This document shows positions 1-64,000 of a stretch of DNA of 64,000 bases, piece after piece. Each line of letters starts with the position of its first letter. Positions within the stretch are counted from its first letter, which is position 1. The stretch spans positions 1-64,000 of IMG/VR virus record IMGVR_UViG_3300046171_000328, one strand, 5' to 3'. The notes beneath the pieces were generated by a model that was not told where the DNA came from, did not search any database, and was given only the letters and a program-made list of their open reading frames with translations. This DNA comes from a virus. The translations under genes and the position numbers were made by a program.

Positions 1-789
1 TGGTGCTGGAAAGCGGCTGGAAGTCCAGATCCTAACCAAGCACTGATCATCAATGAGGATGGGTCAGCAATGGATGCTACTGCAGCAGAAGCAGTGCGAA
101 ACTCTGGTAGTATTGTCCCAGATAAGATCAGCGCCAATCGGCAGAATGGGTTCTCAATTGTGAAGTATAAAGGTGGAAGTACTGTTAATACAATGCCACA
201 CGGACTTAATGCCGCCCCAGAAATGATTATCATTAAGAACTTGGATAATGCAAATGGATGGGTTGTTGGTTCAAAGTATTTATCAAGCTGGGGCTATGCT
301 CTGGACTTGTCTGCAGCAAATGGTCAATTCACCGCTTCAGCTAGTTTTAATTCGACAGCCCCTGCATCTGATGTATTTACATTAGGGAATACCACAGGAG
401 CGAATAATAATAGTTACAACTACATCGCCTACCTTTTTCACAGCGTGGCTGGCTACTCTAAAATCGGGAGCTTCGTTGGAAATGGGTCTACCGATGGCCC
501 CTATGTCGAGTGCGGTTTTCGTGTTGGGTGGCTGATGTGGAAAAATTGTGATGACTCAGAATGGTGGGGGATAATGGATGCTCAAAGGTCAAACTTCAAT
601 CCAGTTAATTCTTCATTAGCACCGAATGAACCTAACTCTGAATTCCCATATGGTGGAGGAGGTTTTGATTTTCTATCAAATGGGTTTAAAGTTCGGGGGA
701 ACTCAAATGGATTAAACGGTACATCAGATAGAATAATCTTCATGGCCTTCGCTGAGCAACCCTTCTCAGCGCCTTCTAATGCCCGTTAA
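1..789 (+). CDS. Phage tail fibre / DUF7483-like protein, 5' partial
   Basis: The reading frame is open from base 1, so the start lies outside the window; 262 codons are present. The pattern of a Gly-rich strand (residues around GFSIVKYKGG), then a 'PHGLNAAPEMIIIKN' segment and later 'GNGSTDGPYVECGFRVGWLMWKN', followed by 'GFKVRGNSNGLN', is what I associate with the repeated beta domain of phage fibre proteins (DUF7483-like). These decorate distal tail fibres and contact the host surface. The next gene has its own AGGAG ribosome site 8 bp before its ATG. The family assignment is by remembered pattern only. Confidence 0.6.
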   Translation, partial: WCWKAAGSPDPNQALIINEDGSAMDATAAEAVRNSGSIVPDKISANRQNGFSIVKYKGGSTVNTMPHGLNAAPEMIIIKNLDNANGWVVGSKYLSSWGYALDLSAANGQFTASASFNSTAPASDVFTLGNTTGANNNSYNYIAYLFHSVAGYSKIGSFVGNGSTDGPYVECGFRVGWLMWKNCDDSEWWGIMDAQRSNFNPVNSSLAPNEPNSEFPYGGGGFDFLSNGFKVRGNSNGLNGTSDRIIFMAFAEQPFSAPSNAR

Positions 790-846
790 TCCAATTCTTA
801 ACGCCAGATAACTGGCAATCTAACAACCACTCTAAGGAGTAGTACT

Positions 847-1395
847 ATGGCATGGTTATACAACAATAAGACAATCCAAGTTGGCCGAAGCTGGACAGAT
901 TCCAAGGGAGTCAAGCATCCAAGAACATGGTCAAACTGGACAGAGGCTCGGAAGAAAGAAATGGGGATGACGTTTCAGGCTGATCCAGTAGTAGCCAGTT
1001 TTGATTCACGTTTTTACAGCGCTCCTAACGTAGCAAAGCCATTGAACGATACGCCGGCGAAGGATGCCAAGGGGAATGCTGTGATGGATCTAGACGGTAC
1101 TCCGATGATCACCGAAGGTCTAAAAACCAGTGCTGTAAAACAAGCAAAGGCTACAGCAGCAGCGATGTTGAGGCCGACTGATTGGTATGTGACACGATAC
1201 GCCGAGGTGGGGACCGAGGTTCCTGCAGAGGTTCTTAGTCAGCGCGAAGCGATTCGAAGCGCTTGTGGAGCAATCGAAGCGGCCATTAGTGGTGCTACGA
1301 CACATGCTCAGTTTATCAAGCTCTATGAAGCGACAGTAGATGCGCAGGGGGAAGTTACAGCGCCTGCTCCAATTAACAACTGGCCAGCAGAGTAA
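847..1395 (+). CDS. Tail-fibre-associated protein (assembly chaperone-like)
   Basis: This 182-residue protein starts at ATG after a clear AAGGAG site at about 834-839. Its N-terminus is rich in aromatic residues and resembles short phage proteins encoded just after tail fibres. The segment around residues 108-140 (LRPTDWYVTRYAEVGTEVP, then QREAIRSACGAIEAAI) is the helical 'RPTDWYV.R..E.G..VP..V...R..IR' pattern seen in DUF4376/tail-fibre-assembly type proteins. A role in folding or attaching the fibre encoded just upstream is inferred from this pattern and from position. Confidence 0.5.
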   Translation: MAWLYNNKTIQVGRSWTDSKGVKHPRTWSNWTEARKKEMGMTFQADPVVASFDSRFYSAPNVAKPLNDTPAKDAKGNAVMDLDGTPMITEGLKTSAVKQAKATAAAMLRPTDWYVTRYAEVGTEVPAEVLSQREAIRSACGAIEAAISGATTHAQFIKLYEATVDAQGEVTAPAPINNWPAE

Positions 1396-1399
1396 TCCA

Positions 1400-1729
1400 A
1401 TGAAAAAATTGCTATGGATGGCGTTGATTCCATTCACTATGGCTTCGGCAGGAGCCGTCGAAACTGATAGATTCCGTGGATATAGTACGATGGTTGTGAC
1501 CACATGGGCTACTCGCTGTGCCGTCGCACTCACGCCCGTGATGATTAATACGTTTGGCTATCCACCATTTGTTGCTCAGAAGGTCAGCGCAGAGGCGTGT
1601 GCTTGTACAATTGACCATTGGCGCGAGGCAATGCCATACGCAGAAGCGATGGCGCTAAATCGGGATGTGCGCAGGGAAAAAAGTGAGCAATACACGCTGA
1701 TGTGTGCAGGGAAAACCGAGGAGTTGTGA
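1400..1729 (+). CDS. Small exported protein, unknown
   Basis: 109 residues from the ATG at 1400, which lies 4 bp after the previous stop. It begins MKKLLWMALIPFTMASAGA, a textbook signal peptide with likely cleavage after ASAGA, so the mature protein should be periplasmic. It has four further cysteines (around residues 40, 67, 69 and 101) that could form disulfides. No family recognised. It opens a cluster of small membrane and exported genes ahead of the endolysin and holin, so a role in lysis or envelope modification is possible but unproven. Confidence 0.6.
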   Translation: MKKLLWMALIPFTMASAGAVETDRFRGYSTMVVTTWATRCAVALTPVMINTFGYPPFVAQKVSAEACACTIDHWREAMPYAEAMALNRDVRREKSEQYTLMCAGKTEEL

Positions 1730-2067
1730 AGCGAGTCTGGCGCGGGTTGGTATTTTGGTTTTCTGCACTGATTGTCCCAGCTATTCTGGGATACAGTACC
1801 GGCAAACTGTCAGCACAATCAAACAGCACAATCAATAATCAAGCTCCAACAACTCATCCATTGTATGGGCGTGCGCATCCTGATTTGGAGCTTTACTATC
1901 AACAGCGACGGGCAGCGGAATCAGTCACTGCTCCCGCAGTGCGGCCACAAGGCTACACTCAATATAATGTGACTGCGACTCAAACTAATAAAAACATGCA
2001 AACTACTGATTTTATTGCAGCTTTTGCGGATCTTGGAGGCACATTGGGGGGCGCTCGGCTTTGCTAG
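1726..2067 (+). CDS. Membrane-anchored protein, probable N-terminal part of a frameshifted gene
   Basis: The GTG at 1726 overlaps the previous stop (GTGA). It starts MKRVWRGLVFWFSALIVPAI, giving one N-terminal transmembrane segment, then a polar Asn/Gln/Pro-rich stretch. The frame stops at 2067 just after the words FIAAFADLGGTLG. If one G is removed from the six-G run at 2046-2051, the frame continues as ALGFASWLVVFLLRQHD into the coiled-coil protein downstream. The two pieces may therefore be one protein of about 263 residues with two membrane segments. If not, this piece is a 113-residue membrane protein of unknown function. Confidence 0.5.
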   Translation: MKRVWRGLVFWFSALIVPAILGYSTGKLSAQSNSTINNQAPTTHPLYGRAHPDLELYYQQRRAAESVTAPAVRPQGYTQYNVTATQTNKNMQTTDFIAAFADLGGTLGGARLC

Positions 2068-2518
2068 CTGGTTGGTTGTTTTTTTACTTAGGCAGCACGA
2101 CACAGAACGTCAAGCAATGCGTTCAGCGTTCACCTCTGAGCGATCCAGAGTACAAGAAGAGCGAGAGAAAGAACGAGCAGATTTTCACACCGAGTTAGAG
2201 AAAACCCGCGCTGAATTTGCCACTGAACGGAATCTGCATCTGCAAAAAGATTCCGAAAATGATTCCGCACTGCACGCAAGCATGACTCGCTCTCAAGATC
2301 AGCTTCTACAGATTGTCGAGGCTAATCAAAAGCAGGTCCATGATCTTAAAGACATCATGGCCACACATTCCAATGACCTCAAAGCCATTCTTCTAGAAAT
2401 GAAAATGGCAGTAAGCACGGGTTTTGATAAGGTCCATGAGCGCTGGGATGGAAGCACAGAGAGGCGTGGAGGGACCGCAACCGACCGAAGACGTAAACGA
2501 ACTGATGGGGCAGTATGA
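2015..2518 (+). CDS. Membrane segment plus long coiled coil; probable C-terminal part of a frameshifted gene
   Basis: The frame has only TTG starts (2015 and later) and no good ribosome site. A hydrophobic segment (ALGFASWLVVFLL) is followed by about 130 charged, Glu/Arg-rich residues with strong heptad character, and a basic C-terminus (ERRGGTATDRRRKRTDG). This layout of one membrane helix with a periplasmic or cytoplasmic coiled coil is seen in spanin-like and other lysis accessory proteins. It lies directly upstream of the endolysin, whose ATG overlaps this stop (ATGA). See the linked upstream frame for the likely true N-terminus. Confidence 0.5.
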   Translation: MQLLRILEAHWGALGFASWLVVFLLRQHDTERQAMRSAFTSERSRVQEEREKERADFHTELEKTRAEFATERNLHLQKDSENDSALHASMTRSQDQLLQIVEANQKQVHDLKDIMATHSNDLKAILLEMKMAVSTGFDKVHERWDGSTERRGGTATDRRRKRTDGAV

Positions 2519-2922
2519 GTGACGATTCTAGTTATGTGACCAGTAGTGTCCATTTTTCTGAAGACGAATTGAAATGTAGCCACACGGGATCTGTGCGAAT
2601 GAGTCCCGAATTCATTACTGTTTTAGAACGAGTCCGAGAGGCCTACGGCAAGCCGATGAAGCTCAGTTCTGCATTTAGAGATGCCACGCACCCAGTCGAG
2701 GCTCGTAAGGGGGATCGGGCTGGCACAGGCGATCATTGCCGTGGTGTTGCCGTTGATGTATTGGTGTCAGGCGCAGCCGCTTTGGAATTGATCAAAGTAG
2801 CTCAAGAATGCGGTATAGATCGCATTGGAATCGCCCAGAAGGGCAGTCATTCATCTAGGTTTGTGCATCTCGGAATTTCAGATTCCAGTGCTGGAAAAGG
2901 ACCAGCAATTTGGAGTTACTGA
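2515..2922 (+). CDS. Peptidase M15-type endolysin
   Basis: 135 residues. The Peptidase_M15 zinc ligands are visible as H74, D81 (spacing H-x6-D in GDHCRGVAVDVLV) and H118 (FVHLGI), and the LSSAFRDATHP segment at about 51-60 matches the family's substrate-side strand. Enzymes of this fold cleave the peptide stems of peptidoglycan and serve as phage endolysins. There is no signal peptide, so export would depend on the holin encoded just downstream. The start codon overlaps the previous stop by ATGA. The length fits a single-domain M15 lysin. Confidence 0.85.
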   Translation: MSDDSSYVTSSVHFSEDELKCSHTGSVRMSPEFITVLERVREAYGKPMKLSSAFRDATHPVEARKGDRAGTGDHCRGVAVDVLVSGAAALELIKVAQECGIDRIGIAQKGSHSSRFVHLGISDSSAGKGPAIWSY

Positions 2923-3033
2923 TTGCGAAACGAAGGACCAATTCTGTTTTTCTGGTGCGTGATGATGGCGCTGATGATTTTTGGGTTTCAGTTTTTAGAA
3001 GGTTGGTTGGTTCCAGACAACATGGGGTTTTAG
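2923..3033 (+). CDS. 36-residue single-pass membrane protein
   Basis: A short frame starts at TTG 2923 immediately after the endolysin stop and ends immediately before the holin ATG (TAG ATG). It reads with one strongly hydrophobic stretch (ILFFWCVMMALMIFGFQFL). Perfect gap-filling between two lysis genes and the membrane segment favour a real gene, perhaps a second small holin or antiholin. The rare start codon and lack of an obvious ribosome site (translational coupling would be needed) keep confidence modest. Confidence 0.4.
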   Translation: MRNEGPILFFWCVMMALMIFGFQFLEGWLVPDNMGF

Positions 3034-3417
3034 ATGTGGATTACACTGGCAACACAGGCTTTTGGCTTGGTTCAAGGATATTTCGAAAACAAGAAAGAAA
3101 AACAGGCCGCACAGACGAAGGTAGAAGTGGCGCTGAAAGAAGCCGAGGCTGAAGTATTCAAACGCAAGTCTTTGCAAGATGGAGAATGGGACTTAGAGTC
3201 CATGCGTGGTTCAAAGGACAGTTGGAAAGACGAATGGTTCGTGATTATCCTGTCGCTCCCATTCATCGCTTCGTTTGTTCCTCAACTGCAAGGATATGTA
3301 GCCGATGGGTTCAGAATACTAGATGAATCAACTCCGGAATGGTACAAGGCTGCGTTTGGGGTTGCGATTGCGGCAAGTTTCGGATTTCGTCAATTTGCTA
3401 AATTCAAGAAAAAATAA
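3034..3417 (+). CDS. 3-TM holin family protein
   Basis: 127 residues. An N-terminal amphipathic helix and a charged helical region (ENKKEKQAAQTKVEVALKEA) precede a hydrophobic segment (DEWFVIILSLPFIASFVPQL, about 70-89) and a second one (WYKAAFGVAIAASFGFRQF, about 101-120). The order 'KDEW.V.I...P....F.P...........W....G..A..FG.R' is typical of the phage Holin_3TM family. It should form inner-membrane lesions that release the M15 endolysin. It lies between lysis genes and its stop overlaps the next start. Confidence 0.75.
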   Translation: MWITLATQAFGLVQGYFENKKEKQAAQTKVEVALKEAEAEVFKRKSLQDGEWDLESMRGSKDSWKDEWFVIILSLPFIASFVPQLQGYVADGFRILDESTPEWYKAAFGVAIAASFGFRQFAKFKKK

Positions 3418-3713
3418 TGCCGCAAGTTCTGACAAGCGAGCATGGAGTTCAGCACAAGTTGATGCCAAAATGGATGCGTCCATTTCTGCCCAAAAGATTT
3501 GCAGCAATCACGGTTTCAAAGAGTCTTTGCCTTTACCGCACAGTCGATCACTTGGAGAATGAAGCACTGAGAGTGCATGAAAGCGTTCATGCTGCTCAAT
3601 TTAGAGAACATGGTTGGTTTGGCTTTGTTGTTAAGTACCTGTGGTATACTTGTAGGTATGGATACTGGGAGAATCCGATGGAAAAGCAAGCAAGAGCAAA
3701 GGCTGGACGATGA
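3417..3713 (+). CDS. Small HExxH metallopeptidase-like protein in lysis cassette
   Basis: 98 residues starting at the ATG at 3417. The motif HESVHAAQFREHG at about residues 53-65 is an HExxH zinc signature; a third ligand may be supplied by the Glu in NPMEKQA about 25 residues later. The protein is far shorter than most zincins, and I do not know its substrate. It sits directly after the holin and its stop overlaps the next ATG (ATGA). It could be a wall- or membrane-linked factor, but that rests on position alone. Confidence 0.5.
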   Translation: MPQVLTSEHGVQHKLMPKWMRPFLPKRFAAITVSKSLCLYRTVDHLENEALRVHESVHAAQFREHGWFGFVVKYLWYTCRYGYWENPMEKQARAKAGR

Positions 3714-4033
3714 CAATCAAATCTGCTGGAGAATTGAAACTCCATGCTGATATTGAAAATGAATTCGAAGAGGTCATTGAACCTGATATTGATATAGCGC
3801 TCTCAGTCATCGCTGAAGACGCTGATCTCTTCACCCCCTCCTCCCCTTCCCCCATTGGCTTTTCTTCGTTCTATGGCGTCTCCAGTGGCCCCAAAGAGTT
3901 CTTTGCCTCGTTTTCTGTAGTCGCTGGACAACACACGAATACAATCAGCTTCAGCATCAGCCGAGAAGACGGAGGGACACCGACTGGGAACAATCTTCAT
4001 CTATGGCCAAGAAGGCGAAAACCTGACGATTGA
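3710..4033 (+). CDS. N-terminal part of a giant tail protein (frameshifted)
   Basis: The ATG at 3710 overlaps the previous stop. The frame reads MTIKSAGELKLHADIENEFE and ends prematurely at 4033. At about 3985-3993 (ISREDGGTPTG) the coding signal moves to the +1 frame, which continues TIFIYGQEGENLTIDEDNL into the very long frame ending at 7640. Removing one A from the AA at 3989-3990 joins the two. The intact product would be about 1310 residues. The first about 90 residues look like a short head domain followed by a beta domain. Confidence 0.6.
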   Translation: MTIKSAGELKLHADIENEFEEVIEPDIDIALSVIAEDADLFTPSSPSPIGFSSFYGVSSGPKEFFASFSVVAGQHTNTISFSISREDGGTPTGNNLHLWPRRRKPDD

Positions 4034-7000
4034 TGAAGACAATCTACTCAATCCAGATGGGCTGGACATCAATCAAACTTCGTACAGTCACTTTGCTGGC
4101 TACAACACAAAGTGGTCCTACCGAATCAAGCTGGTCAATGATCGTGGAGAAAAGCTCTCAGAGCAAAGATTAGTTGAATCGATTCCAACCTTGCCCTCCT
4201 TTGACGCTCAAATTTCCGTGTCGCGTGACCCAGAGCAGCTTGGAACCAATGACGCCCAAAAAACGGTTGCCGTCACATTCGATCTGACAGATGAAATTGC
4301 CTTCCGTGAAGGTTATACGATTGAGGTCTACTACAAGATCAATGACAACCAAAACTTTGCCCAGATCGACAGCACGCTTTCAAGGTCTTCAGCACTCAAC
4401 TCTGACAATCCCATTATACAAGTGTACGAGGCAGATCTGGCTGGAGCAAATCAAGCACAGACGATCAAGCTGGAGGGGTTAGAGTTTGAATTGTTCACTC
4501 GCTACACGTTCATGATCTACATTCAGTGGACCAATCAAGAAGGCTCCTCACGGGGTTTATTGGATTTTGCAGGGGATCGGCCAGAGATTCCTCTACTGAC
4601 GGCAGTGACAGGGCCAAACACAATTCAGGTCAACTGGTCCCATGACAATAAATCCATTCGCTATGAGCTTTATCGGCACTCTCAAGAAGTGAATGTGATT
4701 GAAGATGGCGAGAAGATTTATGAAATCAACACAACGGAGGACGCTGATAGTTGGGAGCCGGTCACACAACGTGTCGATGAGATTGGCTACAACACATTTG
4801 GGTATTATGTCGTAAAGGCTTTTACTGAATTTGATGAAGCAATCAGCAGTGTCAAACGGGCTGAAACGCTGGTCACTCAGCCGACGCTCGACGGAGGTTT
4901 GACGGTTGCCCGTGACCCAAACAATATCGGCCACAGCGGCGGAATTTTAGTCGGTGCAACATGGGACATGGAAAACGATGGCCCCTCCTACAACGAAGGC
5001 TATAACGTTGACTTTTATTGGAAGAGCCAAGACAGCAGTTTTATTGACACCTCCGTGACACGGGAAACAGCAGACAACGCAGGAAGTCCAATTTCTGTTT
5101 CACGCTCTGGCAATGGTGTTCAAAGTTTCAATCTGGAAGGCAAGGATTTCGATCAGCTAACCCGCTACACCATCTTGATGGTGTTGACATGGCTGGGCGA
5201 AGAAGTGAGTAGCCGAGCTTTTATCGACAAAGGCAATATTCCTGATGCAGCGCGGGGTTTTAGTGTCTTCCAAAGCGGTAACAAGGGCTTGAGAATCAGT
5301 TGGTCTGATGATGAAAAAACAGACACCTATGAACTGTATGCCTCAAACAGTTCTGGCTCTAATTTAAAAGCAGAAGGAGCATCCAAGGTCAAAACAGCAA
5401 CCGGCGGTTCTGCAAGCTACGAACACGTTGAAACACTGGATTATGCGACAACCCGTTATTATCAGGTTGTCAGCTACAACCAGTATTCTCCAGAAGGGGT
5501 ATTGTCTGGTGTTCGCTCTGGCACAACCTCTGAGCCATCACTAGCGATTCAAGGTTCAGCGCAGCGCTCTGGCTCATCGATGACAGATGTTTCCGTTTCT
5601 TGGACAGTCTTGCCCTCAGATCTGACAGGCTACAGCGTGGGTGTGACGATTAACGGCTCTTCAAAGAGTGTTTCACCTACCGCTGGGGGTGCGACATTCA
5701 GTGGGGCCGCTCCAAGTCATGACTCAACTTATAGTGTTGAATTCACACTCAGTTGGGGTTCGAAGGCTCCTGCACGCACAACAGCGACGGTTCCCATCTT
5801 TACGGCCATGCCGTTGCCGATTCCTCAAAATCTAAGTTATTCTGCTCCGAATGTCAGTTGGTCTGCCGGATCAAATGGAAATTCCAACACGGTCACTTCT
5901 TATCGAATTGCCGCTCAACTTTGGAAGCATGGTGAAGCAGAACTAAACATCACAACAGATCCTTCAACATGGTATGACAATGGAGCTTCGACGAGCTATC
6001 GCGCAGGCACGCTGAATAGACAATACATGAAGTGGGTGGTAGTGGCATATGCTGGGACGGTCAATGGATTGATGGGCGCACCCTCTCAGATTGCGACCAA
6101 AACATTTGTGTCAGGAACTCCAGACGATATAGGGCTTTCCACGCTGGAAACATTAAAAACCAGTATGAAGGTTCGCATCAATTTTGCGGACGCTAGCACA
6201 GTCACAGGTTGGAGAATTGAGAAGGACGGACAGACGGTACAAAGCGGCAATAATCCAACGGGCAATACAGAAGTATCTATTACTGGGTTATCTGCAGGAA
6301 CAACTTACAAAATTGAGGCTTTTGCATACTGGGCTTTCAACAGTCCTGAAAACACAAAATCTGTTGTACAAAACATCTCAACGATAGATGACTACAAAGT
6401 CACGATGGGCAAGCCCATACTATCATGGGTGGGCGATAATCTGCAGGTGACCGTACCCAGTATTAGTTATTCAATTCAGGGAGGACAAGGTAGCGTCAAG
6501 CTGGACTTTGGAGTGTCAGGAGCGACGAATCAGACGTATTCAAATGGGCAGGCTGGTGAATACACATCGACTACAGCAAATTTTTCAGCCGGTGCAAGTG
6601 GGACGTTTACAAAGACTTTCTCTCCAAGAGTGTGGATGCAAAAGCTCAACTATGCACATAGTTGGTATCCCACCAATGGCAGTTTTTCAGTAACTGTGAC
6701 CATCACACATCCAACCAGCACAGCATCAGCCAGTAGCTCCAGCGAGTCCATTTCAACAACTGGAGCAGATGCTCATAAAATCCAATATGTTTCAGTATCT
6801 CAAGCACAAACAGGGTATCCCACCTATGGGAACGGTCCTGCGACCTACTATGCTGGTTTAACTACTGACCCGTCAGCAAGTAACCATGTAAGCTCTGATG
6901 TTGGACGAGTGCCTGTTTCGTATAAAGTAGTCAGCCGTGGTGGTACAACGGTTAGCGGGGCAACCATTGGTGTAGGTAGTTGCAAGGGAACATTTAGATT

Positions 7001-7640
7001 ATTTTCTTGGAAGAGTCATGATAATCATGATTATGCCCGAAAATACGGAACAAATAACAAAACGCCAGCACCAACAATCAGTTCAGGAAATCTAAACTGG
7101 GATTACGATAGCCGAGCAGATCGTTTTCGTGAAATGGAGTTCACACCCAGTGGCAGTATAACAGTGAATGAAGGAACAGGATTCAAAACACACAGTGTGT
7201 CATTTGAGAGCTATGATAAAATCCGGCATCCAAGAATGCCCTTGACGCCACGTTACAGACCTACTCTTGCCCAAGGAGAAAACTCAATACAAGGCGGATG
7301 GAGTTTTAGACGTGGGGAATTTTTTTATAGAAGAGCGTTGCGGTATTCCTACTGGCAGGGAACCACATGGGATAACGGATTTAATCACACCGGTCTTGGA
7401 TCACAACTCACAGTTTATTCAGACTGCTCGGTTACTTACACGAATGGTTCAACGGTACGGCAAAATATACAGCACACATCTCATTTAAATAATGGCGAAT
7501 ACCCCTACTTCTTCTTCAGAGTTCCCAACATTACGTCGATTACCATTTATCACACTGTCATTCAATATACGATCAATGGAGCTTGGACAAGATGCTACAT
7601 TTGGGGCAATTATGGTGGTTGGCAAAACAGTGAATGGTAG
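3993..7640 (+). CDS. Giant tail protein with fibronectin-III-like repeats (main part, frameshifted)
   Basis: About 1215 in-frame residues follow the frameshift near 3989; the first possible independent start is a TTG at 4191. The protein is built of repeated beta-sandwich units with FN3-like signatures such as VTWSHDNKSIRYELYRHSQE, ISWSDDEKTDTYELYASNSS and VSWSAGSNGNSNTVTSYRIA. Two long units near 4197-5220 start alike (SVSRDPEQLG and TVARDPNNIGH). Large FN3 tail proteins form central fibres or host-specificity (gpJ-like) tips. The C-terminus (after about 6780) is rich in aromatic residues and Gly, as in receptor-binding tips. It precedes the gpI-like baseplate gene by 5 bp. Confidence 0.65.
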   Translation: MFIYGQEGENLTIDEDNLLNPDGLDINQTSYSHFAGYNTKWSYRIKLVNDRGEKLSEQRLVESIPTLPSFDAQISVSRDPEQLGTNDAQKTVAVTFDLTDEIAFREGYTIEVYYKINDNQNFAQIDSTLSRSSALNSDNPIIQVYEADLAGANQAQTIKLEGLEFELFTRYTFMIYIQWTNQEGSSRGLLDFAGDRPEIPLLTAVTGPNTIQVNWSHDNKSIRYELYRHSQEVNVIEDGEKIYEINTTEDADSWEPVTQRVDEIGYNTFGYYVVKAFTEFDEAISSVKRAETLVTQPTLDGGLTVARDPNNIGHSGGILVGATWDMENDGPSYNEGYNVDFYWKSQDSSFIDTSVTRETADNAGSPISVSRSGNGVQSFNLEGKDFDQLTRYTILMVLTWLGEEVSSRAFIDKGNIPDAARGFSVFQSGNKGLRISWSDDEKTDTYELYASNSSGSNLKAEGASKVKTATGGSASYEHVETLDYATTRYYQVVSYNQYSPEGVLSGVRSGTTSEPSLAIQGSAQRSGSSMTDVSVSWTVLPSDLTGYSVGVTINGSSKSVSPTAGGATFSGAAPSHDSTYSVEFTLSWGSKAPARTTATVPIFTAMPLPIPQNLSYSAPNVSWSAGSNGNSNTVTSYRIAAQLWKHGEAELNITTDPSTWYDNGASTSYRAGTLNRQYMKWVVVAYAGTVNGLMGAPSQIATKTFVSGTPDDIGLSTLETLKTSMKVRINFADASTVTGWRIEKDGQTVQSGNNPTGNTEVSITGLSAGTTYKIEAFAYWAFNSPENTKSVVQNISTIDDYKVTMGKPILSWVGDNLQVTVPSISYSIQGGQGSVKLDFGVSGATNQTYSNGQAGEYTSTTANFSAGASGTFTKTFSPRVWMQKLNYAHSWYPTNGSFSVTVTITHPTSTASASSSSESISTTGADAHKIQYVSVSQAQTGYPTYGNGPATYYAGLTTDPSASNHVSSDVGRVPVSYKVVSRGGTTVSGATIGVGSCKGTFRLFSWKSHDNHDYARKYGTNNKTPAPTISSGNLNWDYDSRADRFREMEFTPSGSITVNEGTGFKTHSVSFESYDKIRHPRMPLTPRYRPTLAQGENSIQGGWSFRRGEFFYRRALRYSYWQGTTWDNGFNHTGLGSQLTVYSDCSVTYTNGSTVRQNIQHTSHLNNGEYPYFFFRVPNITSITIYHTVIQYTINGAWTRCYIWGNYGGWQNSEW

Positions 7641-7645
7641 ACTGA

Positions 7646-8269
7646 ATGCCTAGCTCACTTTGGAGAAATCGGCTTCCTGCCAATCGCGCTCAAAATGACC
7701 GTTGGAACCAGTTTCTGGAGGTGCTGGAGGAAACGTGGCAGGCTCACTTGACGCCTGAACTTGAGCGCTTGGAGCAGGTTTTGAGTCTTTCTTCCAATGC
7801 TGAAGATAGAGAGCTTCGAATGCAGGAGTGGGGGGCTAGATTTTTGGCCACAGCTTCGCACCTTGCTCCTGAGATTGGTGTTCAGCAGGTTCAGAGTCTA
7901 AACTTGCTCAAAAATACAACGACTTTGTGGAAAGCCTACGGACGGCAACTTGGTTTTGAGAATGAAGACATTGAAGTGGAAGCCAAGCAAACCACTTCCA
8001 ATGGTGCATACAAAAAAGGAGTCTGGACCGATGATGGAAGAATCCCAACTTCCAGAATCTCGTTAGTTCTTTCATTACGCAACGCACGGTGGTATAGTCA
8101 GCCAATTTCCAGCCCTGCGAATCTTTTACAGACTTATGCAGAGCAGACAAGGCCTGCGCACTTGGTGATTGAATCGCCGGTGATGGAAGCGCCAGAAGAC
8201 ATCGCTTACGTTTATCAGTTTAATTACTCTGGTTACGAGTACGAGAGAACATGTCGAATCTCATTATAA
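7646..8269 (+). CDS. Baseplate protein, P2 gpI / tail protein I-like
   Basis: 207 residues, starting 5 bp after the giant tail gene. The early LPANRAQNDRWNQFLEVLEETWQ and the late YAEQTRPAHLVIESPV follow the layout of tail protein I, where a C-terminal 'RPAHV' segment recurs. In P2-like phages gpI belongs to the baseplate and its gene stands directly before the collar-fibre gene gpH, exactly the order seen here. It overlaps the next gene by 19 bp. Assignment is by motif and gene order. Confidence 0.6.
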   Translation: MPSSLWRNRLPANRAQNDRWNQFLEVLEETWQAHLTPELERLEQVLSLSSNAEDRELRMQEWGARFLATASHLAPEIGVQQVQSLNLLKNTTTLWKAYGRQLGFENEDIEVEAKQTTSNGAYKKGVWTDDGRIPTSRISLVLSLRNARWYSQPISSPANLLQTYAEQTRPAHLVIESPVMEAPEDIAYVYQFNYSGYEYERTCRISL

Positions 8270-10092
8270 CCGACGCAGGTAAGGTCCAGATTGCCGCAAA
8301 GCAGGCGGCAGGACAGCCGTTGCTTCTGCGTGACGTGGCCTTCAGTGCAGATCTCAATGCGCCAGATCCCACATGGACGGTTTTACCAGTAGAAGAAGCG
8401 ACTCAGTACGCAATTTCTCATGTGGGCAAGATTCCTGATGAGGATGCTGTTTTGTACTCGGTGACGCTGGATCAGACAATCGGCGATTTCACGATCAGCC
8501 TGATTGGCTACTATGACGATGATGGAATTTTAATTTTAGTTGATCAGATTCCACCGTTTGACAAGCTCTCCACAGGGACTGGCAATGTTTTTCGGCATAA
8601 TGCGGTAATCGATTATAGCAATGCTGCAGCGGCACTACCGCTCAACATTCCTACCGCCCAGTTCCATCCAGAATCCAAGGAGATTCAAATCTTGCGCTCT
8701 GAAATGGGCGTAGTGATGGATACGGCGATTACCAGTAGTGAAACATTCTTGCATGAGGTCCCTGCAATCAATGGTCGTATTGAACGACTGGAAGGCCGTT
8801 CACTGGTCATTGCTGATGCAGTAGAGACGGCTATTGAAGAAGTCCAAAATAATCAGGCAGTGCTAAATGATTTGCAACAGAAGACAACGGATAACGAAAA
8901 TGCCTTGCTTCAGCAGATCAAAACCATTGAAACCAAGGGCGAGTTTCTGGATGGGCCAATTCTTCACTTTACTGGATCTGGCCTGACGGTTGATCCGGCA
9001 ACTCAGACCATTGACTTTTCAGTACCCACCGATTCACAGGGTGTGCTGATCAAGATGCCGGAAGAGGCTGAGTTTACCCGTGAGACACAACTGCATTTTG
9101 TGACAGATGAATTTATAGATATGCAAAATGCAAATGGCCAAATTACAGTCCAACTCAATCCGACACGTCTCAAGGGCTTTGGGACCTTGCAGATTGCAGA
9201 TGCTGATGAACTGACTTCCCTGAATGCCGATGGACTCGACACCACACTGACCATCGTGGCAGGTCGAGGCATCAATCTAAGCGCTGATGACACGAACAAT
9301 ACGCTGACGATGGCATCAGAAGACCTTCAAGGGTTTCAGTCCATCGTGGTCAGCGATGAGGCAACCACAACGCTGGTTGCTACGTCTTCGACTACCTTGC
9401 GGCTGAGTAGTGGATCGAATTTGAAGATGCTGACGAATGCGGAAACCAATGAAATTACACTCTCCAGCATTTCGTATGGTTCAATTTATGTCCGTGCTTC
9501 AGATCCCACCAATGATGCTACATTGACAGCGGCAGATCAGGATGTACTGACCTTTGAAGAGAGCGAAACCGTCAAGATGTCCTTGGTGGGTTACGGACAA
9601 GGACAGCAAGCCTTGAAGTTCGAAACGTCTTTTCCATCTGTGATCAATGAATCCTTTGAAATCAGCGGCGGCAACCTGCGGGTTTCGCAAGATGCCAACA
9701 ACGTTGGAGGAGCGCTCTACTGTGAAGCAATTTACTGCTCTGGCGAAATTACTGGATTTAGCTCAGTTTCCGATGAGCGTCTGAAAACCAACGTGATCAG
9801 CTTTGAAAATGCGTTGCAAACCATTGAAGGGCTGAATGCTTATCGCTTTGAGTGGGCCGAGACGATGGGCACAACTCGCGCTGGTAAGCCAGACATTGGC
9901 CTGATGGCTCAAGAAGTGGAGCAGGTCCTGCCGGAAGCCGTTTATGAAACAAGCTGGATGGGCAGCGATGAAGAGGTGGTCAAGACCATTCGCTACGAGC
10001 GAATTGTGCCGGTGTTGGTAGAGGCGATCAAAGAGCTATCGGAAAGAGTTCGTTCCTTGGAGAGCCAACTCAATGATTCAAGGAAGAAATAA
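8251..10092 (+). CDS. Tail collar fibre with C-terminal S74 chaperone
   Basis: 613 residues. The N-terminal about 125 residues (MSNLIITDAGKVQIAAKQ, then FTISLIGYYDDDGILILVDQ) match the gpH-type tail-collar fibre domain that docks to the baseplate. The middle is repetitive beta structure. The C-terminal about 110 residues are a peptidase S74 intramolecular chaperone: SDERLKTNV (the usual autocleavage position is just before this Ser), YRFEW, GLMAQEVEQVLPEAV and a terminal coiled coil (VPVLVEAIKELSERVRSLE). The chaperone trimerises the fibre and then cleaves itself off. It should be a receptor-binding or fibre-shaft protein. Confidence 0.88.
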   Translation: MSNLIITDAGKVQIAAKQAAGQPLLLRDVAFSADLNAPDPTWTVLPVEEATQYAISHVGKIPDEDAVLYSVTLDQTIGDFTISLIGYYDDDGILILVDQIPPFDKLSTGTGNVFRHNAVIDYSNAAAALPLNIPTAQFHPESKEIQILRSEMGVVMDTAITSSETFLHEVPAINGRIERLEGRSLVIADAVETAIEEVQNNQAVLNDLQQKTTDNENALLQQIKTIETKGEFLDGPILHFTGSGLTVDPATQTIDFSVPTDSQGVLIKMPEEAEFTRETQLHFVTDEFIDMQNANGQITVQLNPTRLKGFGTLQIADADELTSLNADGLDTTLTIVAGRGINLSADDTNNTLTMASEDLQGFQSIVVSDEATTTLVATSSTTLRLSSGSNLKMLTNAETNEITLSSISYGSIYVRASDPTNDATLTAADQDVLTFEESETVKMSLVGYGQGQQALKFETSFPSVINESFEISGGNLRVSQDANNVGGALYCEAIYCSGEITGFSSVSDERLKTNVISFENALQTIEGLNAYRFEWAETMGTTRAGKPDIGLMAQEVEQVLPEAVYETSWMGSDEEVVKTIRYERIVPVLVEAIKELSERVRSLESQLNDSRKK

Positions 10093-10937
10093 TGTATACC
10101 TCCAGTGTCATTGATCAGTTATCAGAAGGGCGGTTGAGCTTGATGGAAACAGGCCACGGTTCTTTCATTCCGATGCTCAAGATTCCAAAGTTCAAGCAGA
10201 CAGCCATCGACATCACTTTTCCTGATGACCCGTTTCCAGCCTTTATGGTCGATGGAGTTGAAGTTAACGAGATTTACATTTCTCAGTTTAGTTATCCCTG
10301 CATCGCCAGATCAGCACCCACAACGAGTGTTAATCTTGCAGACGCACGCACGCACGCGACGGCTCTGGGTTCAGGATTCCATTTGATGAGTGCATGGGAG
10401 TGGGCCGCATTGGTCTGGCATTTCAAGGAACATTGGGGCACTGAAAAAGGGCCAGTGATGGAAGACTCTTCCCGCAGTTTGGGTAGCGGGACATTTTTCT
10501 GGAGAATGCCTGCTGAGTGGTGGGGCGCTTGGGGGCTGACAGGTAATCTCTATGAATACTGCGACGGTGTTGAGTTGAGAAGCGGCAAGGTTTACGGACC
10601 ACTGGAGAACAACATCTCCAATTACAACACCACAGACGCTCTAGATGCCACGCTGTGGCCTGAACTTGGCGAGGTGACCTCTCATGCCAATAAACCACTA
10701 AACGAATCCCCTGTGATCGGTTCTCCACTTCAGATGATGCTTCTGAACGCTGCCTTGGTAGTCAATCCGCCGTTGGGTCAAACCTTTGCGTTGGATTCGG
10801 CAGGATCGTTGATTCTAGAGCGTGGTGGAGCGTATCATTCCGGCGAGGAAGCCGGTCTGGGAAATTATCGATTTACCAATCCAGCAACCTCTACGCAGTC
10901 CGACTCAGGTTTTCGGGTTGCCTACATTGCCCCATAG
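10092..10937 (+). CDS. C-type-lectin / formylglycine-generating-enzyme-fold tail protein
   Basis: 281 residues; the start overlaps the previous stop (TAATG). Recognisable pieces of the FGE/CLec fold are VDGVEVNEIYISQFSY (substrate-like strand), LMSAWEWAALVWH, WGLTGNLYEYCDG (the family's GNVWEW position) and the end RGGAYHSGEE ... SGFRVAY (the family's RGGSW...GFR). Phages use this fold as a receptor-binding tip, in some cases diversified by a reverse transcriptase (Mtd-like). No reverse transcriptase is seen here. Position after the collar fibre supports an adhesin role; enzymatic FGE activity is unlikely. Confidence 0.7.
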   Translation: MYTSSVIDQLSEGRLSLMETGHGSFIPMLKIPKFKQTAIDITFPDDPFPAFMVDGVEVNEIYISQFSYPCIARSAPTTSVNLADARTHATALGSGFHLMSAWEWAALVWHFKEHWGTEKGPVMEDSSRSLGSGTFFWRMPAEWWGAWGLTGNLYEYCDGVELRSGKVYGPLENNISNYNTTDALDATLWPELGEVTSHANKPLNESPVIGSPLQMMLLNAALVVNPPLGQTFALDSAGSLILERGGAYHSGEEAGLGNYRFTNPATSTQSDSGFRVAYIAP

Positions 10938-10946
10938 GAGTTCCCC

Positions 10947-11843
10947 ATGTTTGATTTTGATTTTTTCGGCACTGATTATTTAAAGGGCCAAACCGACCTT
11001 TTGACAGAGGCCTTAGAAATCAAGGCCAGTAATATGACCAAGGCCCGTTTTGAGAGTTTTCTGAAGAAGACCTTTCTCAAAACGTCAGACAAGGTCTTTT
11101 ATTTGAAGGGTGAAGAGGGTCAAGAGGGTAAATATACTTACAAGTACAAATCTTTTCCAGCGCTGGATATTCTAGATGTTTCCATGCCGAGTAAGCCCAA
11201 GCGCGAACTCAATGCGTTCACCAGAACGGAGTTGCAGTCCTTTCGGGTGAAGGTCAAGTGTTCTCACAACATCCGCTTGGACTTTCTGGTCCAGTTTGAA
11301 TCAACCATCAAGGGAGCAAGGCTTTCGGCCAGCACCAGAGGCTTTATCTCTGAGGTTAAAATCAACAACCAGCCCATTCGCCTCTCAAGGTCTGAGATGG
11401 ACACTGAGAAGGCCGCTACCGCCTCTGGCCTGAAAGCCGTAATCACAAAGGTCAGGGCTGGCTTGAAGGCCGCTTATGATGAATTGGGGCACAAGAGCGC
11501 AAAACAAGTAAAAAAACAGGAAGGCGGAGGTTCTAAAGGTGAAAACGAAAAAGGCGGACTGAGCCGAGAGCAAGAGAAACTACGCAGGAAAGTAACCGAT
11601 GGTCAATCGGAAGAAGAACGTGAAGGCCGCCAGAAAAAACGGGCCAAGTCGATTAAAAAACAACATGAGGCTGTGAAAGCTGAAAAGCAGGAACTGCAAA
11701 AGAAGCTGGAGCAGAGGAAGCGTGAGGTAGAAAGCATTGGAAGCTCCGGTGACGGACTTCAAAGTCAAATTGACCAAATGCAGGAATACAAGGCACGACT
11801 GCAACAACAGTTGGAGTCTTTACGGTCAACGCAGGCCGCTTAA
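10947..11843 (+). CDS. Unknown protein with C-terminal coiled coil
   Basis: 298 residues, with TAGGAG 6 bp before the ATG. An acidic start (MFDFDFFGTDYLKGQTDLL) leads to a globular part (about 60-160, with FRVKVKCSHNIRLDFLVQFES) and then a Lys/Glu/Gln-rich region from about 185 that should be a long coiled coil. The next gene opens in a similar way (MFTDIFENIDYG) and also has a globular part followed by a coiled coil, so the two may be distant relatives. No known family recognised. It begins the run of large proteins around the methyltransferase-helicase. Confidence 0.65.
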   Translation: MFDFDFFGTDYLKGQTDLLTEALEIKASNMTKARFESFLKKTFLKTSDKVFYLKGEEGQEGKYTYKYKSFPALDILDVSMPSKPKRELNAFTRTELQSFRVKVKCSHNIRLDFLVQFESTIKGARLSASTRGFISEVKINNQPIRLSRSEMDTEKAATASGLKAVITKVRAGLKAAYDELGHKSAKQVKKQEGGGSKGENEKGGLSREQEKLRRKVTDGQSEEEREGRQKKRAKSIKKQHEAVKAEKQELQKKLEQRKREVESIGSSGDGLQSQIDQMQEYKARLQQQLESLRSTQAA

Positions 11844-11861
11844 TCAAACTGGAGAAGGGAT

Positions 11862-14192
11862 ATGTTCACCGACATCTTTGAAAATATCGATTACGGCGTC
11901 ACCAGCGTTGATTTGACTCTTGATGATGAGTTGAAGCCGAGGGTGTTGCCAATCCTTGATGAAGGCCGTTACGGCAAGGACCTGCCAGAGGAGCAGATTA
12001 TTGCAGAGTGGCTAGAGATCATTGCCGAGGAAGACAACGAATTTCTGGCAGGAGAGCCAGACTTGTTGGTTGAAGACTACGATTGGGGCGATCCGCTGGA
12101 AGGCCAAGCACTGGTCTTGGAGAATCTGTCCATTAAATACAATGAATTCCGCCAGCGCATGAAGCGCTTTCAGAGCAAGATCAATAACAATTCAACCCTC
12201 AAAGTGGTCAAGATCGATGGGCCGCAAGGCACAGCAAAGAACGGCGACCTTATTCGGCCACAGCGCAAATTCGGCGTGGTTTTACAGCGAGTGATCTGGC
12301 ATTTAAATGACGGTCAAACAATCACAGCCGTGTTTGAAGTGGAAGGTGCAGACGGTTTGATGCTCAAAGATGAGCATGTACTTTCCAGTTTCATTTGGAA
12401 GATCAACGGCATTGACATCACCCGATTTCTTTTCAAGAGCCTGACCGTAGACGATGAAAGAGGAGGTGGACGAGGCCTGACAGAGCGGCAACTAGCCCAG
12501 CGCTTGGGGCGCTACGTTGAGCAGAATGCTGAAAACTTTGCCAAGAAAAAAGCAGGTAATGATGCAGCAAGAGCAGAGCTTGATGCCGATACTGCAGAAG
12601 TGGATCGATTGACACAAGAACTCGACACGCTCAACAAAGGCAGTGAGCAAAGCGAAAATAAGAAAGTCTTTCAAGAGCAGCAATTGGAGCGCTTGGGTAA
12701 GGACATCGAAGACTTGAAGCGCCAGATTCGGGAAGCTGGTGGTGTGCCTGATGGAGATGATGAAGAAATTGCTCCACCGCCCCCACCACCAACTGATGAA
12801 GAAGAAATCACACCCCCACCACCTGAAGAGGAAGAAGAAGAGTTTGACGAGCTTGACCCAGCAAACTATACGGGTCTAGAGAGCGTCGATAAATTGGTAA
12901 ATCATCCAAGCGTGGTCCAATCTCTGACAAATCTCAATAATGCTCTAGTAGCCATTGGCATGGAGAATTTGAATCCTACAATATTTGGTAGGTCACCTAG
13001 TGCAGGGGGAGATGTTTTCACTCTGCAGATTTACCTTAAAGAATTAATTGCACGATCTACAGAAAGCGGAGAGAGCCTTGATCTGGATGATGCTCTTGGA
13101 TTCATAATAGAAATGCTCAACAACAGAGGACTAGATTTCTTCAGTGATCCAATTAGTAACTATATGAAAGACAACGGTTTAGGTTTCTTCAACCTCTATG
13201 AAATAAGTGGAACGATCAATAATGTTGTATTCCACCTAGATAGAGATCTCTTGATGAGAATTCATTCACAGCTAGATACTGGTGAAACTGAAGAAGAGGA
13301 AGAAACAGATTCAAGATATGTCAATTTCCCAGAGTATGCTGCGCTCTTCGATAAGGGTGATGCCGTAGAATGGTATCGCGTAGGTGGCGATACTTGGGAA
13401 AAAGGAACGTATCAGGGAGTGGATACTGATGGCCGAGCCTTAATTACTTGGGAAGGAGGGGGAGGTAGTGCCCCATTCAGTGTTTACCACAACCGAATGA
13501 GCTTGAGGCCAGATGTTGATTTTGATCGTGGTGGAGATAGGCGAAATGTTCTCGATAACTTCCTCCAGTCAGTCAGTGAAATGAACAATCAGATTCTGCA
13601 AAAAAAAGCAGGACCAATCTATGATTCATTTTACAGTGCAGCCGCAATGTTACTCCGCTATCACAATCAGTCAGTTGCTGGTTCTGGTATCGGTGAAACT
13701 GTAACCATGGAAGAGATGATTGAGATGCTTCGTGAATCTGTCCATGACCGGATGGAAGCTGCACATGATAAAGCAAACGCAACTTATGAGAAATTGCTCC
13801 CTGAAGTCATTACAGCCAGTGTCTTATTCGCTTTGGGACAGCAGGTAAGAGAAATGGCCAATGAGTACGAAATGGATACAGGACAAATCGATGTGATCAA
13901 AAATCAACAAACAGGCGCATACGAATATAGCTACACTGCTGATGATCTGGGTGACAACAGTGATGATGATGTAGAGCCAGACGAAGTGGAACCCGATGAA
14001 GTAGAACCTGATGAGACAGACAGCGGTGGTGGTGATTTAGAAGCTCAAGTCAATGAAATTCTAAAATCCGAAGATCCTGTCTACATTGCCGACATGCAAG
14101 AAGAATTGGAGGACGCACTTGAGGCGGCTGGCCGTGAAGACTTGCTTGATGCGATGGATGAGCGAATGAACGAACTTTCCCAAAGAGACTAA
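11862..14192 (+). CDS. Large acidic coiled-coil protein, unknown
   Basis: 776 residues, ribosome site GGAGAAGGG. Layout: globular head (1-200), heptad-rich coiled coil (about 215-295), proline/glutamate linker (about 300-330, runs of PPPPPP and EEEEEE), helical domain, a small beta module (KGDAVEWYRVGGDTWEKGTY, about 500-530) like Tudor/SH3-type barrels, another helical part and an acidic tail with the repeat VEPDE. The composition and neighbours recall phage proteins packaged with DNA next to DarB-like enzymes, but no specific function can be assigned. Confidence 0.65.
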   Translation: MFTDIFENIDYGVTSVDLTLDDELKPRVLPILDEGRYGKDLPEEQIIAEWLEIIAEEDNEFLAGEPDLLVEDYDWGDPLEGQALVLENLSIKYNEFRQRMKRFQSKINNNSTLKVVKIDGPQGTAKNGDLIRPQRKFGVVLQRVIWHLNDGQTITAVFEVEGADGLMLKDEHVLSSFIWKINGIDITRFLFKSLTVDDERGGGRGLTERQLAQRLGRYVEQNAENFAKKKAGNDAARAELDADTAEVDRLTQELDTLNKGSEQSENKKVFQEQQLERLGKDIEDLKRQIREAGGVPDGDDEEIAPPPPPPTDEEEITPPPPEEEEEEFDELDPANYTGLESVDKLVNHPSVVQSLTNLNNALVAIGMENLNPTIFGRSPSAGGDVFTLQIYLKELIARSTESGESLDLDDALGFIIEMLNNRGLDFFSDPISNYMKDNGLGFFNLYEISGTINNVVFHLDRDLLMRIHSQLDTGETEEEEETDSRYVNFPEYAALFDKGDAVEWYRVGGDTWEKGTYQGVDTDGRALITWEGGGGSAPFSVYHNRMSLRPDVDFDRGGDRRNVLDNFLQSVSEMNNQILQKKAGPIYDSFYSAAAMLLRYHNQSVAGSGIGETVTMEEMIEMLRESVHDRMEAAHDKANATYEKLLPEVITASVLFALGQQVREMANEYEMDTGQIDVIKNQQTGAYEYSYTADDLGDNSDDDVEPDEVEPDEVEPDETDSGGGDLEAQVNEILKSEDPVYIADMQEELEDALEAAGREDLLDAMDERMNELSQRD

Positions 14193-14203
14193 GGAGATTA
14201 ACC

Positions 14204-16642
14204 ATGCAGACCAATCTGATCAAAGAGCAGTTGGACATGGACAGCATAATGCTCTCCTTGCTCCGTTCCGGAAACATCGAAGAAGGCAAATCAAAGTCTC
14301 ATCTCCAAGCGGCAATGATGAAGAAGTTTGGTGATGATCCACTCTACAAAGCCGTGATTATGTCCAAATCCAAAGCTGAAGGCGAGAAAGCTGTGAAGGG
14401 CCTGATCAGCGTGCGTGGGCCACAGGCTATGCAGCAAATGAAAGACTATGCAAAGAAGCTGATGAACGAGTCTGTCGAGGTGGCTTCCCCACCATCTGAC
14501 CAAACACCAACTACCGTTGACAGCACGCTCAAGGGGGGCACGGTTGCACCACAGCAGACCAACAGCGCTCCAGACATGGAAGGCCGAGAAGTCGAAAAGA
14601 ACGACTTGGGGCCAGAGGCTGATGGCAAGGAGATTGATGCTGTGAGCATGAAAACTGGCGGTGATATTACCCAACAAGGACCTGCGCCAGACAATCAAGG
14701 GCGTGAAGAAACACAGGAGACGATGGGAGAAATGGCTCCAGAAGAGTCTCACTTGGAAGCTCCCAAGGATCATACACCCACGACTGTTGACAGCACCATG
14801 AAAGGCGGAGCCGTGGCTCCACAGGCCACACAAGCTGCGCCAGACATGCAGGGGCGTGATCAAGGCGGAAATAGCAAACTGGATGAGAACTTTGGGCGCT
14901 ACAACACCAATCACTCAACCCTGACTGCCGCCGTGGGACATGCACGCGATGTCGTGGGCAAAAAGGGCTTTACGATAGATGATGATGACTGGTTCCGTGA
15001 GATCTCCACAGGGCCTCGTAAGCCGGTGGAAGGAGCAACGAATAGGTATACACTCCAACTGATGAAAAACGGTGAGTATACCAATGATTATTTGCACATG
15101 CAGATCTATGGACAGCGCCGAGGATACGAATTGAACATGTATGGTTCCAAGGCTCCCAAGTCACGCAAGAAAATCAGGGAAACTACCGAATCGATTTCTG
15201 AAGAGTCTACAACGGAAATTACTGAGAAATTAGATCGCAAGGAGCGGCGGGAAATTGTCCGCAGAATTGCTGAGAACAAAGCTAGCTTGCCCACCACTTC
15301 AGATCGTAAAGAAAAACGTGAATTGGTGCGTGCGATTGCTGCAGACAAAGCCTTGCTTAGAGGCGAAATACCGGCAGGAGAAGCGTCTGAAACACCCACC
15401 TTCGATGCGTTGGTCCGAGGTGACTTTGACCAGATGGACTATCAGGAATACCTCAAGAAGCTGGATGCGGCTTTTGCTGAGATCAATGAAGTCAATCCGT
15501 TGAAAGACCCAGCGATTCGTTATGTTCGAACTCAATACAATAAAGCCGTTCAGGAGGGCCTTGCTATGGCTGATTCACTAGATCAGGTAGAAGAAAAAAT
15601 GATGGCAGTTCTGGAATCTATTGGGGACCAGCGCCAGTCTCAGGAAATGATGATAGACGAAGAAGACGAGATTGAAGAGGCTGCTGGTGCAAAAACTCAA
15701 TACGACAAAGGCCAAATCTCAAAGAAAGAAATGCAGGCAATGAAAGCCAAGGCTAAAAAACTTTTTGATGATGGACAAATTACAAAGAAAGAAATGCAGG
15801 CAATGTGTGAAGGCATGGAGTCTATCGCCGAAGCTGCTGATGAAAAACCAAAGAAGAAAACTTCCAAGGACACCGCAAACGTGGATGAGGATGAATTGGA
15901 AGAATTTGAAGATGACCAAGGTGATGTAGACAAAAAAACAGACGTGAAAAAGGATCTTGGCAAGGACAAGAAGAAGAAAGATGTCAAGGAGTCTTCACTG
16001 CTGGAGAGAGCCAAGGCGGCCAAGCAAGAGCTTCTGGAGTCTCAGGAAGAGCCAGAGCCGACTGATGAAGAGATCCAGACTCAGGCAGCTACCACACTGG
16101 CAATGGTGAAAGAGCAAGCTGCTAAAGAAGCCAGAGAGGCTTTGCTGATTGAACTCTACAGCGTAGACATCATCAGTGACGAAGTGCTTGAAAACTATGC
16201 AGAGCAAGAAGGCGAAGGAATCAACTACGCCGAAGGCGAAGAGCCAAACATTGAAAACATGCCGATGGTGGGTGAAGGAATCAATCCTCGGTTCTTGATT
16301 CGTGACAAAGAAAGCGGAGAAGTCTTTGAATCCAATCTGACCATGGAGCAAAGTCAGGCGCTCTTTGAAAAGCTCAACAACGTCAGCCCTGACCGATTTG
16401 TTGAAGAAGTGGACCGAAGTGTTCAGGAGGGGTTCCGCAGGCGTAGAGGCGGCTACAGCAATGATCCACGCATGATCACGGTTAAGTATCCGACAATGTG
16501 TCGAGAGACTAAAAAGCCTTTGAAGAAGGGCGATCAGGCATTGTACTACCCAAATGATAAGACCTTCTACCATCCAGATTCAAAGACCGCACAAGACTAC
16601 CGAGAAAGGATGGACGATGAAATGATGATGGGTGGCTACTGA
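14204..16642 (+). CDS. Large acidic repeat-containing protein, unknown
   Basis: 812 residues, strong AAGGAG site. It contains two near-identical 31-residue units at 14498-14590 and 14768-14860 (TPTTVDSTLKGGTVAP and TPTTVDSTMKGGAVAP, each ending APDM.GR). It also has a pair of lysine-rich repeats around 15244-15345 (DRKERREIVRRIAENKA / DRKEKRELVRAIAADKA) and a pair at 15700-15816 (KKEMQAM units). The C-terminus (MITVKYPTMCRETKKPLKKGDQALYYPNDKTFYHPDS) looks like a small folded domain. Low-complexity acidic linkers dominate. No enzymatic motif seen. Confidence 0.65.
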   Translation: MQTNLIKEQLDMDSIMLSLLRSGNIEEGKSKSHLQAAMMKKFGDDPLYKAVIMSKSKAEGEKAVKGLISVRGPQAMQQMKDYAKKLMNESVEVASPPSDQTPTTVDSTLKGGTVAPQQTNSAPDMEGREVEKNDLGPEADGKEIDAVSMKTGGDITQQGPAPDNQGREETQETMGEMAPEESHLEAPKDHTPTTVDSTMKGGAVAPQATQAAPDMQGRDQGGNSKLDENFGRYNTNHSTLTAAVGHARDVVGKKGFTIDDDDWFREISTGPRKPVEGATNRYTLQLMKNGEYTNDYLHMQIYGQRRGYELNMYGSKAPKSRKKIRETTESISEESTTEITEKLDRKERREIVRRIAENKASLPTTSDRKEKRELVRAIAADKALLRGEIPAGEASETPTFDALVRGDFDQMDYQEYLKKLDAAFAEINEVNPLKDPAIRYVRTQYNKAVQEGLAMADSLDQVEEKMMAVLESIGDQRQSQEMMIDEEDEIEEAAGAKTQYDKGQISKKEMQAMKAKAKKLFDDGQITKKEMQAMCEGMESIAEAADEKPKKKTSKDTANVDEDELEEFEDDQGDVDKKTDVKKDLGKDKKKKDVKESSLLERAKAAKQELLESQEEPEPTDEEIQTQAATTLAMVKEQAAKEAREALLIELYSVDIISDEVLENYAEQEGEGINYAEGEEPNIENMPMVGEGINPRFLIRDKESGEVFESNLTMEQSQALFEKLNNVSPDRFVEEVDRSVQEGFRRRRGGYSNDPRMITVKYPTMCRETKKPLKKGDQALYYPNDKTFYHPDSKTAQDYRERMDDEMMMGGY

Positions 16643-16667
16643 TCAATTAACTAGCACTGGAAAAGCA

Positions 16668-19600
16668 ATGTCTGAAACAACTTTTACACCTCCAGCCGGT
16701 GTCGCTTCTGCCGCTAAGAGAGGTTTAGAGCTACGCCGAAAATTCAAACGTGGGGGGACCAGCGTTGGTGCAGCAAGGGCAGGCCAGCTTGCCAACAGAA
16801 ATCCAGTATCTGCTTCCGTGATCAAGCGCATGGTTTCTTTCTTTGCCAGACATGCGGTGGATGCGGAGGGTAAGGATTGGAACAACGAATCCAAACCAAG
16901 TAACGGGAAAATTGCGCATTTGCTTTGGGGCGGATCGGCGGGAAAGGCATGGGCTAATGCCATGGCCAAGAAAATCGACTCAGGGAATAAGAGCGTCAAA
17001 GAGGAGTACGAGAAAGGACTTGCTCTAGATCTGTTTGAAGAAAGATTTGCTGATCAGTTAATTTACGAAGAAACCTACCGTGAGCCTGAGTCTCAGGCAA
17101 CGAGTCGCATTGAACGAGTGAAGAGTCTTGGACAACTAAAAAATGCCATTCGGATTGCCTTTGCCTCTACCGATGACATCCAAGCACAACTGAACACTCC
17201 GATTTCTGAATATCCATTCAAACGCTCTGGAAGTTTCTTAGGCTTTGATCAAAAACCACTCACTGGGGGGCAACGTGAGGCTATCAACAGGGAGATCCTG
17301 CCGCTATTAGAAAAACCTTCCGATGAACTTACAGATGCCGAGCGAGATCTAATTCGCCAGTATAGTGGTTTTGGTGGGACCAGTGGAGAAATTGAAGGTT
17401 CCAGTAATGTGGAAAGCGGAGTTGAATACGATTTTTATACTGCTAGTCCCGTGGCTCTATTTCAAGCCAAGCTGGTCAACAAGCTGGTGCAGATCAAACA
17501 AGGTGACCGTATCTTGGAACCTTCCTGTGGTGCAGGCGTTTTCTTTGATGTGCTACCTGATGGAGTTGAAAAGATCGGTGTTGAACTCGACAGCCGCACA
17601 GCGGCGGTAGCTCAGAGGATTCATGGTGATTCGGTAGACATTCGCAATCAACCGATGGAGCTTTACCACCTTGAAGGAAATCCAGAGGTGTCAATAATTT
17701 TGGGGAATGCTCCCTTTGGACCCCGTGGCGACATCAAGCTACGAAATGCTGATGATCCGAAGGAAGGCAATCTGGATCGGTACTTTCTCAAGCGCTGTTT
17801 GATGCAGATCAAGTCAGGCGGAATGATGTGCCTGCAGGTCCATAGCGGTGTCTTCCACAATCCAACCAACCGTGACTTTCGTCTAAAGCTGTTGCTGCTG
17901 GGCAAGTTCATGGGGGCTGTGAGGCTTCCAAACACGTCCTATGCCCATACTGGCAGCAACTTCGCCTCTCCGGACATCCTTATCTTTCAGCGTCATGACG
18001 AGCCATTTAAGAAGGCTCTGCAGCGAGTCTTTCATTCCAACCTGACGGAAGAAGAAATTACAACGCTATTGACCGCTTGTGGGCTGATGAATGACGCTTG
18101 GCTCAATGGGGCCAAGAAATACTACATTGCCAATCGCCGGCACATGCTGGGAGAGGAAGTTGAGATTCCCGCCAGAGGTCGCACCACACGGGGAGAATTG
18201 CGTGCCGAAATTCTGGATGAGATCTGGAGCAAGTTTAAGTTTGAAGAGTATCCGGAAGTCAACGCTGAACCACTGAACTCCGAGTTGATCAGGGGCACAG
18301 AAGAAAAGAAGCCGGCCACAGATCGAATGATGCTCACACCCGATGAGCTTATCCTGCGTATGGATCGCCAGATCCGCACAGGCGCAACGAAAATTGTAGA
18401 TGGCAACCTCTACATTCTGCGTGCTTCAACCGGTGTCAATGCGGTAGATGGAGAGTCTGAGGATCGGCCTTACTGGCAGTTGATCAACATTGCTGGCATT
18501 GCCGACAAGGTGGCTGCCATCAACTTGATTGCAGATTCTGTTTCCAAGCTACGGGCTTTGTTTCATGGCAATGACCCAAGTGTGACAGACAAACAAAAAG
18601 CGATCATTGAAGCTCTGAAGGCTTATCAGAAAAAGTTTGGTGTTGCTCTCTTTGAAGATCCTGCTGTGCAGGGCTTGATCAAGCAGTATCCGGACATCGA
18701 AGGCATTATTGAGGCAACGACTCTGCAGGAGAGCAGGCAAACTGAAGACGGCGGGGAGGACCGCTATTGCTATTTGCTGAGTGCCGAGCCACCAGATGAC
18801 AGCGGTGAAGAGTTTTCCGGCAACCGTCCAGAAGTTGAGTTTCTGCGCAAGAATCGGCAGATGATGGGCAAGATGACCGAGCAGGCGGTGATTGGTCTGC
18901 TGGGGGCAGAAGCAGGCCAAGACATGCTGAGATTGCTCTTTGAGAGCAAGTTTGTGTTTCCAGAGTTGGTAGATGGAAACTTGGTCTTTGTCCTCAAGGA
19001 GAACTATCTGGTGGGCCGTGTGACGGTTCTGAGAGCCAAGCTGGAAGAAGAGCGAGAGTCAGCTACTTCAGAGGCATGGCGCGGCAAGTTTGCGCAAGCA
19101 CTGGCCGAGTTGGAAAAGGCCAGAACCTTCAGTGAGTATGACAACATTGATGTTCAGATGAATTCAAACTTCATCAAGAATGATCAGATACAGCGCTACC
19201 TTGATCAGACGATCAATGCCAACCTCTCAGAATTTCTCAAAGATGAAGATGATCGTGGGATTTCTTCAGCACACACCAACGACTACAGCGTTTATCAATT
19301 CGACAAGGACAATCTCCGGATTACAGCACGGATGCTGCCTGATGACATCGATGGTAACGAACAAAGTTTCAATGATTGGGATGAACTCTTCACCAAATTC
19401 CGTGAAGGCCGCAAAAACATTCAAGCCTCATTGCCTGAACAACTGGAAGACTATACCAACGACCGCATGAAGGCTATTTACAATGACTTTTCGTACTATA
19501 ATCGGCACGATACAACCCGTCTCGGCAGTTTGAATGGAGTTCGACTCGTATTGCGGAATTTTGGTGAAGATCAGGATCTCACCACCTTTCGGGCATCCAA

Positions 19601-22600
19601 AGTCCAAGCTGAGTACAGCCGTGAATTTGTCTGGTCTGTGGAGTCTACAGCACAGCAAAAGCCACAAGTTCAGGAATTGCTCAACAAAAAAATTGAAGAA
19701 GGCGTAATTGAAGCGGGTGAGTACATTTACTATGACGAACTGCAGGATCGAATTTTCTCTGGTCAGATGAACAATGTGAAAGGTTTTATCATTCCGAATG
19801 ACCGACGATATGGTAATTCTGCAGAACAGCCATTTGGCTCCAAGAAAAACGGGGCACATGCCACGAAGTATCTCAACAACCTCAACCGCATGTTAGCCGG
19901 CGGAAAGCCGGTGATTAAGAACCAAGCGGACAAGTTGGCATTTGAAAAAGACTTCCATCAAAACTTCCGTGACTGGTTGGATGAAAATGACAATGAACAA
20001 CGGGTAGTTGAAAAGTCATATGATGAACGCAACAACGATGTTCTGAAGACTTCCAATATGGACTATCCAGTGGAGATCAAGGGCTGGAACTCCAAGGTCC
20101 AGTTGCGCTCTGTGCAGTGGCAGGCCATTCACCACTTGCTCAAAGGCCAAAAGGGAATTGCGGCCTTGGGTGTTGGTTTTGGGAAAACACTGGCCGCTGT
20201 GGGCCTCACAGGCGTATTGCTCCAAGAGAAGAGAGCCAAGCGTGTTTGGTGTCAGGTTCCCAACAACAAGGTCAAGGACTGGTCTGAAGAGTATAAGTTG
20301 GGCTTGCCCAATATAGAGTTGCTTTCTGCAAAGCCAGAGGATGCCAAAAACAAGCAGACTCGGATGAAGATTCTGAATCAACTGGCCAATGGGAATGCCT
20401 CGGTTTTGGTTATCCCCGAAACGATTGGCACAGAGGTTCAGCTTTCAGCAGCAAAGGACGAAGAAATTGTTGAGATCCTTTTTCAGGATCAAATGCAATT
20501 TGTCACTGACGGCTCTCCAAAACAGCGCAAGACCTATGCAACGAACTTGCGCAAGACTCTGGACACTTCCCAAGCACGCACAGCCAGTATCAATTTTGAA
20601 GAGTTCAAGTGTGATGCAATCATTGTTGATGAGTTGCACCGTGAAAAAGCGCTCTTCAGTCCCTACCGAGTCAACACGCAAATCAGCCAACTGAACAAGA
20701 ACGCTGATTCCACACGAGGCATCAGCCTGCTCAAGAAAGAAGAATATCTGCGTCAAACCAATCCGAAGGGCAAGCCGAACACCTACGGATTGACAGCCAC
20801 ACCGATGACCAATTCTCCCTTAGAATTCTGGAACATGTTAGCGCACATTGACGCCGAGGCTCTGAGGGCCAACGGCATCAACGACTTGGGGAGCTTTGTA
20901 CGCCAGTTCTGCATTCTTCGGATGGAAATGCAACCGAACACCACAGGCGAGGGGTTGGTTGCACGACAGGTCCTCAAGGGCTTCAGAAACCTCGACCTGC
21001 TCCGCAAGGTATTTTATGACGTAGTAGACTACCAAGTCAGCCGAGAGGCGCTGGAAGCCGACTCCGAGTCCACATCAGGCGAAAAGGGGCGCAAGGCGGA
21101 AGTCCATGATGAAACACTTGCTCCAACACAAATGCTGCAGGACGTAACAGCATTCTTGAGAGCGCAGTATGAAAACCCCGAACTGGAAGAAGGGGAAGAG
21201 GAGGAGATGGAGGTTGAGGAAGGTGAAGAAGAGCAGGAAGAAGGGGTTGCAGCACAGACGGTAGACCAGAAACGCCGTGAGATCTGGCAGGACCTGCAGA
21301 CCGCCGCTCTGGACTTGGAGATGCTCGACCCTGTCAAGTACAAGGATGCCCCCAACAGTAAGCTCGACAAGATGATTGAGAACGTGATGAAGCATTGGAC
21401 GGAATCGGGTAGTGGCCAGTTGATTTTCTGTGACCGGATGAATGCTTCCAGAGGCCGTGGGGATGGGACTTACAATCTGCATGAAAAAATCAAAACACAC
21501 CTGATTGATGCTGGTTTTCCGGCCAATAAAATTGCTTTGGTCAATGGGGCCGTCAAGGGTGCAGGAGACAAGCTATCCAAGGCTCAAGCACGGAAGATGG
21601 GTTCCTACATCGACCAGACCTGCGAAAAGTACAATGCCGGCGAACTGCGCCTGTTGATTGGCAACACGCCGTGTATGGGCGAAGGGTTGAACCTGCAGGC
21701 TGACAGTATTGCTGTGCATCACTTTGACATTCCGTATCGCCCTTCAGATTTGGTGCAGCGCAATGGTCGAGTAGACCGGCAGGGCAATAAGCAGATGACT
21801 ACTCATCTTTACAACTATAGCACTGCTGGAACTCTAGACAGCTACTCACTGGTTCAAATCAAGCTCAAGGCAAACTGGCTTCAGGAATTACTCCAGTCCG
21901 ATGTGACCGTCTGGGAGAATCCAGAAACAGATGCGTTGGCCAATGATCCACTAACGATTCAGATTTTGTTGGCTGAGTCTGCTGGTGATTTGGAAGCTCT
22001 GGAAGACTTGAAGATGCGAAGGGACCTGATCGTGACTCAGGCAGAGCGCAAGCAACGTGAAATCGATGCTGCAGACAACTTCAAGTCTCTCAACATTGCC
22101 ATGAATGCAATGCTCAAGATGGAGCCAGATACACCGGAATATCGCAATGCGATGAAGCGTGTCAATAAGTTCAGGCGGGTTCTCAGGGACAATCCTGAAT
22201 TCAAGATGCAGGAGCTACTGGAGGAGGACGCTGAACCGTTTATGATTTGGGGCAAACCCAAGAACGTCAAAGCAGCCGCACTTCGCAACGGAAGAACCGT
22301 GATCCGCAAGGGTGATTACTACCACAACCTGCGAGGGAATCTACAGTCGTACTGGAAAGTTGTCGGTTTTGCTCCATCCACTCAAAAAGTCTTTTTGGAA
22401 GCAGTCAGTGAGTATGAGCCAAAGAAAGATCCTGATGATGAAAATGAACCGTTGCGACCACGCAAGGGGTATTTCTATGCCCTAGATGATCCGCCGTATG
22501 ATGGAAGTGCTAAAAATCTTGATCAACGAGGAAACTTCAAAAAAGTCCCCAGAGCGATGCTGGACCCAGAAACGATGGCGACTTTGGCAGCCACCACCAA

Positions 22601-23366
22601 AGGGGCAATGCAGGAAATGAGTGTCGATCAGCAGGTCAACGTTGTTCAAGCCATGCTGATGACGAGGTTGACCGATGAAGACGATACGTTTGCTATACGG
22701 AACTGGTTCAGAGACACACTGAACCAGAACAATATTGATCCAAAATTCTTGTTGAATGGTCAATACTATGCCGTGGTTTACGGCAATGACATCTATTCTG
22801 GCAAGCCACTCCCTGCTGGCTCTGAAGGCTCTGAAGGCCTCAGAGAAGAATATGGCAAAGCCCTCACCATGCAGGGATTTATTCTACAAGGTTACCACAT
22901 CAAAGACCGATATGCTGACCATGAGAAATTCGCCAGACACCTATTCAAACATGGAGAGAGTTCTAAAATCTTGACACCACCACTGGGCGAGACTCCAGAG
23001 AAGTTCTCCTCTCACCTGATAAAATACATTCAGAAATTACGGACGAGCGCAGCCTTTCAACTGACAGCATCCCGTGATGATTCGAAGGATTTCCGCGAAA
23101 TGCTGACCAATGATAATGACTTCATTCAGTGCTGGGCCGAGCATCTTGAACTCTTTGCCAGAACGTATGGCAGAAAGGTGATGAGTCAGGGACGTGGCAG
23201 TGGAAAGCCGGATACCCAATGGGACCGCTTCTACTTTGAGTTGTTCATGCCTCTGTCGATGCGCTCCAGAGATTTCCATGATGCCTTGACAGAATACATT
23301 CGTGGGAAGTACCCAAATAAAGATGAATTCGACTTTAACGGCAAAACGTCATATAAGTTCTTTTGA
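16668..23366 (+). CDS. Giant N6-methyltransferase / SF2 helicase fusion, DarB-like
   Basis: About 2232 residues from ATG 16668 (a GTG at 16632 is an alternative). The N-terminal about 90 residues (SAAKRGLELRRKFKRGGTS ... LLWGGSAGKAWAN) form a small helical domain I have seen attached to many phage virion-linked proteins. The methyltransferase follows: motif I EPSCGAGVF at about 283 and motif IV as GNAPFG at about 345 (NPPF-like with Ala). The helicase has Walker A GVGFGKT (about 1167), DELH (about 1320), GLTATPMTN and QRNGRVDRQG (about 1697). P1 DarB has this MTase-plus-helicase layout, enters with phage DNA and protects it from type I restriction. That role is inferred here. Confidence 0.85.
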   Translation: MSETTFTPPAGVASAAKRGLELRRKFKRGGTSVGAARAGQLANRNPVSASVIKRMVSFFARHAVDAEGKDWNNESKPSNGKIAHLLWGGSAGKAWANAMAKKIDSGNKSVKEEYEKGLALDLFEERFADQLIYEETYREPESQATSRIERVKSLGQLKNAIRIAFASTDDIQAQLNTPISEYPFKRSGSFLGFDQKPLTGGQREAINREILPLLEKPSDELTDAERDLIRQYSGFGGTSGEIEGSSNVESGVEYDFYTASPVALFQAKLVNKLVQIKQGDRILEPSCGAGVFFDVLPDGVEKIGVELDSRTAAVAQRIHGDSVDIRNQPMELYHLEGNPEVSIILGNAPFGPRGDIKLRNADDPKEGNLDRYFLKRCLMQIKSGGMMCLQVHSGVFHNPTNRDFRLKLLLLGKFMGAVRLPNTSYAHTGSNFASPDILIFQRHDEPFKKALQRVFHSNLTEEEITTLLTACGLMNDAWLNGAKKYYIANRRHMLGEEVEIPARGRTTRGELRAEILDEIWSKFKFEEYPEVNAEPLNSELIRGTEEKKPATDRMMLTPDELILRMDRQIRTGATKIVDGNLYILRASTGVNAVDGESEDRPYWQLINIAGIADKVAAINLIADSVSKLRALFHGNDPSVTDKQKAIIEALKAYQKKFGVALFEDPAVQGLIKQYPDIEGIIEATTLQESRQTEDGGEDRYCYLLSAEPPDDSGEEFSGNRPEVEFLRKNRQMMGKMTEQAVIGLLGAEAGQDMLRLLFESKFVFPELVDGNLVFVLKENYLVGRVTVLRAKLEEERESATSEAWRGKFAQALAELEKARTFSEYDNIDVQMNSNFIKNDQIQRYLDQTINANLSEFLKDEDDRGISSAHTNDYSVYQFDKDNLRITARMLPDDIDGNEQSFNDWDELFTKFREGRKNIQASLPEQLEDYTNDRMKAIYNDFSYYNRHDTTRLGSLNGVRLVLRNFGEDQDLTTFRASKVQAEYSREFVWSVESTAQQKPQVQELLNKKIEEGVIEAGEYIYYDELQDRIFSGQMNNVKGFIIPNDRRYGNSAEQPFGSKKNGAHATKYLNNLNRMLAGGKPVIKNQADKLAFEKDFHQNFRDWLDENDNEQRVVEKSYDERNNDVLKTSNMDYPVEIKGWNSKVQLRSVQWQAIHHLLKGQKGIAALGVGFGKTLAAVGLTGVLLQEKRAKRVWCQVPNNKVKDWSEEYKLGLPNIELLSAKPEDAKNKQTRMKILNQLANGNASVLVIPETIGTEVQLSAAKDEEIVEILFQDQMQFVTDGSPKQRKTYATNLRKTLDTSQARTASINFEEFKCDAIIVDELHREKALFSPYRVNTQISQLNKNADSTRGISLLKKEEYLRQTNPKGKPNTYGLTATPMTNSPLEFWNMLAHIDAEALRANGINDLGSFVRQFCILRMEMQPNTTGEGLVARQVLKGFRNLDLLRKVFYDVVDYQVSREALEADSESTSGEKGRKAEVHDETLAPTQMLQDVTAFLRAQYENPELEEGEEEEMEVEEGEEEQEEGVAAQTVDQKRREIWQDLQTAALDLEMLDPVKYKDAPNSKLDKMIENVMKHWTESGSGQLIFCDRMNASRGRGDGTYNLHEKIKTHLIDAGFPANKIALVNGAVKGAGDKLSKAQARKMGSYIDQTCEKYNAGELRLLIGNTPCMGEGLNLQADSIAVHHFDIPYRPSDLVQRNGRVDRQGNKQMTTHLYNYSTAGTLDSYSLVQIKLKANWLQELLQSDVTVWENPETDALANDPLTIQILLAESAGDLEALEDLKMRRDLIVTQAERKQREIDAADNFKSLNIAMNAMLKMEPDTPEYRNAMKRVNKFRRVLRDNPEFKMQELLEEDAEPFMIWGKPKNVKAAALRNGRTVIRKGDYYHNLRGNLQSYWKVVGFAPSTQKVFLEAVSEYEPKKDPDDENEPLRPRKGYFYALDDPPYDGSAKNLDQRGNFKKVPRAMLDPETMATLAATTKGAMQEMSVDQQVNVVQAMLMTRLTDEDDTFAIRNWFRDTLNQNNIDPKFLLNGQYYAVVYGNDIYSGKPLPAGSEGSEGLREEYGKALTMQGFILQGYHIKDRYADHEKFARHLFKHGESSKILTPPLGETPEKFSSHLIKYIQKLRTSAAFQLTASRDDSKDFREMLTNDNDFIQCWAEHLELFARTYGRKVMSQGRGSGKPDTQWDRFYFELFMPLSMRSRDFHDALTEYIRGKYPNKDEFDFNGKTSYKFF

Positions 23367-23389
23367 ATAATCTTTTTTAGGGGTGAAAA

Positions 23390-23824
23390 ATGGAAGTAGA
23401 CCCAGTCACTGGAATGCAGCACCGCTATGATCTCGCAACTTTGCGAGAGGGTGTGGACCGCATCGAAATTCCTCACACACAATTCCTCAACGATAAAGCC
23501 CGAAACATTGCCGAAATGTTGCGCAATGATCCCAAGTGTCATGAGCGCTTTGGTATCTACTGGTTTGTGATCAAGGAACTCTTGGTCAATCGGGCTTATG
23601 ATTCAGACGCATGGTGGCGTTTCAACAGCCGCAACGATTACATCTACGAACTGACAGACCGTGGTGACGAATTGCTGAGTATTTTGCAGGGGCTTTACTA
23701 CTTTGAAGAAAACTGGTCTGCCACGGCATCACAATACTACTACCGAGACGGTGTGGCGTGGCACTACTCTGTCACCGATGAAGACTTTTTGAATTCTGGT
23801 GCAGGCGTGGAGCTTCCATCATGA
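23390..23824 (+). CDS. Unknown protein between two giant helicase genes
   Basis: 144 residues, ribosome site AGGGG 8 bp upstream. It is rich in aromatic residues (YYFEENWSATASQYYYRDGVAWHYS) and acidic, with no recognised domain. Its stop overlaps the start of the next helicase gene (ATGA), so translation is probably coupled. The tight placement suggests a partner of one of the large helicases. Confidence 0.6.
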   Translation: MEVDPVTGMQHRYDLATLREGVDRIEIPHTQFLNDKARNIAEMLRNDPKCHERFGIYWFVIKELLVNRAYDSDAWWRFNSRNDYIYELTDRGDELLSILQGLYYFEENWSATASQYYYRDGVAWHYSVTDEDFLNSGAGVELPS

Positions 23825-26800
23825 GCATTGTACTGATTGAACGTGCCCGAACCTACACTCGCCTGCGGGATGCCGTGGAGGGGATGATTCGTCCCACACC
23901 ACCCACGACACCGCACCTGAAGGCCGCCAGAGCGGCTTTGGATACCGATGCGACTCGTTACCTGCGTTTGCGTTTGAGTGGCATACGGGACGATGAGGCA
24001 ATGGCAGGGCCTGATGGGGATTATGCGGACGAAAGTGACACGATGCCACTGGAGACACTAGCTTCTCAGAATTTTGAGCTATTGACTGGTGAAATGGCTG
24101 GTGGTGTTCGCAAAAACAAAGTTGGGAACTTGCTTGAACAGGCCTACCACCGTGCAAATGAACTAGGGAAACCTGTCTATATTTTTGCGAAGTCTGCTCC
24201 TACAGCCCAGATTCACAAGGGCTTGGACTATCGATTGACCGATGAGTTCACCGATTGGCAAAAGTACGCCTACCATGGCGAATACATGGGCTACGAAGTG
24301 TTTCCACGGGGCATGGTCCGTAAGCTGACCACCAAGCCAAATGTTGAACAGTTGAGCCGCATGGACAACTCTGACACCCGCATTTCGTTGGATATTTTCC
24401 GCAGCTACAACCAACTAGAGGCTTTCCATCTAGCGGCTCTGCCAGAGTTGATCGAAACGACAGCCGGCGAACTGCACAGCTTGGGTGATGAAGGGCGTGC
24501 CTTGGCTTTTGAAGTCCAAAGTTTTCTGGAAGATTCCGATGGGATGATCATTCATCCATCGATGGCCCGAAGCGGTGGTATCAGTGATCGGGATCTGGCC
24601 AGAGCCAAAAAAGAAATGGACAGAGACAACTTGGACAATCCCGATGCTCACTGTGAGGACCTCTTGCGTGGGACGCTACCTCCAGAGGCTCTAAAAGAGC
24701 GCAAGTTGGCTGTTTTGGAAGTGATGAACAACTATGTCATGAACTTGGGGAGTTTGCCGGCAGCGATCAATGGATTTGGCCAGAACTATTTTAAATTACC
24801 TGTCAGTGATGCCACCTTCCGCAAGATCTGTTTGCACATGCGTTTTGCTGTACCCTTTGGGGCACGTCTAAAGTACGCCCTGTCGTACTTGACCAGAGTC
24901 CGTAGCGGTCAGCCGGCTTTTTGGAAAAGGCCGCTGATGGATGCGCTGGACCGTCTAATCAAGGAAGAAAGAGCCAAGCCGTCAATCTTCAAACCACAGC
25001 ACAGCGAAGACATTCTCTCCATGTACTTGGGAGAGTGGGAAAGCCTGACACATCAAAGAATGCAGGATGTCGAAGTATCCTTGATCTGGGATGCCTACAA
25101 GGGCAATGGAGATGCCCAGATTGGAGCCTTACCTGAGAACATGGAAGTCAATCAATGGACCAGAGAGCTAAACAATCGCATCATTCCGGTGATGGAAAAG
25201 AATGAACCGAATTATCGGGAACTGCGCAGATACCTAGAGTCCAAAGAACTCAGCTATGCTTATGATCTAGAAATTTTCAAAAAACGCTACGAACGAGGTG
25301 ACGATGCAGGAAACGAATCAGGAATTGTTTCTGGAGACGGAGGAGGAGACTTCGACTTTGGAGACGGAGGAACAACAAGCCTCAGTAAGCGAGAGATTCT
25401 GGGCAGGGCTGATGTGGAAAAACGTTATCGAGACGCAGGAGTCGCACTCACTCGACGCGAAATATCAGGCATCACCAAAACTCAACACCTTTCCGAGCTT
25501 TATGCTCGAACTCTGAAAACGCACCAGAACGACGGGTGCAACCTGATCTTGGAAGCACATCAAAAGAGCAAGGGGTTTGTACTGGCCGATGGCACAGGTG
25601 CAGGCAAGACGATGCAGGAGCTTGCGGTAGCCCTGCACTATTCCGATATGGGCAAGATGGTGCTGGTGGTAACCAAAGACAAGAAAGTGATTCAGGGAGC
25701 ATTCCGTGGTGATTTTCAACGTTTTGAAACCAATCAGGAGCGCTTGGAGCATCTGCCGGATGCAGCACAACCGTTTGACTCCAACAACATCTACATCACC
25801 ACTTACAACCGACTGCATGAAGCACGACAACATCAATGGGACATTGTTATTTTTGATGAAGCACATGCTGCTAAAAACCTGATTAATAGTAACCCATCTG
25901 CACAAGCTCAATATGTAGTGGAGTTGATGGACAAGGCAGAAAAAGTAGTTTGTGCTACAGCTACGCCTGCCGACAAGGGCTACCAGATGGCCTACCTGTG
26001 TAGAATGTGGGGGATTGACCCATATATGATGGTTCAACGCATGGGCTTGGAATTTGATCCAACCTTTGGCTGGCAATCTGGCGAAGGCCTAGACAAAGAA
26101 TCACAGGCTGGCATTGAAGCCAACATCATGCAGGACTTCATGCGAGAGGCCACGAAAAAAGGCTTGATGGTCAAACGTGAAGTATCCATGGCCAACTTGG
26201 ACTATATCAATCAGCAAATTGAATTGTCACCGGATTGGCGTGCCATGTACGAAGCACTCAATCGGCACTACCAACAGTTGTGGCAAATGGCTAAAGGCAT
26301 TGCCAAGGGAACCATCAAAGGGCAGTGGATGCTGAATGTGCGACGCTTACTGGACATTGCCAAGGCCGAGGCCGCAGGTTTTGCGGCTCTGGATGAACTC
26401 AAGGCAGGTCGCAAGGTGGTGGTCTTCTCTTGTGCAGTGGAAGACACACAGGACATTGCCGAGCAGATTCAAAGCGAACGTGCTGCAATGTACGAAATGA
26501 CGGATGAAGAAATTGATGAATCGATCAATAAATTACGGGGCAAGGCCACAACAGGTCGAGTTAGCGATATGATTCAACAAGCTGGTTATCGGGTCTTTGA
26601 GATGACAGGGAAAAGAACTGACAAACAGCGCAATGCGGCAGTAGCCCAATTCCAAGCTGGTGAACTGGATGCCATCGTTACGACTTTTGACTCTGGAGGA
26701 ACCGGCATCAATCTAGACGATACTGTTGGAGATTCCCCCCGTAGCGTGGTGATTACACAGCCACCGTTTGGGGCCAATGATGTGATTCAGGGCCTTGGCC

Positions 26801-27654
26801 GAGTCAATCGCTTGACCACCAAGAGCCGTGCAAAGGCTATTCAGCTAATGACCAATCTGGCAATAGACGATTGGAACCAGAGCTTGGTGGCAACCAAGCT
26901 GCAACGCTTGGGAGGGGCTGTTGGGGGTGATTATGGTAAAATTGATCTAAACAAGATTGCAGACCTCGACAACGGTGAAATTCAGAAGTATTTGCGGGAA
27001 TCTGGTGTTCCTTCACGCCGACCAATTCCCGTGGGCAGTGATGAAGATGAGCCAGACGTAGGGGATGCAGGAGATCGTGAACTTCCCCCAGAATGGTTCA
27101 CTATTCCTGAAGACTTGGCTGATGCCGTTGATCAGCTAGAAATGAAAGCGCCCTTTGAACTGATTCGTGATGAGGCTTACCCCTACTTGGTCGATGCGAC
27201 TTTCTACAGTATTGGGGCCTTGCCCAATCCGATACTGAAATATGGCCCAGATCGTGGGTCCTTGATGTTTGATAACTTTGAGCGTGGGTGCTACATCGCT
27301 TCAAAGACTCTGAACAAAACCATGGAAGAGATCTCACACCGTATTCGCAACGGTTCTTTTGTGGTGGTCCCTGCGCCAGCAGAGATTCCGGATCTGGTCG
27401 AATATTATCTGGTCAAGTGTGAGAAAAAAGACCGTGAATTAGTACAATCTCATGGAGGTGTTTACGATGCTGACTCCAAGCTATGGAAAGTCCCTGTTGA
27501 ACGTTGGCCCAATCTTGATGATGAAGCACGATCCAAAAATGTGGTCATACTTCAAGTCAAGCAAATTTCAGAAGGAATTCAGAGACATCAAAAAGCAGTG
27601 AGGAATGCTGAGTTCATTCCTGTGATCGACCTCGGCGGTTATCAGGGCTATTAA
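23821..27654 (+). CDS. Giant SF2 helicase (strawberry-notch-like polyvalent protein)
   Basis: 1277 residues. The first about 500 residues contain no known catalytic motif. The helicase core has Walker A GTGAGKT (about 597), DEAH (about 678, IVIFDEAHAAKN), CATATPADKG (about 716) and a C-terminal RecA lobe ending in QGLGRVNRLTTKS (about 990). This set resembles strawberry-notch-type SF2 enzymes found in large phages. Near the C-terminus, KDRELVQSHGGVYDADSKLWKV resembles a DUF5710-type module. The protein may act on incoming phage DNA together with the methyltransferase-helicase; that is inference from adjacency. Confidence 0.8.
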   Translation: MSIVLIERARTYTRLRDAVEGMIRPTPPTTPHLKAARAALDTDATRYLRLRLSGIRDDEAMAGPDGDYADESDTMPLETLASQNFELLTGEMAGGVRKNKVGNLLEQAYHRANELGKPVYIFAKSAPTAQIHKGLDYRLTDEFTDWQKYAYHGEYMGYEVFPRGMVRKLTTKPNVEQLSRMDNSDTRISLDIFRSYNQLEAFHLAALPELIETTAGELHSLGDEGRALAFEVQSFLEDSDGMIIHPSMARSGGISDRDLARAKKEMDRDNLDNPDAHCEDLLRGTLPPEALKERKLAVLEVMNNYVMNLGSLPAAINGFGQNYFKLPVSDATFRKICLHMRFAVPFGARLKYALSYLTRVRSGQPAFWKRPLMDALDRLIKEERAKPSIFKPQHSEDILSMYLGEWESLTHQRMQDVEVSLIWDAYKGNGDAQIGALPENMEVNQWTRELNNRIIPVMEKNEPNYRELRRYLESKELSYAYDLEIFKKRYERGDDAGNESGIVSGDGGGDFDFGDGGTTSLSKREILGRADVEKRYRDAGVALTRREISGITKTQHLSELYARTLKTHQNDGCNLILEAHQKSKGFVLADGTGAGKTMQELAVALHYSDMGKMVLVVTKDKKVIQGAFRGDFQRFETNQERLEHLPDAAQPFDSNNIYITTYNRLHEARQHQWDIVIFDEAHAAKNLINSNPSAQAQYVVELMDKAEKVVCATATPADKGYQMAYLCRMWGIDPYMMVQRMGLEFDPTFGWQSGEGLDKESQAGIEANIMQDFMREATKKGLMVKREVSMANLDYINQQIELSPDWRAMYEALNRHYQQLWQMAKGIAKGTIKGQWMLNVRRLLDIAKAEAAGFAALDELKAGRKVVVFSCAVEDTQDIAEQIQSERAAMYEMTDEEIDESINKLRGKATTGRVSDMIQQAGYRVFEMTGKRTDKQRNAAVAQFQAGELDAIVTTFDSGGTGINLDDTVGDSPRSVVITQPPFGANDVIQGLGRVNRLTTKSRAKAIQLMTNLAIDDWNQSLVATKLQRLGGAVGGDYGKIDLNKIADLDNGEIQKYLRESGVPSRRPIPVGSDEDEPDVGDAGDRELPPEWFTIPEDLADAVDQLEMKAPFELIRDEAYPYLVDATFYSIGALPNPILKYGPDRGSLMFDNFERGCYIASKTLNKTMEEISHRIRNGSFVVVPAPAEIPDLVEYYLVKCEKKDRELVQSHGGVYDADSKLWKVPVERWPNLDDEARSKNVVILQVKQISEGIQRHQKAVRNAEFIPVIDLGGYQGY

Positions 27655-27927
27655 ATGATTGAAGAGCGCAAACTTACTGACTCTGAAAAAGAGGCCAAGG
27701 AGAGCTATTTAAAGCGCTTTAAGAAGAAGGACCGATTCAAGGACAGCAAGGGGAAACTGAATTCACTCAGTTATGCCATCGCCACCAAGTATGCCAAAGA
27801 AGGGAAAAAGTATCCGATGAAAGAGGATTTCACATCAGAAGAATTGGAAGAAATTCTTGAGGGATCGACAGCAGAGAAATCAAACCCAAAGCTGTGGGCA
27901 CAATGCAAGGCAGAAGCAAGCTTCTAA
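27655..27927 (+). CDS. Small basic/charged protein, unknown
   Basis: 90 residues, directly after the helicase stop (TAA ATG). Highly charged and helical (ESYLKRFKKKDRFKDSKGK), with a segment SLSYAIATKYAKEGKKYPMKEDF. Its stop overlaps the next start (TAATG). No family recognised. Small charged proteins ahead of portal genes can be internal virion or DNA-binding proteins, but this is only context. Confidence 0.55.
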   Translation: MIEERKLTDSEKEAKESYLKRFKKKDRFKDSKGKLNSLSYAIATKYAKEGKKYPMKEDFTSEELEEILEGSTAEKSNPKLWAQCKAEASF

Positions 27928-28421
27928 TGGGCGGAGTCCATAGCGCACGCGCAATGCAAAGCTGCCGTGGCCTATATAAAAAGCGCGGAGGCAAGTACAA
28001 GGGACCGAAAAAGAGTGATAACAAACTGGCCAAGTGGACGAAGCAGGACTGGAAAACCAGCAGTGGAAAACCATCTGAGGGCAAGCGTCGCTACCTACCC
28101 GCCGCCGCTTGGAATTCGATGACCAAGAGCGAAAAGGCCCAGACCAACGCTGCCAAGGCCAAAGCTCACAAGGAAGGCAAACAAGTATCCAAGCAACCCA
28201 AAAAGGTTGCTGCCAAAGCCAAGAGCTTCCGTGAGGAGGTGTCTAGCGAAACCACTTCAAACGACATTCCCATCCGAACAAAGGCAATCATGGCAAAAAA
28301 GAAGAAGGACAAGGACCCGAAAGAGCCAATCAAAGAATTGACGAATGTAGAACGCAAATATCTTTTGGCATTGATTGACGAAGCACACAAGGACCTCAGT
28401 GGCTCAAGCACCGCGCAGTAA
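27927..28421 (+). CDS. Basic DUF5872-like protein
   Basis: I take the ATG at 27927, which overlaps the preceding stop as TAATG; a GTG at 27894 is less likely. The protein is about 164 residues and strongly basic. It contains KLAKWTKQDWKTSSGKPSEG and RYLPAAAWNSMTKSEKAQTN, matching my memory of the DUF5872 pattern (W.dqDW.T.sGKpS...RYLP..a). This domain is common in phage virion-gene clusters and has a DNA-binding-like charge. The C-terminal 40 residues (KKKKDKDPKEPIKELTNVERKYLLALIDEAH) look like a separate helical tail overlapping the portal start. Confidence 0.6.
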   Translation: MGGVHSARAMQSCRGLYKKRGGKYKGPKKSDNKLAKWTKQDWKTSSGKPSEGKRRYLPAAAWNSMTKSEKAQTNAAKAKAHKEGKQVSKQPKKVAAKAKSFREEVSSETTSNDIPIRTKAIMAKKKKDKDPKEPIKELTNVERKYLLALIDEAHKDLSGSSTAQ

Positions 28422-30105
28422 AAAAGAAGACGAGAGCTTTGAGTTTGGCAATGTTGCCACGGCTCTGGCGGGACTATTCGGCAAGCAGAAAAAGGTCACC
28501 AGCGAAGAACTGGCACATACCGACAGCATGTCGGCATCTGGTGGGGATTTTAACCAGAACAATCCATTTGACGAATGGGATAAATCGTTAGGTGGAACCG
28601 ACAAAAAGATCCTCCGTGAACTGCCTCGACACCGTAATCAGAAATACGCCATCTATGACCGCATGTGCATGGACCCGATCATCTATGCCTGTCTGAAGCT
28701 CCATGCCAACACCGCACTCTCCTATGATGAAGAAAACGCTGAAATTGTGACGGTTAAGTACGTTGGTGATGAAAAGGACAAAGCCGCACAGGAAATGGTC
28801 GAGGACCTTGGCCAGTTGATGGAGCGCTTGCAGATCACTGAGCGTTTATTCACTTGGGGGTTAGATGTCCTCAAGTATGGAATGTGGTCTGTGAGAGTTT
28901 ATGGAGAACGTGGTAAGGGCGTCACCAACGTGATCAGCAATGCCTTGACTCATCCCTACACACTCAAGATTTATGAACGCTCTGGCAAGCTGGCTGGCTT
29001 TACCAGTATGTATCAAGTCTCCAATGGCGAAGAATATGAGTTGATGGCCCCATGGAGCTTTATTACGTTTCGAATGCAGGGCCATACTGATGATCCAACG
29101 ACCAGCTTGAGCAGTACCGAAAACCGTAATCAGTGGAACATTGGAGCCGATGCGCCCTCTGAGGCGTTGGTCGAATCATGGAACTATGGCCGCTCCATCT
29201 TGGAGGGTTGTTTTCTGCCGTGGCTGGACCTGCAGGAAAGCGTGATTGCGCTCAACATGAGTCGGCGTAACAAGAGCAAGCGGGACCGAATGATTGGCTT
29301 TCCTGTTGGCGGACAAGCGCCAGCAAGAGCCGCAGCGCTTACACAGGCGATTGCGCAACGGCTCAAACAGCGCAAGTTGCTGGATGAAGAAAAGCGGCAG
29401 GCCGGCGGTTATGTAGCTTCTCAGGAGGACTTTTTACTGCCGTATGATTCGCAGACAGGCAACGGGAAACTGGAATTCAGCACCATCGAACCAAATGCGG
29501 ATGTCAGTGCCATTGAAGATGTCATGTTTCATGTGAAACGTGTGGCTGGGTCACTGGGGTTGGACCCTGCGCTGATTGGCTTTGGAGACATGCTGGCCGG
29601 TGGGCTGGGTGAAGGAGGTTGGTTCCGCCAATCGATTTTAGCCGCAGCAACAGGAGAGCAGCTCCGACGTTCGATTTCGATAGGCCTCAACCGTATGTTC
29701 GAAATTCATCTAGCCTACAAGTACAAGACCGCCTATCCGCCGAACAAACGCCCGTGGGAGCTTCAGTTTCATGCAGCCAGTAGTGCCAAGGAAATTGAAG
29801 AAAATCAGTCTAAGTTATTGAAAATGGACCTGACAGACCGGCTGAACCAAACGGTGCAGGCCTTTCGGGAAGCAGGAGTTGGCATTGACGCCACAAAGTT
29901 TGCCAAGTATTCGATTCATCATGTGTTGGGGATGGATGAAGGCGAATGGGAGGAGCTTTGGGACAAGAAAGCACCACCGGCAGCCGAGGGGAGCGCTGAA
30001 GCCTTTGCTACCGGAGGTGGGGGCGGCAATGAGGGGCAATCACAAAAACCGCCACAAGCTGGCCCAGAGGCCGTCAACAGGGCTGCCAGAGAAGAGGATG
30101 ACTGA
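28399..30105 (+). CDS. Portal protein
   Basis: I choose GTG 28399 because AAGGA lies 5 bp upstream; that gives 568 residues, a usual portal length. Diagnostic pieces are the N-terminal YAIYDRMCMDPIIYACLKLHA (stem-entry helix), the mid-protein GWDL-type helices, SWNYGRSILEGCFLPWLDLQ, the long MSRRNKSKRD...ALTQAIAQRLKQ helix and VKRVAGSLGLDPALIGFGD. This is the pattern of T4-gp20-like and related portals. Portals form the dodecameric ring at the head vertex for packaging. The stop overlaps the next ATG (TGATG). Confidence 0.75.
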   Translation: MAQAPRSKKEDESFEFGNVATALAGLFGKQKKVTSEELAHTDSMSASGGDFNQNNPFDEWDKSLGGTDKKILRELPRHRNQKYAIYDRMCMDPIIYACLKLHANTALSYDEENAEIVTVKYVGDEKDKAAQEMVEDLGQLMERLQITERLFTWGLDVLKYGMWSVRVYGERGKGVTNVISNALTHPYTLKIYERSGKLAGFTSMYQVSNGEEYELMAPWSFITFRMQGHTDDPTTSLSSTENRNQWNIGADAPSEALVESWNYGRSILEGCFLPWLDLQESVIALNMSRRNKSKRDRMIGFPVGGQAPARAAALTQAIAQRLKQRKLLDEEKRQAGGYVASQEDFLLPYDSQTGNGKLEFSTIEPNADVSAIEDVMFHVKRVAGSLGLDPALIGFGDMLAGGLGEGGWFRQSILAAATGEQLRRSISIGLNRMFEIHLAYKYKTAYPPNKRPWELQFHAASSAKEIEENQSKLLKMDLTDRLNQTVQAFREAGVGIDATKFAKYSIHHVLGMDEGEWEELWDKKAPPAAEGSAEAFATGGGGGNEGQSQKPPQAGPEAVNRAAREEDD

Positions 30106-30416
30106 TGTTTGTATTTGAAATTGAAAACAAGGACGCAAGGGCACAAATCAGCTTTCCAACAGATGATTACCATGCCCGATCCACCGCAATTACTTCTGGA
30201 GATCCAGAGCTATTGAAAATGTTAGCCGATTGGGTCCCAGCGCAGCTTGGACCCTTTGGACATCCGGTGGCTTGGCCTGATCCCTTTGTGCAGGACTTTG
30301 ACTATGTCCTTTTGGGAGAGCGAGGAAAGCGAGAGTGGCCCTATGCGGCCCGTTTTGTTTCAGGGGATCGTGGAGACTGGTATGAACACAAACTTCCAGA
30401 AGGTATGGTTCCATGA
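30105..30416 (+). CDS. Small unknown protein after the portal gene
   Basis: 103 residues, with starts and stops overlapping both neighbours (TGATG and ATGA). It reads as one small mixed alpha/beta domain (FEIENKDARAQISFPTDDYH; WPDPFVQDFDYVLLGERGKRE). No family recognised. Tight coupling to the portal suggests a virion or morphogenesis role. Confidence 0.55.
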   Translation: MFVFEIENKDARAQISFPTDDYHARSTAITSGDPELLKMLADWVPAQLGPFGHPVAWPDPFVQDFDYVLLGERGKREWPYAARFVSGDRGDWYEHKLPEGMVP

Positions 30417-32398
30417 GTCTGGACCCCAAGAAACTCATCGCTCAGATTTCAGAAGTTAGTATGTCCAATATTTTCTCACTGGTATTGGACAACGAGGACT
30501 ATAAAACGGGACATTCAACTGGCTTGGACGCCACATTGACAAAGATTCCACAACCCTCAAAAAGTCTTGGAATCTACCATCTGAATCTTGGGGGTTATGC
30601 GTTTCAACTCAAGGAGGATGATGACAATTATTTGACATATGACGGCCTGATGGAAGTCACCGATCACTTTCTGAAGCGACTTTCCAAGCAGATCAAGAAT
30701 GCAGATATTCTGTGGGCAGATCTCAAATATCCACAAATCAACAGTCATCGTGGTGAAGGCGAACATGAAATTCGTAGTCTGATGCCGTTTCACAAAACAG
30801 AAGGCATTGACCCACTTGATTTTCTGAAAAAGGAAGCAGGCAATCTACAAGAGCGTGATTTGTCGGCAGCAATGAAACAAAGATACTATCTTTGGAACCC
30901 CAAGAGTTTGCCAATTCTCAAAGAAACGGCACAGCAGGGCGAGTTGTTTGTGCCTCAGTGGCTGATGGAGCTTAAAGGCAAGGGATCATTCAGACCAGAC
31001 TTTCAAGGCATTGATCGAATTTATGGAAGACTCAACAAGGTGACAGCCGTTAAAAACTTTGAAAGCCGTCCAATCAGCATGATGGCCGATGGTCATGAAC
31101 TTGGGATTGAGGCGCTGGGAGGACCAAGTGACACCATGCTGAGTGCCAGAAAGGTTGGAAACTTCATGGCCAGCGCCGCTCGTCAGTTTATGAGTGTTTC
31201 TACAGCCAGCTTTGGTGATGAAGCGAAAATGCAGAGAAATTACGAAAACCTCCGTACCGTTGTGGCTTCACTCTGCATCGATGCCAGAGACTTGGTGGAC
31301 GAAGCGGGTGCTGCTACGACTCATGAAGAATTTACAAGGCTCAAACAAAACAGCCTGTTGATGCACCGCAAGGATTTGGTGGAAGGGCACAAGGAACGGT
31401 TGGCAAAAGGGAAAGAATCACTAAGTCATGTGGACGGGCTAATGGTTTTTTATAACAGTGAAATCATGGCCGAGATGATGTCGAGTCCAGAGTATGCAGA
31501 AAGCAAAAGGCTGAATGAATATGTAATCTCCTCCATGTTTGAACATGCCATCTACGATGGAGACTTGAGCAGATGGAAAGACGGCACTAGCGAATGGATT
31601 GACTTCAATGATACGGAAAGAAATCTAATGCTCCAAGTGCTGCCGAAAATCACAAGAAAGATGCAAAAAGCGGTTGCTGAAGCTCAAAAGAAAACCTTTA
31701 TTGATTCGTCACCACTACCTGATGAAGAAGCACAACGCTTGACGGATGCTACCGATGTGCGGTCAGCAAACCTGACAAGAATGGGATTGGTGGCCAGTCC
31801 AAAGTACAAAATGAGTGAGAGCAAGAAAAAAGAAATCACCGACCGGCTTTTCAATTTTCATAAAATGACCAATGGAGCCGCTACCACTTTGAAGATGGTT
31901 GGCATGTCCAATAAGAAAAGTTTACGAGCCTGTGCCTCAAGACGTGGATTTATTGCACTCAACAATAGTGACACTTCATCAACCTTCTACCATGAAATGA
32001 CTCATCACTTGGAGTTCAGCCACAAATGGATTTATGAAGCGGGACAGGCTTTTTTGTTGGATAAGGTCGGCAAAAAGATTGAAACCAAGACTATGTCTGC
32101 GTTGGTCAAACAACGCTACATGAAAAAATGGGGAATCACAGATGCAAGCTCCGTCCGAATTCAGACCGGTTATGGTCGAAATGAAGTGGCATGGAATGCT
32201 GAAGTTTCAGAACCCTATCTGGCCAAGGAATATTCAGACAATTCCAGCGAAGTGATTACGATGACGATGCAGGATCTTTTGTGTGAAGACGAAAAGTCCT
32301 TTAAGCGGTTTATGGAACAGCGCAGGGACTATCCGGATGAGGTCGCGTTTGCAGCAGGGCTACTCAAGCAATTGCAAGAAGGGAAAAAGGCCGCATGA
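30413..32398 (+). CDS. Zincin-like protein of the head gene cluster
   Basis: 661 residues. The motif FYHEMTHHLEF (about 525-535) is an HExxH zinc site, and NSSEVITM at about 610 supplies a plausible third ligand Glu, as in phage zincins fused to head-morphogenesis (MuF-like) proteins. The first 500 residues are mostly helical and unrecognised, with a possible beta domain at 1-60. It lies just after the portal gene, where MuF-type minor head proteins normally stand. A function as an internal head or ejected protease is inferred. Its stop overlaps the next start (ATGA). Confidence 0.6.
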   Translation: MSLDPKKLIAQISEVSMSNIFSLVLDNEDYKTGHSTGLDATLTKIPQPSKSLGIYHLNLGGYAFQLKEDDDNYLTYDGLMEVTDHFLKRLSKQIKNADILWADLKYPQINSHRGEGEHEIRSLMPFHKTEGIDPLDFLKKEAGNLQERDLSAAMKQRYYLWNPKSLPILKETAQQGELFVPQWLMELKGKGSFRPDFQGIDRIYGRLNKVTAVKNFESRPISMMADGHELGIEALGGPSDTMLSARKVGNFMASAARQFMSVSTASFGDEAKMQRNYENLRTVVASLCIDARDLVDEAGAATTHEEFTRLKQNSLLMHRKDLVEGHKERLAKGKESLSHVDGLMVFYNSEIMAEMMSSPEYAESKRLNEYVISSMFEHAIYDGDLSRWKDGTSEWIDFNDTERNLMLQVLPKITRKMQKAVAEAQKKTFIDSSPLPDEEAQRLTDATDVRSANLTRMGLVASPKYKMSESKKKEITDRLFNFHKMTNGAATTLKMVGMSNKKSLRACASRRGFIALNNSDTSSTFYHEMTHHLEFSHKWIYEAGQAFLLDKVGKKIETKTMSALVKQRYMKKWGITDASSVRIQTGYGRNEVAWNAEVSEPYLAKEYSDNSSEVITMTMQDLLCEDEKSFKRFMEQRRDYPDEVAFAAGLLKQLQEGKKAA

Positions 32399-34110
32399 AT
32401 CAAATTTCTATTGACCAGATCCAATCGGCAACCAGCTACCAAGACCTACGCAGGGCGGTCTTTGAGGCGTTGCCCAAGGCAAAGGCAGAACCAGTAGTAG
32501 ATTCACCTGAAGTTGCTGAATTAAAGGCAAAGCTCAAAAAGCTGGAAGCTCATCAAGATCTGATGAAGAGAGCTAATCCAATCATCAAAAAATATTACAA
32601 GCTAGACGTTAGAGATGCTAGCTCTCTCAATTATCCGGCCTACGCCAAGGCCATTCATCAGTTGAATCAGGATAGAGGAGAAGAGCCGTTTGCACAGAAA
32701 ACACTAGAGTTGATGCTCAAGCCTGATTTTGCAAATCGCATCGGATTTCCCGCTTTTGAGCTAACCAGTGTTAATGACAAAATCAAACGCATTAAAGCCA
32801 ATTTGGCTAAGTTGGAAGCACAACAGCCCAAAGTAGAGCCAGATCCAGAACCAGAGCCAGTCATTGAGCCGAAGCCAGATCCATATGCGATGAAACTTCC
32901 GAAAATCAAAAAGGGCCAGAAGTTTCTTCTCAACGGTGAAGAATACACATTTCTACGGTTCAATCAGGCCAGAATGAACCAAAAAGGGGGCAGGCCGGTT
33001 GTGGCAGTGAAGACCGGCTCCACAGAATTCAGTAATCTTTCACTGATCGCTTTTCGGGATGCAAAACCTATTGAAGAAGAACCAGAGCCAACCGTTGAGC
33101 CAGAAGCTGTAACTGGCAATTCATTGAGTGTGGAAGTGGCCTTGGACGATCCACAGTATGGGCGTTGGAATGCTACAGCCAAGGCCTTGTCCTTGATGGC
33201 TAATGAACTGAAAGAACAGATTGCTAAGAAGGGGTCAATTGTTTATCGGCCTGCTCAAATCAGCGAAGCCACCGAAGAGGACCTGTTGAAAATTATTAGT
33301 GTGCAATCCATATATTCGGACACGGAAAAATATGCTGATAAACCAGAAGGGTTTACGGCAGGGATCTTCATTCGCCATGAACCTGAAAACGGGCAACGCT
33401 TCCACCCTGCAGACTTTTGCTGGTACTCCGAAAAATTCGGAGACAACGTAAGGATTTCTTCGAATATCGGACAATTCAAAAAGGGGATACCGGTTGACCC
33501 AGACGAGGGCTACAAATATTTATCAGCAATCACCAGTGCCGTTAAGATGGAACCCGAACCAACCGTTGAGCCAGAGGACGAAGGAGAAGAGGAAACCAGC
33601 ATTGCTCAATATACCGCAGACCTGTTCAACTCCTTCGAAGTGATTTTGATGACCGATGGCATTGGGACCAGCGAGGATGCTGCTTTGTTCTATTGTCCCA
33701 TCAAGGTCGATGGAGTGAAGACAATCGATGTGCCAGCAGGGATGCAGAAGAAAATCAACAAGGGTGTCCGTGTAGCAACCGTTTACCATGTCAAGACGGG
33801 CACAAATGATACACTTGCACACCTGACGCTTCTAAAGGAGCGTGGTGCGAAGTTATTACTGACAGGAGTACAGCCAAGGGAAGCAGCTAATTTTGCTGCT
33901 GACATGGCTTCTCGCTATCCAAGATTGCAGTCAGAAATTCATAGGGCTAAAAATGACGGAGATCTGACTGAAATTTTCCGTACCGTTGAGCTTTTGGGAA
34001 AAATGCAGAACAGCGAAATGCGAACCCTAGACTTGGCCGCCGAATTGGGTGTGCCAATCTACATTCGGGAAGACTACTCCCGAAACCTCTCTCTCTTTAT
34101 TCAGGAGTAG
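32395..34110 (+). CDS. Modular protein with Pro/Glu linkers, unknown
   Basis: 571 residues. Three or four globular segments are separated by acidic proline linkers (PDPEPEPVIEPKPDP near 32835; EEPEPTVEPEA near 33075; MEPEPTVEPEDEGE near 33550). A repeated-looking domain begins KKGQKFLLNGEEYTFLRF. The last about 170 residues (FNSFEVILMTDGIGTSEDAALFYCPIK) form a separate mixed domain. No catalytic signature seen. It is probably an internal or surface head protein, judging from neighbours only. Confidence 0.55.
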   Translation: MNQISIDQIQSATSYQDLRRAVFEALPKAKAEPVVDSPEVAELKAKLKKLEAHQDLMKRANPIIKKYYKLDVRDASSLNYPAYAKAIHQLNQDRGEEPFAQKTLELMLKPDFANRIGFPAFELTSVNDKIKRIKANLAKLEAQQPKVEPDPEPEPVIEPKPDPYAMKLPKIKKGQKFLLNGEEYTFLRFNQARMNQKGGRPVVAVKTGSTEFSNLSLIAFRDAKPIEEEPEPTVEPEAVTGNSLSVEVALDDPQYGRWNATAKALSLMANELKEQIAKKGSIVYRPAQISEATEEDLLKIISVQSIYSDTEKYADKPEGFTAGIFIRHEPENGQRFHPADFCWYSEKFGDNVRISSNIGQFKKGIPVDPDEGYKYLSAITSAVKMEPEPTVEPEDEGEEETSIAQYTADLFNSFEVILMTDGIGTSEDAALFYCPIKVDGVKTIDVPAGMQKKINKGVRVATVYHVKTGTNDTLAHLTLLKERGAKLLLTGVQPREAANFAADMASRYPRLQSEIHRAKNDGDLTEIFRTVELLGKMQNSEMRTLDLAAELGVPIYIREDYSRNLSLFIQE

Positions 34111-34114
34111 AACC

Positions 34115-35026
34115 ATGACGATGCTCATTGAAAGCAAATTCAACATTCTGGATAACTCCCGCCCTGACGGCGGTAATGCCAGACGCTACGATGTTGAGAA
34201 TGTCCAATCTGTGATTGAAAGCCACAAGTGGCATGTCGAGCAAAGACAACTGTTGGGATATTATGGCCATCCGTCTTCCTTGTTTTTGAAGGAAGGGCTG
34301 CAGAACCAACCATCGAATGTTTGCGTCAAGCTCAATCTCAAGGGCAATATCGTAGAACACGCTCAACAGATACTGGAAACTGATACCGGTAAGGTGGTCA
34401 CTGCTCTGCACAAGGCAGGAGCAGGCGGCTGGTCTTGGAGAGCATCAGGCCAAGATGGAGGGCGAACCAATGGAACCGTGCTGGAAACCATCGCTGGCTT
34501 CGATTATGTGCATAGCCCTTCATACACGGCCATTCGGGAGAGTGTAGGTGATGAAAACGGTGATTATGCCCGTTTACGTTACCACCTGATTGATGAAGGC
34601 TTGAATGCGGACTTTGCTGATGGATTCCTACAAAGCATTGACGATGGTGTGAGTCGAGAAATCAACCGGCTCAAGGGGTTGGTAGCCGAGGCCGAGCAAA
34701 AGACCAGAGAAATGTCTAAGGCCCTGACAAGCTCGACTGTCGCATTGAACGAGGATATGGAAGATAGACTGGCGCTAGTCAAGGAATCGCTCTCCAGAAG
34801 CCCATACGCACTCACCGAGGGCATTATTGACATTCTGGCCAAGGGAGTGGCTGATACCAGCGAACTACGACAGTTGATGGAAGCTCTGACCGGTTATCAG
34901 GGAGTGGACTTTGATGCGCTTCCACTGAAGGCGCATAAGAAGGAAACGATTCGGGAGCGTTTTGAAGAAGACAAACCCGATTTTGATCTCAGTCGGTTGT
35001 TTGACCATGGCTCTCGCAGTTGGTGA
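34115..35026 (+). CDS. Prohead-protease-like protein with scaffold-like tail
   Basis: 303 residues from ATG 34115, preceded by CAGGAG. The N-terminus (KFNILDNSRPDGGNARRY ... QRQLLGYYGHPSS) resembles phage maturation proteases of the gp21/S80 type, whose catalytic His lies in a G-x-x-x-HP motif; GGWSWRASG at about 107 could supply the Ser. From about 180 the protein is a charged helical region (EINRLKGLVAEAEQKTREM) like a scaffold. No major capsid gene follows, which is unusual. Assignment is moderate. Confidence 0.5.
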   Translation: MTMLIESKFNILDNSRPDGGNARRYDVENVQSVIESHKWHVEQRQLLGYYGHPSSLFLKEGLQNQPSNVCVKLNLKGNIVEHAQQILETDTGKVVTALHKAGAGGWSWRASGQDGGRTNGTVLETIAGFDYVHSPSYTAIRESVGDENGDYARLRYHLIDEGLNADFADGFLQSIDDGVSREINRLKGLVAEAEQKTREMSKALTSSTVALNEDMEDRLALVKESLSRSPYALTEGIIDILAKGVADTSELRQLMEALTGYQGVDFDALPLKAHKKETIRERFEEDKPDFDLSRLFDHGSRSW

Positions 35027-35339
35027 CTTCCTGAATTGAAATCCCGCCTTTGTCATTGGCAATCCGAAAAGAATGCCCTGCCACCTTCAAGATGGTGTAG
35101 TTGGCAGAAACCAAATAGAGGTAATTCCCATGTTCCGGTTTTACCTCTATTGCTGGCTCTTCTTCAAGATCATTAATGCGTTCCAAGATAACCTGAAGCA
35201 TTGTTCTAGAATTCGAAAAGTGGAATGGAGCAGACTGTTGGACTTGGAAAAACCAGCCTGCTCCTGAACCATCCATGGGCACTCTGCTCTCATCCAACGG
35301 GGGATGGTCATCACAGAGTGCTTGTAGGCTCTTTGTCAT
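34989..35339 (-). CDS. Small protein downstream of the DUF932 gene
   Basis: 116 residues on the minus strand, 57 bp after the DUF932 stop and probably in the same transcript. Its 3' end overlaps the protease-like gene on the other strand by 38 bp. It reads coherently (SGAGWFFQVQQSAPFHFSNS; GNYLYLVSANYTILKVAGHSFRI) as a beta-rich domain. No family recognised. The convergent arrangement makes this a boundary between late and early transcription. Confidence 0.55.
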   Translation of the reverse strand: MTKSLQALCDDHPPLDESRVPMDGSGAGWFFQVQQSAPFHFSNSRTMLQVILERINDLEEEPAIEVKPEHGNYLYLVSANYTILKVAGHSFRIANDKGGISIQEVTNCESHGQTTD

Positions 35340-35396
35340 GATCAGCGTCAGATCGCAGACGCCTAGACCTACCCAGAGCCGAGGGCGGAGGGGAAT

Positions 35397-36512
35397 TTAG
35401 GCGTAGGCCTCAACGTATTCCATGCCTAGTTTATAGCCTCTCTGGCGAGTTTTCGCACCACCAGCATAGTAGTTACTCTTGAAGCGTGCTGCTCCAGAGG
35501 ACCCCTGCACATGGCTGGTAAAGTTGGTGATCGTGTTGTAGCCTGCCCAGACTGTGTCCCGCTTGTTCTCTGGCAAAGAACCACGCTCAATGGCAAAGAC
35601 GGAGTACAAGCGTTGGGCAAACTTACGAGAGCGTTGCAGCTTTTCGTAGAAGAAGCTCAGAGCCTCTTCTCTGGCTTCCGGATCTTCGATGGCTTCCAAC
35701 CTGCGAATCTCTGCCGGATTGTTCCACGTCTTGCCTGCGGCACGAAGAAAGTAATTCTCCAAGTCTTCTTCACTGCGGAACTCCACTTCTGACATTCTCC
35801 TAAAGTCACTCTCCATCTGCACCAGATCTTCCGCAGTCTTGATTGCCTTCTCCTGCACATAGGGCAGCACTTCATCAGTGCGACAGGAATATGGAATGGC
35901 AATGTTGTTTTCGTTGAAGCTGACCATGCCGTTGGAGCAAGCCAGTCGCAACGTCACCGGCGAAACATCGATGGTTTCATTGGGGTTGCCATGGCGAAAC
36001 TTGACATGGTAGTACCCGTGAACTTCGTCACCAGCAATCGGCTCCAAAGGCCGGTGATCCATTTTCAGCAGTGCAAAAATGTTGCGGCCTCCATCTAAGG
36101 AACCTGCACCCGCTAATTTGGCATTCAGTTCTTTTTCAAACGGGCTGATCATATCAATCATTTCTGTATTCTGCAGTGGATTGTGAGTGTCCTTGACCAG
36201 ACCCATACGGAAGCCATTGTCTTCACGGCAGAGCATCATCTTGCCCTTGTAGCGTCGATCTGGACCACCACCACCGTATTCATCCCGAATTGGATACTTA
36301 CCCACTTCAAAGCTAAGATCTCGGTTTCCCTTGAGATCTTCGACTGTCAGAGTCTTCACGTTTTGTGTGAAGTTCGAATACTTGCCTTTGAGCAAGTCGG
36401 TTGACTGGCCATGGCTACCATCCGTTTGCTGGTAATCCAGAGACTCATTTCTGATGACAACCGAATTCTTTTCTTCCATCTGGTTGTCGAGTAAATCGGC
36501 GAGTTCGTTCAT
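35397..36512 (-). CDS. DUF932 / phage-plasmid conserved protein
   Basis: 371 residues from the ATG at 36512 (a longer frame to 36626 would overlap the promoter). The central and C-terminal parts (HGYYHVKFRHGNPNETIDVSPVTLRLACSNGMV; YNTITNFTSHVQG) match the DUF932 family, which is widespread on plasmids and phages. The biochemical role of the family is uncertain; links to recombination and antirestriction neighbours have been noted. It is transcribed from a strong promoter at 36574-36603 with a dyad at 36539-36564 in the leader. Confidence 0.7.
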   Translation of the reverse strand: MNELADLLDNQMEEKNSVVIRNESLDYQQTDGSHGQSTDLLKGKYSNFTQNVKTLTVEDLKGNRDLSFEVGKYPIRDEYGGGGPDRRYKGKMMLCREDNGFRMGLVKDTHNPLQNTEMIDMISPFEKELNAKLAGAGSLDGGRNIFALLKMDHRPLEPIAGDEVHGYYHVKFRHGNPNETIDVSPVTLRLACSNGMVSFNENNIAIPYSCRTDEVLPYVQEKAIKTAEDLVQMESDFRRMSEVEFRSEEDLENYFLRAAGKTWNNPAEIRRLEAIEDPEAREEALSFFYEKLQRSRKFAQRLYSVFAIERGSLPENKRDTVWAGYNTITNFTSHVQGSSGAARFKSNYYAGGAKTRQRGYKLGMEYVEAYA

Positions 36513-36538
36513 TTTCGCTCTCAGTGAGGGTTGAAGGT

Positions 36539-36564
36539 GTTGAACAGTTTTTTCTCTGTTCAAC
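36539..36564 (-). promoter_or_regulatory. Perfect 9-bp dyad at the DUF932 transcription start
   Basis: GTTGAACAG at 36539-36547 and CTGTTCAAC at 36556-36564 form a perfect inverted repeat with an 8-nt T-rich spacer, a few bases downstream of the -10 hexamer. It could be an operator for a dimeric repressor or a 5' stem-loop of the mRNA. Confidence 0.55.
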
Positions 36565-36573
36565 CTAATATCT

Positions 36574-36603
36574 ATTATACCGTTTCCTGAAAAACGAGAA
36601 CAA
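36574..36603 (-). promoter_or_regulatory. Promoter of the DUF932 gene (GGTTGTT class)
   Basis: On the minus strand GGTTGTTC has its -35 hexamer TTGTTC at 36603-36598, followed by an 18-bp spacer and TATAAT at 36579-36574. It belongs to a set of six promoters with the same extended -35 element. Confidence 0.7.
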
Positions 36604-36641
36604 CCCCCTAATTTGCCAAAGAACAAAATAAAATGTCTTTT

Positions 36642-37780
36642 TCAAAACGAGTCGGCAAACTCGTCTCCAAAATTATCTGCTCCATTGAGACGCCGCTGCT
36701 CTTCCAGCCGTTCTTCGCGCATGTTATCAAAGTACTGCGCTCTGTCGAATTGTTCATCATAGGCCCTCTGTCGCTCTTCTATTGGCGGCAGGGCTTTGTG
36801 CCACTTATCAAATGATTCATCACGGATACGGTGGCTTTCAGCAGTTCTGGCGCGAATCTCTTCTATTGTTTCATCCCCAAAGAAAGACTTTGATGGAATA
36901 GGAACTTCAATCCAGAAGTTCTCCGTGGGTCTTGGGTTCCAAGCCCACATCTTCCCTGCCTCTGGTGGTGTCTTGGGTTCCTCTTTTTGGTGGCACTCTC
37001 GACAGCCCATCAGGCTGTTGTACACAATCTTCTCCTGCACCACTGTTGGCTGTTCAGTTTTTGGAGCCGCGCCAGTTCCTGTTCTGGCCTTGATCTCGGT
37101 GACTACAAAGCCGATGAGCTTCTGACCCGTCTTGTTCTCACGCTGGGCATCAAAAAGAATACTCTCTAGTAAGTCAGGACGGTGGGCAATCTGTTGATGC
37201 AGGTTGCGCAAGTGCCCCATTGACTCCTGCACCGCTCCATTCTTGCGACACCAGTAGAGCCAAGACTTCAGCGGAATGTGCTGCTTGGTGGCCAAGTAGT
37301 CTTCAAATGGAATTTCTTTTGATTTACCTTCGCCAGCGTTGCTGGTTGAGTTTTCTTTCAACTCATCTTTAGATGAGTTTGTTTGTGGCTCGACTTGGGA
37401 CACAGTAGTAAGAGTTTTGCGCTTGGCAGGTAGTAGTAGAGCAATCTGGCGCTTCTGGCTGAATTTGGCGCTCTTGCCACTACCAGACTCATACTGGGGC
37501 TTTTCGGTCAAGCGCTTGATCAGTCCAAGCTGCTCCAGTTTCTTCAGAGTCCGTTGAACCGTTTGTCTGGAGCAACGCCAGACACACATCAAGTATTTGT
37601 CTACAAGCGCAGGCGCAGGTTGCGGCGAAGAAAGAATATTTTGGCGAGAGCTTCAGCGCGGAAGTAGAGCCGATCAAATTGCGTTTCCTTGAGGACTGTG
37701 CCGATGGCCGCCTCTCGGTTACGCCACTTGTGGCTTTTGGGCTTTGCGGGAAAGCCACTGGCTAGGGATAGATCCGTCAT
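36642..37780 (-). CDS. Replication-initiator-like winged-helix protein, frameshifted
   Basis: The ATG at 37780 opens MTDLSLASGFPAKPKSHKWR..., which stops at 37601. A different frame continues with PQPAPALVDKYLMCVWRCSR and a clear HTH (SRQTVQRTLKKLEQLGLIKR) and runs to 36642. Adding one A to the four-A run (37642-37639, minus strand) joins them as ...FRAEALAKN/ILSSPQPAP..., giving about 379 residues. The N-terminal winged-helix type start and the C-terminal helical tail with a CxxC pair (GCRECHQ) recall phage and plasmid replication-initiation proteins. The repeat-rich region just upstream supports an initiator or regulator role. Confidence 0.55.
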
Positions 37781-37793
37781 ATGTACTATAAAA

Positions 37794-37863
37794 CGAAAAA
37801 ATGTTTGATTTATTCGGCTTACAGCAATACTTTGGAGTTTCGAAAAAATGTTTGATTTATTCG
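37794..37863. repeat. Two 23-bp perfect direct repeats (iteron-like)
   Basis: The same 23 bp occurs at 37794-37816 and 37841-37863, with start-to-start spacing of 47 bp (close to 4.5 helical turns). Each begins CGAAAAAATG and ends TTATTCG. They lie just upstream of the initiator-like gene, where iterons or autorepressor sites are usual. Confidence 0.7.
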
Positions 37864-37914
37864 ATGTTGCTGTAACTGGTTGCTGCTAAACCGCCAGTTA
37901 TTGCTGTAAGCCGA
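37814..37914. repeat. Perfect 16-bp inverted repeat with nested dyad
   Basis: TCGGCTTACAGCAATA at 37814-37829 is the exact reverse complement of 37899-37914. Inside it a second dyad pairs TAACTGG (37873-37879) with CCAGTTA (37894-37900). Together with the direct repeats this makes a candidate replication origin, partition site or operator in the 304-bp gap between the initiator-like gene and parA. No other gene is seen in that gap. Confidence 0.65.
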
Positions 37915-38027
37915 TGATGAAGGCATGAAGCCGCAACCGCAGACACGACGTGCTACCGTCGTTCTGAACAAGTCGCTGGGGGAGACTGCAATCTTCCCCG
38001 AATGACTTCCTACCGAATGTCTCCTCA

Positions 38028-38057
38028 ATTCTAATCGAATTCAGTCTTTCATAACAA
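38028..38057 (-). promoter_or_regulatory. Leftward promoter (GGTTGTT class) upstream of the initiator-like gene
   Basis: Minus strand: GGGGTTGTTA with -35 TTGTTA at 38057-38052, 18-bp spacer, -10 TAGAAT at 38033-38028. It would transcribe through the repeat region (about 245-nt leader) into the initiator-like gene. Confidence 0.55.
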
Positions 38058-38083
38058 CCCCAAATCTCGCTCTAGGTCCAAAA

Positions 38084-38938
38084 TTGTTCAAAACCATCAC
38101 GATCTCCAACATCAAGGGTGGTTCCGGCAAGACCACTCTGACAGCCCTCCTTGCCTCTGAACTTTCCAAGAAGTCTCCTGTTTTACTAATTGACGCTGAT
38201 CCACAAATGTCTCTGACGAACTGGGCCTTGCACCAGCTAGAAGGGGATGCTCAACGGCAGGCTATCGCTAAAATCGAAAACCATAATCTGTTGAGTGTCT
38301 TTAGAAGCGAGACAACCCTACGGGCTTGTGCGATTGAAGTCAACCCCAATCTGCATTTCATCGCCTCTCACGTCATGCTTGAAAAAGCCAATGAGGAATT
38401 CAAGGATGTGATTGGTCGAGAAATGTTTATCAAGTCTGCTATTTCCGACTTAAACTTCAGTTTGAAAAACGATAATAACGGTCACATTGCATCACATGAC
38501 AACGGCAAAAACGGTAAAAACGGCAATAACGGTAACATTTTAATTGACACCGCTGGCGATATTGGTTTATTAGCTATTATGTCATTGGCGGCGTGTCAAA
38601 CGAGTTTGATACCCGTCGCGACCAACGTGATGAGCATTCAAGCCTTGGGTTTATCCTTGCAGAGAGTTGAGCAGGTCCAACGATCACTGAACTCTGGACT
38701 AAACAAAGTTATGATTGTTCCGAGCTTGTTTACCCGAACTCGGAAGTCTCATCAGCAATGCTTAGAAGAGCTAAAAAAGGACTATTCGGAGCTTTTGCCA
38801 TTGGACAAGAGTAACGAAGTTGTCACGATCTTAAACCGCGCTGAGATTGAGAATTTTATTCATGAGTCCCAGCATAATCTGTCCAAAAACTCTGACGTAA
38901 TGGAGTCTATCGAAACCATCATTGAGTACTTAGATTAA
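38084..38938 (+). CDS. parA: ParA-family partition ATPase
   Basis: 284 residues from TTG 38084, with TAGGTCC upstream (a very similar AAGGTCCAAA precedes the glycosylase gene at 41018). It shows the deviant Walker A KGGSGKTT (about 11-18), LLIDADPQMSLTNW (Walker A' region, about 35-48) and Walker B ILIDTAGD (about 149-156). ParA ATPases segregate low-copy plasmids and phage-plasmids. An odd feature is an Asn/Gly-rich insert (residues about 126-148, NGKNGKNGNNGN) just before Walker B. A terminator-like hairpin follows the stop. A rare TTG start may keep its level low. Confidence 0.85.
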   Translation: MFKTITISNIKGGSGKTTLTALLASELSKKSPVLLIDADPQMSLTNWALHQLEGDAQRQAIAKIENHNLLSVFRSETTLRACAIEVNPNLHFIASHVMLEKANEEFKDVIGREMFIKSAISDLNFSLKNDNNGHIASHDNGKNGKNGNNGNILIDTAGDIGLLAIMSLAACQTSLIPVATNVMSIQALGLSLQRVEQVQRSLNSGLNKVMIVPSLFTRTRKSHQQCLEELKKDYSELLPLDKSNEVVTILNRAEIENFIHESQHNLSKNSDVMESIETIIEYLD

Positions 38939-38962
38939 AATCAGGTAATTCGGGCCTGATTT
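38938..38962 (+). terminator. Terminator-like hairpin after parA
   Basis: AAATCAGG at 38938-38945 pairs with CCTGATTT at 38955-38962 (8 bp, 9-nt loop) and is followed by an AT-rich stretch. It separates parA from the next gene. Confidence 0.55.
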
Positions 38963-39082
38963 ATATTTATAACTATATGATATTATTATATTAATTGGAG
39001 ACATCCGGAGATTTTCATAGTCTATTTACATGAGATGACTCAAGACTGTAAAACTATGCAATTCTTTAAAAGGAAAAGAGAT

Positions 39083-39820
39083 ATGAAAAAAAAAGGTATT
39101 AACACTCTGGCAAGCGGGAATCTTGCTCTAGCTCACAAGCATGAGTTCGTCAAGGCTAGCGTTGAGGTCACTGATCTCAAGCCCATCGATGAGCTAGTCG
39201 GCTCAATCAACGAGAATTTGAGTGCAGTTCAGAATCGCAAACGAACGATTCTATTAGACCTGCTTTATCTCCATCAGCATTGGGATGAGTACACTCGTCA
39301 AAAGGGCATGGAAAAGTATCAGGGCGACTCTGGCCTATATAAGTTTTTGCACGACAAAGTGCCCCAGAATTCAAGCACGTCTCATGCAGATGTGAAGATT
39401 GTTCGACTGCTGGCGGTGATGCGCAAGGGCCATCTGCTCTCGCAAGAAACCAACCGAATTGGAAGCCTCAAGAGAATTGCCTACATATCCAACCGACGCA
39501 ATCCGGATGATGCGGATAAACTTCGCAAGGAGCTACTGGACGAACTACCGAATCTGACGAATCAAGAAGTTCGTGATCGAATCGATCAATACAACCGAGA
39601 TAAAGGAGAGCCGGTTACCGTCAGAAGAAGGTCCAACAGGCCCTTTGAATTGGCGATCAATCCACAAAGAGGGAAAGTCCTAATCAAGGAAATGGACCCA
39701 GACACTGCCAAAAAAGTTGGTAAGCTGCTGGAATACATGACACCACAGCGCATCGACGAGCTTCTTGAGTTTCACATCAATCAAGAAGAAACTCCGCTGC
39801 TGGTTCAAAGACAGGGATGA
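39083..39820 (+). CDS. ParA partner / ParB-like candidate
   Basis: 245 residues from ATG 39083, preceded by AAAGGAAAAGAG. It is basic and helical throughout. Its C-terminal part (NRPFELAINPQRGKVLIKEM, then KKVGKLLEYMTPQRIDELLEF) resembles the dimerisation end of some plasmid ParB or KfrA-type proteins, but I see no certain ParB nuclease box. Position directly after parA is the main argument for a DNA-binding partition partner. An AT-rich stretch at 38965-39000 upstream could hold its promoter or a centromere site. Confidence 0.5.
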   Translation: MKKKGINTLASGNLALAHKHEFVKASVEVTDLKPIDELVGSINENLSAVQNRKRTILLDLLYLHQHWDEYTRQKGMEKYQGDSGLYKFLHDKVPQNSSTSHADVKIVRLLAVMRKGHLLSQETNRIGSLKRIAYISNRRNPDDADKLRKELLDELPNLTNQEVRDRIDQYNRDKGEPVTVRRRSNRPFELAINPQRGKVLIKEMDPDTAKKVGKLLEYMTPQRIDELLEFHINQEETPLLVQRQG

Positions 39821-39853
39821 CTTAACCTAAACCACATGTTCTTGTGATCAATC

Positions 39854-39878
39854 ACTTATACCACAATTGGGTATAAGT
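39854..39878. terminator. Bidirectional terminator-like hairpin
   Basis: ACTTATACC at 39854-39862 pairs perfectly with GGTATAAGT at 39870-39878 (9 bp, 7-nt loop). A second weaker hairpin pairs GGAGCG (39889-39894) with CGCTCC (39911-39916). They lie in the 105-bp gap between two convergent genes, where terminators are expected. Confidence 0.5.
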
Positions 39879-39924
39879 CCTCGCTGAAGGAGCGTGGCAT
39901 TTTCTTGCTGCGCTCCCTCCACAC

Positions 39925-40482
39925 TCACGCTTTTACTTTCCAAAAGCAATTTTCTTTAGAGTATGGTTTCGACCTGTCAATACACCGCAGAGTCGTGTTT
40001 TCGGGCCTCTCTCCCATGTCTCTGAGAAAGTTATTGAACCCTCCTTGACCCTTCCATTCCTCGCAGACCGTGTTTCTGGCGGTCATAGCGTGCCAACAGG
40101 TGTGCATAGGCGTTGGCTTGCCGGTTGTTTTGTCAATACGGTGACCATGAGTGGTATCACCTCTGACTGTTCTATTGTAGCAATTCTCTCGTCGAGTGGC
40201 CCAGCGGATGTTGTTAATGTAGTAATTACCCTTGTTGTCTGGGTATCGATCCAAATCACAAAGTTTTCCGGTCGCTTCATCGATTGGTGGTTCTCCCAAC
40301 CTTGCTCCAACTTCGTTGATAAAGTTGGTACATGCAACTCTGCTATCAACAATTCTGTTGTCCCAGTGATCATGAGTCTTGACGTGCCCATAATATTGAT
40401 GATCGTATTTCAGTCGAGCCATCATACGGTTCCACTTATTCCCAAGTGGAGTCTTGATCAGTTCTGCCAAAGTCTTTTCCAT
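39925..40482 (-). CDS. Homing-endonuclease-type DNA-binding protein without nuclease domain
   Basis: 185 residues; AGGAG lies upstream of the ATG. It carries two copies of the module 'F..d.G.rP......l.R.d....Y...NirWat/CfWkv' (TNFINEVGARLGEPP ... NIRWATRRENCYN; FNNFLRDMGERPE ... PYSKENCFWKV). The same module occurs three times behind the GIY-YIG domain of the gene at 59807. It begins HNH/AP2-like (KWNRMMARLKYDHQYYG). I see no intact catalytic motif, so it may be a degenerate homing endonuclease or a DNA-binding regulator. It is driven by the promoter at 40520-40548. Confidence 0.6.
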   Translation of the reverse strand: MEKTLAELIKTPLGNKWNRMMARLKYDHQYYGHVKTHDHWDNRIVDSRVACTNFINEVGARLGEPPIDEATGKLCDLDRYPDNKGNYYINNIRWATRRENCYNRTVRGDTTHGHRIDKTTGKPTPMHTCWHAMTARNTVCEEWKGQGGFNNFLRDMGERPENTTLRCIDRSKPYSKENCFWKVKA

Positions 40483-40519
40483 GTTGTCTCCTGAGTGGTT
40501 TTAAACGATTTCAGCTTCC

Positions 40520-40548
40520 ATTTTATTAAAGCCGAAAAACGGAAACAA
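40520..40548 (-). promoter_or_regulatory. Leftward promoter (GGTTGTT class)
   Basis: Minus strand: -35 TTGTTT at 40548-40543, 17-bp spacer, -10 TAAAAT at 40525-40520, about 38 bp from the start codon of the DNA-binding protein gene. It belongs to the same promoter set as the others. Confidence 0.6.
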
Positions 40549-40567
40549 CCCACTTTCTCAAAACATC

Positions 40568-40702
40568 GATAAGATGTGTACCATCTTGATACGCATCTTG
40601 GGACCGACCCAGAGTGCAGGCATAAGACTGTGTAACACCTTGAGACACATCTTAGGGGCCGTCAGGAAGTGCTTTGGTAATACTGTGACTCACTTTGAGC
40701 AA
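40568..40702. repeat. Three degenerate direct repeats, period about 55 bp, each with an internal dyad
   Basis: Units start near 40568, 40621 and 40678. Units 1 and 2 share ATAAGA, TGTGTA.C, CTTGA.AC.CATCTT and a distal GACC/GGCC...AG.GTGC. Unit 1 has the dyad AAGATG ... CATCTT and unit 2 TAAGA ... TCTTA. Unit 3 keeps only TACTGTGA and CTTTGAGCA. They lie between divergent promoters and could bind a regulator. Confidence 0.5.
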
Positions 40703-40709
40703 CAATAAA

Positions 40710-40910
40710 ACTCCCTAAAGGGAGTAGAAATATAACCAACCCAGCATAAAAGCTGGGGTTGGAGATCGGGGGAGGACCGCCGTGGAGGTGGTGATAACTG
40801 CGTTGGCCACCATAGCCCCGTGACCGCATTGCATTCGTACCCTTGGACGCGATCCGGAAAGGTCCAATTCAAGGTCCGGACGGCAGGCACTGTTATCACC
40901 TTAACTTTTT
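40710..40910 (+). ncRNA. Candidate structured RNA locus
   Basis: This GC-rich intergenic stretch has several strong helices: ACTCCC-TAAA-GGGAGT (40710-40725), CCAACCCAGC pairing with GCTGGGGTTGG (40736-40762, one bulge) and a closing helix GGTGATAAC (40790-40798) with GTTATCACC (40892-40900). The last encloses about 93 nt that can fold a TGCGT/ACGCG stem and a TCCGGA/TCCGGA stem. A T5 run follows at 40906-40910. No credible protein frame and no tRNA features are present. Strand is chosen from the T-run after the closing helix. The function is unknown. Confidence 0.45.
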
Positions 40911-40914
40911 GGGG

Positions 40915-40944
40915 TTGTTTTCAATTACGCCATTGACATATAAT
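40915..40944 (+). promoter_or_regulatory. Promoter of the glycosylase-thyX operon (GGTTGTT class)
   Basis: GGGGTTGTTT has its -35 TTGTTT at 40915-40920; an 18-bp spacer leads to TATAAT at 40939-40944, about 73 bp before the ATG at 41018. Confidence 0.7.
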
Positions 40945-41017
40945 AGCAGTAGTAATTGAATTTCATTTTCTGGCAACAAAGCCAAAATCACAATCCAAAC
41001 TACCATCAAAGGTCCAA

Positions 41018-41764
41018 ATGAATATCTTCTTCACCGATCCGAATCCAGAAAAAGCCGCTATGGCGCTCTCAGACAAACATGTAGTCAAAATGCTGACCGA
41101 GAGTGTCCAGATGCTTTGTACGGCTCACCACATGGCCGGTAGCGCCACAGATGCGATGATGCTACCAGCCTACGCCAATCATCCCTGCAACGTCTGGGTG
41201 CGAGAGAGCTTGAGTAACTACGAATGGCTCTTTGATCATGCCACAGCGATCTACTACGAATACAAAGAGCGCTACAATGGCAAAATCCACAAATCTGGTC
41301 AGGTCCTCGCCCACTTGATTGACCCACCAAAAAACATTCCGGACAAAGGCCTTACTCCGCCAGCGCAAGCGATGCCAGCTTACTTTCGTGAAGCAGGAGC
41401 CTGTGGCGCTTACCGGCGCTACTATGCTCTGGGCAAGAACCACATCTGTAGCTGGGAGCGCTCACCGAATGGCACACCCAACTGGATCACCAAGCTGCGT
41501 GACGAAGAGTACTATTTCTACCCACTTGGAGAGCGTTATCATCTGCTCGACAACACTGGTGACACCAAGCGCTTTGAGGCCGTGACGCCAATCTACTTGC
41601 CAATTTCCTCAACCTCCATCAGTTTTGAAGGCGAAATCGCAACACTCAAAAGGCATCCAGAAGTCTGCCCGAACGAGACAAGCCTGATGCTTCACGGTGG
41701 ATTGCTGCGCAAAATCAACGGGCATCCAGCGAGTGTCTTTGAAGATGAAGGAGAATTTGCATGA
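41018..41764 (+). CDS. Pyrimidine-dimer DNA glycosylase-like protein
   Basis: 248 residues, ribosome site AAGG. The start MNIFFTDPNPEKAAMALSDK, then HVVKMLTESVQML and YANHPCNVWVRESLSNYEWL, is the conserved pattern of phage and bacterial proteins annotated as pyrimidine-dimer DNA glycosylases. The later RRYYALGK and SWERSPNGTPNW strands are also typical, and the C-terminal about 60 residues are variable. Such enzymes would repair UV damage in phage DNA. Its stop overlaps the start of thyX (ATGA), so the two are coupled. Confidence 0.7.
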   Translation: MNIFFTDPNPEKAAMALSDKHVVKMLTESVQMLCTAHHMAGSATDAMMLPAYANHPCNVWVRESLSNYEWLFDHATAIYYEYKERYNGKIHKSGQVLAHLIDPPKNIPDKGLTPPAQAMPAYFREAGACGAYRRYYALGKNHICSWERSPNGTPNWITKLRDEEYYFYPLGERYHLLDNTGDTKRFEAVTPIYLPISSTSISFEGEIATLKRHPEVCPNETSLMLHGGLLRKINGHPASVFEDEGEFA

Positions 41765-42417
41765 ATACTGTTGAATTGTTGAAATGTGTTGGCAGTGATG
41801 AAGACATTGCCAGTGCAGCGTGGACCTCTAGCACACTGACACTGACCGAGGAACGCAGGGAGCGAGTACCGGCGTTAGTGCATCAACTCTATCGGGAAGG
41901 CCATCACAGCCCGTTTGAACATTCACTGTTGAGCTTTCGTTGTGTTGTTGACAACTCCACACACGTTCAGCTACTCAAACATCGAATTGGTGTGAGCTTC
42001 AATGTGGAGAGTGCCCGATACCGAGCCTATCGGGAAGACAAGACCTACATTCCTGCCGATGCCCCTGAAGAGCTTCAGGAGATGATCAGAAGGGCTTCGC
42101 TGGAATCTTGGGAACGCTACCACTACATCGTGAATAATCACGATGTGATGGGCCTGACTCGCTCCAGAGCAAAGGAGATTGCCAAGTACATGCTTCAGTT
42201 TTCTTCCCAAGTTGAAATGGTGATCACTTTCAATTTACGAAGTTTCTTTCACTTTCAAGGGCTGAGAAACAGCACTCACGCTCAGATGGAAATCCGTGAA
42301 GTTGCACAGGCCATGCGAAATCAGGTTGAGGAAACCAACCAGTTTCGCCATGCGCTGGAAGCCTACGATCTGGTTCATAAAGTGGGAGTTGATCAGAACG
42401 ACAACCTTCAAAAATAG
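41761..42417 (+). CDS. thyX: Flavin-dependent thymidylate synthase ThyX
   Basis: 218 residues, a normal ThyX length. The signature region reads KHRIGVSFNVESARYR at about 73-88, matching RHRxxSxNxxSxR with Lys for the first Arg. FEHSLLSFRC (about 51-60) and the C-terminal FHFQGLRNSTHAQMEIREVA (about 160-180, FAD/dUMP site) are also classical. The enzyme methylates dUMP using FAD and methylenetetrahydrofolate and supplies dTTP for phage replication. It is translationally coupled to the upstream glycosylase gene. Confidence 0.92.
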   Translation: MNTVELLKCVGSDEDIASAAWTSSTLTLTEERRERVPALVHQLYREGHHSPFEHSLLSFRCVVDNSTHVQLLKHRIGVSFNVESARYRAYREDKTYIPADAPEELQEMIRRASLESWERYHYIVNNHDVMGLTRSRAKEIAKYMLQFSSQVEMVITFNLRSFFHFQGLRNSTHAQMEIREVAQAMRNQVEETNQFRHALEAYDLVHKVGVDQNDNLQK

Positions 42418-42425
42418 GACTACTT

Positions 42426-43035
42426 ATGAGTAATTCACTGGCACGCATGAATGATCTGTTGGAGAAGAACCCCAAGGCCTGCAGCTTGGTTACTCTCTGA
42501 GGGAACAGACAGCTTCAAGGATTCACTGATGGATCAGTGGCTACGCAAGGGCTTTCTCTCACCCAAGCAGTGGGCTGCTGCAGAGCGCAACGCTGATCGT
42601 GTTGATAAGCCCAAAGCCAAGGGAGAAAATAAGCAGGAAGAGCGCTTAGAACTAATTAAGATCATGTCCTTGTTTGCAGCGACGGAAGGCAAGCTGAAGA
42701 ATCCAAAATTTCGATACAAGGGATTGCGCTTTAAGAAAGTCACACATGGCAACCATGCCGGCAACGTGTTTATTGACCGAGGAGAATTTGGGACTTCGAT
42801 TGGTAAAATCAATCAAGAGCGCTACCTGATTCCGTTTCGGGGAATGAAGGATGAGGATCTGGAAATCATCAAACAACTGGAAAAAGACCCAGTGCATGAG
42901 CTTTCCATGGATGGTAAGGAGCTTGGAACCTGTCGCTATTGCTCCAAAGAGCTTGAGGATGAACGTAGTGTGAGTGCGGGGTACGGGCCAGTGTGTGCTG
43001 TACGTTGGAATCTCCCGTGGGGAGATGAACGTTGA
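42426..43035 (+). CDS. DUF6011-like zinc protein, frameshifted near its start
   Basis: AGGA precedes ATG 42426, which reads MSNSLARMNDLLEKNPKA and then stops. The +1 frame continues AAWLLSEGTDSFKDSLMDQW to 43035. Removing one C from CC at 42478-42479 joins them as ...NPKA/AAWLL..., about 202 residues. The C-terminus CRYCSKELEDERSVSAGYGPVCA is the DUF6011 zinc-binding pattern (CxxC ... GYGPVC). A DNA-binding or adaptor role is possible. It forms one operon with thyX. Confidence 0.6.
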
Positions 43036-43328
43036 ATCCCTACTTTCGTGTAAGCCTCAATCTGCCGGTCCAGCTTGGCCGGCGAAACTATGTGATTTCC
43101 ACGCTGGTGGATGTCTTCACTCAGGAAGAGCGCTGGCGTTACGAGTTTTTATGGTTGGAAGTCATTGATATGGAAGGAGAGCAGACGTGGGTCTGTCGAG
43201 TGCTGGAGCGCTTGGGTAGCTGTGGTCGCAGAAACCTAGATGGTGACTTTTTGGTGGAGTTGATTCGTCCGAAAGTGCGGGAGATGGTGACGGGTAAGTT
43301 CATTGAAGAACTGAAGAAGGCTAGTTGA
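43032..43328 (+). CDS. Small unknown protein
   Basis: 98 residues starting at TTG 43032, overlapping the previous stop (TTGA). It begins MNPYFRVSLNLPVQLGRRNY and has a beta-rich first half (YVISTLVDVFTQEERWRYEF) and a helical end. No family recognised. Translational coupling to the zinc protein is likely because of the overlap and rare start. Confidence 0.5.
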   Translation: MNPYFRVSLNLPVQLGRRNYVISTLVDVFTQEERWRYEFLWLEVIDMEGEQTWVCRVLERLGSCGRRNLDGDFLVELIRPKVREMVTGKFIEELKKAS

Positions 43329-43462
43329 GAACCCCTGCATCCTGACAAGTTTAGGCGCTTAAAGGAAGCAGGGGCCTTTGCCAAAGAAACTACAACGAAA
43401 TAATCATCTATGCGCCGGTATCAAGAGCGCAGATGAAATAGAACACCCAACGGGTAGGTGTG

Positions 43463-43485
43463 AGGCCCACGATCAATGTGGGCCT
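43463..43485. terminator. Hairpin between convergent operons
   Basis: AGGCCCAC at 43463-43470 pairs perfectly with GTGGGCCT at 43478-43485 (8 bp, 7-nt loop). There is no long T-run. It lies in the 372-bp gap (43329-43700) between the thyX operon and the oppositely oriented PAS gene. A second possible stem pairs CCCCTGC (about 43333) with GCAGGGG (about 43367). I see no gene in this gap. Confidence 0.45.
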
Positions 43486-43700
43486 TGGCTCCATGCCACT
43501 AACTGAGATGATATATTGCCCCCCAATATTTCAGAACAGGCAATGATCCGAATAGTAATGAATTCCAAAAAAAGTTCAATTGTATTTTTCATTGCTGGAA
43601 AACGCAGATACAGTTTGGTTGTTCGTTAAGGCCCATTATCAAACTCATCCATTAGTATTAGCTAACCAGCTTTGAACATCTCAACTGTTCAAAGTTCTGC

Positions 43701-44447
43701 TTAATTTGCCTGCCAAGTCCAACCCTCAATCGCAATCAAGTTATCCTCCTCATCTCGGACTGCAAAACAGTCTGAATTCATTTCAACCACTTCTCCTGTG
43801 TCTTGGCGAATACATCGATAGTTTCTCAGTTCAACTCTCTGTTCGCCATGAACCAGTTTCAACCGCTGCTGTTCAATCCACTGGCGATCATCGATATGTA
43901 CATAGTGATGTAAATAATATTCGTAAGGCGTGTCTTTGTCCTCAAGAACGCCGTACATCGCTTTGATTTCATCCGAAATATAATCAAATTCCATTTTGAT
44001 TAGATTCAATCTCCAACGTGAAAGTGGTCTATATTCTTTTTTTGATTCAGAATCCTTCACTCGCTTCAGAACTCCGCGCAGTCCATGAACCTGACCTGTA
44101 TCTTCGTCAAAAACCGGAATCACGCGATCACTAATTGTGATGATTTGGCCGTTGTCTGGGCGAATCCAGCGATGAATGAGGGTGTCTTCTTTAGCATGAT
44201 CTGAGTTAATCATTTTTTTCTGATGTTCAACTACACGCAATCTATCTTCAGGGTGTGTCTGCTGAAGGAAGAGCGCGTCATTGATGTCTTCTAATTGCCC
44301 CCAGTCGTTATATTTACTGTATTTTTGAGGTAGTCCAAGAATCGTGACGCAATCAGTATTAATCACGCTAAAGCGACTTAGTTCAATGTCGTAATACCAC
44401 TTACCTTCAAGGTGCTGGTGGTCTTCAAAGCTGATGTAGCCTGTCAT
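43701..44447 (-). CDS. Double-PAS protein without output domain
   Basis: 248 residues. Two PAS_3-type units are visible. Unit 1 is about 15-130 (WYYDIELSRFSVINTDCVTIL ... HPEDRLRVVEH ... HRWIRPDNGQI...GLRGVLKRV). Unit 2 is about 145-245 (WRLNLIKMEFDYISDEIKAMYG ... YVHIDDRQWIEQ ... YRCIRQDTGEVVEMNS...AIEGWTWQ). The protein ends with the second PAS fold, so no kinase, GGDEF or HTH output is attached. PAS domains bind ligands or partners; here it could sense a metabolite or modulate a host PAS protein. A related gene lies just upstream. Confidence 0.75.
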   Translation of the reverse strand: MTGYISFEDHQHLEGKWYYDIELSRFSVINTDCVTILGLPQKYSKYNDWGQLEDINDALFLQQTHPEDRLRVVEHQKKMINSDHAKEDTLIHRWIRPDNGQIITISDRVIPVFDEDTGQVHGLRGVLKRVKDSESKKEYRPLSRWRLNLIKMEFDYISDEIKAMYGVLEDKDTPYEYYLHHYVHIDDRQWIEQQRLKLVHGEQRVELRNYRCIRQDTGEVVEMNSDCFAVRDEEDNLIAIEGWTWQAN

Positions 44448-44457
44448 GCGGAGAGTT

Positions 44458-44485
44458 TGTATAGAAAGCCGATGGAAGATGTCAA
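44458..44485 (-). promoter_or_regulatory. Promoter of the double-PAS gene
   Basis: Minus strand: TTGACA at 44485-44480, 16-bp spacer, TATACA at 44463-44458, about 11 bp from the ATG. It lacks the GGTTGTT element, so this gene may be regulated differently from the early set. The short leader leaves little room for a ribosome site (GGAG is present just before ATG). Confidence 0.4.
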
Positions 44486-44608
44486 TCTATGACATTAATG
44501 GTGGGGGTGAACGTCATGTTGTTACCGGTGGGTGTGTCATTGGCTATTTATAAGTCAAATTACTATTGAAGCACAAGACTAGATAACAAATAATTACATT
44601 TAGTGTAG

Positions 44609-45040
44609 TCAATTTTGAGCGTACATCGTAATGCCTCGAAACCCGATTAATTCTTTATTTGCGTTCTCGACTCGGTAGACGAGAGAACTTAACATTTTGA
44701 TTTCGCCGGTGTCCTGCTTGATGATCCTGTGATTCCAATTAATTGGCGACTCGCCGCTGATCAGCCGCATTCGAATCTGCTCAATCAATGCTTGATCTTC
44801 AAGATAGACGTAATCATATAAAAATTGCTGATAACTGACTTCAGAGCCTCTGGGGATTCCATAGATGTCATAGCTCTTGTTTCCCAAAGCGCTGAATTCC
44901 ATGTTGGTGAGATCTAAAAACCATCCGCCAGCGCCAGCAAACTCTTCAAGCGTGTCGAGGAGAATTTGATTCTCTCGCTCAACTGACATCGAAGTAGTGG
45001 TTTTGAACCTGAATTTTTCGTCGATTTGGTCGAGTGTCAT
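44609..45040 (-). CDS. Single-PAS protein without output domain
   Basis: 143 residues from the ATG at 45040; an upstream TTG at 45124 would add an AT-rich, hydrophobic stretch that looks like promoter DNA. It contains one PAS_3 unit: GGWFLDLTNMEFSALGNKSY (beta strands A-B), YDYVYLEDQALIEQ (helix region, cf. 'HPED'), WNHRIIKQDTGEIKMLSS and the final ELIGFRGITMY strand. It resembles the neighbouring double-PAS protein, suggesting duplication. No signal peptide, membrane segment or effector domain is present. Confidence 0.7.
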   Translation of the reverse strand: MTLDQIDEKFRFKTTTSMSVERENQILLDTLEEFAGAGGWFLDLTNMEFSALGNKSYDIYGIPRGSEVSYQQFLYDYVYLEDQALIEQIRMRLISGESPINWNHRIIKQDTGEIKMLSSLVYRVENANKELIGFRGITMYAQN

Positions 45041-45860
45041 TTTTGATTTCTCATAAAATTCAAAAAAAAGACGTACATTTTCAAAAAAAATTATGCTAAT
45101 AAGTACATTTTTTAGGTTATCCAATAAAGATGAATATATTCAACAGTTTAGATATTTATTTTCTGATAGCGAGAAAAAATGTTTCAAGAGTGTCTCAATT
45201 TCATCTGGTTAATGAATATTTTAAGAAACCAGTTTAATTGCAATTCAGTTGTTTAATTACTGCTTTTGTTACAAACAATAAACAAGAATCGATAGTACAG
45301 CTTCTAAAACAATGTTTCAAGACTCTTTGTGACAGATTGTGACACAAAAAAACGTTGCAATGTAGTTTCAGAGGGTTAATATCGACTTTCATTTTACGGA
45401 AAAGACATGATGTTTTTTTTCACAGAGCATGGAGCAAATCATTAAAAATAGCGCAGTAGGCCTTCCGCGCTTTATGAAGTGAGTCCTTAAATGATACTCC
45501 AAGACATCCAAGCGTTAGCGGCTTCTGCAATGTCCCGCCAGCACAGCTACCCTCTGGGGAGCTTGATGGTAACACGCAGTGTCTGTCAAGTTTATCCCTA
45601 CAAGTTGGGAGGTCCATCGTTTGGGTGGATTACAACAAATTTCAACTGGTTTTCTGGATACTACGACCTATCTACTTGTGCGCAGATCCGGCGTCACGTT
45701 GACTTTAAATTTTTCTACCGCCTTTTCATGCTCTTCCCCTTATTCAAGTAATTTACAAAATCACTCTCAACTCTTGAGTTGGGCCGCAGGGATTTTTAAA
45801 CATTACTTGAGTAAACTATTGCAAAAGCAAAACACGTCAAAGTGTGAATTCTGTAATATC

Positions 45861-45884
45861 AGCCGACGAGCGCAGCGCTCGGCT
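45861..45884. terminator. Strong GC-rich hairpin
   Basis: AGCCGACGAGCG followed by CAGCGCTCGGCT folds into a near-perfect stem (AGCCGA/TCGGCT outside, GAGCGC/GCGCTC inside), followed by ATTTAT. It is likely a terminator or the 3' end of a structured transcript. Confidence 0.5.
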
Positions 45885-46022
45885 ATTTATCTGGCAACTA
45901 GATCATATAATTCTTTCGGACTATTCCTGAGTCGCTATTCCAAGCGATTTAGCAGAATTCTTCATCCTGTCAACTACAACTCTCCTCACATTCGCTGGTT
46001 TTCGCCATTTTGAAAAAGTGGG

Positions 46023-46052
46023 TTGTTCCGATACTTCAAACAGTGAGATAAT
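46023..46052 (+). promoter_or_regulatory. Promoter of the recombination module (GGTTGTT class)
   Basis: TGGGTTGTTC: -35 TTGTTC at 46023-46028, 18-bp spacer, -10 GATAAT at 46047-46052, about 68 bp before the first ATG at 46121. Confidence 0.7.
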
Positions 46053-46120
46053 AGTTCCCATGGCTATGACTATGGGCTATTATTGATCGTTTTATAACAC
46101 CCCCGTTCAGGATCAATAAA

Positions 46121-46315
46121 ATGGCAAGTAATTCCAATATTCGTCTAGCCTACTCCAACGGTAGCACAATCTCCCAAAAAGCCGCTGACAAGGCTTCTGA
46201 GAATCGCTTTTTGGAAGCATGTGCATATATTTTAATGATTGATGAAGGATATTCACCGAGGGATAAGATATGCCAGCTAGACAGTTTACTCCCGAAGAGA
46301 GAGCGAAAAAGATAG
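46121..46315 (+). CDS. Small protein ahead of the YqaJ exonuclease
   Basis: 64 residues (MASNSNIRLAYSNGSTISQK ... LEACAYILMIDEGY), the first frame after the promoter at 46023. It overlaps the exonuclease gene by 46 bp. The ribosome site is weak. The helical segment ASENRFLEACAYILMID looks protein-like. No family recognised. Confidence 0.45.
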   Translation: MASNSNIRLAYSNGSTISQKAADKASENRFLEACAYILMIDEGYSPRDKICQLDSLLPKRERKR

Positions 46316-47244
46316 GAGCCAGTGACATTCCGATTATGCTCGGAATGTCAAAATTCAGAACTCCGATGGAACTGCTACACGAAAAGAAAGGGGAAGCGGT
46401 CCCATCTGAGGTTGGCAATGCTGCCATCTGGGGAACCTACCTTGAGCCGTTCGTTTGCGAAATAGCGGAGAAAGAAAAAGGCTTCAAACTCCGTCAGGTA
46501 CATAAGCAGGTAGTTCATCCGAAAATGAACTACTTCGGTTGTCACCTAGACCGCAAAATTTCAGGCACACCTACCACCAACGTTGAAATCAAAACGCTAA
46601 CCACTCGCACACGCAGCGAGTGGGATTCCAACGAAAACCAGCTTCCAGACCATTATTACATGCAAGTGCAAGCTCAGATGGCTTGTGATCTCAAGTTGAC
46701 ACACACACTGGTCATTGGAGCAATTCTGGACTCCAGAGAGTTGATCTATCGAATGATTCCCCGTGATGAAGAAACGATTGAGTTCATTGAAGCCGAGGTG
46801 AAATTCTTCTGGGAAGAGTGTGTACAAGGGATTTCCAGACCGAGAAACTTACGCTACGATGACTACAAGGATACATATTTCAGCCGTGAAAGCGCTGATT
46901 ATGTGGATGGTGACGATATGGGCCTGTTACTTGACATGGCCAACCTGAAAGCTCAGAAAAGCTCTCTGGAGACAGAGATTTCAAGAATGGAAGAGAAGAT
47001 AGCTGAGAGAATGGCGGCTGTTGATGAACTGCAAGCGACAGATGAAACGTGGCTGGCAAGATTTCGCCCGATGGAAACCAAGCGTTTAAATGTTAAGCGC
47101 TTGCGTGAAGACCATCCGTCTCTCTGCAAAGACTACACTGAAGTTACTGAGAAACGATCCCTACGGTTAAACCTCAAAGCCATCCGTGAAAGTTATGTCG
47201 TATCGAACGAGCGACAGGCCGAAACAGCACAAACTCTAAATTAG
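46270..47244 (+). CDS. YqaJ-family viral recombinase/exonuclease
   Basis: 324 residues, ribosome site GAGGG. The YqaJ nuclease pattern is present: GASDIPIMLGMSKFRTP (about 17-33), WGTYLEPFVCE (about 57-67), GCHLDRK (about 94, catalytic Asp) and NVEIKT (about 106, E-x-K) followed by YMQVQAQMAC (about 131-140). The C-terminal about 100 residues are a coiled coil and tail. These enzymes resect double-stranded DNA ends 5' to 3' for single-strand annealing recombination. It is followed by its likely annealing partner. Confidence 0.85.
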   Translation: MPARQFTPEERAKKIGASDIPIMLGMSKFRTPMELLHEKKGEAVPSEVGNAAIWGTYLEPFVCEIAEKEKGFKLRQVHKQVVHPKMNYFGCHLDRKISGTPTTNVEIKTLTTRTRSEWDSNENQLPDHYYMQVQAQMACDLKLTHTLVIGAILDSRELIYRMIPRDEETIEFIEAEVKFFWEECVQGISRPRNLRYDDYKDTYFSRESADYVDGDDMGLLLDMANLKAQKSSLETEISRMEEKIAERMAAVDELQATDETWLARFRPMETKRLNVKRLREDHPSLCKDYTEVTEKRSLRLNLKAIRESYVVSNERQAETAQTLN

Positions 47245-47248
47245 GGGG

Positions 47249-47277
47249 TTGTTCCCATACTTCAGCTTTGAGATAAT
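47249..47277 (+). promoter_or_regulatory. Promoter upstream of the Sak4-like gene (GGTTGTT class)
   Basis: GGGGGTTGTTC: -35 TTGTTC at 47249-47254, 17-bp spacer, -10 GATAAT at 47272-47277; the ATG follows at 47342. It shows strong similarity over the whole spacer to the promoter at 46023 (shared CATACTTCA / GATACTTCA). Confidence 0.7.
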
Positions 47278-47341
47278 TCTAAAATATCATCGGAAATGGA
47301 TCTCCGATTACTGACTGAAACCTCCCATCATAAGGCGAGAA

Positions 47342-48049
47342 ATGGCAAATCCATTCAAAAAAGCCAGCAAAGAGTCTGGCACTTGGGCCAGAGTGCTGAT
47401 GGCTGGACCATCCGGCACAGGAAAGACGTACTCAGCGTTGCAGGTAGCTTCTGCGTTGGGCAAAGTGGCTTTGATCGACACCGAGTTTGGCTCTGCAAAG
47501 AAGTACGGTGACAAATTTCAATTTGACTGCGTTGAGTTGTATGGTGGCTACACCACTGAAGCTCTGATTGAAAACATCAATGCTGCAGTAGAGAACAAGT
47601 ATTCAGCGCTGATAATCGACAGCTTCTCCCACTTCTGGGAAGGCGACGGTGGCATTCTGGAATTTGTAGACATCGAAAAGGCTGGTGAGGCCAAGAACAA
47701 CATGAACGCTTGGGGCAAGGCTAGCCCGAAATGGCGTCAGCAAATTGCAGCAATGCTGAGAGCGCCGATTCATTTGATTGTGACCTGCCGTACTAAGAAT
47801 GCGGTGGAAGCTACCAATGTCAATGGGCGAATGCAGGTCAAGTCGGTTGGGACCAAGGTTGTGCAGCGGGAAGGCTTCGAATACGAATTAGACATGGTCG
47901 CAAATTTTCGCATTGAAGACGGTCTGAACCTCTGTCACATCGAAAAAACCCGTTGCTCTGACTTGCATGGCCAGACGTTCAAAAACCTCAATGCTGAACA
48001 CCTCATGCCCTACTTTAAATGGTTGGGTATTATTTCTGAAACTAAATAA
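47342..48049 (+). CDS. Sak4-like RecA-fold ATPase (single-strand annealing)
   Basis: 235 residues, ribosome site AAGGCGAG. Walker A GPSGTGKT (about 21-28), LIDTEFGSAKKYGD (about 44-57) and Walker B ALIIDSFSHFW (about 91-101) match the phage ATP-binding/Sak4 family, a minimal RecA-like core. Sak4-type proteins anneal single strands together with an SSB, and both neighbours fit: YqaJ exonuclease upstream and an SSB-like protein downstream. The module should perform recombination-dependent repair or replication of phage DNA. Confidence 0.82.
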   Translation: MANPFKKASKESGTWARVLMAGPSGTGKTYSALQVASALGKVALIDTEFGSAKKYGDKFQFDCVELYGGYTTEALIENINAAVENKYSALIIDSFSHFWEGDGGILEFVDIEKAGEAKNNMNAWGKASPKWRQQIAAMLRAPIHLIVTCRTKNAVEATNVNGRMQVKSVGTKVVQREGFEYELDMVANFRIEDGLNLCHIEKTRCSDLHGQTFKNLNAEHLMPYFKWLGIISETK

Positions 48050-48061
48050 CAGGGCTGTAAA

Positions 48062-48802
48062 ATGGCTTACATGGACTATGATTTCAACGCTCTGGGGGAT
48101 GCTCCAGACACTCCGAAAAAACCTCAGTTTGAAGATGGTTTTTATCATGTTCAAATCGTGGACGGCATCATCAAGGGACCGAGTGAGAAGGGTTCAACTG
48201 GCGTAATGCTGACTTATGCCAATCTGGAAAATCCAACGATGCGCATCAATGATTATTTTATGATCAAACACACTCGCGTCAATTCTCCTGATCCTGAAGA
48301 AGCCAAGATGTACATGCGCCTGATTGATGAGCGGATGAGGGACTTGCAGCGAGTGTCAGCGTTGGTTGACCTGCGCGATCCCAACGGCAATCCGAGGACG
48401 GCACAGGACACCAATGAGTTGATTGGTCACAACATCGTGATCAAGGTCAAAACCAAGCCGTCCAAGAATCCTGATTTTCCAATTGATCGGGACGTGAAGG
48501 GGCGCTACAAGTCTTCAGATTGGCCAAAATACTCTTCGATGAACAGCTATCCTGCCATCAATCCACAGCCAACGAGCGCTGCTTCCAGCAGCTACGGCTT
48601 TGGCCAAGACCGCGCCGGTAATATTCCGACTCAATTGCCAAGCGGCAACCCTCCAGCGGTCTTTCCTAATGACCCTCCAGCCAATGCGCCTCATCCATCC
48701 GTCACAGGTACTGGAATTGACGGGAATTCAGGCCATGCGATGAACAATTCAATGAGCAATGGAAACAATGCTCCATATGTCGAAGACGATGTTCCGTTCT
48801 GA
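48062..48802 (+). CDS. DUF669-like single-stranded DNA-binding protein
   Basis: 246 residues. The N-terminal domain (FEDGFYHVQIVDGIIKGPSE ... VMLTYANLENPTMRINDYFM) has the DUF669/SSB-like beta pattern encoded next to Sak4 genes. A Ser/Pro/Asn-rich linker leads to an acidic tip ending EDDVPF, which mimics the bacterial SSB tail that recruits repair proteins. It should coat ssDNA and cooperate with the annealase. A strong terminator follows. Confidence 0.7.
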   Translation: MAYMDYDFNALGDAPDTPKKPQFEDGFYHVQIVDGIIKGPSEKGSTGVMLTYANLENPTMRINDYFMIKHTRVNSPDPEEAKMYMRLIDERMRDLQRVSALVDLRDPNGNPRTAQDTNELIGHNIVIKVKTKPSKNPDFPIDRDVKGRYKSSDWPKYSSMNSYPAINPQPTSAASSSYGFGQDRAGNIPTQLPSGNPPAVFPNDPPANAPHPSVTGTGIDGNSGHAMNNSMSNGNNAPYVEDDVPF

Positions 48803-48834
48803 CAAAAAAAGTCAATAAAATCAGTAATTTAACC

Positions 48835-48864
48835 AGCCTATGAGGTAACACTCATGGGCTTTTT
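48835..48864 (+). terminator. Rho-independent terminator
   Basis: AGCCTATGAG (48835-48844) pairs with CTCATGGGCT (48851-48860), 10 bp with one G-U pair and a 6-nt loop, followed directly by a run of T. It ends the recombination transcript before the primase gene; some read-through must occur, or a further promoter exists. Confidence 0.8.
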
Positions 48865-48879
48865 AATTTCAGGGGTTTC

Positions 48880-51195
48880 ATGGTCCAATTCACTTCTTTT
48901 CCGGAAGTTTGGAATAGCTATCTTCAAGCTGGTCTAGCTTTGATTCCAGTTCAACTGGACACCAAGGCTCCAAATCAGCAAGCGCTCAATGATGCGCTGC
49001 CCGAAGACTATCCAATCGACACGGAGAAAAACCGGCGACACAAGCCGTTCAACCAGTGGGAATTTTCAGACAAAGAGTGGCGAAAACGAGCATTCGACAA
49101 ACTCGTTCAGCGCAATGAACAATTCAATTACGGTATTGTTGGAGGCAAGGCTTCCGGTAACACTCTCGTCATCGACATCGATCATCTGTACGGTCCCACC
49201 TTCGCACGCCCCGAACTTCGGGTTCTCTTTCAATCGGCAGCAATCGTAAAAACTGGCAAAGAAGGCGGTCAAGGCCGTCATTTGTGGGTGCGCTGCTCTG
49301 ACAAAATAGACTTCGATAATTACAAGTGGTATTACAACGGTCAACTTGGCGGAGAAGTCTGCGGAGTCCGAAACATTCTGGTCCCGCCGTCGATTCATCC
49401 GGTGACTGGTGCAACATACCAACTGATCAGCGGTGACTTCAACGACCTGCCTGTTTATTCTCTGGAACAGATCAAGACTTGGTTTCCAGAGAAGACTCGA
49501 CCTTCCAGACCCACCTTCAAAATCCCTCCACCTCGGCCATCAGAGACACGCGAATTCCGGCCTATTTACGATTCTATCCGGTGGGCTGATTTGTTCGCAG
49601 CAGAGGGAATGCTACGGGGCTGGCATGGCAGCAAAGCGCATGTTGAGTGTCCAAATGCTAGCCAGCATTCTGAAGACAAGCGTCACGGCATGGACACTTC
49701 AACTTCAATTCTAGTCCAGCCAGATGGAGTTCACGTCTTTAAGTGCCTGCACAGCCACTGTGAGCATATTGATCGTGACTGGCTGATGGAGCGCTTCAAG
49801 TATCGACTGCCAGCATTCAGTGAAGAATTTGTGCCGATGGAGCAATCCAAGCCGACACAGTTCAAGCCGATTGCTCCACCCAAAGCCCCACAAAAGCGTG
49901 AAACAGGGCTTCCTGATCCGAAACTTTTTCAGCTTTACGGACTGGCCGGCGAGTGGCAAAAGCATATCTGTGACACGGCACGCTATCGTCAAGAAGTCTT
50001 AGCTGCTGGCGCAGTGCTGGCGGCGGCTGGCTCAATCATGGGGCGGCGAGTGGTGACCGAGGATGCAACAGCCATGGGATCAAACGTCTATTGTATTGGT
50101 GCAGCATCCACCGCATCCGGCAAGGATCATATCATTACCTGCGTGGAAACCGCCTTTACTGCGATTGATCTGCACCGCAAAATTACCGGAAGCGATTTCA
50201 CCAGCGATGCGGCATTGGAGAAAATTCTTCTGACTTATCCAAGCGCTTTGATGCTGATTGATGAGTGTGCGGAGGTTCTGCAAGGAATGTTGCAGCCGAT
50301 GCAGTACAACCAACAGCAGGCTATTGCAGCAAGAATTGGCCGCATGTTACTCTCGCTCTACACTTCTAGTAGACCGACGAAGAATTGGCTTGGGAAAGAG
50401 TATGCGAGAAACAGAGGAGGGGCGGACGGGCATGACGAGCGAATTGAGATTTGGATGCCCTGTGTTTCACTCTTTGGACTGACGGTTCCCAACTCGCTTT
50501 ACAAAGTGATCACACCGGATCTAGTCGAAGGCGGAATGCTGAATCGGCTACTGCTTTTTATGTCTGAGAATCCAAACGTAACCAGCAATCATTCACCATC
50601 TAGAGAACCGCTTCCACAAAAAGTGCTGGACAAGCTGGCAAGCATTGGCAACTGGATTCCCAATAACGGTGCAGCCCGTGAGTACGAGGCCAAAGTAACT
50701 CCACACATTGTTCGCTATTCCAGTGAGGCACAAAAAGTGTGGAAGGAAATGTCAGATGAGTCAGACCAGATTCGAATAAATCCGAATATGCCATACCACG
50801 AACTCAATTTGCGGATGGTTGAGAACGCTAAAAAAGTCTCTCTGATCACCTCTACTTTGAACGGGGAGCAGGAGATCACTGGCGAATGTGCTAATGCTGC
50901 AAGAATCTTAGTTGGCGAATCAGTGCGAGTCTTAAAGTGGAATCTGCTAAATCGCACCGGTGAAAATTCTGAGTTTTCAAAGAATCTGAACAAGACTCTA
51001 CAGTTCATTCGCGCTCAAGGCGAGGAAGGTGCTTCCGCAACAGAGTTTGCCCGTGCCCTGCGGGGGATCAAGAAACGGGAACGGTACGAAATACTCGACC
51101 AGTTGGTGGAATCTGGACAAGTGGAGCAAGTCGAATATCAGCGCGAGGGAGAGCAATCAAAGCAAGTCTGGCGAATGTCAAAGGAGGAGGAATGA
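48880..51195 (+). CDS. Primase-polymerase / DUF3987-type replicative helicase
   Basis: 771 residues, ribosome site AGGGG. The N-terminal part resembles bifunctional primase-polymerases: ALIPVQLDTKAPN, YGIVGGKASGNTLVIDIDH (DxD at about 102-104), GGQGRHLWVRC and CGVRNILVPPSIHPVTGA. From about residue 350 a DUF3987-like part carries YCIGAASTASGKDHI (Walker A-like) and LMLIDECAEVLQGM (Walker B). The C-terminus (TEFARALRGIKKRERYEILDQLVESGQVEQVEY) is a winged helix. It should prime and unwind phage DNA at the fork. Confidence 0.78.
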   Translation: MVQFTSFPEVWNSYLQAGLALIPVQLDTKAPNQQALNDALPEDYPIDTEKNRRHKPFNQWEFSDKEWRKRAFDKLVQRNEQFNYGIVGGKASGNTLVIDIDHLYGPTFARPELRVLFQSAAIVKTGKEGGQGRHLWVRCSDKIDFDNYKWYYNGQLGGEVCGVRNILVPPSIHPVTGATYQLISGDFNDLPVYSLEQIKTWFPEKTRPSRPTFKIPPPRPSETREFRPIYDSIRWADLFAAEGMLRGWHGSKAHVECPNASQHSEDKRHGMDTSTSILVQPDGVHVFKCLHSHCEHIDRDWLMERFKYRLPAFSEEFVPMEQSKPTQFKPIAPPKAPQKRETGLPDPKLFQLYGLAGEWQKHICDTARYRQEVLAAGAVLAAAGSIMGRRVVTEDATAMGSNVYCIGAASTASGKDHIITCVETAFTAIDLHRKITGSDFTSDAALEKILLTYPSALMLIDECAEVLQGMLQPMQYNQQQAIAARIGRMLLSLYTSSRPTKNWLGKEYARNRGGADGHDERIEIWMPCVSLFGLTVPNSLYKVITPDLVEGGMLNRLLLFMSENPNVTSNHSPSREPLPQKVLDKLASIGNWIPNNGAAREYEAKVTPHIVRYSSEAQKVWKEMSDESDQIRINPNMPYHELNLRMVENAKKVSLITSTLNGEQEITGECANAARILVGESVRVLKWNLLNRTGENSEFSKNLNKTLQFIRAQGEEGASATEFARALRGIKKRERYEILDQLVESGQVEQVEYQREGEQSKQVWRMSKEEE

Positions 51196-51362
51196 GAGTT
51201 CACTTCAAATGCCGAGCCTGTGGTAAAATTCAACCAATGGAAAAGCAGGTCACTGATGGGAAAAATCTATTTTGTTCTGAGCGATGCAGTGGTGGTTATT
51301 TGCCACCATCATTATTAACCAGCAGTTGGAAGGGGTTACGCAATGCTAAAAAAAGTGTTTGA
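51192..51362 (+). CDS. 56-residue zinc-ribbon protein
   Basis: The ATG at 51192 overlaps the primase stop (ATGA). The protein reads MRVHFKCRACGKIQP ... NLFCSERC, with a CxxC and a CxxxC pair 19 residues apart, typical of a small zinc ribbon. The frame ends inside the start of the RusA gene. It could be a DNA-binding or transcription accessory protein. Its exact fit between two replication genes and the paired cysteines support it. Confidence 0.6.
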   Translation: MRVHFKCRACGKIQPMEKQVTDGKNLFCSERCSGGYLPPSLLTSSWKGLRNAKKSV

Positions 51363-51767
51363 AATCACACCTGTGGCAAAGCCGCGCATGAGTCAAAAAG
51401 ATGTCTGGGCCAAGCGACCTTGCGTTCTAAAATATCGTGCTTACTGTGATGAACTGAGGCTTCAAGCTGGCAAATGGGAACTGCCGTACAGTTTTGCGGT
51501 GACGTTTGTCTGCCCGATGCCCAAGAGTTGGAGCAAGAAAAAACGGGCTGAGATGGAAGGAAAGCCGATGCAGACAACACCAGATAATTCTAATCTGCTC
51601 AAGGCACTTGAAGATGCTTTGCTCAAGATGATTCGAAAGTCTGGCAGGTTGCAGCAAAGAAAATCTGGGGAGTTGAAGGTCGAGTGGAGGTGATGGAAAT
51701 TGAGAACGTGTTGTTTCAGTTTGCCGACAGGCGCAAGGCTCCGAGAGAAGAAGAGGCTCTGACATGA
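51343..51767 (+). CDS. rusA: RusA-like Holliday-junction resolvase, frameshifted
   Basis: ATG 51343 follows GGAAGGGG. The frame gives RusA strands (FEITPVAKPRMSQKDVW, YSFAVTFVCPMPKSWSKKKR) and TPDNSNLLKALEDALLK. After 51627 the coding signal moves to the -1 frame: DDSKVWQVAAKKIWG ... ALT, stopping at 51767 so that it overlaps the next ATG (ATGA). One missing base near 51622-51629 explains this; the repaired protein is about 141 residues. In RusA the usual PDxDN has two catalytic Asp; here it reads PDNSN, so the second Asp is Ser. Resolves recombination junctions. Confidence 0.7.
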
Positions 51768-52228
51768 TACCACTTCTAATCGCCAATGCGCTGGGGCTGA
51801 AGATCAAGCCCAGACCACAACTAACTGTTCACTCAGAGTGGCCAGATGACAAGTTTGTTGAGTTTCTGAACACTTGCATTGGTGGAGACGCTTATCAAAT
51901 GAGCCGAGCAGAAATCAGTGAAGTCGAGGACCTGCGTGAGTATGCCGAAATTCGTCTCCTTGAGCGCTCTCCACACCACAGTCACAAGAACCCAAAGAAA
52001 CGGGCGCGGTATATGCTCTGGCGCGAAGAAGAAGACAAGCTCGTTTGCAAAACAGTTTTTGGCTCAATCCGTAAGCAACGAGGTACAAAGGGCTTTGGCC
52101 AGAAGGAAAAACCAAAGAAGAATGATCAGAACCGGATTCAGACAATGTGGAGCGAGGAGTTGAGATCATGGTGTCGTTGGGATAGCTGGAAACGGGACTA
52201 TGTTGTTGACGAAAGTTTAAATGGCTGA
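51764..52228 (+). CDS. Unknown basic protein after RusA
   Basis: 154 residues, start overlapping the repaired RusA stop. The first 65 residues are acidic (WPDDKFVEFLNTCIGGDAYQ); the second half is strongly basic (KNPKKRARYMLWREEEDK; RKQRGTKGFGQKEKPKKN) with several Trp at the end. A nucleic-acid-binding role is plausible. A late-gene regulator encoded at the end of the replication module is one possibility, without direct support. Confidence 0.5.
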   Translation: MIPLLIANALGLKIKPRPQLTVHSEWPDDKFVEFLNTCIGGDAYQMSRAEISEVEDLREYAEIRLLERSPHHSHKNPKKRARYMLWREEEDKLVCKTVFGSIRKQRGTKGFGQKEKPKKNDQNRIQTMWSEELRSWCRWDSWKRDYVVDESLNG

Positions 52229-52323
52229 AATGACCGTTTTAGCCCTTTTGACTTTTTTGGTTGAAAAACAGATAGTTTTCATGAACTATAGCTGGAAATC
52301 GAACTCTTACAAAACGAGTCTCT

Positions 52324-53931
52324 ATGATTTTTCGTGACTTTCATGAAATCTTGACCGCTTGGAATATACCGCTGGAAAATCTGACGATCACCGATACTCT
52401 CCTAGAAACGGAGCTAGAGTATCACCGATCTTTGGGCAAGGATGGCAAGGTGCAGGCGTTCTCCTGCGTGCTGGAAGACGAATCGCTTGTGCGCCACACT
52501 TGGTACATGCGCTTCGACACCGAGCAGGGAATCTTTCACGATGGACAACTGATTCCAGTTTACACCGAAACTGGTGCTGAGAATCCTCTCTATTCTAATC
52601 TTTCCCAAGCGATCACAGATTTAAATCAAGCGATTGTTCTCAGTGAAGTCAATGAAAGTTTTGGGGGTGATCTGGAATCCCTGAAGCGCTTTCAGGGATT
52701 AGTCGCTGAAAGCATCACAGAGAAAGAAGCTGAACTTGAAGCCTCTCTGTTGGAAGCTGAAGCTGAAGCTGAAGCGCTGGAGCCGATTGCCTATACGAGT
52801 CGAGGTCAGTTGGACCCTGCAGTCGATGGGGATCTTGATCTATTGGTTGAACCTGTTGCGCATGACACATGGGAAATCACGGCAGATGGGACATTGACAT
52901 GGAATGCGGGAGTTGACTCTCAAGCCGTGCTGACAGGCGAATATTTGGTGATTGATTCTGATGGCTTGTTTACATTCAACCCTTACGATCCAAGTCTACC
53001 TCCACCCCCACCTCCGCCGACATATGTTGATCGTGGACTGCTGGACCCAAATGACTCTCCAGATTTAGACTTGATCACGCTCTACGGAAATCCAAAACCG
53101 TTTGATGTATGGGAGATTACCGCCGCTGGGGCGTTTCAGTGGTTGCAAAACTCCAACGTTCAGGTAGTCAGTGCCGGTGAATTTCTGGTGATCGATGAAA
53201 ACGGTGAATTCACCTTTGTCGGTACATCCCCACTGCCGTTTGTGCCGACATATGTTGACAGGGGAAGTCTTGATCCAACAACTGATGGGGATTTAGATCT
53301 GTTGGCAACCCCAGCGTCTTACGATGTTTGGGAATTCTCTGCTGGCGGAACCGTCACTTGGAACGCAGGCGTAGACAGCCAAGTTGTTAATATTGGCGAA
53401 TTCTTGGTGATTGATGAAAACGGAGATTACACGTTTACAGCAGTTTCTCCACTTCCTCCACCAGCACCAGCACCAGCACCTGTTACACCAACTTATGCAG
53501 ATCGGGGTGCAATTGATCCGGCAACCGATGGGGATCTCGACTTGTTGCCGACACCCGCTCCATTCGATGTATGGGTTTGGGCCAACACTGGAACTGTTAC
53601 ATGGGCTGCAGGCGCAAACAGCCAAGCCGTCACTGCTAGTGAGTTTCTGGTGATTGATGGTAATGGAGACTTCACGTTTACGGCAGTTTCTCCGTTGCCA
53701 GCGCCGGCTGCACCACCGATTGTTTATAATGATCGGGGAACGCTTGATCCCACTTCTGATGGAGATCTGGACCTATTGATCACACCGGCAGCTAACGACT
53801 TCTGGCTGGTTTCAGCAGACGGCACAGTGACTTGGGGTGCAGGGGTAAACAGCCAAGCTGTTTTCACGAATGAATTTATCGTTATACAGTCTGATATGAG
53901 CTACCAGTTTACGAGTATGTCTCCAATCTAG
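52324..53931 (+). CDS. Five-repeat beta protein, likely virion surface or fibre protein
   Basis: 535 residues. After an N-terminal domain of about 130 residues and an acidic helix (ESITEKEAELEASLLEAEAE) come five repeats of 68-81 residues, starting at residues 157, 234, 310, 391 and 468 (bases 52792, 53023, 53251, 53494, 53725). Each begins Y-x-x/D-R-G-x-x-D-P, then DGDLDL, a W, 'TVTWxAGVxSQxV', 'EFLVIDxNGxFTF' and 'SPL', and they are joined by Pro/Ala linkers. Tandem beta repeats with proline linkers are typical of surface displays. It has no signal peptide, so it is probably virion-bound. Confidence 0.6.
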   Translation: MIFRDFHEILTAWNIPLENLTITDTLLETELEYHRSLGKDGKVQAFSCVLEDESLVRHTWYMRFDTEQGIFHDGQLIPVYTETGAENPLYSNLSQAITDLNQAIVLSEVNESFGGDLESLKRFQGLVAESITEKEAELEASLLEAEAEAEALEPIAYTSRGQLDPAVDGDLDLLVEPVAHDTWEITADGTLTWNAGVDSQAVLTGEYLVIDSDGLFTFNPYDPSLPPPPPPPTYVDRGLLDPNDSPDLDLITLYGNPKPFDVWEITAAGAFQWLQNSNVQVVSAGEFLVIDENGEFTFVGTSPLPFVPTYVDRGSLDPTTDGDLDLLATPASYDVWEFSAGGTVTWNAGVDSQVVNIGEFLVIDENGDYTFTAVSPLPPPAPAPAPVTPTYADRGAIDPATDGDLDLLPTPAPFDVWVWANTGTVTWAAGANSQAVTASEFLVIDGNGDFTFTAVSPLPAPAAPPIVYNDRGTLDPTSDGDLDLLITPAANDFWLVSADGTVTWGAGVNSQAVFTNEFIVIQSDMSYQFTSMSPI

Positions 53932-53992
53932 TGGACTAGTTGACACTTTCCATGGACGGTTTTTTTTATCAATACCAGTTGGGGTATTTCCA

Positions 53993-54316
53993 ATGTTCTT
54001 CAAAACATCACTTTCTGTGATCGTTGGGATGTTGATTTCCTCCTGTTACGAACCTCCTGCGAGGGACGAGCGGCAAGAGATCAATATCAATAATAACAAC
54101 AACATTGACATCGGTCTACCGGATGACAATGACACGATCAATAACGGATCGAATTCAAGCTCAAGCTCAAGCTCAGATAATAACAGTAGCAACAGCAGTA
54201 GTGACTCAGATTCAAACTCCAGCAGCGATAACTCTAGTAGTAGTTCAAGCAAGCGAACACTGAGGATTCACAATGTCAATGACCTGCAGGTTTTTGAATT
54301 CAACATGATTCAATGA
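53993..54316 (+). CDS. Lipoprotein with Ser/Asn-rich domain
   Basis: 107 residues. MFFKTSLSVIVGMLISSCYEP is a lipoprotein signal peptide with lipobox LISSC, so the mature protein starts at Cys18. The next 70 residues are low complexity (runs of N, then S/D/N), ending in a short ordered tail (RTLRIHNVNDLQVFEF). It would be lipid-anchored in the envelope. Its stop overlaps the next lipoprotein start (ATGA). It could be a superinfection-exclusion or spanin-type protein; no family recognised. Confidence 0.65.
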   Translation: MFFKTSLSVIVGMLISSCYEPPARDERQEININNNNNIDIGLPDDNDTINNGSNSSSSSSSDNNSSNSSSDSDSNSSSDNSSSSSSKRTLRIHNVNDLQVFEFNMIQ

Positions 54317-54432
54317 GGTTGTGGCTTTTGTTCGCGCTAGCCGTCGTTAGCTGCACCGAACCGCCGGTGACAGTTGATGAGAGCCATTGGGATAATAACT
54401 CCAAGACGGAGAATTTAAGTGACGGGTACTGA
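54313..54432 (+). CDS. 39-residue second lipoprotein
   Basis: The ATG at 54313 overlaps the previous stop. It reads MRLWLLFALAVVSCTEPPVT, a compact signal with lipobox AVVSC, and ends at 54432 inside the next gene. Small lipoproteins of this size are often Rz1-like outer-membrane spanins, but the pairing here is with another lipoprotein rather than an inner-membrane spanin. Confidence 0.5.
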   Translation: MRLWLLFALAVVSCTEPPVTVDESHWDNNSKTENLSDGY

Positions 54433-54766
54433 GCTATTTTCGGCCAAGCATTACGCCGAGTGGACTCGGCAGCTTAAAGAAAAAGACAAGGATTTTGCTT
54501 CAAAAATTAAGCGGGAGCGTCCAGACCTGACAATTAAACAGATGCTGGATGGCCGGCGCGAAGAAATGCGCTATGCGATCTCTGTTGAGTCTGCGGCACG
54601 CTTGCTTGGATTCAACGCAAAGACCCTACGCCGGTTGGTTGATGATCCTTACAACCTGCACCTAGAAACGATTTCGCCGAACCGCGCCAAGGGCGGACAT
54701 CGTTATTTGTGGCTAGAAGACGTGCTTGAATACAGTAAACGAATCATCAGTGATTGTGATGGCTAG
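54419..54766 (+). CDS. HTH (excisionase/MerR-type) DNA-binding protein
   Basis: 115 residues from GTG 54419. A charged N-terminal helix is followed by SVESAARLLGFNAKTLRRLVDD (about 60-81) and a C-terminal KGGHRYLWLEDVLEYSKR, the 'sAArlLGvs..TLrr......l......grhRry...dvl.y' layout of MerR/excisionase winged helices. It lies immediately before the terminase small-subunit candidate and overlaps it. It may regulate late genes or assist packaging-site recognition. Confidence 0.6.
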   Translation: MTGTELFSAKHYAEWTRQLKEKDKDFASKIKRERPDLTIKQMLDGRREEMRYAISVESAARLLGFNAKTLRRLVDDPYNLHLETISPNRAKGGHRYLWLEDVLEYSKRIISDCDG

Positions 54767-55748
54767 TAGAAATACGAGAGTCAAACGACCTGAAGGAACA
54801 AAGGACGTGCTGCCGGCGGATGTTCAGAAAAGCAACACGGGCAAGAAGGCCAAGCGTGATGCTTCACAGGCAACTGCAAATCAGCATGGTGAAAACAGCC
54901 CTGACAAGGTTTCGCAACTGCAGGTAGTTCAACTGAAGAGTCTGTGGGATCTCAACATTACAATGAAAGAGATCAGCGCTAGATTAGGCTGGGGGATGAA
55001 AAAGATTTATCGCATCGCCGAGGCCTATAATTTCCCCAAAAGACAACGCATTCAATCGCCCGAATCAATGGACCCGAATGGGCCTGAACTGACGAAGTTT
55101 CGACAGCTTTGGGAGCAAGGTGTACCCAGAGCAGAGATTGAGCTAATCATGGGCTGGCGTGAAAACTATGTATCCAAAGCTAAAAAAAGGCTTGGGTTGC
55201 CAAACCGGCGCGACAATGGGGGAGTTTCTGGATCAAACCTTCAGGGAGCAAGACATCTAGAGCCGGAAGAAGCGGCGGTCATTATACGAGAAGAGGACGA
55301 GACAAGCCGACACATTGAACACATCATGACGGGGCCGCTGGATGAGCGAGGCCGTCAAAGCCTCAGAAGTTTTGAGGTTAGTAACATCCGTGCTTTGGCT
55401 GAAGATGAGTTTGGCCGACAGCTTGAGCAAACCGATGCTTTGGAGCGTCTTGCTTGGGAATGTATTGATGTGATGGGACGGACCAGAGGAGAGATCGCTG
55501 CTTTTGACGATGAAGAATCGCTACTGAAGAAAACTCAATTGATTAAGGGCGCAACAGAGCTTATTCAAAAGTCGATGGAACATCGACGCAAACTGCTCCG
55601 TGTGGATGATGCGACTCAAGGAGAATCTGAAGGAGATATGTTCAATATCGACTTTGTTGCGGCGGCTAAAGAAGGTGGCCTGAAGTTCCAAGATCCCATT
55701 CCAAAATACACTGACGATCTAGATTTCGAAGCTGATGACAGTTACTAG
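54759..55748 (+). CDS. Terminase small subunit candidate with tandem HTH
   Basis: 329 residues from ATG 54759. A basic N-terminus (NTRVKRPEGTKDVLPADVQK) precedes two HTH units of the same type: LKSLWDLNITMKEISARLGW (about 63-82) and FRQLWEQGVPRAEIELIMGW (about 113-132). The rest is helical and acidic, with a C-terminal tail that could bind the large subunit. It overlaps the large terminase gene start by 14 bp. Gene order and the tandem DNA-binding domains support a role in recognising the packaging site; the sequence family is not certain. Confidence 0.6.
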   Translation: MASRNTRVKRPEGTKDVLPADVQKSNTGKKAKRDASQATANQHGENSPDKVSQLQVVQLKSLWDLNITMKEISARLGWGMKKIYRIAEAYNFPKRQRIQSPESMDPNGPELTKFRQLWEQGVPRAEIELIMGWRENYVSKAKKRLGLPNRRDNGGVSGSNLQGARHLEPEEAAVIIREEDETSRHIEHIMTGPLDERGRQSLRSFEVSNIRALAEDEFGRQLEQTDALERLAWECIDVMGRTRGEIAAFDDEESLLKKTQLIKGATELIQKSMEHRRKLLRVDDATQGESEGDMFNIDFVAAAKEGGLKFQDPIPKYTDDLDFEADDSY

Positions 55749-56667
55749 AATTCGCAGTCGAGGACAAGAAGCGATTCACCGGTTCTATACGGAATACGTC
55801 AGTCGTTATGCTGACGATCCAATGCGCTTTTGTCAAGAAGCATTGAGTTTTGAACCAACCTTCCAACAGACTGAATTAATTGAAGGAATTCGAGAAAATA
55901 AGCGCTGTGTCTGTAGGGCAGGTCATGGTGTGGGAAAAACAAAAGCTACGTCTTCTATTATCCTCTGGTGGATCACTACAAGGCCCTTCAGCCGAGTTTT
56001 AGCAACCAGTCCGAACATCTCCATTCTCCACAAAGTTCTCTGGCCTGAACTAGCAGCAGGCTTTTACGAGCTATGCCAGAAATTCCCTCCGATGCCATCC
56101 CTTTTTGGAATTACCCGCACCACATTTTATCAAGTGCAACATGCGCAACGCTGGTTTGCAGTGGCCAGAACCAGTGGCAAGGGCCGCTCTCAGGGCATTG
56201 CAGGTCAACACGCTGAACACTTTTTGTGTGTGGTTGAAGAAGCCAGTGCAGTCGAGGAAGAGGTGTTTGAGGTACTGGATGGAGCGCTCACTGGTGGTCC
56301 TGAAAACAAGCTGATCATGGTAGGGAATCCAACGCAGAACCATGGCCGATTCTATGATGCGTTTCACTCCAAGGCTGATGGCTATTTGAAGCTCCATTGG
56401 AACGGTGAAGAATCGCCGCTGGTCAATGAAGACATGATCAAACTGTTTCAGGAAGAGTACGGTGTCGGCAGCCGAGAGTACGACGTAAGAGTCAAAGGAG
56501 AATTCCCCGAAGAAAATTTCAGGAATGCTTTTGGGCCACAGCGAAATTTCAGCAATGGAAACCAATGTTGTGGAGCATCAGACGCCACCAATGAAAATCA
56601 TCTCTGTGGACGTGGCTGGATCAGGTCGAGACTCCAGCGTGATCATGGTGCTACGAGTGTCTGGTGA
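55735..56667 (+). CDS. terL: Terminase large subunit, ATPase part (frameshifted gene)
   Basis: The ATPase motor has Walker A RAGHGVGKT (about 60-68), VLATSPNISILHKVLWPEL, SQGIAGQHAEHFLCVVEEA (Walker B with EE at about 169-170) and the coupling motif LIMVGNPTQNHGRFYDAF. After VKGEFPEENFRNAFG the frame turns to nonsense (QRNFSNGNQCC...) because of one extra base in TTTTGGG at 56529-56535; the real frame continues in the nuclease part ending at 57313. The full protein would be about 525 residues. It pumps DNA into the prohead with ATP. Confidence 0.85.
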   Translation: MTVTRIRSRGQEAIHRFYTEYVSRYADDPMRFCQEALSFEPTFQQTELIEGIRENKRCVCRAGHGVGKTKATSSIILWWITTRPFSRVLATSPNISILHKVLWPELAAGFYELCQKFPPMPSLFGITRTTFYQVQHAQRWFAVARTSGKGRSQGIAGQHAEHFLCVVEEASAVEEEVFEVLDGALTGGPENKLIMVGNPTQNHGRFYDAFHSKADGYLKLHWNGEESPLVNEDMIKLFQEEYGVGSREYDVRVKGEFPEENFRNAFGPQRNFSNGNQCCGASDATNENHLCGRGWIRSRLQRDHGATSVW

Positions 56668-57313
56668 CGGTTCAGAGCGTCGAGTTGAGATTGAAGAGAT
56701 TCGGGAATATCAAATCGGTGTGGATACCATGCAATTGGCTGCTGAAGTGGCGTTTTTATTTCGGCAGGAGCGTTGCCAACTGATCGTTGATTCGGTGGGC
56801 GTAGGTCAAGGGGTGAGTGACTTTATGACTCAATCAGAGATTGAACACCATGCCTGTAATTGGGGTAGGCCCTCATGGTTTGCAGATCGATTTGCCAATC
56901 AACGGGCGGAAGCCTTTCATTGGATGCGAGAGTGTGTCGTTCGAAAAGAGATCAGTTGTGCAAAAAATCCCAAACTTTTTAACCAGATGGGCAACCTCCC
57001 GTATGGCTATAACGAGCGCGGGAAGCTCCAGATGTGGAGTAAGGACAGACTAATCGCCAAGGGGATCAAGTCTCCAGACTTAGCTGACTCACTGGCTATG
57101 AGTTTTCTGGTGGCTTACGAGCCACCACCGGACATACGCAACATGGTACAGCCCAATCAATCCCAAACACCAGAGCAGGAACAGTCAACAGCAGAGGAGT
57201 CTGTCACTTTTGGCGCGGCAGTTCCTACAACACTTTTGCCTTCACAACCTTCACAACCATCTACTCAAGACGGTGGTGATCCCTTCAACGACTTTTTATC
57301 AACGGACTGGTAA
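56525..57313 (+). CDS. terL: Terminase large subunit, nuclease part (frameshifted gene)
   Basis: This is the +1 frame continuation of the ATPase part. It carries the RNase-H-like nuclease: IISVDVAGSGRDSSVIMV (first Asp), RCQLIVDSVGVGQGVSDFM (second Asp) and SPDLADSLAMSFLVAYEPP (third Asp). The C-terminal tail is Gln/Ser/Pro-rich. The ATG at 56525 is not needed if the frame is repaired: the junction reads NAFG/HSEISAMETNVVEH. The nuclease cuts concatemers at the start and end of packaging. Confidence 0.85.
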   Translation: MLLGHSEISAMETNVVEHQTPPMKIISVDVAGSGRDSSVIMVLRVSGDGSERRVEIEEIREYQIGVDTMQLAAEVAFLFRQERCQLIVDSVGVGQGVSDFMTQSEIEHHACNWGRPSWFADRFANQRAEAFHWMRECVVRKEISCAKNPKLFNQMGNLPYGYNERGKLQMWSKDRLIAKGIKSPDLADSLAMSFLVAYEPPPDIRNMVQPNQSQTPEQEQSTAEESVTFGAAVPTTLLPSQPSQPSTQDGGDPFNDFLSTDW

Positions 57314-57643
57314 ATGTCAGCATCTGAAGAAAACTGGACGCAGTACAGCGAAGAGCTTTATTTACTTCGTGACATGTTTTTATCGCTTCATCTGGAACAA
57401 CATGCTTCTGAAGAAAAGTACCGACAGATTCTAAACGGCTACAAAATCGGCCTGAAGACTCGCAATCGCAAGTGGGAAGGCTTTGATTATGTCAGAACCA
57501 TGAATGTTGTTGAGTTCATCGAAAAAAATCTTCCAGAAGTCCATTTCCGAAATTCAGCTTGGCAAGTTTGCTATAACTGTCCGCGCCCACGATTCTTAAT
57601 GGGTCAACTGGCACATATCAATTTCGTTAGCAAGTATGGCTGA
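57314..57643 (+). CDS. Small unknown protein after terminase
   Basis: 109 residues, ATG directly after the terminase stop. It is helical with many aromatic and charged residues (YLLRDMFLSLHLEQHASEEK) and a late VCYNCPRPRFLMG segment. No family recognised. It overlaps the following start by 8 bp. Confidence 0.6.
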   Translation: MSASEENWTQYSEELYLLRDMFLSLHLEQHASEEKYRQILNGYKIGLKTRNRKWEGFDYVRTMNVVEFIEKNLPEVHFRNSAWQVCYNCPRPRFLMGQLAHINFVSKYG

Positions 57644-58298
57644 TTTCTTTGATGTAGCTCAAAATACTACTGAAACAATCAAAGTAGCGGCATTCAGCCC
57701 GAACTCCAAGCCACAGCGCTATCTATGCTTGGCTATGCGTAGTGGAGGCCGTGTGGGTATACGAGCCATGGAAACCTTTGGTTCCGTTTCGATTCCGTAT
57801 GAGCCTTTCAAGGTTCAGGAGCGTCTGCACTGGCTGGAAAGTCGAGGGTTCATTGTGGTGACCGACAGTGAGCATGAGCTTTGGAATCAGTGGCCGAACA
57901 TCAAGATGAGTCTGAGAGAGCATAGTAATGTGATCAACCGAGACTATGCGCTGGACCTGCTTGTGGAATACCACGAAAGCGGCATGTTGGCGCTTCCTGA
58001 AGAACATATGGGGATTGTTCCATCACCGCTGGAATACCGCCGTGTTGGCTCTTCTGTAAGCTCCCAGTACGAGTTCCGCAGCTACCGGCCAACCCTCAAC
58101 GTCTTGTTAGTGGCAATACTAGCATTGACCAAACCTCCCCTGCTCTCCTCGACATTTATCAATGAATTCTACGGGCATCGGCTTGAGGAAGAAGCCACAT
58201 TTGATTCACTTAAAACCTTCAAAGCGATCACGACGAATCTAGACAAACAGATTGCAAGGGAATTTGATCGAGATCCGCGCTACAACTCACAAGAGTAA
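57636..58298 (+). CDS. Unknown late protein
   Basis: 220 residues. It has a beta-rich start (DFFDVAQNTTETIKVAAFSP, RYLCLAMRSGGRVGIRAMETF), a central segment and a hydrophobic stretch (PTLNVLLVAILALTKPPLL) followed by a charged tail. It lies between terminase and baseplate-type genes. No family recognised; structural or completion protein by context. Confidence 0.55.
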   Translation: MADFFDVAQNTTETIKVAAFSPNSKPQRYLCLAMRSGGRVGIRAMETFGSVSIPYEPFKVQERLHWLESRGFIVVTDSEHELWNQWPNIKMSLREHSNVINRDYALDLLVEYHESGMLALPEEHMGIVPSPLEYRRVGSSVSSQYEFRSYRPTLNVLLVAILALTKPPLLSSTFINEFYGHRLEEEATFDSLKTFKAITTNLDKQIAREFDRDPRYNSQE

Positions 58299-58299
58299 A

Positions 58300-58455
58300 A
58301 TGCAATTTCTAACCGTGCTTTTTTTCTTGATTTCGATAATATGTCTGGCAACCGGTAGCTTTTATGTCTTTGAGAGAGAATTTGAGATAGCCGCGCTATT
58401 GAGTATCCAAAGCTGGATTTATCTGAAAGTTGCCAACACTTTTGGGGCCACATGA
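58300..58455 (+). CDS. 51-residue two-helix membrane protein
   Basis: ATG 58300 lies 1 bp after the previous stop. It reads MQFLTVLFFLISIICLATGS, then a short charged turn (YVFEREFE) and a second hydrophobic helix (IAALLSIQSWIYLKVANTF). Its stop overlaps the next ATG (ATGA). It is probably a small inner-membrane protein. Confidence 0.55.
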   Translation: MQFLTVLFFLISIICLATGSFYVFEREFEIAALLSIQSWIYLKVANTFGAT

Positions 58456-59210
58456 GTTTTTCATCGGTTCAAGGATTTCATCCACTGGAGATTTCAAGTA
58501 TGCTCACAGACATGTCACGGCGAATCAGCGTTGATCAACAGTACGTCAATGTGATTATTGAGGAGGCTGACAAGGGGCGTGCGGACCTTATCGCACAGAG
58601 AATATATGGCGACACCCAACTGCTCTGGGTTGTGGCCAAGTTTGCTGGCATTAAATCGATGCAGGACACGCTAGTTGCCGGCAAGACTCTACAGCTTCCG
58701 TCACTGCAGAATGTGGCACAGGCGCTGCGCAAGGAGCGCACCGAAGGAATTCCCGTCTTTACCTACACAGCCACGCAAGAAGAACTCGACTCTCTTACAG
58801 AGCAGACAAACCAGAGCCAGACGAATCAAGATGACATTTTTGAAGAGCTTGCCACTGAAACGATTTTTGTGGGCCAGCCGATCATTTTGACTTCTGATGG
58901 CAAGGTTAGCCTTGCTGAAAACAATGGGACTGAGTATCGGGTTCATGGAATTGCTCTGACCAATTCCACAGGTAATGCGCCGGTGAGCTATACGACGGTG
59001 GGAGAAGTTGAGATCGCTAACTGGTCCATTCTGACTAGTGAAGGTGCTACAGACCCAACGGTTGGTAAGGTAGTGTACTTGGCAGAGGCTGGTAGAGGCT
59101 TGTTAACTCTAGTCCCGCCTCAAGCTGCCGGTAAGCACGCAGTGAAAATCGGATCGATCAGGACCGGCGGAAAATTATTTGTCGATGTGGGCACACCTAT
59201 AGGTTTGTGA
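58452..59210 (+). CDS. Baseplate (gp53/LysM-like) plus decoration-like protein
   Basis: 252 residues. The N-terminal half contains ADLIAQRIYGDTQLLWVVAK and a TLVAGKTLQLPS segment, the LysM-like pattern of T4 gp53-type baseplate wedge proteins ('YGD..LWW.IA..N.I.dP..L..G..L.IP'). The C-terminal half (FVGQPIILTSDGKVSLAENN; PTVGKVVYLAEAGRGLLTLVPP; AVKIGSIRTGGKLFV) resembles head-decoration/DUF2190-type beta domains. The two-part layout is unusual. Virion protein. Confidence 0.6.
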   Translation: MSFSSVQGFHPLEISSMLTDMSRRISVDQQYVNVIIEEADKGRADLIAQRIYGDTQLLWVVAKFAGIKSMQDTLVAGKTLQLPSLQNVAQALRKERTEGIPVFTYTATQEELDSLTEQTNQSQTNQDDIFEELATETIFVGQPIILTSDGKVSLAENNGTEYRVHGIALTNSTGNAPVSYTTVGEVEIANWSILTSEGATDPTVGKVVYLAEAGRGLLTLVPPQAAGKHAVKIGSIRTGGKLFVDVGTPIGL

Positions 59211-59217
59211 GGAAATC

Positions 59218-59532
59218 ATGGCAGAATTTCGCGCCCTTTTTTACTCTTGGGCCGATGGAGAAATACGGGTCCTTCCCCAAGGGGAGGTCCTAAGTGCAGA
59301 CTCATTCAGCTATATTGTTAGATATGTAGCACCAAGCATAGAGTGGGTGATTCCTCACCAGCTAGGAGTCTACTTACCACAAATTAGCTATAAAATTATC
59401 GGGAAAGGTGGCATTCCACACTACGCCGGTGTTGATGAACTCAAGAGCGACCAATTCCAAACGACATTGCATCTAACCATGCCCGTCGAAGGCGTGCTTC
59501 AGTATCAGATTCTTGAAAATATTGCAGCATGA
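59218..59532 (+). CDS. Small unknown virion-cluster protein
   Basis: 104 residues, ribosome site GAGGA upstream. It is beta-rich (LFYSWADGEIRVLPQGEVLS; VIPHQLGVYLPQISYKIIGK; LHLTMPVEGVLQYQILE). No family recognised. It is placed directly after the baseplate-type gene and its stop overlaps the next ATG (ATGA). Confidence 0.5.
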   Translation: MAEFRALFYSWADGEIRVLPQGEVLSADSFSYIVRYVAPSIEWVIPHQLGVYLPQISYKIIGKGGIPHYAGVDELKSDQFQTTLHLTMPVEGVLQYQILENIAA

Positions 59533-59735
59533 TCAGACCAAAGCCGGCAGATGTTGAGGCCCACCTGATGGAGGTCTGGCATCAACTGAACCAGATGGAC
59601 ATGGTAGTTGATCCATGGAAAGACTTTAAGGTATTCAAGCATGGCATCAGTGAGCCGCCATTTAAGGAGTCCAAGCTGACTAGGATTCACAACGACAGGC
59701 CGATTGCACCGGATAATTACCGGTGGGTTGTTTAG
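59529..59735 (+). CDS. 68-residue unknown protein
   Basis: Starts at ATG overlapping the previous stop. It reads MIRPKPADVEAHLMEVWHQL ... PIAPDNYRWVV, mostly helical. It ends just before the promoter of the GIY-YIG gene, so it closes this transcription unit. Confidence 0.5.
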   Translation: MIRPKPADVEAHLMEVWHQLNQMDMVVDPWKDFKVFKHGISEPPFKESKLTRIHNDRPIAPDNYRWVV

Positions 59736-59749
59736 AACGAGTCTTGTTT

Positions 59750-59779
59750 TTAATGGATAGAATAAGTATAATATAAATA
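59750..59779 (+). promoter_or_regulatory. Promoter of the GIY-YIG endonuclease gene
   Basis: TTGTTT, a 17-bp spacer and TATAAT, ending about 30 bp before the ATG (59807) and its GAGGA ribosome site. The endonuclease gene therefore has its own promoter inside the late region, as is usual for homing endonucleases. Positions are accurate to within a few bases. Confidence 0.6.
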
Positions 59780-59806
59780 TACTTTTCTTTTCCATTATGA
59801 GGAATC

Positions 59807-60760
59807 ATGTTTCACTACATCTATCAAATCAACGTTGGCAAGAAATTCTATATCGGTAAGCGTTCATCAAAGTTGCCACCACAAACAGACCCATACATGG
59901 GTTCAGGGAATGTTGTAAGGCGCTACAAGCGGATGTTTGGCACTCAAGGAATGCAGAAGATTATCTTGGAAACCTGTTGGTCTGAAAAAGAAGCATTGAG
60001 CCGTGAACATGAAATAGTGACATGGAAAATGGTTCGTCACCCAAATTGTTTGAATCGTATTGAAGGAGGGCAAAGCCTAGTTAAGGAAGTTGATGTACCA
60101 ATAGCAGATCCAGAGACAGGGAATAAGACTAGAACATATTTGAGTTGGGAAGGTATGTGGCGGCGCTATAAAAATGAAGTCTGTGAAGCGTGGTCCGTTT
60201 GGAGCCAGTTTTTTCACGACATGGGAGAAAAGCCTCAAGGAATACCAAAATCAGTAACTTTGGAACGTCATGAAAAATCGCTCCCATTTTCTAAAAACAA
60301 CTGCTACTGGAAAGTCGCACCTCCAACAAGAAACAAAGAGACAGGCAAACCGACCGGAACGTACAAAGCATATACAGAAATGAAGGCACGCAACCCTAAA
60401 GAAATCATTTGTGAAGATTGGTTGCATGACTGGAACTGTTTTTATAATGACATGGGTAAAAAACCAGAGGCTCGTTACTCTGAATTAAAACGCCATGACA
60501 ATTCATTGCCATGGTCTAAAGAGAATTGTTATTGGAAAATAGCTGGAGTGCCTACCAAAGATCCAAGAACCGGTAAATCTACTAAAATGTATGACGCTTG
60601 GCGATGTATGAAGAAGCGGAATAGAAATATGGTCTGTGAAGAATGGTTAGATAATTACAGCCAGTTTTATAATGACATGGGTGAGAAAGTCGGAACTTTG
60701 AAGCGTTACGATATGTCAAAGCCCTTTTCAAAATCCAACTGCTATTGGAAAACCAAATGA
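59807..60760 (+). CDS. GIY-YIG homing endonuclease with three DNA-binding modules
   Basis: 317 residues. The nuclease domain has YIYQINVGKKFYIGK (the GIY-YIG pair as Y-I-Y ... Y-I-G), DPYMGSGNVVRRYKRMFG with its conserved basic residues, and the catalytic Glu in LSREHEIV. Behind it come three copies of a module ending 'F(H/Y)NDMGEKP...L.RHD.S.PFSK.NCYWK' (at about residues 130-165, 207-246 and 282-317). The spacers TRNKETGKPTGT, TKDPRTGKSTKM and ADPETGNKTRT also repeat. It likely cuts a phage site and spreads by recombination. It has its own promoter; the next gene overlaps its stop. Confidence 0.85.
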   Translation: MFHYIYQINVGKKFYIGKRSSKLPPQTDPYMGSGNVVRRYKRMFGTQGMQKIILETCWSEKEALSREHEIVTWKMVRHPNCLNRIEGGQSLVKEVDVPIADPETGNKTRTYLSWEGMWRRYKNEVCEAWSVWSQFFHDMGEKPQGIPKSVTLERHEKSLPFSKNNCYWKVAPPTRNKETGKPTGTYKAYTEMKARNPKEIICEDWLHDWNCFYNDMGKKPEARYSELKRHDNSLPWSKENCYWKIAGVPTKDPRTGKSTKMYDAWRCMKKRNRNMVCEEWLDNYSQFYNDMGEKVGTLKRYDMSKPFSKSNCYWKTK

Positions 60761-61239
60761 GACTATTCATTGGATTGGCGTTGATCTTATCTACCTGTCA
60801 ACCCGCTTATGGCAAAGCAGGCAGTGACAACTACTGGATTGTTGAGGTTGTCCGAGTGATCGACGGAGACACTTTGTCCGTAAATTTGGCCATGGAAAAC
60901 GCCGAACAGTGGTCGATCTTTGCCAAAGAAATTCCCATACGCTTGCGTGGAATCGATGCTCCTGCGGTCATGCGGTACGAGAAGTGCCTCAAGGAAGCCC
61001 AACTTGGAGATGAAGCCCGAAAAATGGTGAAGCAGTTGATTCGCGAAGCAACGACGGTTACGGTTAAAAATCCCAGACGTGGAAATTACTTTAGAGTCGT
61101 TGGAGACGTATACGTTGATGGTCCAATGGGTTATGCCAACATAGCAGATCTACTCCAGATTGCCGGTCTGGCTGTTGAATGGGATGGCCGAGGCAAAAAA
61201 CCCAATTGGTGCGCTGCTCCCTACCCATCTAAAAAATAG
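60757..61239 (+). CDS. Secreted thermonuclease-like (SNase) protein
   Basis: 160 residues from ATG 60757 (ATGA overlap with the endonuclease stop). A signal peptide (MRLFIGLALILSTCQPAYG) precedes the SNase fold: VVRVIDGDTLSVNLAM (Asp ligands), IPIRLRGIDAPAV (catalytic Arg), GDEARKMVKQLI, YFRVVGDVYVDG and NIADLLQIAGLAV. The usual second catalytic Arg, in the DxYGRxLa region, is replaced by NYFRVVGDV, where the Arg is kept. An extracytoplasmic nuclease is unusual for a phage; it may be a periplasmic DNA degrader or a cargo gene. Confidence 0.75.
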   Translation: MRLFIGLALILSTCQPAYGKAGSDNYWIVEVVRVIDGDTLSVNLAMENAEQWSIFAKEIPIRLRGIDAPAVMRYEKCLKEAQLGDEARKMVKQLIREATTVTVKNPRRGNYFRVVGDVYVDGPMGYANIADLLQIAGLAVEWDGRGKKPNWCAAPYPSKK

Positions 61240-62463
61240 ATGGCAACCACTGCCGAACTGAGGGCGTTTAAACGTCACGCCAAACAGATCGAAAGAGCGC
61301 AGAAGTCAGACCGCCTTGCAGCATCACGCGACAGGCGGACTCTAGAACTGAGAGCGCTCCAGAGAGCCGTCAGATCTGGCAAGGGCCTGACTTTAAAAGA
61401 GTATGGGCAACCAGTCAGGTATTCGATAACCGACCTCAAGAGGATGGCCAGCCGCGCCCGTGCGGTTGAAAGACAGTTTGAGTCCACAGGCCGTTCCATC
61501 AAAAGTATCCTCGCCAGAGTCAGACCAGCCCCCACCTTTAGCCGCACAAGTACCAAAGTCAGCGATGATGCGCTGAGAGCCAGAAACATTCCCAAGCCAG
61601 CTTTTGTCTCTCAACGTGGAAACATCCTAAACTTCCGTGTTCGTGGCGAGAGCGGTAGGACTCACCACATGTGCCAAGTGCAGTTGGTGGGCATGGAAGC
61701 CTCACTACGGACACCGATTGATAACAGGGGCAGTTACATGCCTGCTGTAGAAAAAGCCTTGGCTGGTGACGTTAAAATTGGCTGTACCTGCAAACGCAAC
61801 ATCTACTGGTTCCGCTACATCCAGACGGTGGCCGGAATAGCAATTGATAAAGAATCTGCGTTCCCAAAGATCCGCAACTTCAAGACCCACGGAATTTGCT
61901 GCAAACACTTGATCCGGACCCTTTCGCATTTGCAGTCCTCCAGAGTCCTCAGAAAGACACTGGCTGATCGCTTTGAGGCCTTGGCTGGTTCAGTATACCC
62001 AAGCAAAAAAGAGAAGTTTGCCACCCAAGCAGAACAAGCTGCAGACCGTCGAGCCAGAGGGGATACAAACCTAAGAAGAGTTGAGAGAGCAAAAGACGAA
62101 TTCAAGAAAGAACGGCGGACACGCAAACGAGAAGAGGATCGACTCACCAAGATTGCCAAACGTGTTTCCCGCAAGGAAGAACGCCAAAAGCGGCGGGAGC
62201 GCCGACGAGGCGAGGAACATCAGCGGGAGCTTGAATTCCAAAAAATGCAGAAGGACAAGCAAGCCTTGAAAGATCAATTAGCTAAAGAGAAGAAGAAGGC
62301 CGCCGACGCCAAAGCAAAACTGAAGAAAGCCGAAGACGATCAGGGCAAGGAGATTGCCCGTCAGATCATCAAGGCCTTACGTCAAGCGGGGCTACCTGAC
62401 TCGCAGATTAAGAACAACCCAGCAGTGAAAAAATCTGGAATTAAAGTAGAGGAGGTCAAGTGA
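61240..62463 (+). CDS. SWIM-type zinc-finger, highly basic structural-type protein
   Basis: 407 residues starting right after the thermonuclease stop. The N-terminal 110 residues are strongly basic and helical. The centre has GCTCKRN ... GICCKHLIRTL (about 186-230), the CxCx(n)CxH pattern of a SWIM zinc finger. After about 255 a Lys/Arg/Glu coiled coil extends to the end. It probably binds nucleic acid and may be packaged; position among late genes supports a virion role. The gene ends in a GGAGG-containing overlap with the next one. Confidence 0.65.
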   Translation: MATTAELRAFKRHAKQIERAQKSDRLAASRDRRTLELRALQRAVRSGKGLTLKEYGQPVRYSITDLKRMASRARAVERQFESTGRSIKSILARVRPAPTFSRTSTKVSDDALRARNIPKPAFVSQRGNILNFRVRGESGRTHHMCQVQLVGMEASLRTPIDNRGSYMPAVEKALAGDVKIGCTCKRNIYWFRYIQTVAGIAIDKESAFPKIRNFKTHGICCKHLIRTLSHLQSSRVLRKTLADRFEALAGSVYPSKKEKFATQAEQAADRRARGDTNLRRVERAKDEFKKERRTRKREEDRLTKIAKRVSRKEERQKRRERRRGEEHQRELEFQKMQKDKQALKDQLAKEKKKAADAKAKLKKAEDDQGKEIARQIIKALRQAGLPDSQIKNNPAVKKSGIKVEEVK

Positions 62464-63047
62464 GCAATTATTATTCGTATCCTCCTGAGAAGGCATCGCT
62501 CAACGATGGGCCGTCGCTCGGAGAGACAGTCCGAAGTGAAATGGCAAAACAGGTGGAAGTAGACCTTCCACAGTTAGTTGGATTTTTAGGAGAATTGGCG
62601 GAAATCAGGCTCCCAATATATCAGACTTCCAGCGCTGTTTTTGCCAATGAAGTACGGGAAGACTCCATTGAATATGGAGAACCGGCTCTGCAGCGCATTC
62701 TGCTGATGCCCTTGGCTGATCCAGCCTTGGTCACTTCTGACGGGTTGGCGCTACCACTGGACCCAATCAGGGCGATTATTATGGGTGAATCCCCGCCCGA
62801 AAGATCGATGGTAACCGTGAAACGTGAGATTGACCGACACTTTTATGTTTTGAGGCGGGAAAGCCTCACCAAGACACCACCGATCACGCATCAGCTTTAT
62901 CTTGTTCCAATTGATCTGGAAGAAGGACTGCTGGAAGGCGAAAACTTTGTTGAGCGTGATGTTGTTCAGAACGAGAGCGGCGATGATAGCCTTGCTTCCA
63001 TATTGGCCAATGATAACGATGGTACGACAGGTAGTTCCAGCAGTTAG
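62460..63047 (+). CDS. Unknown late protein
   Basis: 195 residues from GTG 62460, overlapping the previous stop with GAGG upstream. It has a proline-containing, acidic sequence with regular beta strands (ALQRILLMPLADPALVTSDG, HFYVLRRESLTKTPPITHQL) and a Ser/Asp-rich tail. No family recognised. Its 3' end overlaps the next gene by about 29 bp. Confidence 0.55.
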   Translation: MSNYYSYPPEKASLNDGPSLGETVRSEMAKQVEVDLPQLVGFLGELAEIRLPIYQTSSAVFANEVREDSIEYGEPALQRILLMPLADPALVTSDGLALPLDPIRAIIMGESPPERSMVTVKREIDRHFYVLRRESLTKTPPITHQLYLVPIDLEEGLLEGENFVERDVVQNESGDDSLASILANDNDGTTGSSSS

Positions 63048-63522
63048 TGTACAACCAAGCAGGGCAGGGCAGCGCCCAATCTATGAAAATGCCTACACTA
63101 AAAAAGATGAAGTACGCTTTGCTAATTTCTTTCAACAGAAGTACCCTCGTTGGAAATTTCAAAAGGCCCCAATCAGTTATGCAGCGGATTGGGCGATGTT
63201 GGATTCTCAAACAGAGCAGGTTAAGGCCTTTGGCGAATTCAAGCATCGAAACTACAGTTGGTTGGAGCTAGAGCGTTGGGGTGGCTACAACATCAGCCTG
63301 CAGAAGTTTGAGCGTATGCGGCAATGGGTGAAGGGGTATTCATTGCCAGTATATCTTTTTTTAGAGTTGAAAAAGGAACAGGGGTTTTCGTACTACTGGC
63401 TGGACCTAGCCTGCGTCCAGTCACCAAAAATCATTTGGTGGAAGGTCAATCGGAGGGGCGATTGGCAAGACTGCGAACCGGCTGTTCAAATTCCAATGAG
63501 CCTATTTCGGGAACTCAGATGA
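63019..63522 (+). CDS. Small nuclease-like (VRR/PD-D/ExK-type) candidate
   Basis: I place the start at ATG 63019 (63010 is also in frame), giving 167 residues. The middle reads YAADWAMLDSQTEQVKAFGEFKHRNYSW, where D ... E-x-K with the preceding helix is the layout of PD-(D/E)xK nucleases, followed by YNISLQKFERMRQW and LPVYLFLELK. The homologous role could be a small restriction-like or recombination nuclease, but a structural protein cannot be ruled out. The stop overlaps the next ATG. Confidence 0.5.
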   Translation: MVRQVVPAVSVQPSRAGQRPIYENAYTKKDEVRFANFFQQKYPRWKFQKAPISYAADWAMLDSQTEQVKAFGEFKHRNYSWLELERWGGYNISLQKFERMRQWVKGYSLPVYLFLELKKEQGFSYYWLDLACVQSPKIIWWKVNRRGDWQDCEPAVQIPMSLFRELR

Positions 63523-63824
63523 AAATGAAACCAGAGCCGGAAGTGTTGAGTGACTTTCAATTGCGTAAACATCAAAACGAAACGATGGACGCTATCTTAT
63601 TGGCCTTTCGGGATTTTATCACAACTCAGCAGGAAGCCGTGATTGTCCAGCGCGATATGCTGGACTGTATGAAATCGATGCGGGACATGCTCAAGGACAT
63701 GGGCGACAGTTTAACCGACATTGCCGACAGTGCCGGTGAAATGCTGACGGGTCTAGGTGAGGCCACAGCCAGTGATGATGAAGATTCGTTCGATATACCT
63801 GACGAGGAAATGAATGTCCGTTGA
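63519..63824 (+). CDS. Small helical protein, unknown
   Basis: 101 residues from ATG 63519 (overlap ATGA). Almost all helix with hydrophobic heptads (RKHQNETMDAILLAFRDFIT; MRDMLKDMGDSLTDIADSAG) and an acidic end. It looks like a short coiled-coil adaptor. No family recognised. Confidence 0.5.
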   Translation: MKMKPEPEVLSDFQLRKHQNETMDAILLAFRDFITTQQEAVIVQRDMLDCMKSMRDMLKDMGDSLTDIADSAGEMLTGLGEATASDDEDSFDIPDEEMNVR

Positions 63825-64000
63825 CCCACCTATTGAGATCGAAGATGATGATGGAAATGAGAAGAGTCTACCATCGGCTCAATCACCGCTACACAATCCT
63901 GAGACTGAAGACCTACCAAGGCCTCCGAAACCTACACCTGAAGTGGAGGATGTGGAGCCTCTACCGGAGCCGCCACCAGAGCCGGTAGAACCCCCTGCCA
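63814..64000 (+). CDS. Acidic proline-rich protein, 3' partial
   Basis: ATG 63814 overlaps the previous stop. The 62 codons in the window read MSVDPPIEIEDDDGNEK and then a Pro/Glu-rich linker (LPEPPPEPVEPPA), open to the window edge. Such a linker usually precedes a folded domain beyond the window. Confidence 0.5.
   Translation, partial: MSVDPPIEIEDDDGNEKSLPSAQSPLHNPETEDLPRPPKPTPEVEDVEPLPEPPPEPVEPPA

Follow-up and report, generated by a model that had tools for sequence, protein, structure and literature searches.

Six open reading frames, all on the + strand, occupy positions 10947–27654 of the window, the 64-kb stretch of DNA analysed here out of a 68.5-kb IMG/VR virus record. They encode proteins of 298, 776, 812, 2244, 144 and 1277 aa, so that, as an initial annotation of this island had described, five are longer than 290 codons and two longer than 1200. 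The gaps between successive frames are 18, 11, −11, 23 and −4 bases. The gene run continues beyond 27654 with a small basic frame, known from the ORF call only, that lies between the last of the six and the portal gene (27655–27927, +), a small basic protein of 175 aa and pI 10.2 matching phrog_14910, a family without assigned function, at 6e-27 (27894–28421, +), a portal protein (Prt; 28375–30105, +), a frame at 30105, a zincin metallopeptidase (30413–32398, +), a frame at 32395 and a prohead protease (Pro; 34049–35026, +). From the island to the protease the gaps are no more than a few bases. A scan for terminators and promoters found no excess over shuffled sequences, and transcription of the island and the downstream run as a single unit is plausible. 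Because the portal, the DdrB-type zincin and the prohead protease share this run, the functional unit passes 27654 and reaches to about 35026. Just before the island, positions 10092–10937 encode a protein whose terminal ...SGFRVAYIAP-type tail is reminiscent of lectin-fold variable tail-tip proteins; no template repeat emerged when this region was compared by BLASTN with the entire record.

The largest protein (16632–23366, +) is a homologue of P1 DarB and belongs to the class of approximately 2250 aa in which a predicted adenine methyltransferase is fused to an SF2 helicase. It matches a DarB-type PHROG at up to 1.5e-131 and a DarB-like PHROG at 6e-75, and aligns with P1 DarB in four collinear BLASTP pieces, the best at 1.9e-21. 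The gene has a GTG start, with an alternative ATG at 16668. In the methyltransferase region (about aa 210–530; 17259–18221, +), EPSCGAGVF and the NAPF of GNAPFG align with EPSAGTGVF and NVPF of P1 DarB, both proteins differing in the second motif from the canonical catalytic NPP(Y/F). The SWI2/SNF2-type helicase region (about aa 1070–1860; 19839–22211, +), identified from Pfam ResIII and Helicase_C matches and from motif alignment, contains GVGFGKT, DELH, TATP and QRNGRVDRQG, which line up with the corresponding columns of P1-type DarBs. No methyltransferase or helicase motif has been lost from the 2244-aa open frame, in agreement with the methyltransferase and complete SF2 helicase previously recognized in this protein. 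In a tree of the methyltransferase–helicase core, the branch of the window DarB measures 3.45 changes per site and lies outside both the P1-like and the PHB04-like clades; inheritance of the Dar cassette with a P1-like head and its acquisition are both compatible with this placement. When viral and genome collections were scanned with the window DarB as a single protein, no close relatives were found.

A packaging-type domain had also been proposed at the N-terminus of the central protein, and this found support in a domain (phrog_2859 type, aa 26–130; 16707–17021, +) common to the N-termini of marine-phage protease–capsid precursors. P1 DarB is packaged through a signal within its first 30 residues (PMC9024508). 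The corresponding stretch of the window DarB lies inside the protein, at about aa 165, and is preceded by this domain of approximately 100 aa. The same domain occurs in 71 phage records, and the window copy is 38–52% identical to the N-termini of protease–MCP precursors and head proteases of other phages. A fused prohead protease–capsid precursor (Pfam Peptidase_S78 and Phage_capsid) begins with it in Roseobacter CRP-811 and Synechococcus S-CBS3. A DUF2213-like protein encoded immediately before the capsid gene of a Vibrio phage likewise has it at the start, and an actinophage carries it within a capsid maturation protease. It was found in no other DarB among those fetched, and what is new here is a DarB whose N-terminus carries a domain otherwise located at the N-terminus of the protease or capsid precursors of unrelated phages. 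The fused domain probably brings DarB into the prohead. DNA binding is an alternative role, because in phage PaBG the domain stands alone and is annotated as DNA-binding.

To the eye, the N-termini of P1-like DarB and DdrB are similar (xxS[hyd]xxE[IL]...), sharing a short helix motif, with modest statistical support, that lies inside the known DarB packaging signal. A common N-terminal capsid-targeting motif was considered and retained as no more than a weak lead: a matrix trained on DarB finds P1 DdrB (shuffle p 0.01) and fails to single out the helicase at 23821, and the N-terminus pair of this helicase and the protein at 32395 ranks only 5th of 1830. A published BLAST comparison found no consensus (PMC9024508).

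Upstream of darB, the 776-aa protein (11862–14192, +) is a homologue of P1 DarA with a DarA_N fold and a predicted N-terminal prohead-protease site. It matches Pfam DarA_N at 1.7e-8, NCBIfam anti_RE_DarA at 8e-10, which is under the whole-protein cut-off of that family, and P1 DarA at 3.8e-6 by BLASTP, and the best PDB match of its structural model is P1 DarA (9ukm_I, Foldseek E 8e-8). The N-terminus of P1 DarA is removed at LLE68|A and the solved model begins at residue 70 (PMC12810830); LVLE87|NLSIKYNEF of the window protein aligns with LLE68|AISSTRLQL of P1 DarA, predicting cleavage after E87, and a cognate protease is encoded in the same gene run. For all window proteins we relied on independent Pfam, BLAST and Foldseek values, as iterated-profile E-values were inflated by entry of the proteins' own sequences into the profile.

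Several features of the 298-aa protein (10947–11843, +) suggest that it is probably an Hdf-like capsid-lining protein, an assignment drawn from fold rank, gene position and a C-terminal coiled coil. An iterated profile search found no significant sequence match to Hdf, and hhalign gave a weak match at a GxIxxVKxN hairpin. Models from AF2 were of low confidence, and nothing beyond their fold order and Foldseek rank was considered: the single-sequence model of this protein (pLDDT 50) has the order helix–helix–four strands–long helices, and its top two matches among 350,542 PDB chains were both P1 DarA (9vz0_I, E 6.4e-3; 9ukm_I, E 2.3e-2), the next being at E 0.85. The reported fold of Hdf consists of two helices, four strands and long helices (PMC12810830). 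DarA and Hdf are mutually related, and the gene lies directly upstream of darA, as does that of Hdf in P1, D6 and a Photobacterium phage-plasmid. The flanking proteins had initially been described as acidic and without nameable relatives; the 298-aa protein is basic (pI 9.7), and the second statement is wrong for the DarA homologue and probably wrong for its upstream neighbour.

Between darA and darB lies an orphan gene for an acidic protein of 812 aa (14204–16642, +) without a family match in Pfam and PHROG searches. The P1 capsid precursor is cleaved at AMLE|SVAAEM (PMC9024508), a site that we confirmed in its sequence. Sites of the form [LIMV]xE|[ASGN] occur 15 times in the 812-aa protein versus 4.5 expected from shuffles (z +5.1, approximately threefold) and nine times versus 1.6 in the window protease (z +6.2; P1 Pro, z +4.6). 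In the 812-aa protein, control patterns made by reversing or shifting the site showed no enrichment, and the enrichment is absent from DarB, Ulx, the 23821 helicase and the Hdf-like protein. We infer from this pattern a prohead core or scaffold-like protein that would be degraded at multiple sites by the prohead protease.

Directly after darB, as in P1, the 144-aa frame (23390–23824, +) encodes a protein that is by sequence a homologue of Ulx, matching a Ulx-like PHROG at 1.3e-8 over aa 30–71 and P1 Ulx with 41% identity over 27 aa in BLASTP. Further downstream, the zincin at 30413 matches the C-terminal, zincin end of P1 DdrB (aa 823–893; BLASTP, 3e-8), with HEMTH in place of HELGH. BLASTP and iterated profile searches of 30413–32398 detected the zincin part only and not the ParB-like N-terminal part of DdrB; the Photobacterium DdrB likewise matches in the zincin part only. 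An iterative profile for DdrA matched no window ORF.

The phage itself is related to P1. The window portal is 29.8% identical to P1 Prt over 453 aa (BLASTP, 3e-66) and the window protease 29% identical to P1 Pro over 247 aa (2e-22); with the portal as tblastn query, the records returned were mostly P1-type, and in a tree the portal was placed on a long branch. Other window genes match P1 PacB and two P1 tail or baseplate proteins, and the window encodes ParA and a replication-initiation-like protein. The features by which membership of the P1-like phage-plasmids is judged, a P1-family portal, Pro, PacB and baseplate proteins together with ParA and a replication initiator, are all found here. 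These matches place the element on a deep, very divergent branch of the P1-like phage-plasmids, with an identity of approximately 20–30% to known relatives.

The PacB-like large terminase is spread over two overlapping frames (55735–56667 and 56525–57313) that join near P1 PacB residues 260–265, for which a frameshift, a split gene and an assembly error are options. Elsewhere in the window, an AT-richer stretch (43701–45124, − strand) encodes two PAS-fold proteins without an output domain, an unusual pair for a phage; a pyrimidine dimer glycosylase-like gene is followed by a ThyX thymidylate synthase (41018–42417); and a 535-aa protein (52324–53931) with four repeats of approximately 77 aa (DRGxLDPxxDGDLDLL...) separated by proline-rich linkers is followed, at 53993, by a small poly-Ser/Asn protein.

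Our favoured explanation, to which we give a probability of about 0.78, is that the island represents the defence-against-restriction (Dar) operon of this deeply divergent P1-like phage-plasmid with one component added. DarA, DarB, Ulx, the portal, the prohead protease and the DdrB-type zincin are homologous to those of P1 by sequence or fold, albeit with only about 20–30% identity to known Dar proteins. The initial annotation had suggested that the island may encode a co-injected complex, comparable with P1 Dar/Ddr, that would shield and remodel incoming DNA, which is right in kind; the DarA_N, DarB and Ulx family matches and the adjoining P1-family portal and protease indicate descent rather than mere comparability. 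It had also considered the complex larger than that of P1, and this holds only through the added second helicase, DarB itself having 2244 aa versus 2255 in P1.

The Dar proteins of P1 reside in the virion head, DarB being packaged via its N-terminal signal (PMC9024508), DarA–Hdf pairs line the capsid (PMC12810830) and protection from type I enzymes is conferred in cis (PMC12810830, PMC9024508, PMC5512222). By analogy, packaging and antirestriction may be expected of the window phage. DarA and Hdf would line the capsid from within. The prohead protease would trim DarA and degrade the 812-aa core protein, and the interior would be loaded with DarB, Ulx and the second helicase, DarB entering via its head-precursor domain. 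On infection, the packed proteins would exit with the DNA, and DarB and the second helicase would bind and translocate on the incoming duplex, with DarB possibly methylating adenines. Type I restriction complexes would thereby be kept from assembling on the DNA, or be stripped off, with or without methylation.

Alternatively, the island could serve mainly in head assembly (scaffold, capsid lining, portal and protease), its Dar homologues no longer having an antirestriction role. P1 head morphogenesis requires Hdf and DarA (PMC12810830), and the 812-aa protein resembles a protease-degraded core protein; however, DarB retains every methyltransferase and helicase motif over its full open frame and Ulx has also been retained, which makes this explanation improbable. 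Ulx is, so far as we know, dispensable for assembly.

The added component under the Dar operon reading is the 1277-aa protein (23821–27654, +), a second giant helicase of probable Strawberry-notch/SNF2 type whose start codon overlaps the ulx stop (ATGA). Matches to AAA_34 (9.9e-13; 48.1 bits versus a 27-bit cut-off), ResIII (5.4e-13), Helicase_C (1.2e-8) and the PHROG helicase family phrog_62 (4e-33) bear out the earlier description of a second SF2 helicase of another subclass. Helicase_C_4, a Strawberry-notch-like C-terminal helicase domain, scores 29.1 bits, slightly under its cut-off of 30.5, and the first 560 aa have no Pfam or PHROG family match. Equivalent single-protein scans with this helicase found no close relatives, and tblastn returned no phage record; plasmid matches were set aside as unlinked generic SF2 helicases.

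A comparable gene order exists in phages with unrelated heads. In Bordetella myophage vB_BbrM_PHB04, the portal and minor head genes are followed by genes for a DarB-like protein (2097 aa), a Ulx-like protein (7e-26) and a 1518-aa helicase, and then by the prohead protease and capsid genes. A search with an alignment of PHB04-type helicases led us to fetch 74 viral loci, and among these partly redundant loci and four named phages DarB is present in 36, Ulx in 33, the protease in 62 and a capsid gene in 58. After clustering of the helicases at 95% identity, DarB–Ulx is directly upstream in 19 of 56 clusters and a prohead protease lies within 10 kb in 49 of 56; at 80% identity, DarB–Ulx is directly upstream in 12 of 47. 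The giant helicases of these head modules reach 2044 aa and, also in modules that lack DarB and Ulx, are encoded a short distance upstream of the prohead protease. A literature search of partial coverage yielded no mention of this linkage.

The PHB04 cassette and its metagenomic kin thus resemble the window in the order DarB–Ulx–giant SF2 helicase inside a head module, but differ in that the portal is of another family (phrog_12), DarA and Hdf were not detected and only the ATPase core is common to the two helicases. The hhalign match of 23821 to the head-module giant helicases of phrog_62 type (P 96.7%, E 4e-10) is confined to this core (aa 583–1043 of 23821) and does not extend to full length or to their N-terminal part of approximately 1000 aa. 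Since the match covers the ATPase core only, the slot adjacent to ulx may be filled by different helicase subclasses in different lineages.

These observations bear on whether the second helicase belongs to the packaged set at all. That set might comprise only Hdf, DarA, DarB and Ulx, the helicase serving intracellular replication, recombination or transcription recycling and its position between ulx and the portal gene being accidental. The helicase is unique among about 90 P1-type loci, AAA_34 occurs in 0 of 16 other P1-type records and the DarB-trained N-terminal motif finds no packaging signal on it. The overlap of its start with the ulx stop codon, the position of a giant SNF2-type helicase right after Ulx in many PHB04-type phages and the proximity of such helicases to the prohead protease in head modules argue against chance placement, and we consider this account unlikely. 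A different reassignment would direct both helicases at host or other defences, for example by displacing BREX, DISARM or CRISPR complexes, rather than at type I enzymes. Conflict systems commonly carry SWI2/SNF2 ATPases (PMC5512222), and distant matches to DISARM and Dpd helicases occur here. These matches, which we rejected as assignments, fall far under curated cut-offs and reflect a common helicase core, and the proteins encoded alongside belong to the Dar system, which is directed at type I enzymes; we regard such a retargeting as distinctly unlikely.

Returning to the Dar operon reading, comparison with known systems shows how the island departs from its relatives. The Dar system of P1 (Hdf, DarA, DdrA, DdrB, DarB and Ulx) has homologous DarA, DarB, Ulx and DdrB zincin part, a probable counterpart of the Hdf-like protein, and adjoining homologous portal and protease genes, but is divided between two loci where the window has one putative operon. 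The window DarB has an extra N-terminal extension of approximately 155 aa that bears the head-precursor domain, a second giant helicase is present, the 812-aa protease-substrate-like gene has been inserted, and neither DdrA nor the ParB half of DdrB was found. A P1-like phage-plasmid of Photobacterium toruni, pCECT9189-2 (NZ_AP024857), has a similarly consolidated order, Hdf–DarA–DdrA–DdrB–DarB–Ulx–portal–protease, but is without a second helicase, and the two DarBs are about 20% identical. The Thermus phages Lalka8, 27a and 27b encode a DarB-like and then a Ulx-like protein (PMC11437467) and a PHB04-type giant helicase, the latter located among tail genes at a distance of about 30 kb. Polyvalent methylase–helicase dyad proteins (PMC5512222), of which DarB is the archetype, share the fusion of an adenine methyltransferase to a SWI2/SNF2 helicase, whereas the window adds a second helicase as a separate gene and has an N-terminal domain of head-precursor type.

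The recurrence of DarB, Ulx and a giant helicase in this order suggests a three-gene cassette whose products are co-packaged. A bolder proposal, which we hold tentatively and at somewhat below even odds, is that a three-protein machine of DarB, Ulx and a separate giant SWI2/SNF2 helicase has entered the head modules of unrelated phage groups, with the helicase subclass swapped in the window lineage, so that the helicase would be an unrecognised Dar component and the head-precursor domains of DarB would be interchangeable capsid-loading tags. If so, the helicase would clear proteins from the incoming DNA or relay along it. To our knowledge, no mechanism by which P1 Dar blocks type I restriction has been established in the decades since its discovery. 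The linkage of DarB, Ulx and a second helicase in two unrelated head modules provides a candidate partner for Dar and suggests a central role for motor activity, and not for methylation alone. Finally, the fused head-precursor domain is a candidate protein-loading tag, which may be useful for capsid targeting and phage protein delivery.

Follow-up and report, generated by a model that had tools for sequence, protein, structure and literature searches.

A shared asymmetric box at the −35 position of six putative early promoters in a phage without close relatives in the collections searched

Six putative promoters of a phage genome carry the same asymmetric 8-nt box, GGGTTGTT, at the position of the −35 element. 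The six-site pattern is real and far above chance. The combination of box and −10 hexamer, GGGTTGTT-N18/19-[TG]A[TAG]AAT, is present 6 times in the IMG/VR virus record of 68,522 bp, of which bases 1–64000 constitute the window analyzed here, and 0 times in 100 first-order Markov sequences. The sites are best read as promoters of sigma-70 type that serve a single early gene set, which, judging from the sequence, one dedicated protein probably turns on or off together. The phage lineage has no close relative in IMG/VR, GTDB or the GenBank phages as searched, and the box provides a sharp, testable handle on its early gene control.

The promoter sites and their genes

All six boxes are intergenic, with three on each strand. 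Direct reading and re-measurement located the sites at the places and on the strands proposed in the initial annotation (Table 1), and recovered its TATAAT, TAGAAT, TAAAAT and GATAAT −10 elements as well as its 17- or 18-bp spacers (18, 18, 17, 18, 18 and 17 for promoters 1–6, with TTGTTN taken as the −35 hexamer). The shared element had been given as GG(G)TTGTT. A common box is indeed present, but its invariant part is one letter longer, the 8-nt GGGTTGTT, which is preceded by GG, TG or GT. It is identical in 6/6 promoters, 18–19 nt ahead of a TATAAT-like −10 whose sequence varies, and it is not a palindrome. The TTGTTN hexamer, likewise found in 6/6, shares only TTG with TTGACA and is thus not the TTGACA-like −35 of host sigma-70.

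The placement of the sites upstream of gene starts holds closely for five of the six, with the predicted transcription start ~31–67 nt from the start codon. Promoter 2 is separated by a leader of ~242 nt from rep (start 37780), the reading frames of which are frameshifted in this record.

Table 1 Promoter sites and the genes downstream of them (window coordinates).
Feature	Positions	Strand	Elements or profile matches	Genes downstream
Promoter 1	36574..36606	-	GGGTTGTT box 36599-36606; −10 TATAAT 36574-36579	DUF932 gene
Promoter 2	38028..38060	-	box 38053-38060; −10 TAGAAT 38028-38033	rep
Promoter 3	40520..40551	-	box 40544-40551; −10 TAAAAT 40520-40525	HNH endonuclease gene
Promoter 4	40912..40944	+	box 40912-40919; −10 TATAAT 40939-40944	Pyr_excise-like gene, thyX, two further ORFs
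Promoter 5	46020..46052	+	box 46020-46027; −10 GATAAT 46047-46052	small ORF, recE-like exonuclease
Promoter 6	47246..47277	+	box 47246-47253; −10 GATAAT 47272-47277	Sak4-like ATPase, SSB genes
DUF932 / TIGR03299-like phage/plasmid protein	35397..36512	-	Pfam PF06067 7.5e-13; TIGR03299 6.1e-19, below its cut-off	
Replication protein (DnaD-like/initiator, winged helix)	36642..37780	-	PHROG 186 3.5e-06; PHROG 1032 6.8e-05	
HNH endonuclease	39925..40482	-	PHROG 374 3.1e-18	
Operon: Pyr_excise-like, ThyX, DUF6011 protein, 98-aa ORF	41018..43328	+	PHROG/Pfam profile matches	
64-aa ORF and RecE-like exonuclease	46121..47244	+	PHROG 434 4.1e-58	
Sak4-like ATPase and SSB-like protein	47342..48802	+	PHROG 1366 5.1e-63; PHROG 124 4.9e-11; PHROG 378 3.8e-05	

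The genes 3′ of the six promoters belong to DNA metabolism only (DUF932, rep, HNH, glycosylase/ThyX, RecE, Sak4/SSB), the Pyr_excise-like gene being of the glycosylase class. This coherent gene set agrees with the coordinated regulon claimed earlier, which the box suggests rather than defines. As described, the promoter box is restricted to the 36.5–47.3 kb region; it is absent from the promoters of parAB (parA and its neighbor), of two PAS genes and of the head, tail and packaging genes. A promoter at 59744, ahead of a second HNH gene, reads TTGTTT-17-TATAAT without GGG directly before TTGTTT, so plain sigma may recognize TTGTT in this phage. The presence of ParA and Rep suggests a plasmid prophage and the terminase is remotely P1 PacB-like; the phage is probably plasmid-prophage-like.

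Specificity of the box and its flanks

The exact GGGTTGTT is found 10 times in the record against 2.2 expected, with 6 intergenic copies and 4 in coding sequence (260, 29205, 59725 and 62413). Every intergenic exact copy is in register with a −10 (6/6), compared to none of the five intergenic copies with one mismatch, and the record contains no free-standing intergenic exact box. Exact boxes are 22 times as dense in intergenic sequence as in coding sequence; for one-mismatch boxes the ratio is only 1.9. The promoter element is all-or-none.

At the corresponding position before a −10, GTTGTT is the sole hexamer that occurs at least four times (6 observed, 0.2 expected). In a scan with a matrix built from the six sites, the sites themselves score 26.7–32.8 bits, while the best independent match elsewhere in the 68.5-kb record, located in coding sequence, reaches 14.2 bits and the best independent intergenic one 12.7 bits, at 59742. 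The scan is circular for its six training sites but not for the score gap beneath them, and matches in late coding regions do not equal those at the promoters. GGTTGTT by itself is only about twofold over-represented (17 vs 9.0 expected) and a generic sigma-70 scan remains at background (22 found, 18.4 expected), so that the case rests on the combination of box, register and location. The generic scan lists 1/6 promoters, and consensus scanning alone would therefore miss the promoter set. Among 106 other phage loci (1.45 Mb), a single locus has an 8-mer that occurs three times at promoter spacing, and no other locus exceeds two; the top 8-mer of the window at the same spacing from a −10 is GGGTTGTT, with 6 occurrences. 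The same non-coding site thus recurs at several promoters beyond chance, and no such class was found elsewhere.

Similarity between the sites extends past the box. Compared with random stretches of the window, they resemble each other upstream (p ~0.004 over 27 nt, ~0.002 over 10 nt) and in the 5′ part of the spacer (p ~0.001). Promoters 1 and 6 (36605, 47247) have AAATTAGGGGGTTGTTC in common, promoters 3 and 5 (40550, 46021) have TTTTGARAAAGTGGGTTGTT, and the spacers of promoters 1, 3, 5 and 6 approximate YCNRTWYTTC. The pairing is mosaic, with 1/6 and 3/5 matching upstream, and 5/6 and 1/3 in the spacer; 15/20 upstream or 9–10/12 spacer nucleotides are identical within a pair, and the sequence outside the shared flanks is unrelated between sites. 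Because the pairs differ between the upstream and spacer halves, whole-promoter duplication would not yield such a pattern, and selection on separate contacts appears to fit it better. GGGTTGTT is best read as the core of a longer site with an A/T-rich stretch upstream and, at four promoters, YC-N-RTWYTTC in the spacer. A shared RNA fold of the leaders was rejected, as only leader 1 folds better than its shuffles (z −2.5), and so was an Rfam element.

Relatives and candidate host

Searches of IMG/VR with RecE, primase, ThyX, terminase and Pyr_excise, and with an ATPase profile of five members, identified no genome that shares the module or the boxes. The ATPase searched in GTDB contigs led to no such genome, megablast of 24 kb revealed none among GenBank phages, and neither promoter 5 nor promoter 6 resembles any stretch of the latter. 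DNA pattern scans of IMG/VR returned unrelated DNA only (10 copies of one phage coding stretch and 12 scattered singles) and no contig with several boxes. A literature search for GGTTGTT and phage promoters gave nothing relevant among the papers listed.

The DctP gene at the end of the record has its best protein matches (55–61% identity) in three marine MAGs that belong to one phylum of 52 genomes, presumably SAR324, the candidate host phylum. Tetranucleotide usage of phage and candidate host, with r 0.41, lends weak support to the link. Across ~200 Mb of the 52 candidate-phylum genomes, GGGTTGTT-N18/19-KADAAT is present 39 times (0–4 per genome), some of these matches being the same coding gene in several species. 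This is somewhat above the crude control of the reversed pattern, which gave 9. The resulting density is ~0.2 per Mb, versus ~88 per Mb in the phage (six in 68.5 kb). TTGTTNN-N17-TATAAT was found once in three candidate-host genomes against 3 reversed controls, and TTGACA promoters in candidate hosts numbered 81 against 47 in the control. As the box is rare in these genomes, it is unlikely to be the standard −35 of the host, which is itself a candidate.

Regulator and mechanism

We infer a dedicated factor that the phage itself encodes and that acts as an activator rather than a repressor. The same asymmetric box would stand in for the −35 at all six promoters, and one dedicated factor, most likely encoded by the phage, would bind it from a fixed position. 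Host polymerase would read the −10 alongside the box-bound factor, and the two together would switch the replication, recombination and nucleotide genes jointly. A class-II-like or MotA-like activating factor that occupies the box and replaces −35 recognition is our leading, though tentatively held, explanation. It is favored by the fixed register and orientation, by the gene content and by how little is left of the −35 (TTG only). If correct, it would add to the few phage proteins that redirect host polymerase. That the reader of GGGTTGTT belongs to a new phage protein family that takes over −35 recognition from host polymerase at a fixed register, a new case of sigma appropriation in an uncultivated phage possibly infecting SAR324, is doubtful.

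The regulator is probably one of a limited set of early orphan proteins. Among the proteins scanned against PHROG and Pfam, none was recognized as a sigma factor, a subunit of RNA polymerase, a known immunity repressor, a tyrosine-recombinase-like protein or a CII homologue. No MotA/AsiA family match was seen among them either, a search that a diverged or short member could escape. The initial annotation had suggested an activator or an altered RNA polymerase; a shared non-sigma-70 element is present at the −35, but an altered polymerase is less likely because neither an RNA polymerase nor a sigma factor of the phage was recognized among these proteins. A homologue of P1 C1 was rejected after phmmer and blastp against all 548 stop-to-stop frames of at least 50 aa gave nothing significant, and no frame encodes an Lpa homologue. 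Structure predictions for the ParB-position protein and for an orphan of 154 aa reached pLDDT values of 46 and 39, too low to be usable. That no candidate activator emerged counts against the leading explanation.

It is possible, if on the unlikely side, that the box serves a prophage master repressor as a dispersed asymmetric operator, overlapping the −35 and, when bound in the lysogen, shutting the six lytic early promoters. This serious rival was not named in the earlier reading and, if true, would uncover how immunity is switched in a plasmid-prophage-like phage without a recognizable repressor. It draws on ParA, Rep and the remotely PacB-like terminase, on a window in which no other immunity repressor is recognized, and on two precedents. 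P1 C1 binds 22 dispersed asymmetric 17-bp operators, ATTGCTCTAATAAATTT, and the likeness comprises a plasmid prophage whose lytic-gene promoters carry dispersed asymmetric sites, in some cases at the −35 (PMC8546580). The SPbeta SPBRE was described in silico as a promoter motif, and 24 years passed before it proved to be bound by the repressor MrpR; it too is a short motif repeated in promoter regions of early genes of a temperate phage, and its regulator is not an obvious HTH repressor (PMC10516654). Here, however, the site is GGGTTGTT plus flanks rather than ATTGCTCTAATAAATTT, and no C1 homologue is present. SPBRE (15 bp) differs in host, motif and length, and its kind of regulator, tyrosine-recombinase-like, was not recognized here. 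The absence of free-standing intergenic boxes and the poor −35 left for sigma also argue against a repressor. In annotated P1 stretches, the distance between the end of a C1 operator and the −10 ranges from 2 to 24 nt and both orientations occur, with some operators overlapping or touching the −35, whereas register and orientation never vary here, which tips the balance to a −35-replacing factor. The argument is not strong, since an operator that itself holds the TTG of the −35 would be expected in fixed register too. An activator is slightly favored over a C1-like or MrpR-like repressor.

An intrinsic promoter class, in which the sigma of the host, or of another host, reads GGGTTGTT as the −35 with no extra factor, is unlikely. 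The best box-less phage promoter (59744) also has TTGTTT, no TTGACA-17-TATAAT promoter is prominent in the phage intergenic gaps, and the identity of the host is uncertain; against this stand the scarcity of both patterns and the excess of TTGACA promoters in the candidate hosts, and the late phage genes, which lack the box. Recent recombinational spread of one promoter cassette with no common regulator could account for the similarity within site pairs, but it is very improbable given that the shared halves pair different sites, that only the box is invariant, that sites occupy both strands and that their outer flanks are unrelated.

The system is of a known kind, with a new motif in a new phage lineage; its regulator is probably new as well. 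T4 middle promoters, which work through a MotA box and sigma appropriation by MotA/AsiA, serve replication, recombination and nucleotide genes, as does the present box. A phage box in place of the −35 with the host −10 kept is a further likeness to them; the MotA box, (a/t)3TGCTTtA, is centered at −30, 12 ± 1 nt before the −10, and MotA tolerates changes in the box and requires a strict −10 (PMC2988021). The present sites differ in their box-to-−10 gap of 18–19 nt in 6/6 promoters and in pairing an invariant box with a variable −10, the reverse of MotA. Lambda CII recognizes TTGC-N6-TTGC direct repeats at the −35 of promoters with a poor −35 and serves lysogeny genes. The present box differs from CII sites in its sequence and in the genes it serves, and resembles them as an asymmetric site located at a poor −35.

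Leaders and intergenic stretches of the box promoters

The TTG start codon of parA lies only ~24 nt from the box (the invariant 8-nt element at the -35 region of the six promoters) of promoter 2, the divergent promoter of rep. Since the start is this close and lacks a clear ribosome-binding site, parA may also be influenced by this box. An imperfect inverted repeat is present in the long leader that separates rep from promoter 2; it may be an origin or may serve in copy control.

Divergent promoters 3 and 4 are separated by 360 bp without a gene of note. Several inverted repeats are found in this stretch, which possibly constitutes a centromere or an origin. GTTGAACAG and CTGTTCAAC form a perfect inverted repeat directly past the point where transcript 1, the RNA expected from the DUF932 gene promoter, is predicted to begin. 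Comparison of the leaders of the six promoters revealed no similar structure common to the others.

Features in the window and at the record end (L001, numbered separately)
Feature	Coordinates	Strand	Remark
Inverted repeat, leader 1	36539-36564		9 bp
rep	36642-37780	-	
Inverted repeat, rep leader	37814-37914		27 bp, 81%
rep promoter box to parA start	38053-38084		
Promoter 3/4 stretch	40551-40911		
Inverted repeats therein	40570-40654		
PAS-only phage protein	43701-44447	-	two PAS domains
PAS-only phage protein	44609-45124	-	one PAS domain
Terminase large subunit	55735-57313	+	two ORFs, different frames, ~140 nt overlap
TTGTTT-17-TATAAT promoter	59744-59772	+	precedes second HNH endonuclease gene
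DctP, TRAP transporter solute-binding protein	L001:3759-4520	+	

Split and accessory genes

A frame change near 37600-37645 splits rep, leaving its N-terminus and winged-helix part in different frames; either the gene is broken or the change is a sequencing error. The terminase large subunit is also split, and its first half is remotely similar to P1 PacB. The two adjacent PAS-only proteins are encoded in the prophage-like region; no output domain was recognised in either.

At the contig end, the DctP gene starts 2 bp past a tail gene. Its closest matches are from marine MAGs (55-61%), and it is either an auxiliary gene or host flank.

Promoter of the second HNH gene

No GGG directly precedes the TTGTTT of this promoter; GGGTTGTT is located ~16 nt farther upstream, inside the end of the preceding ORF.
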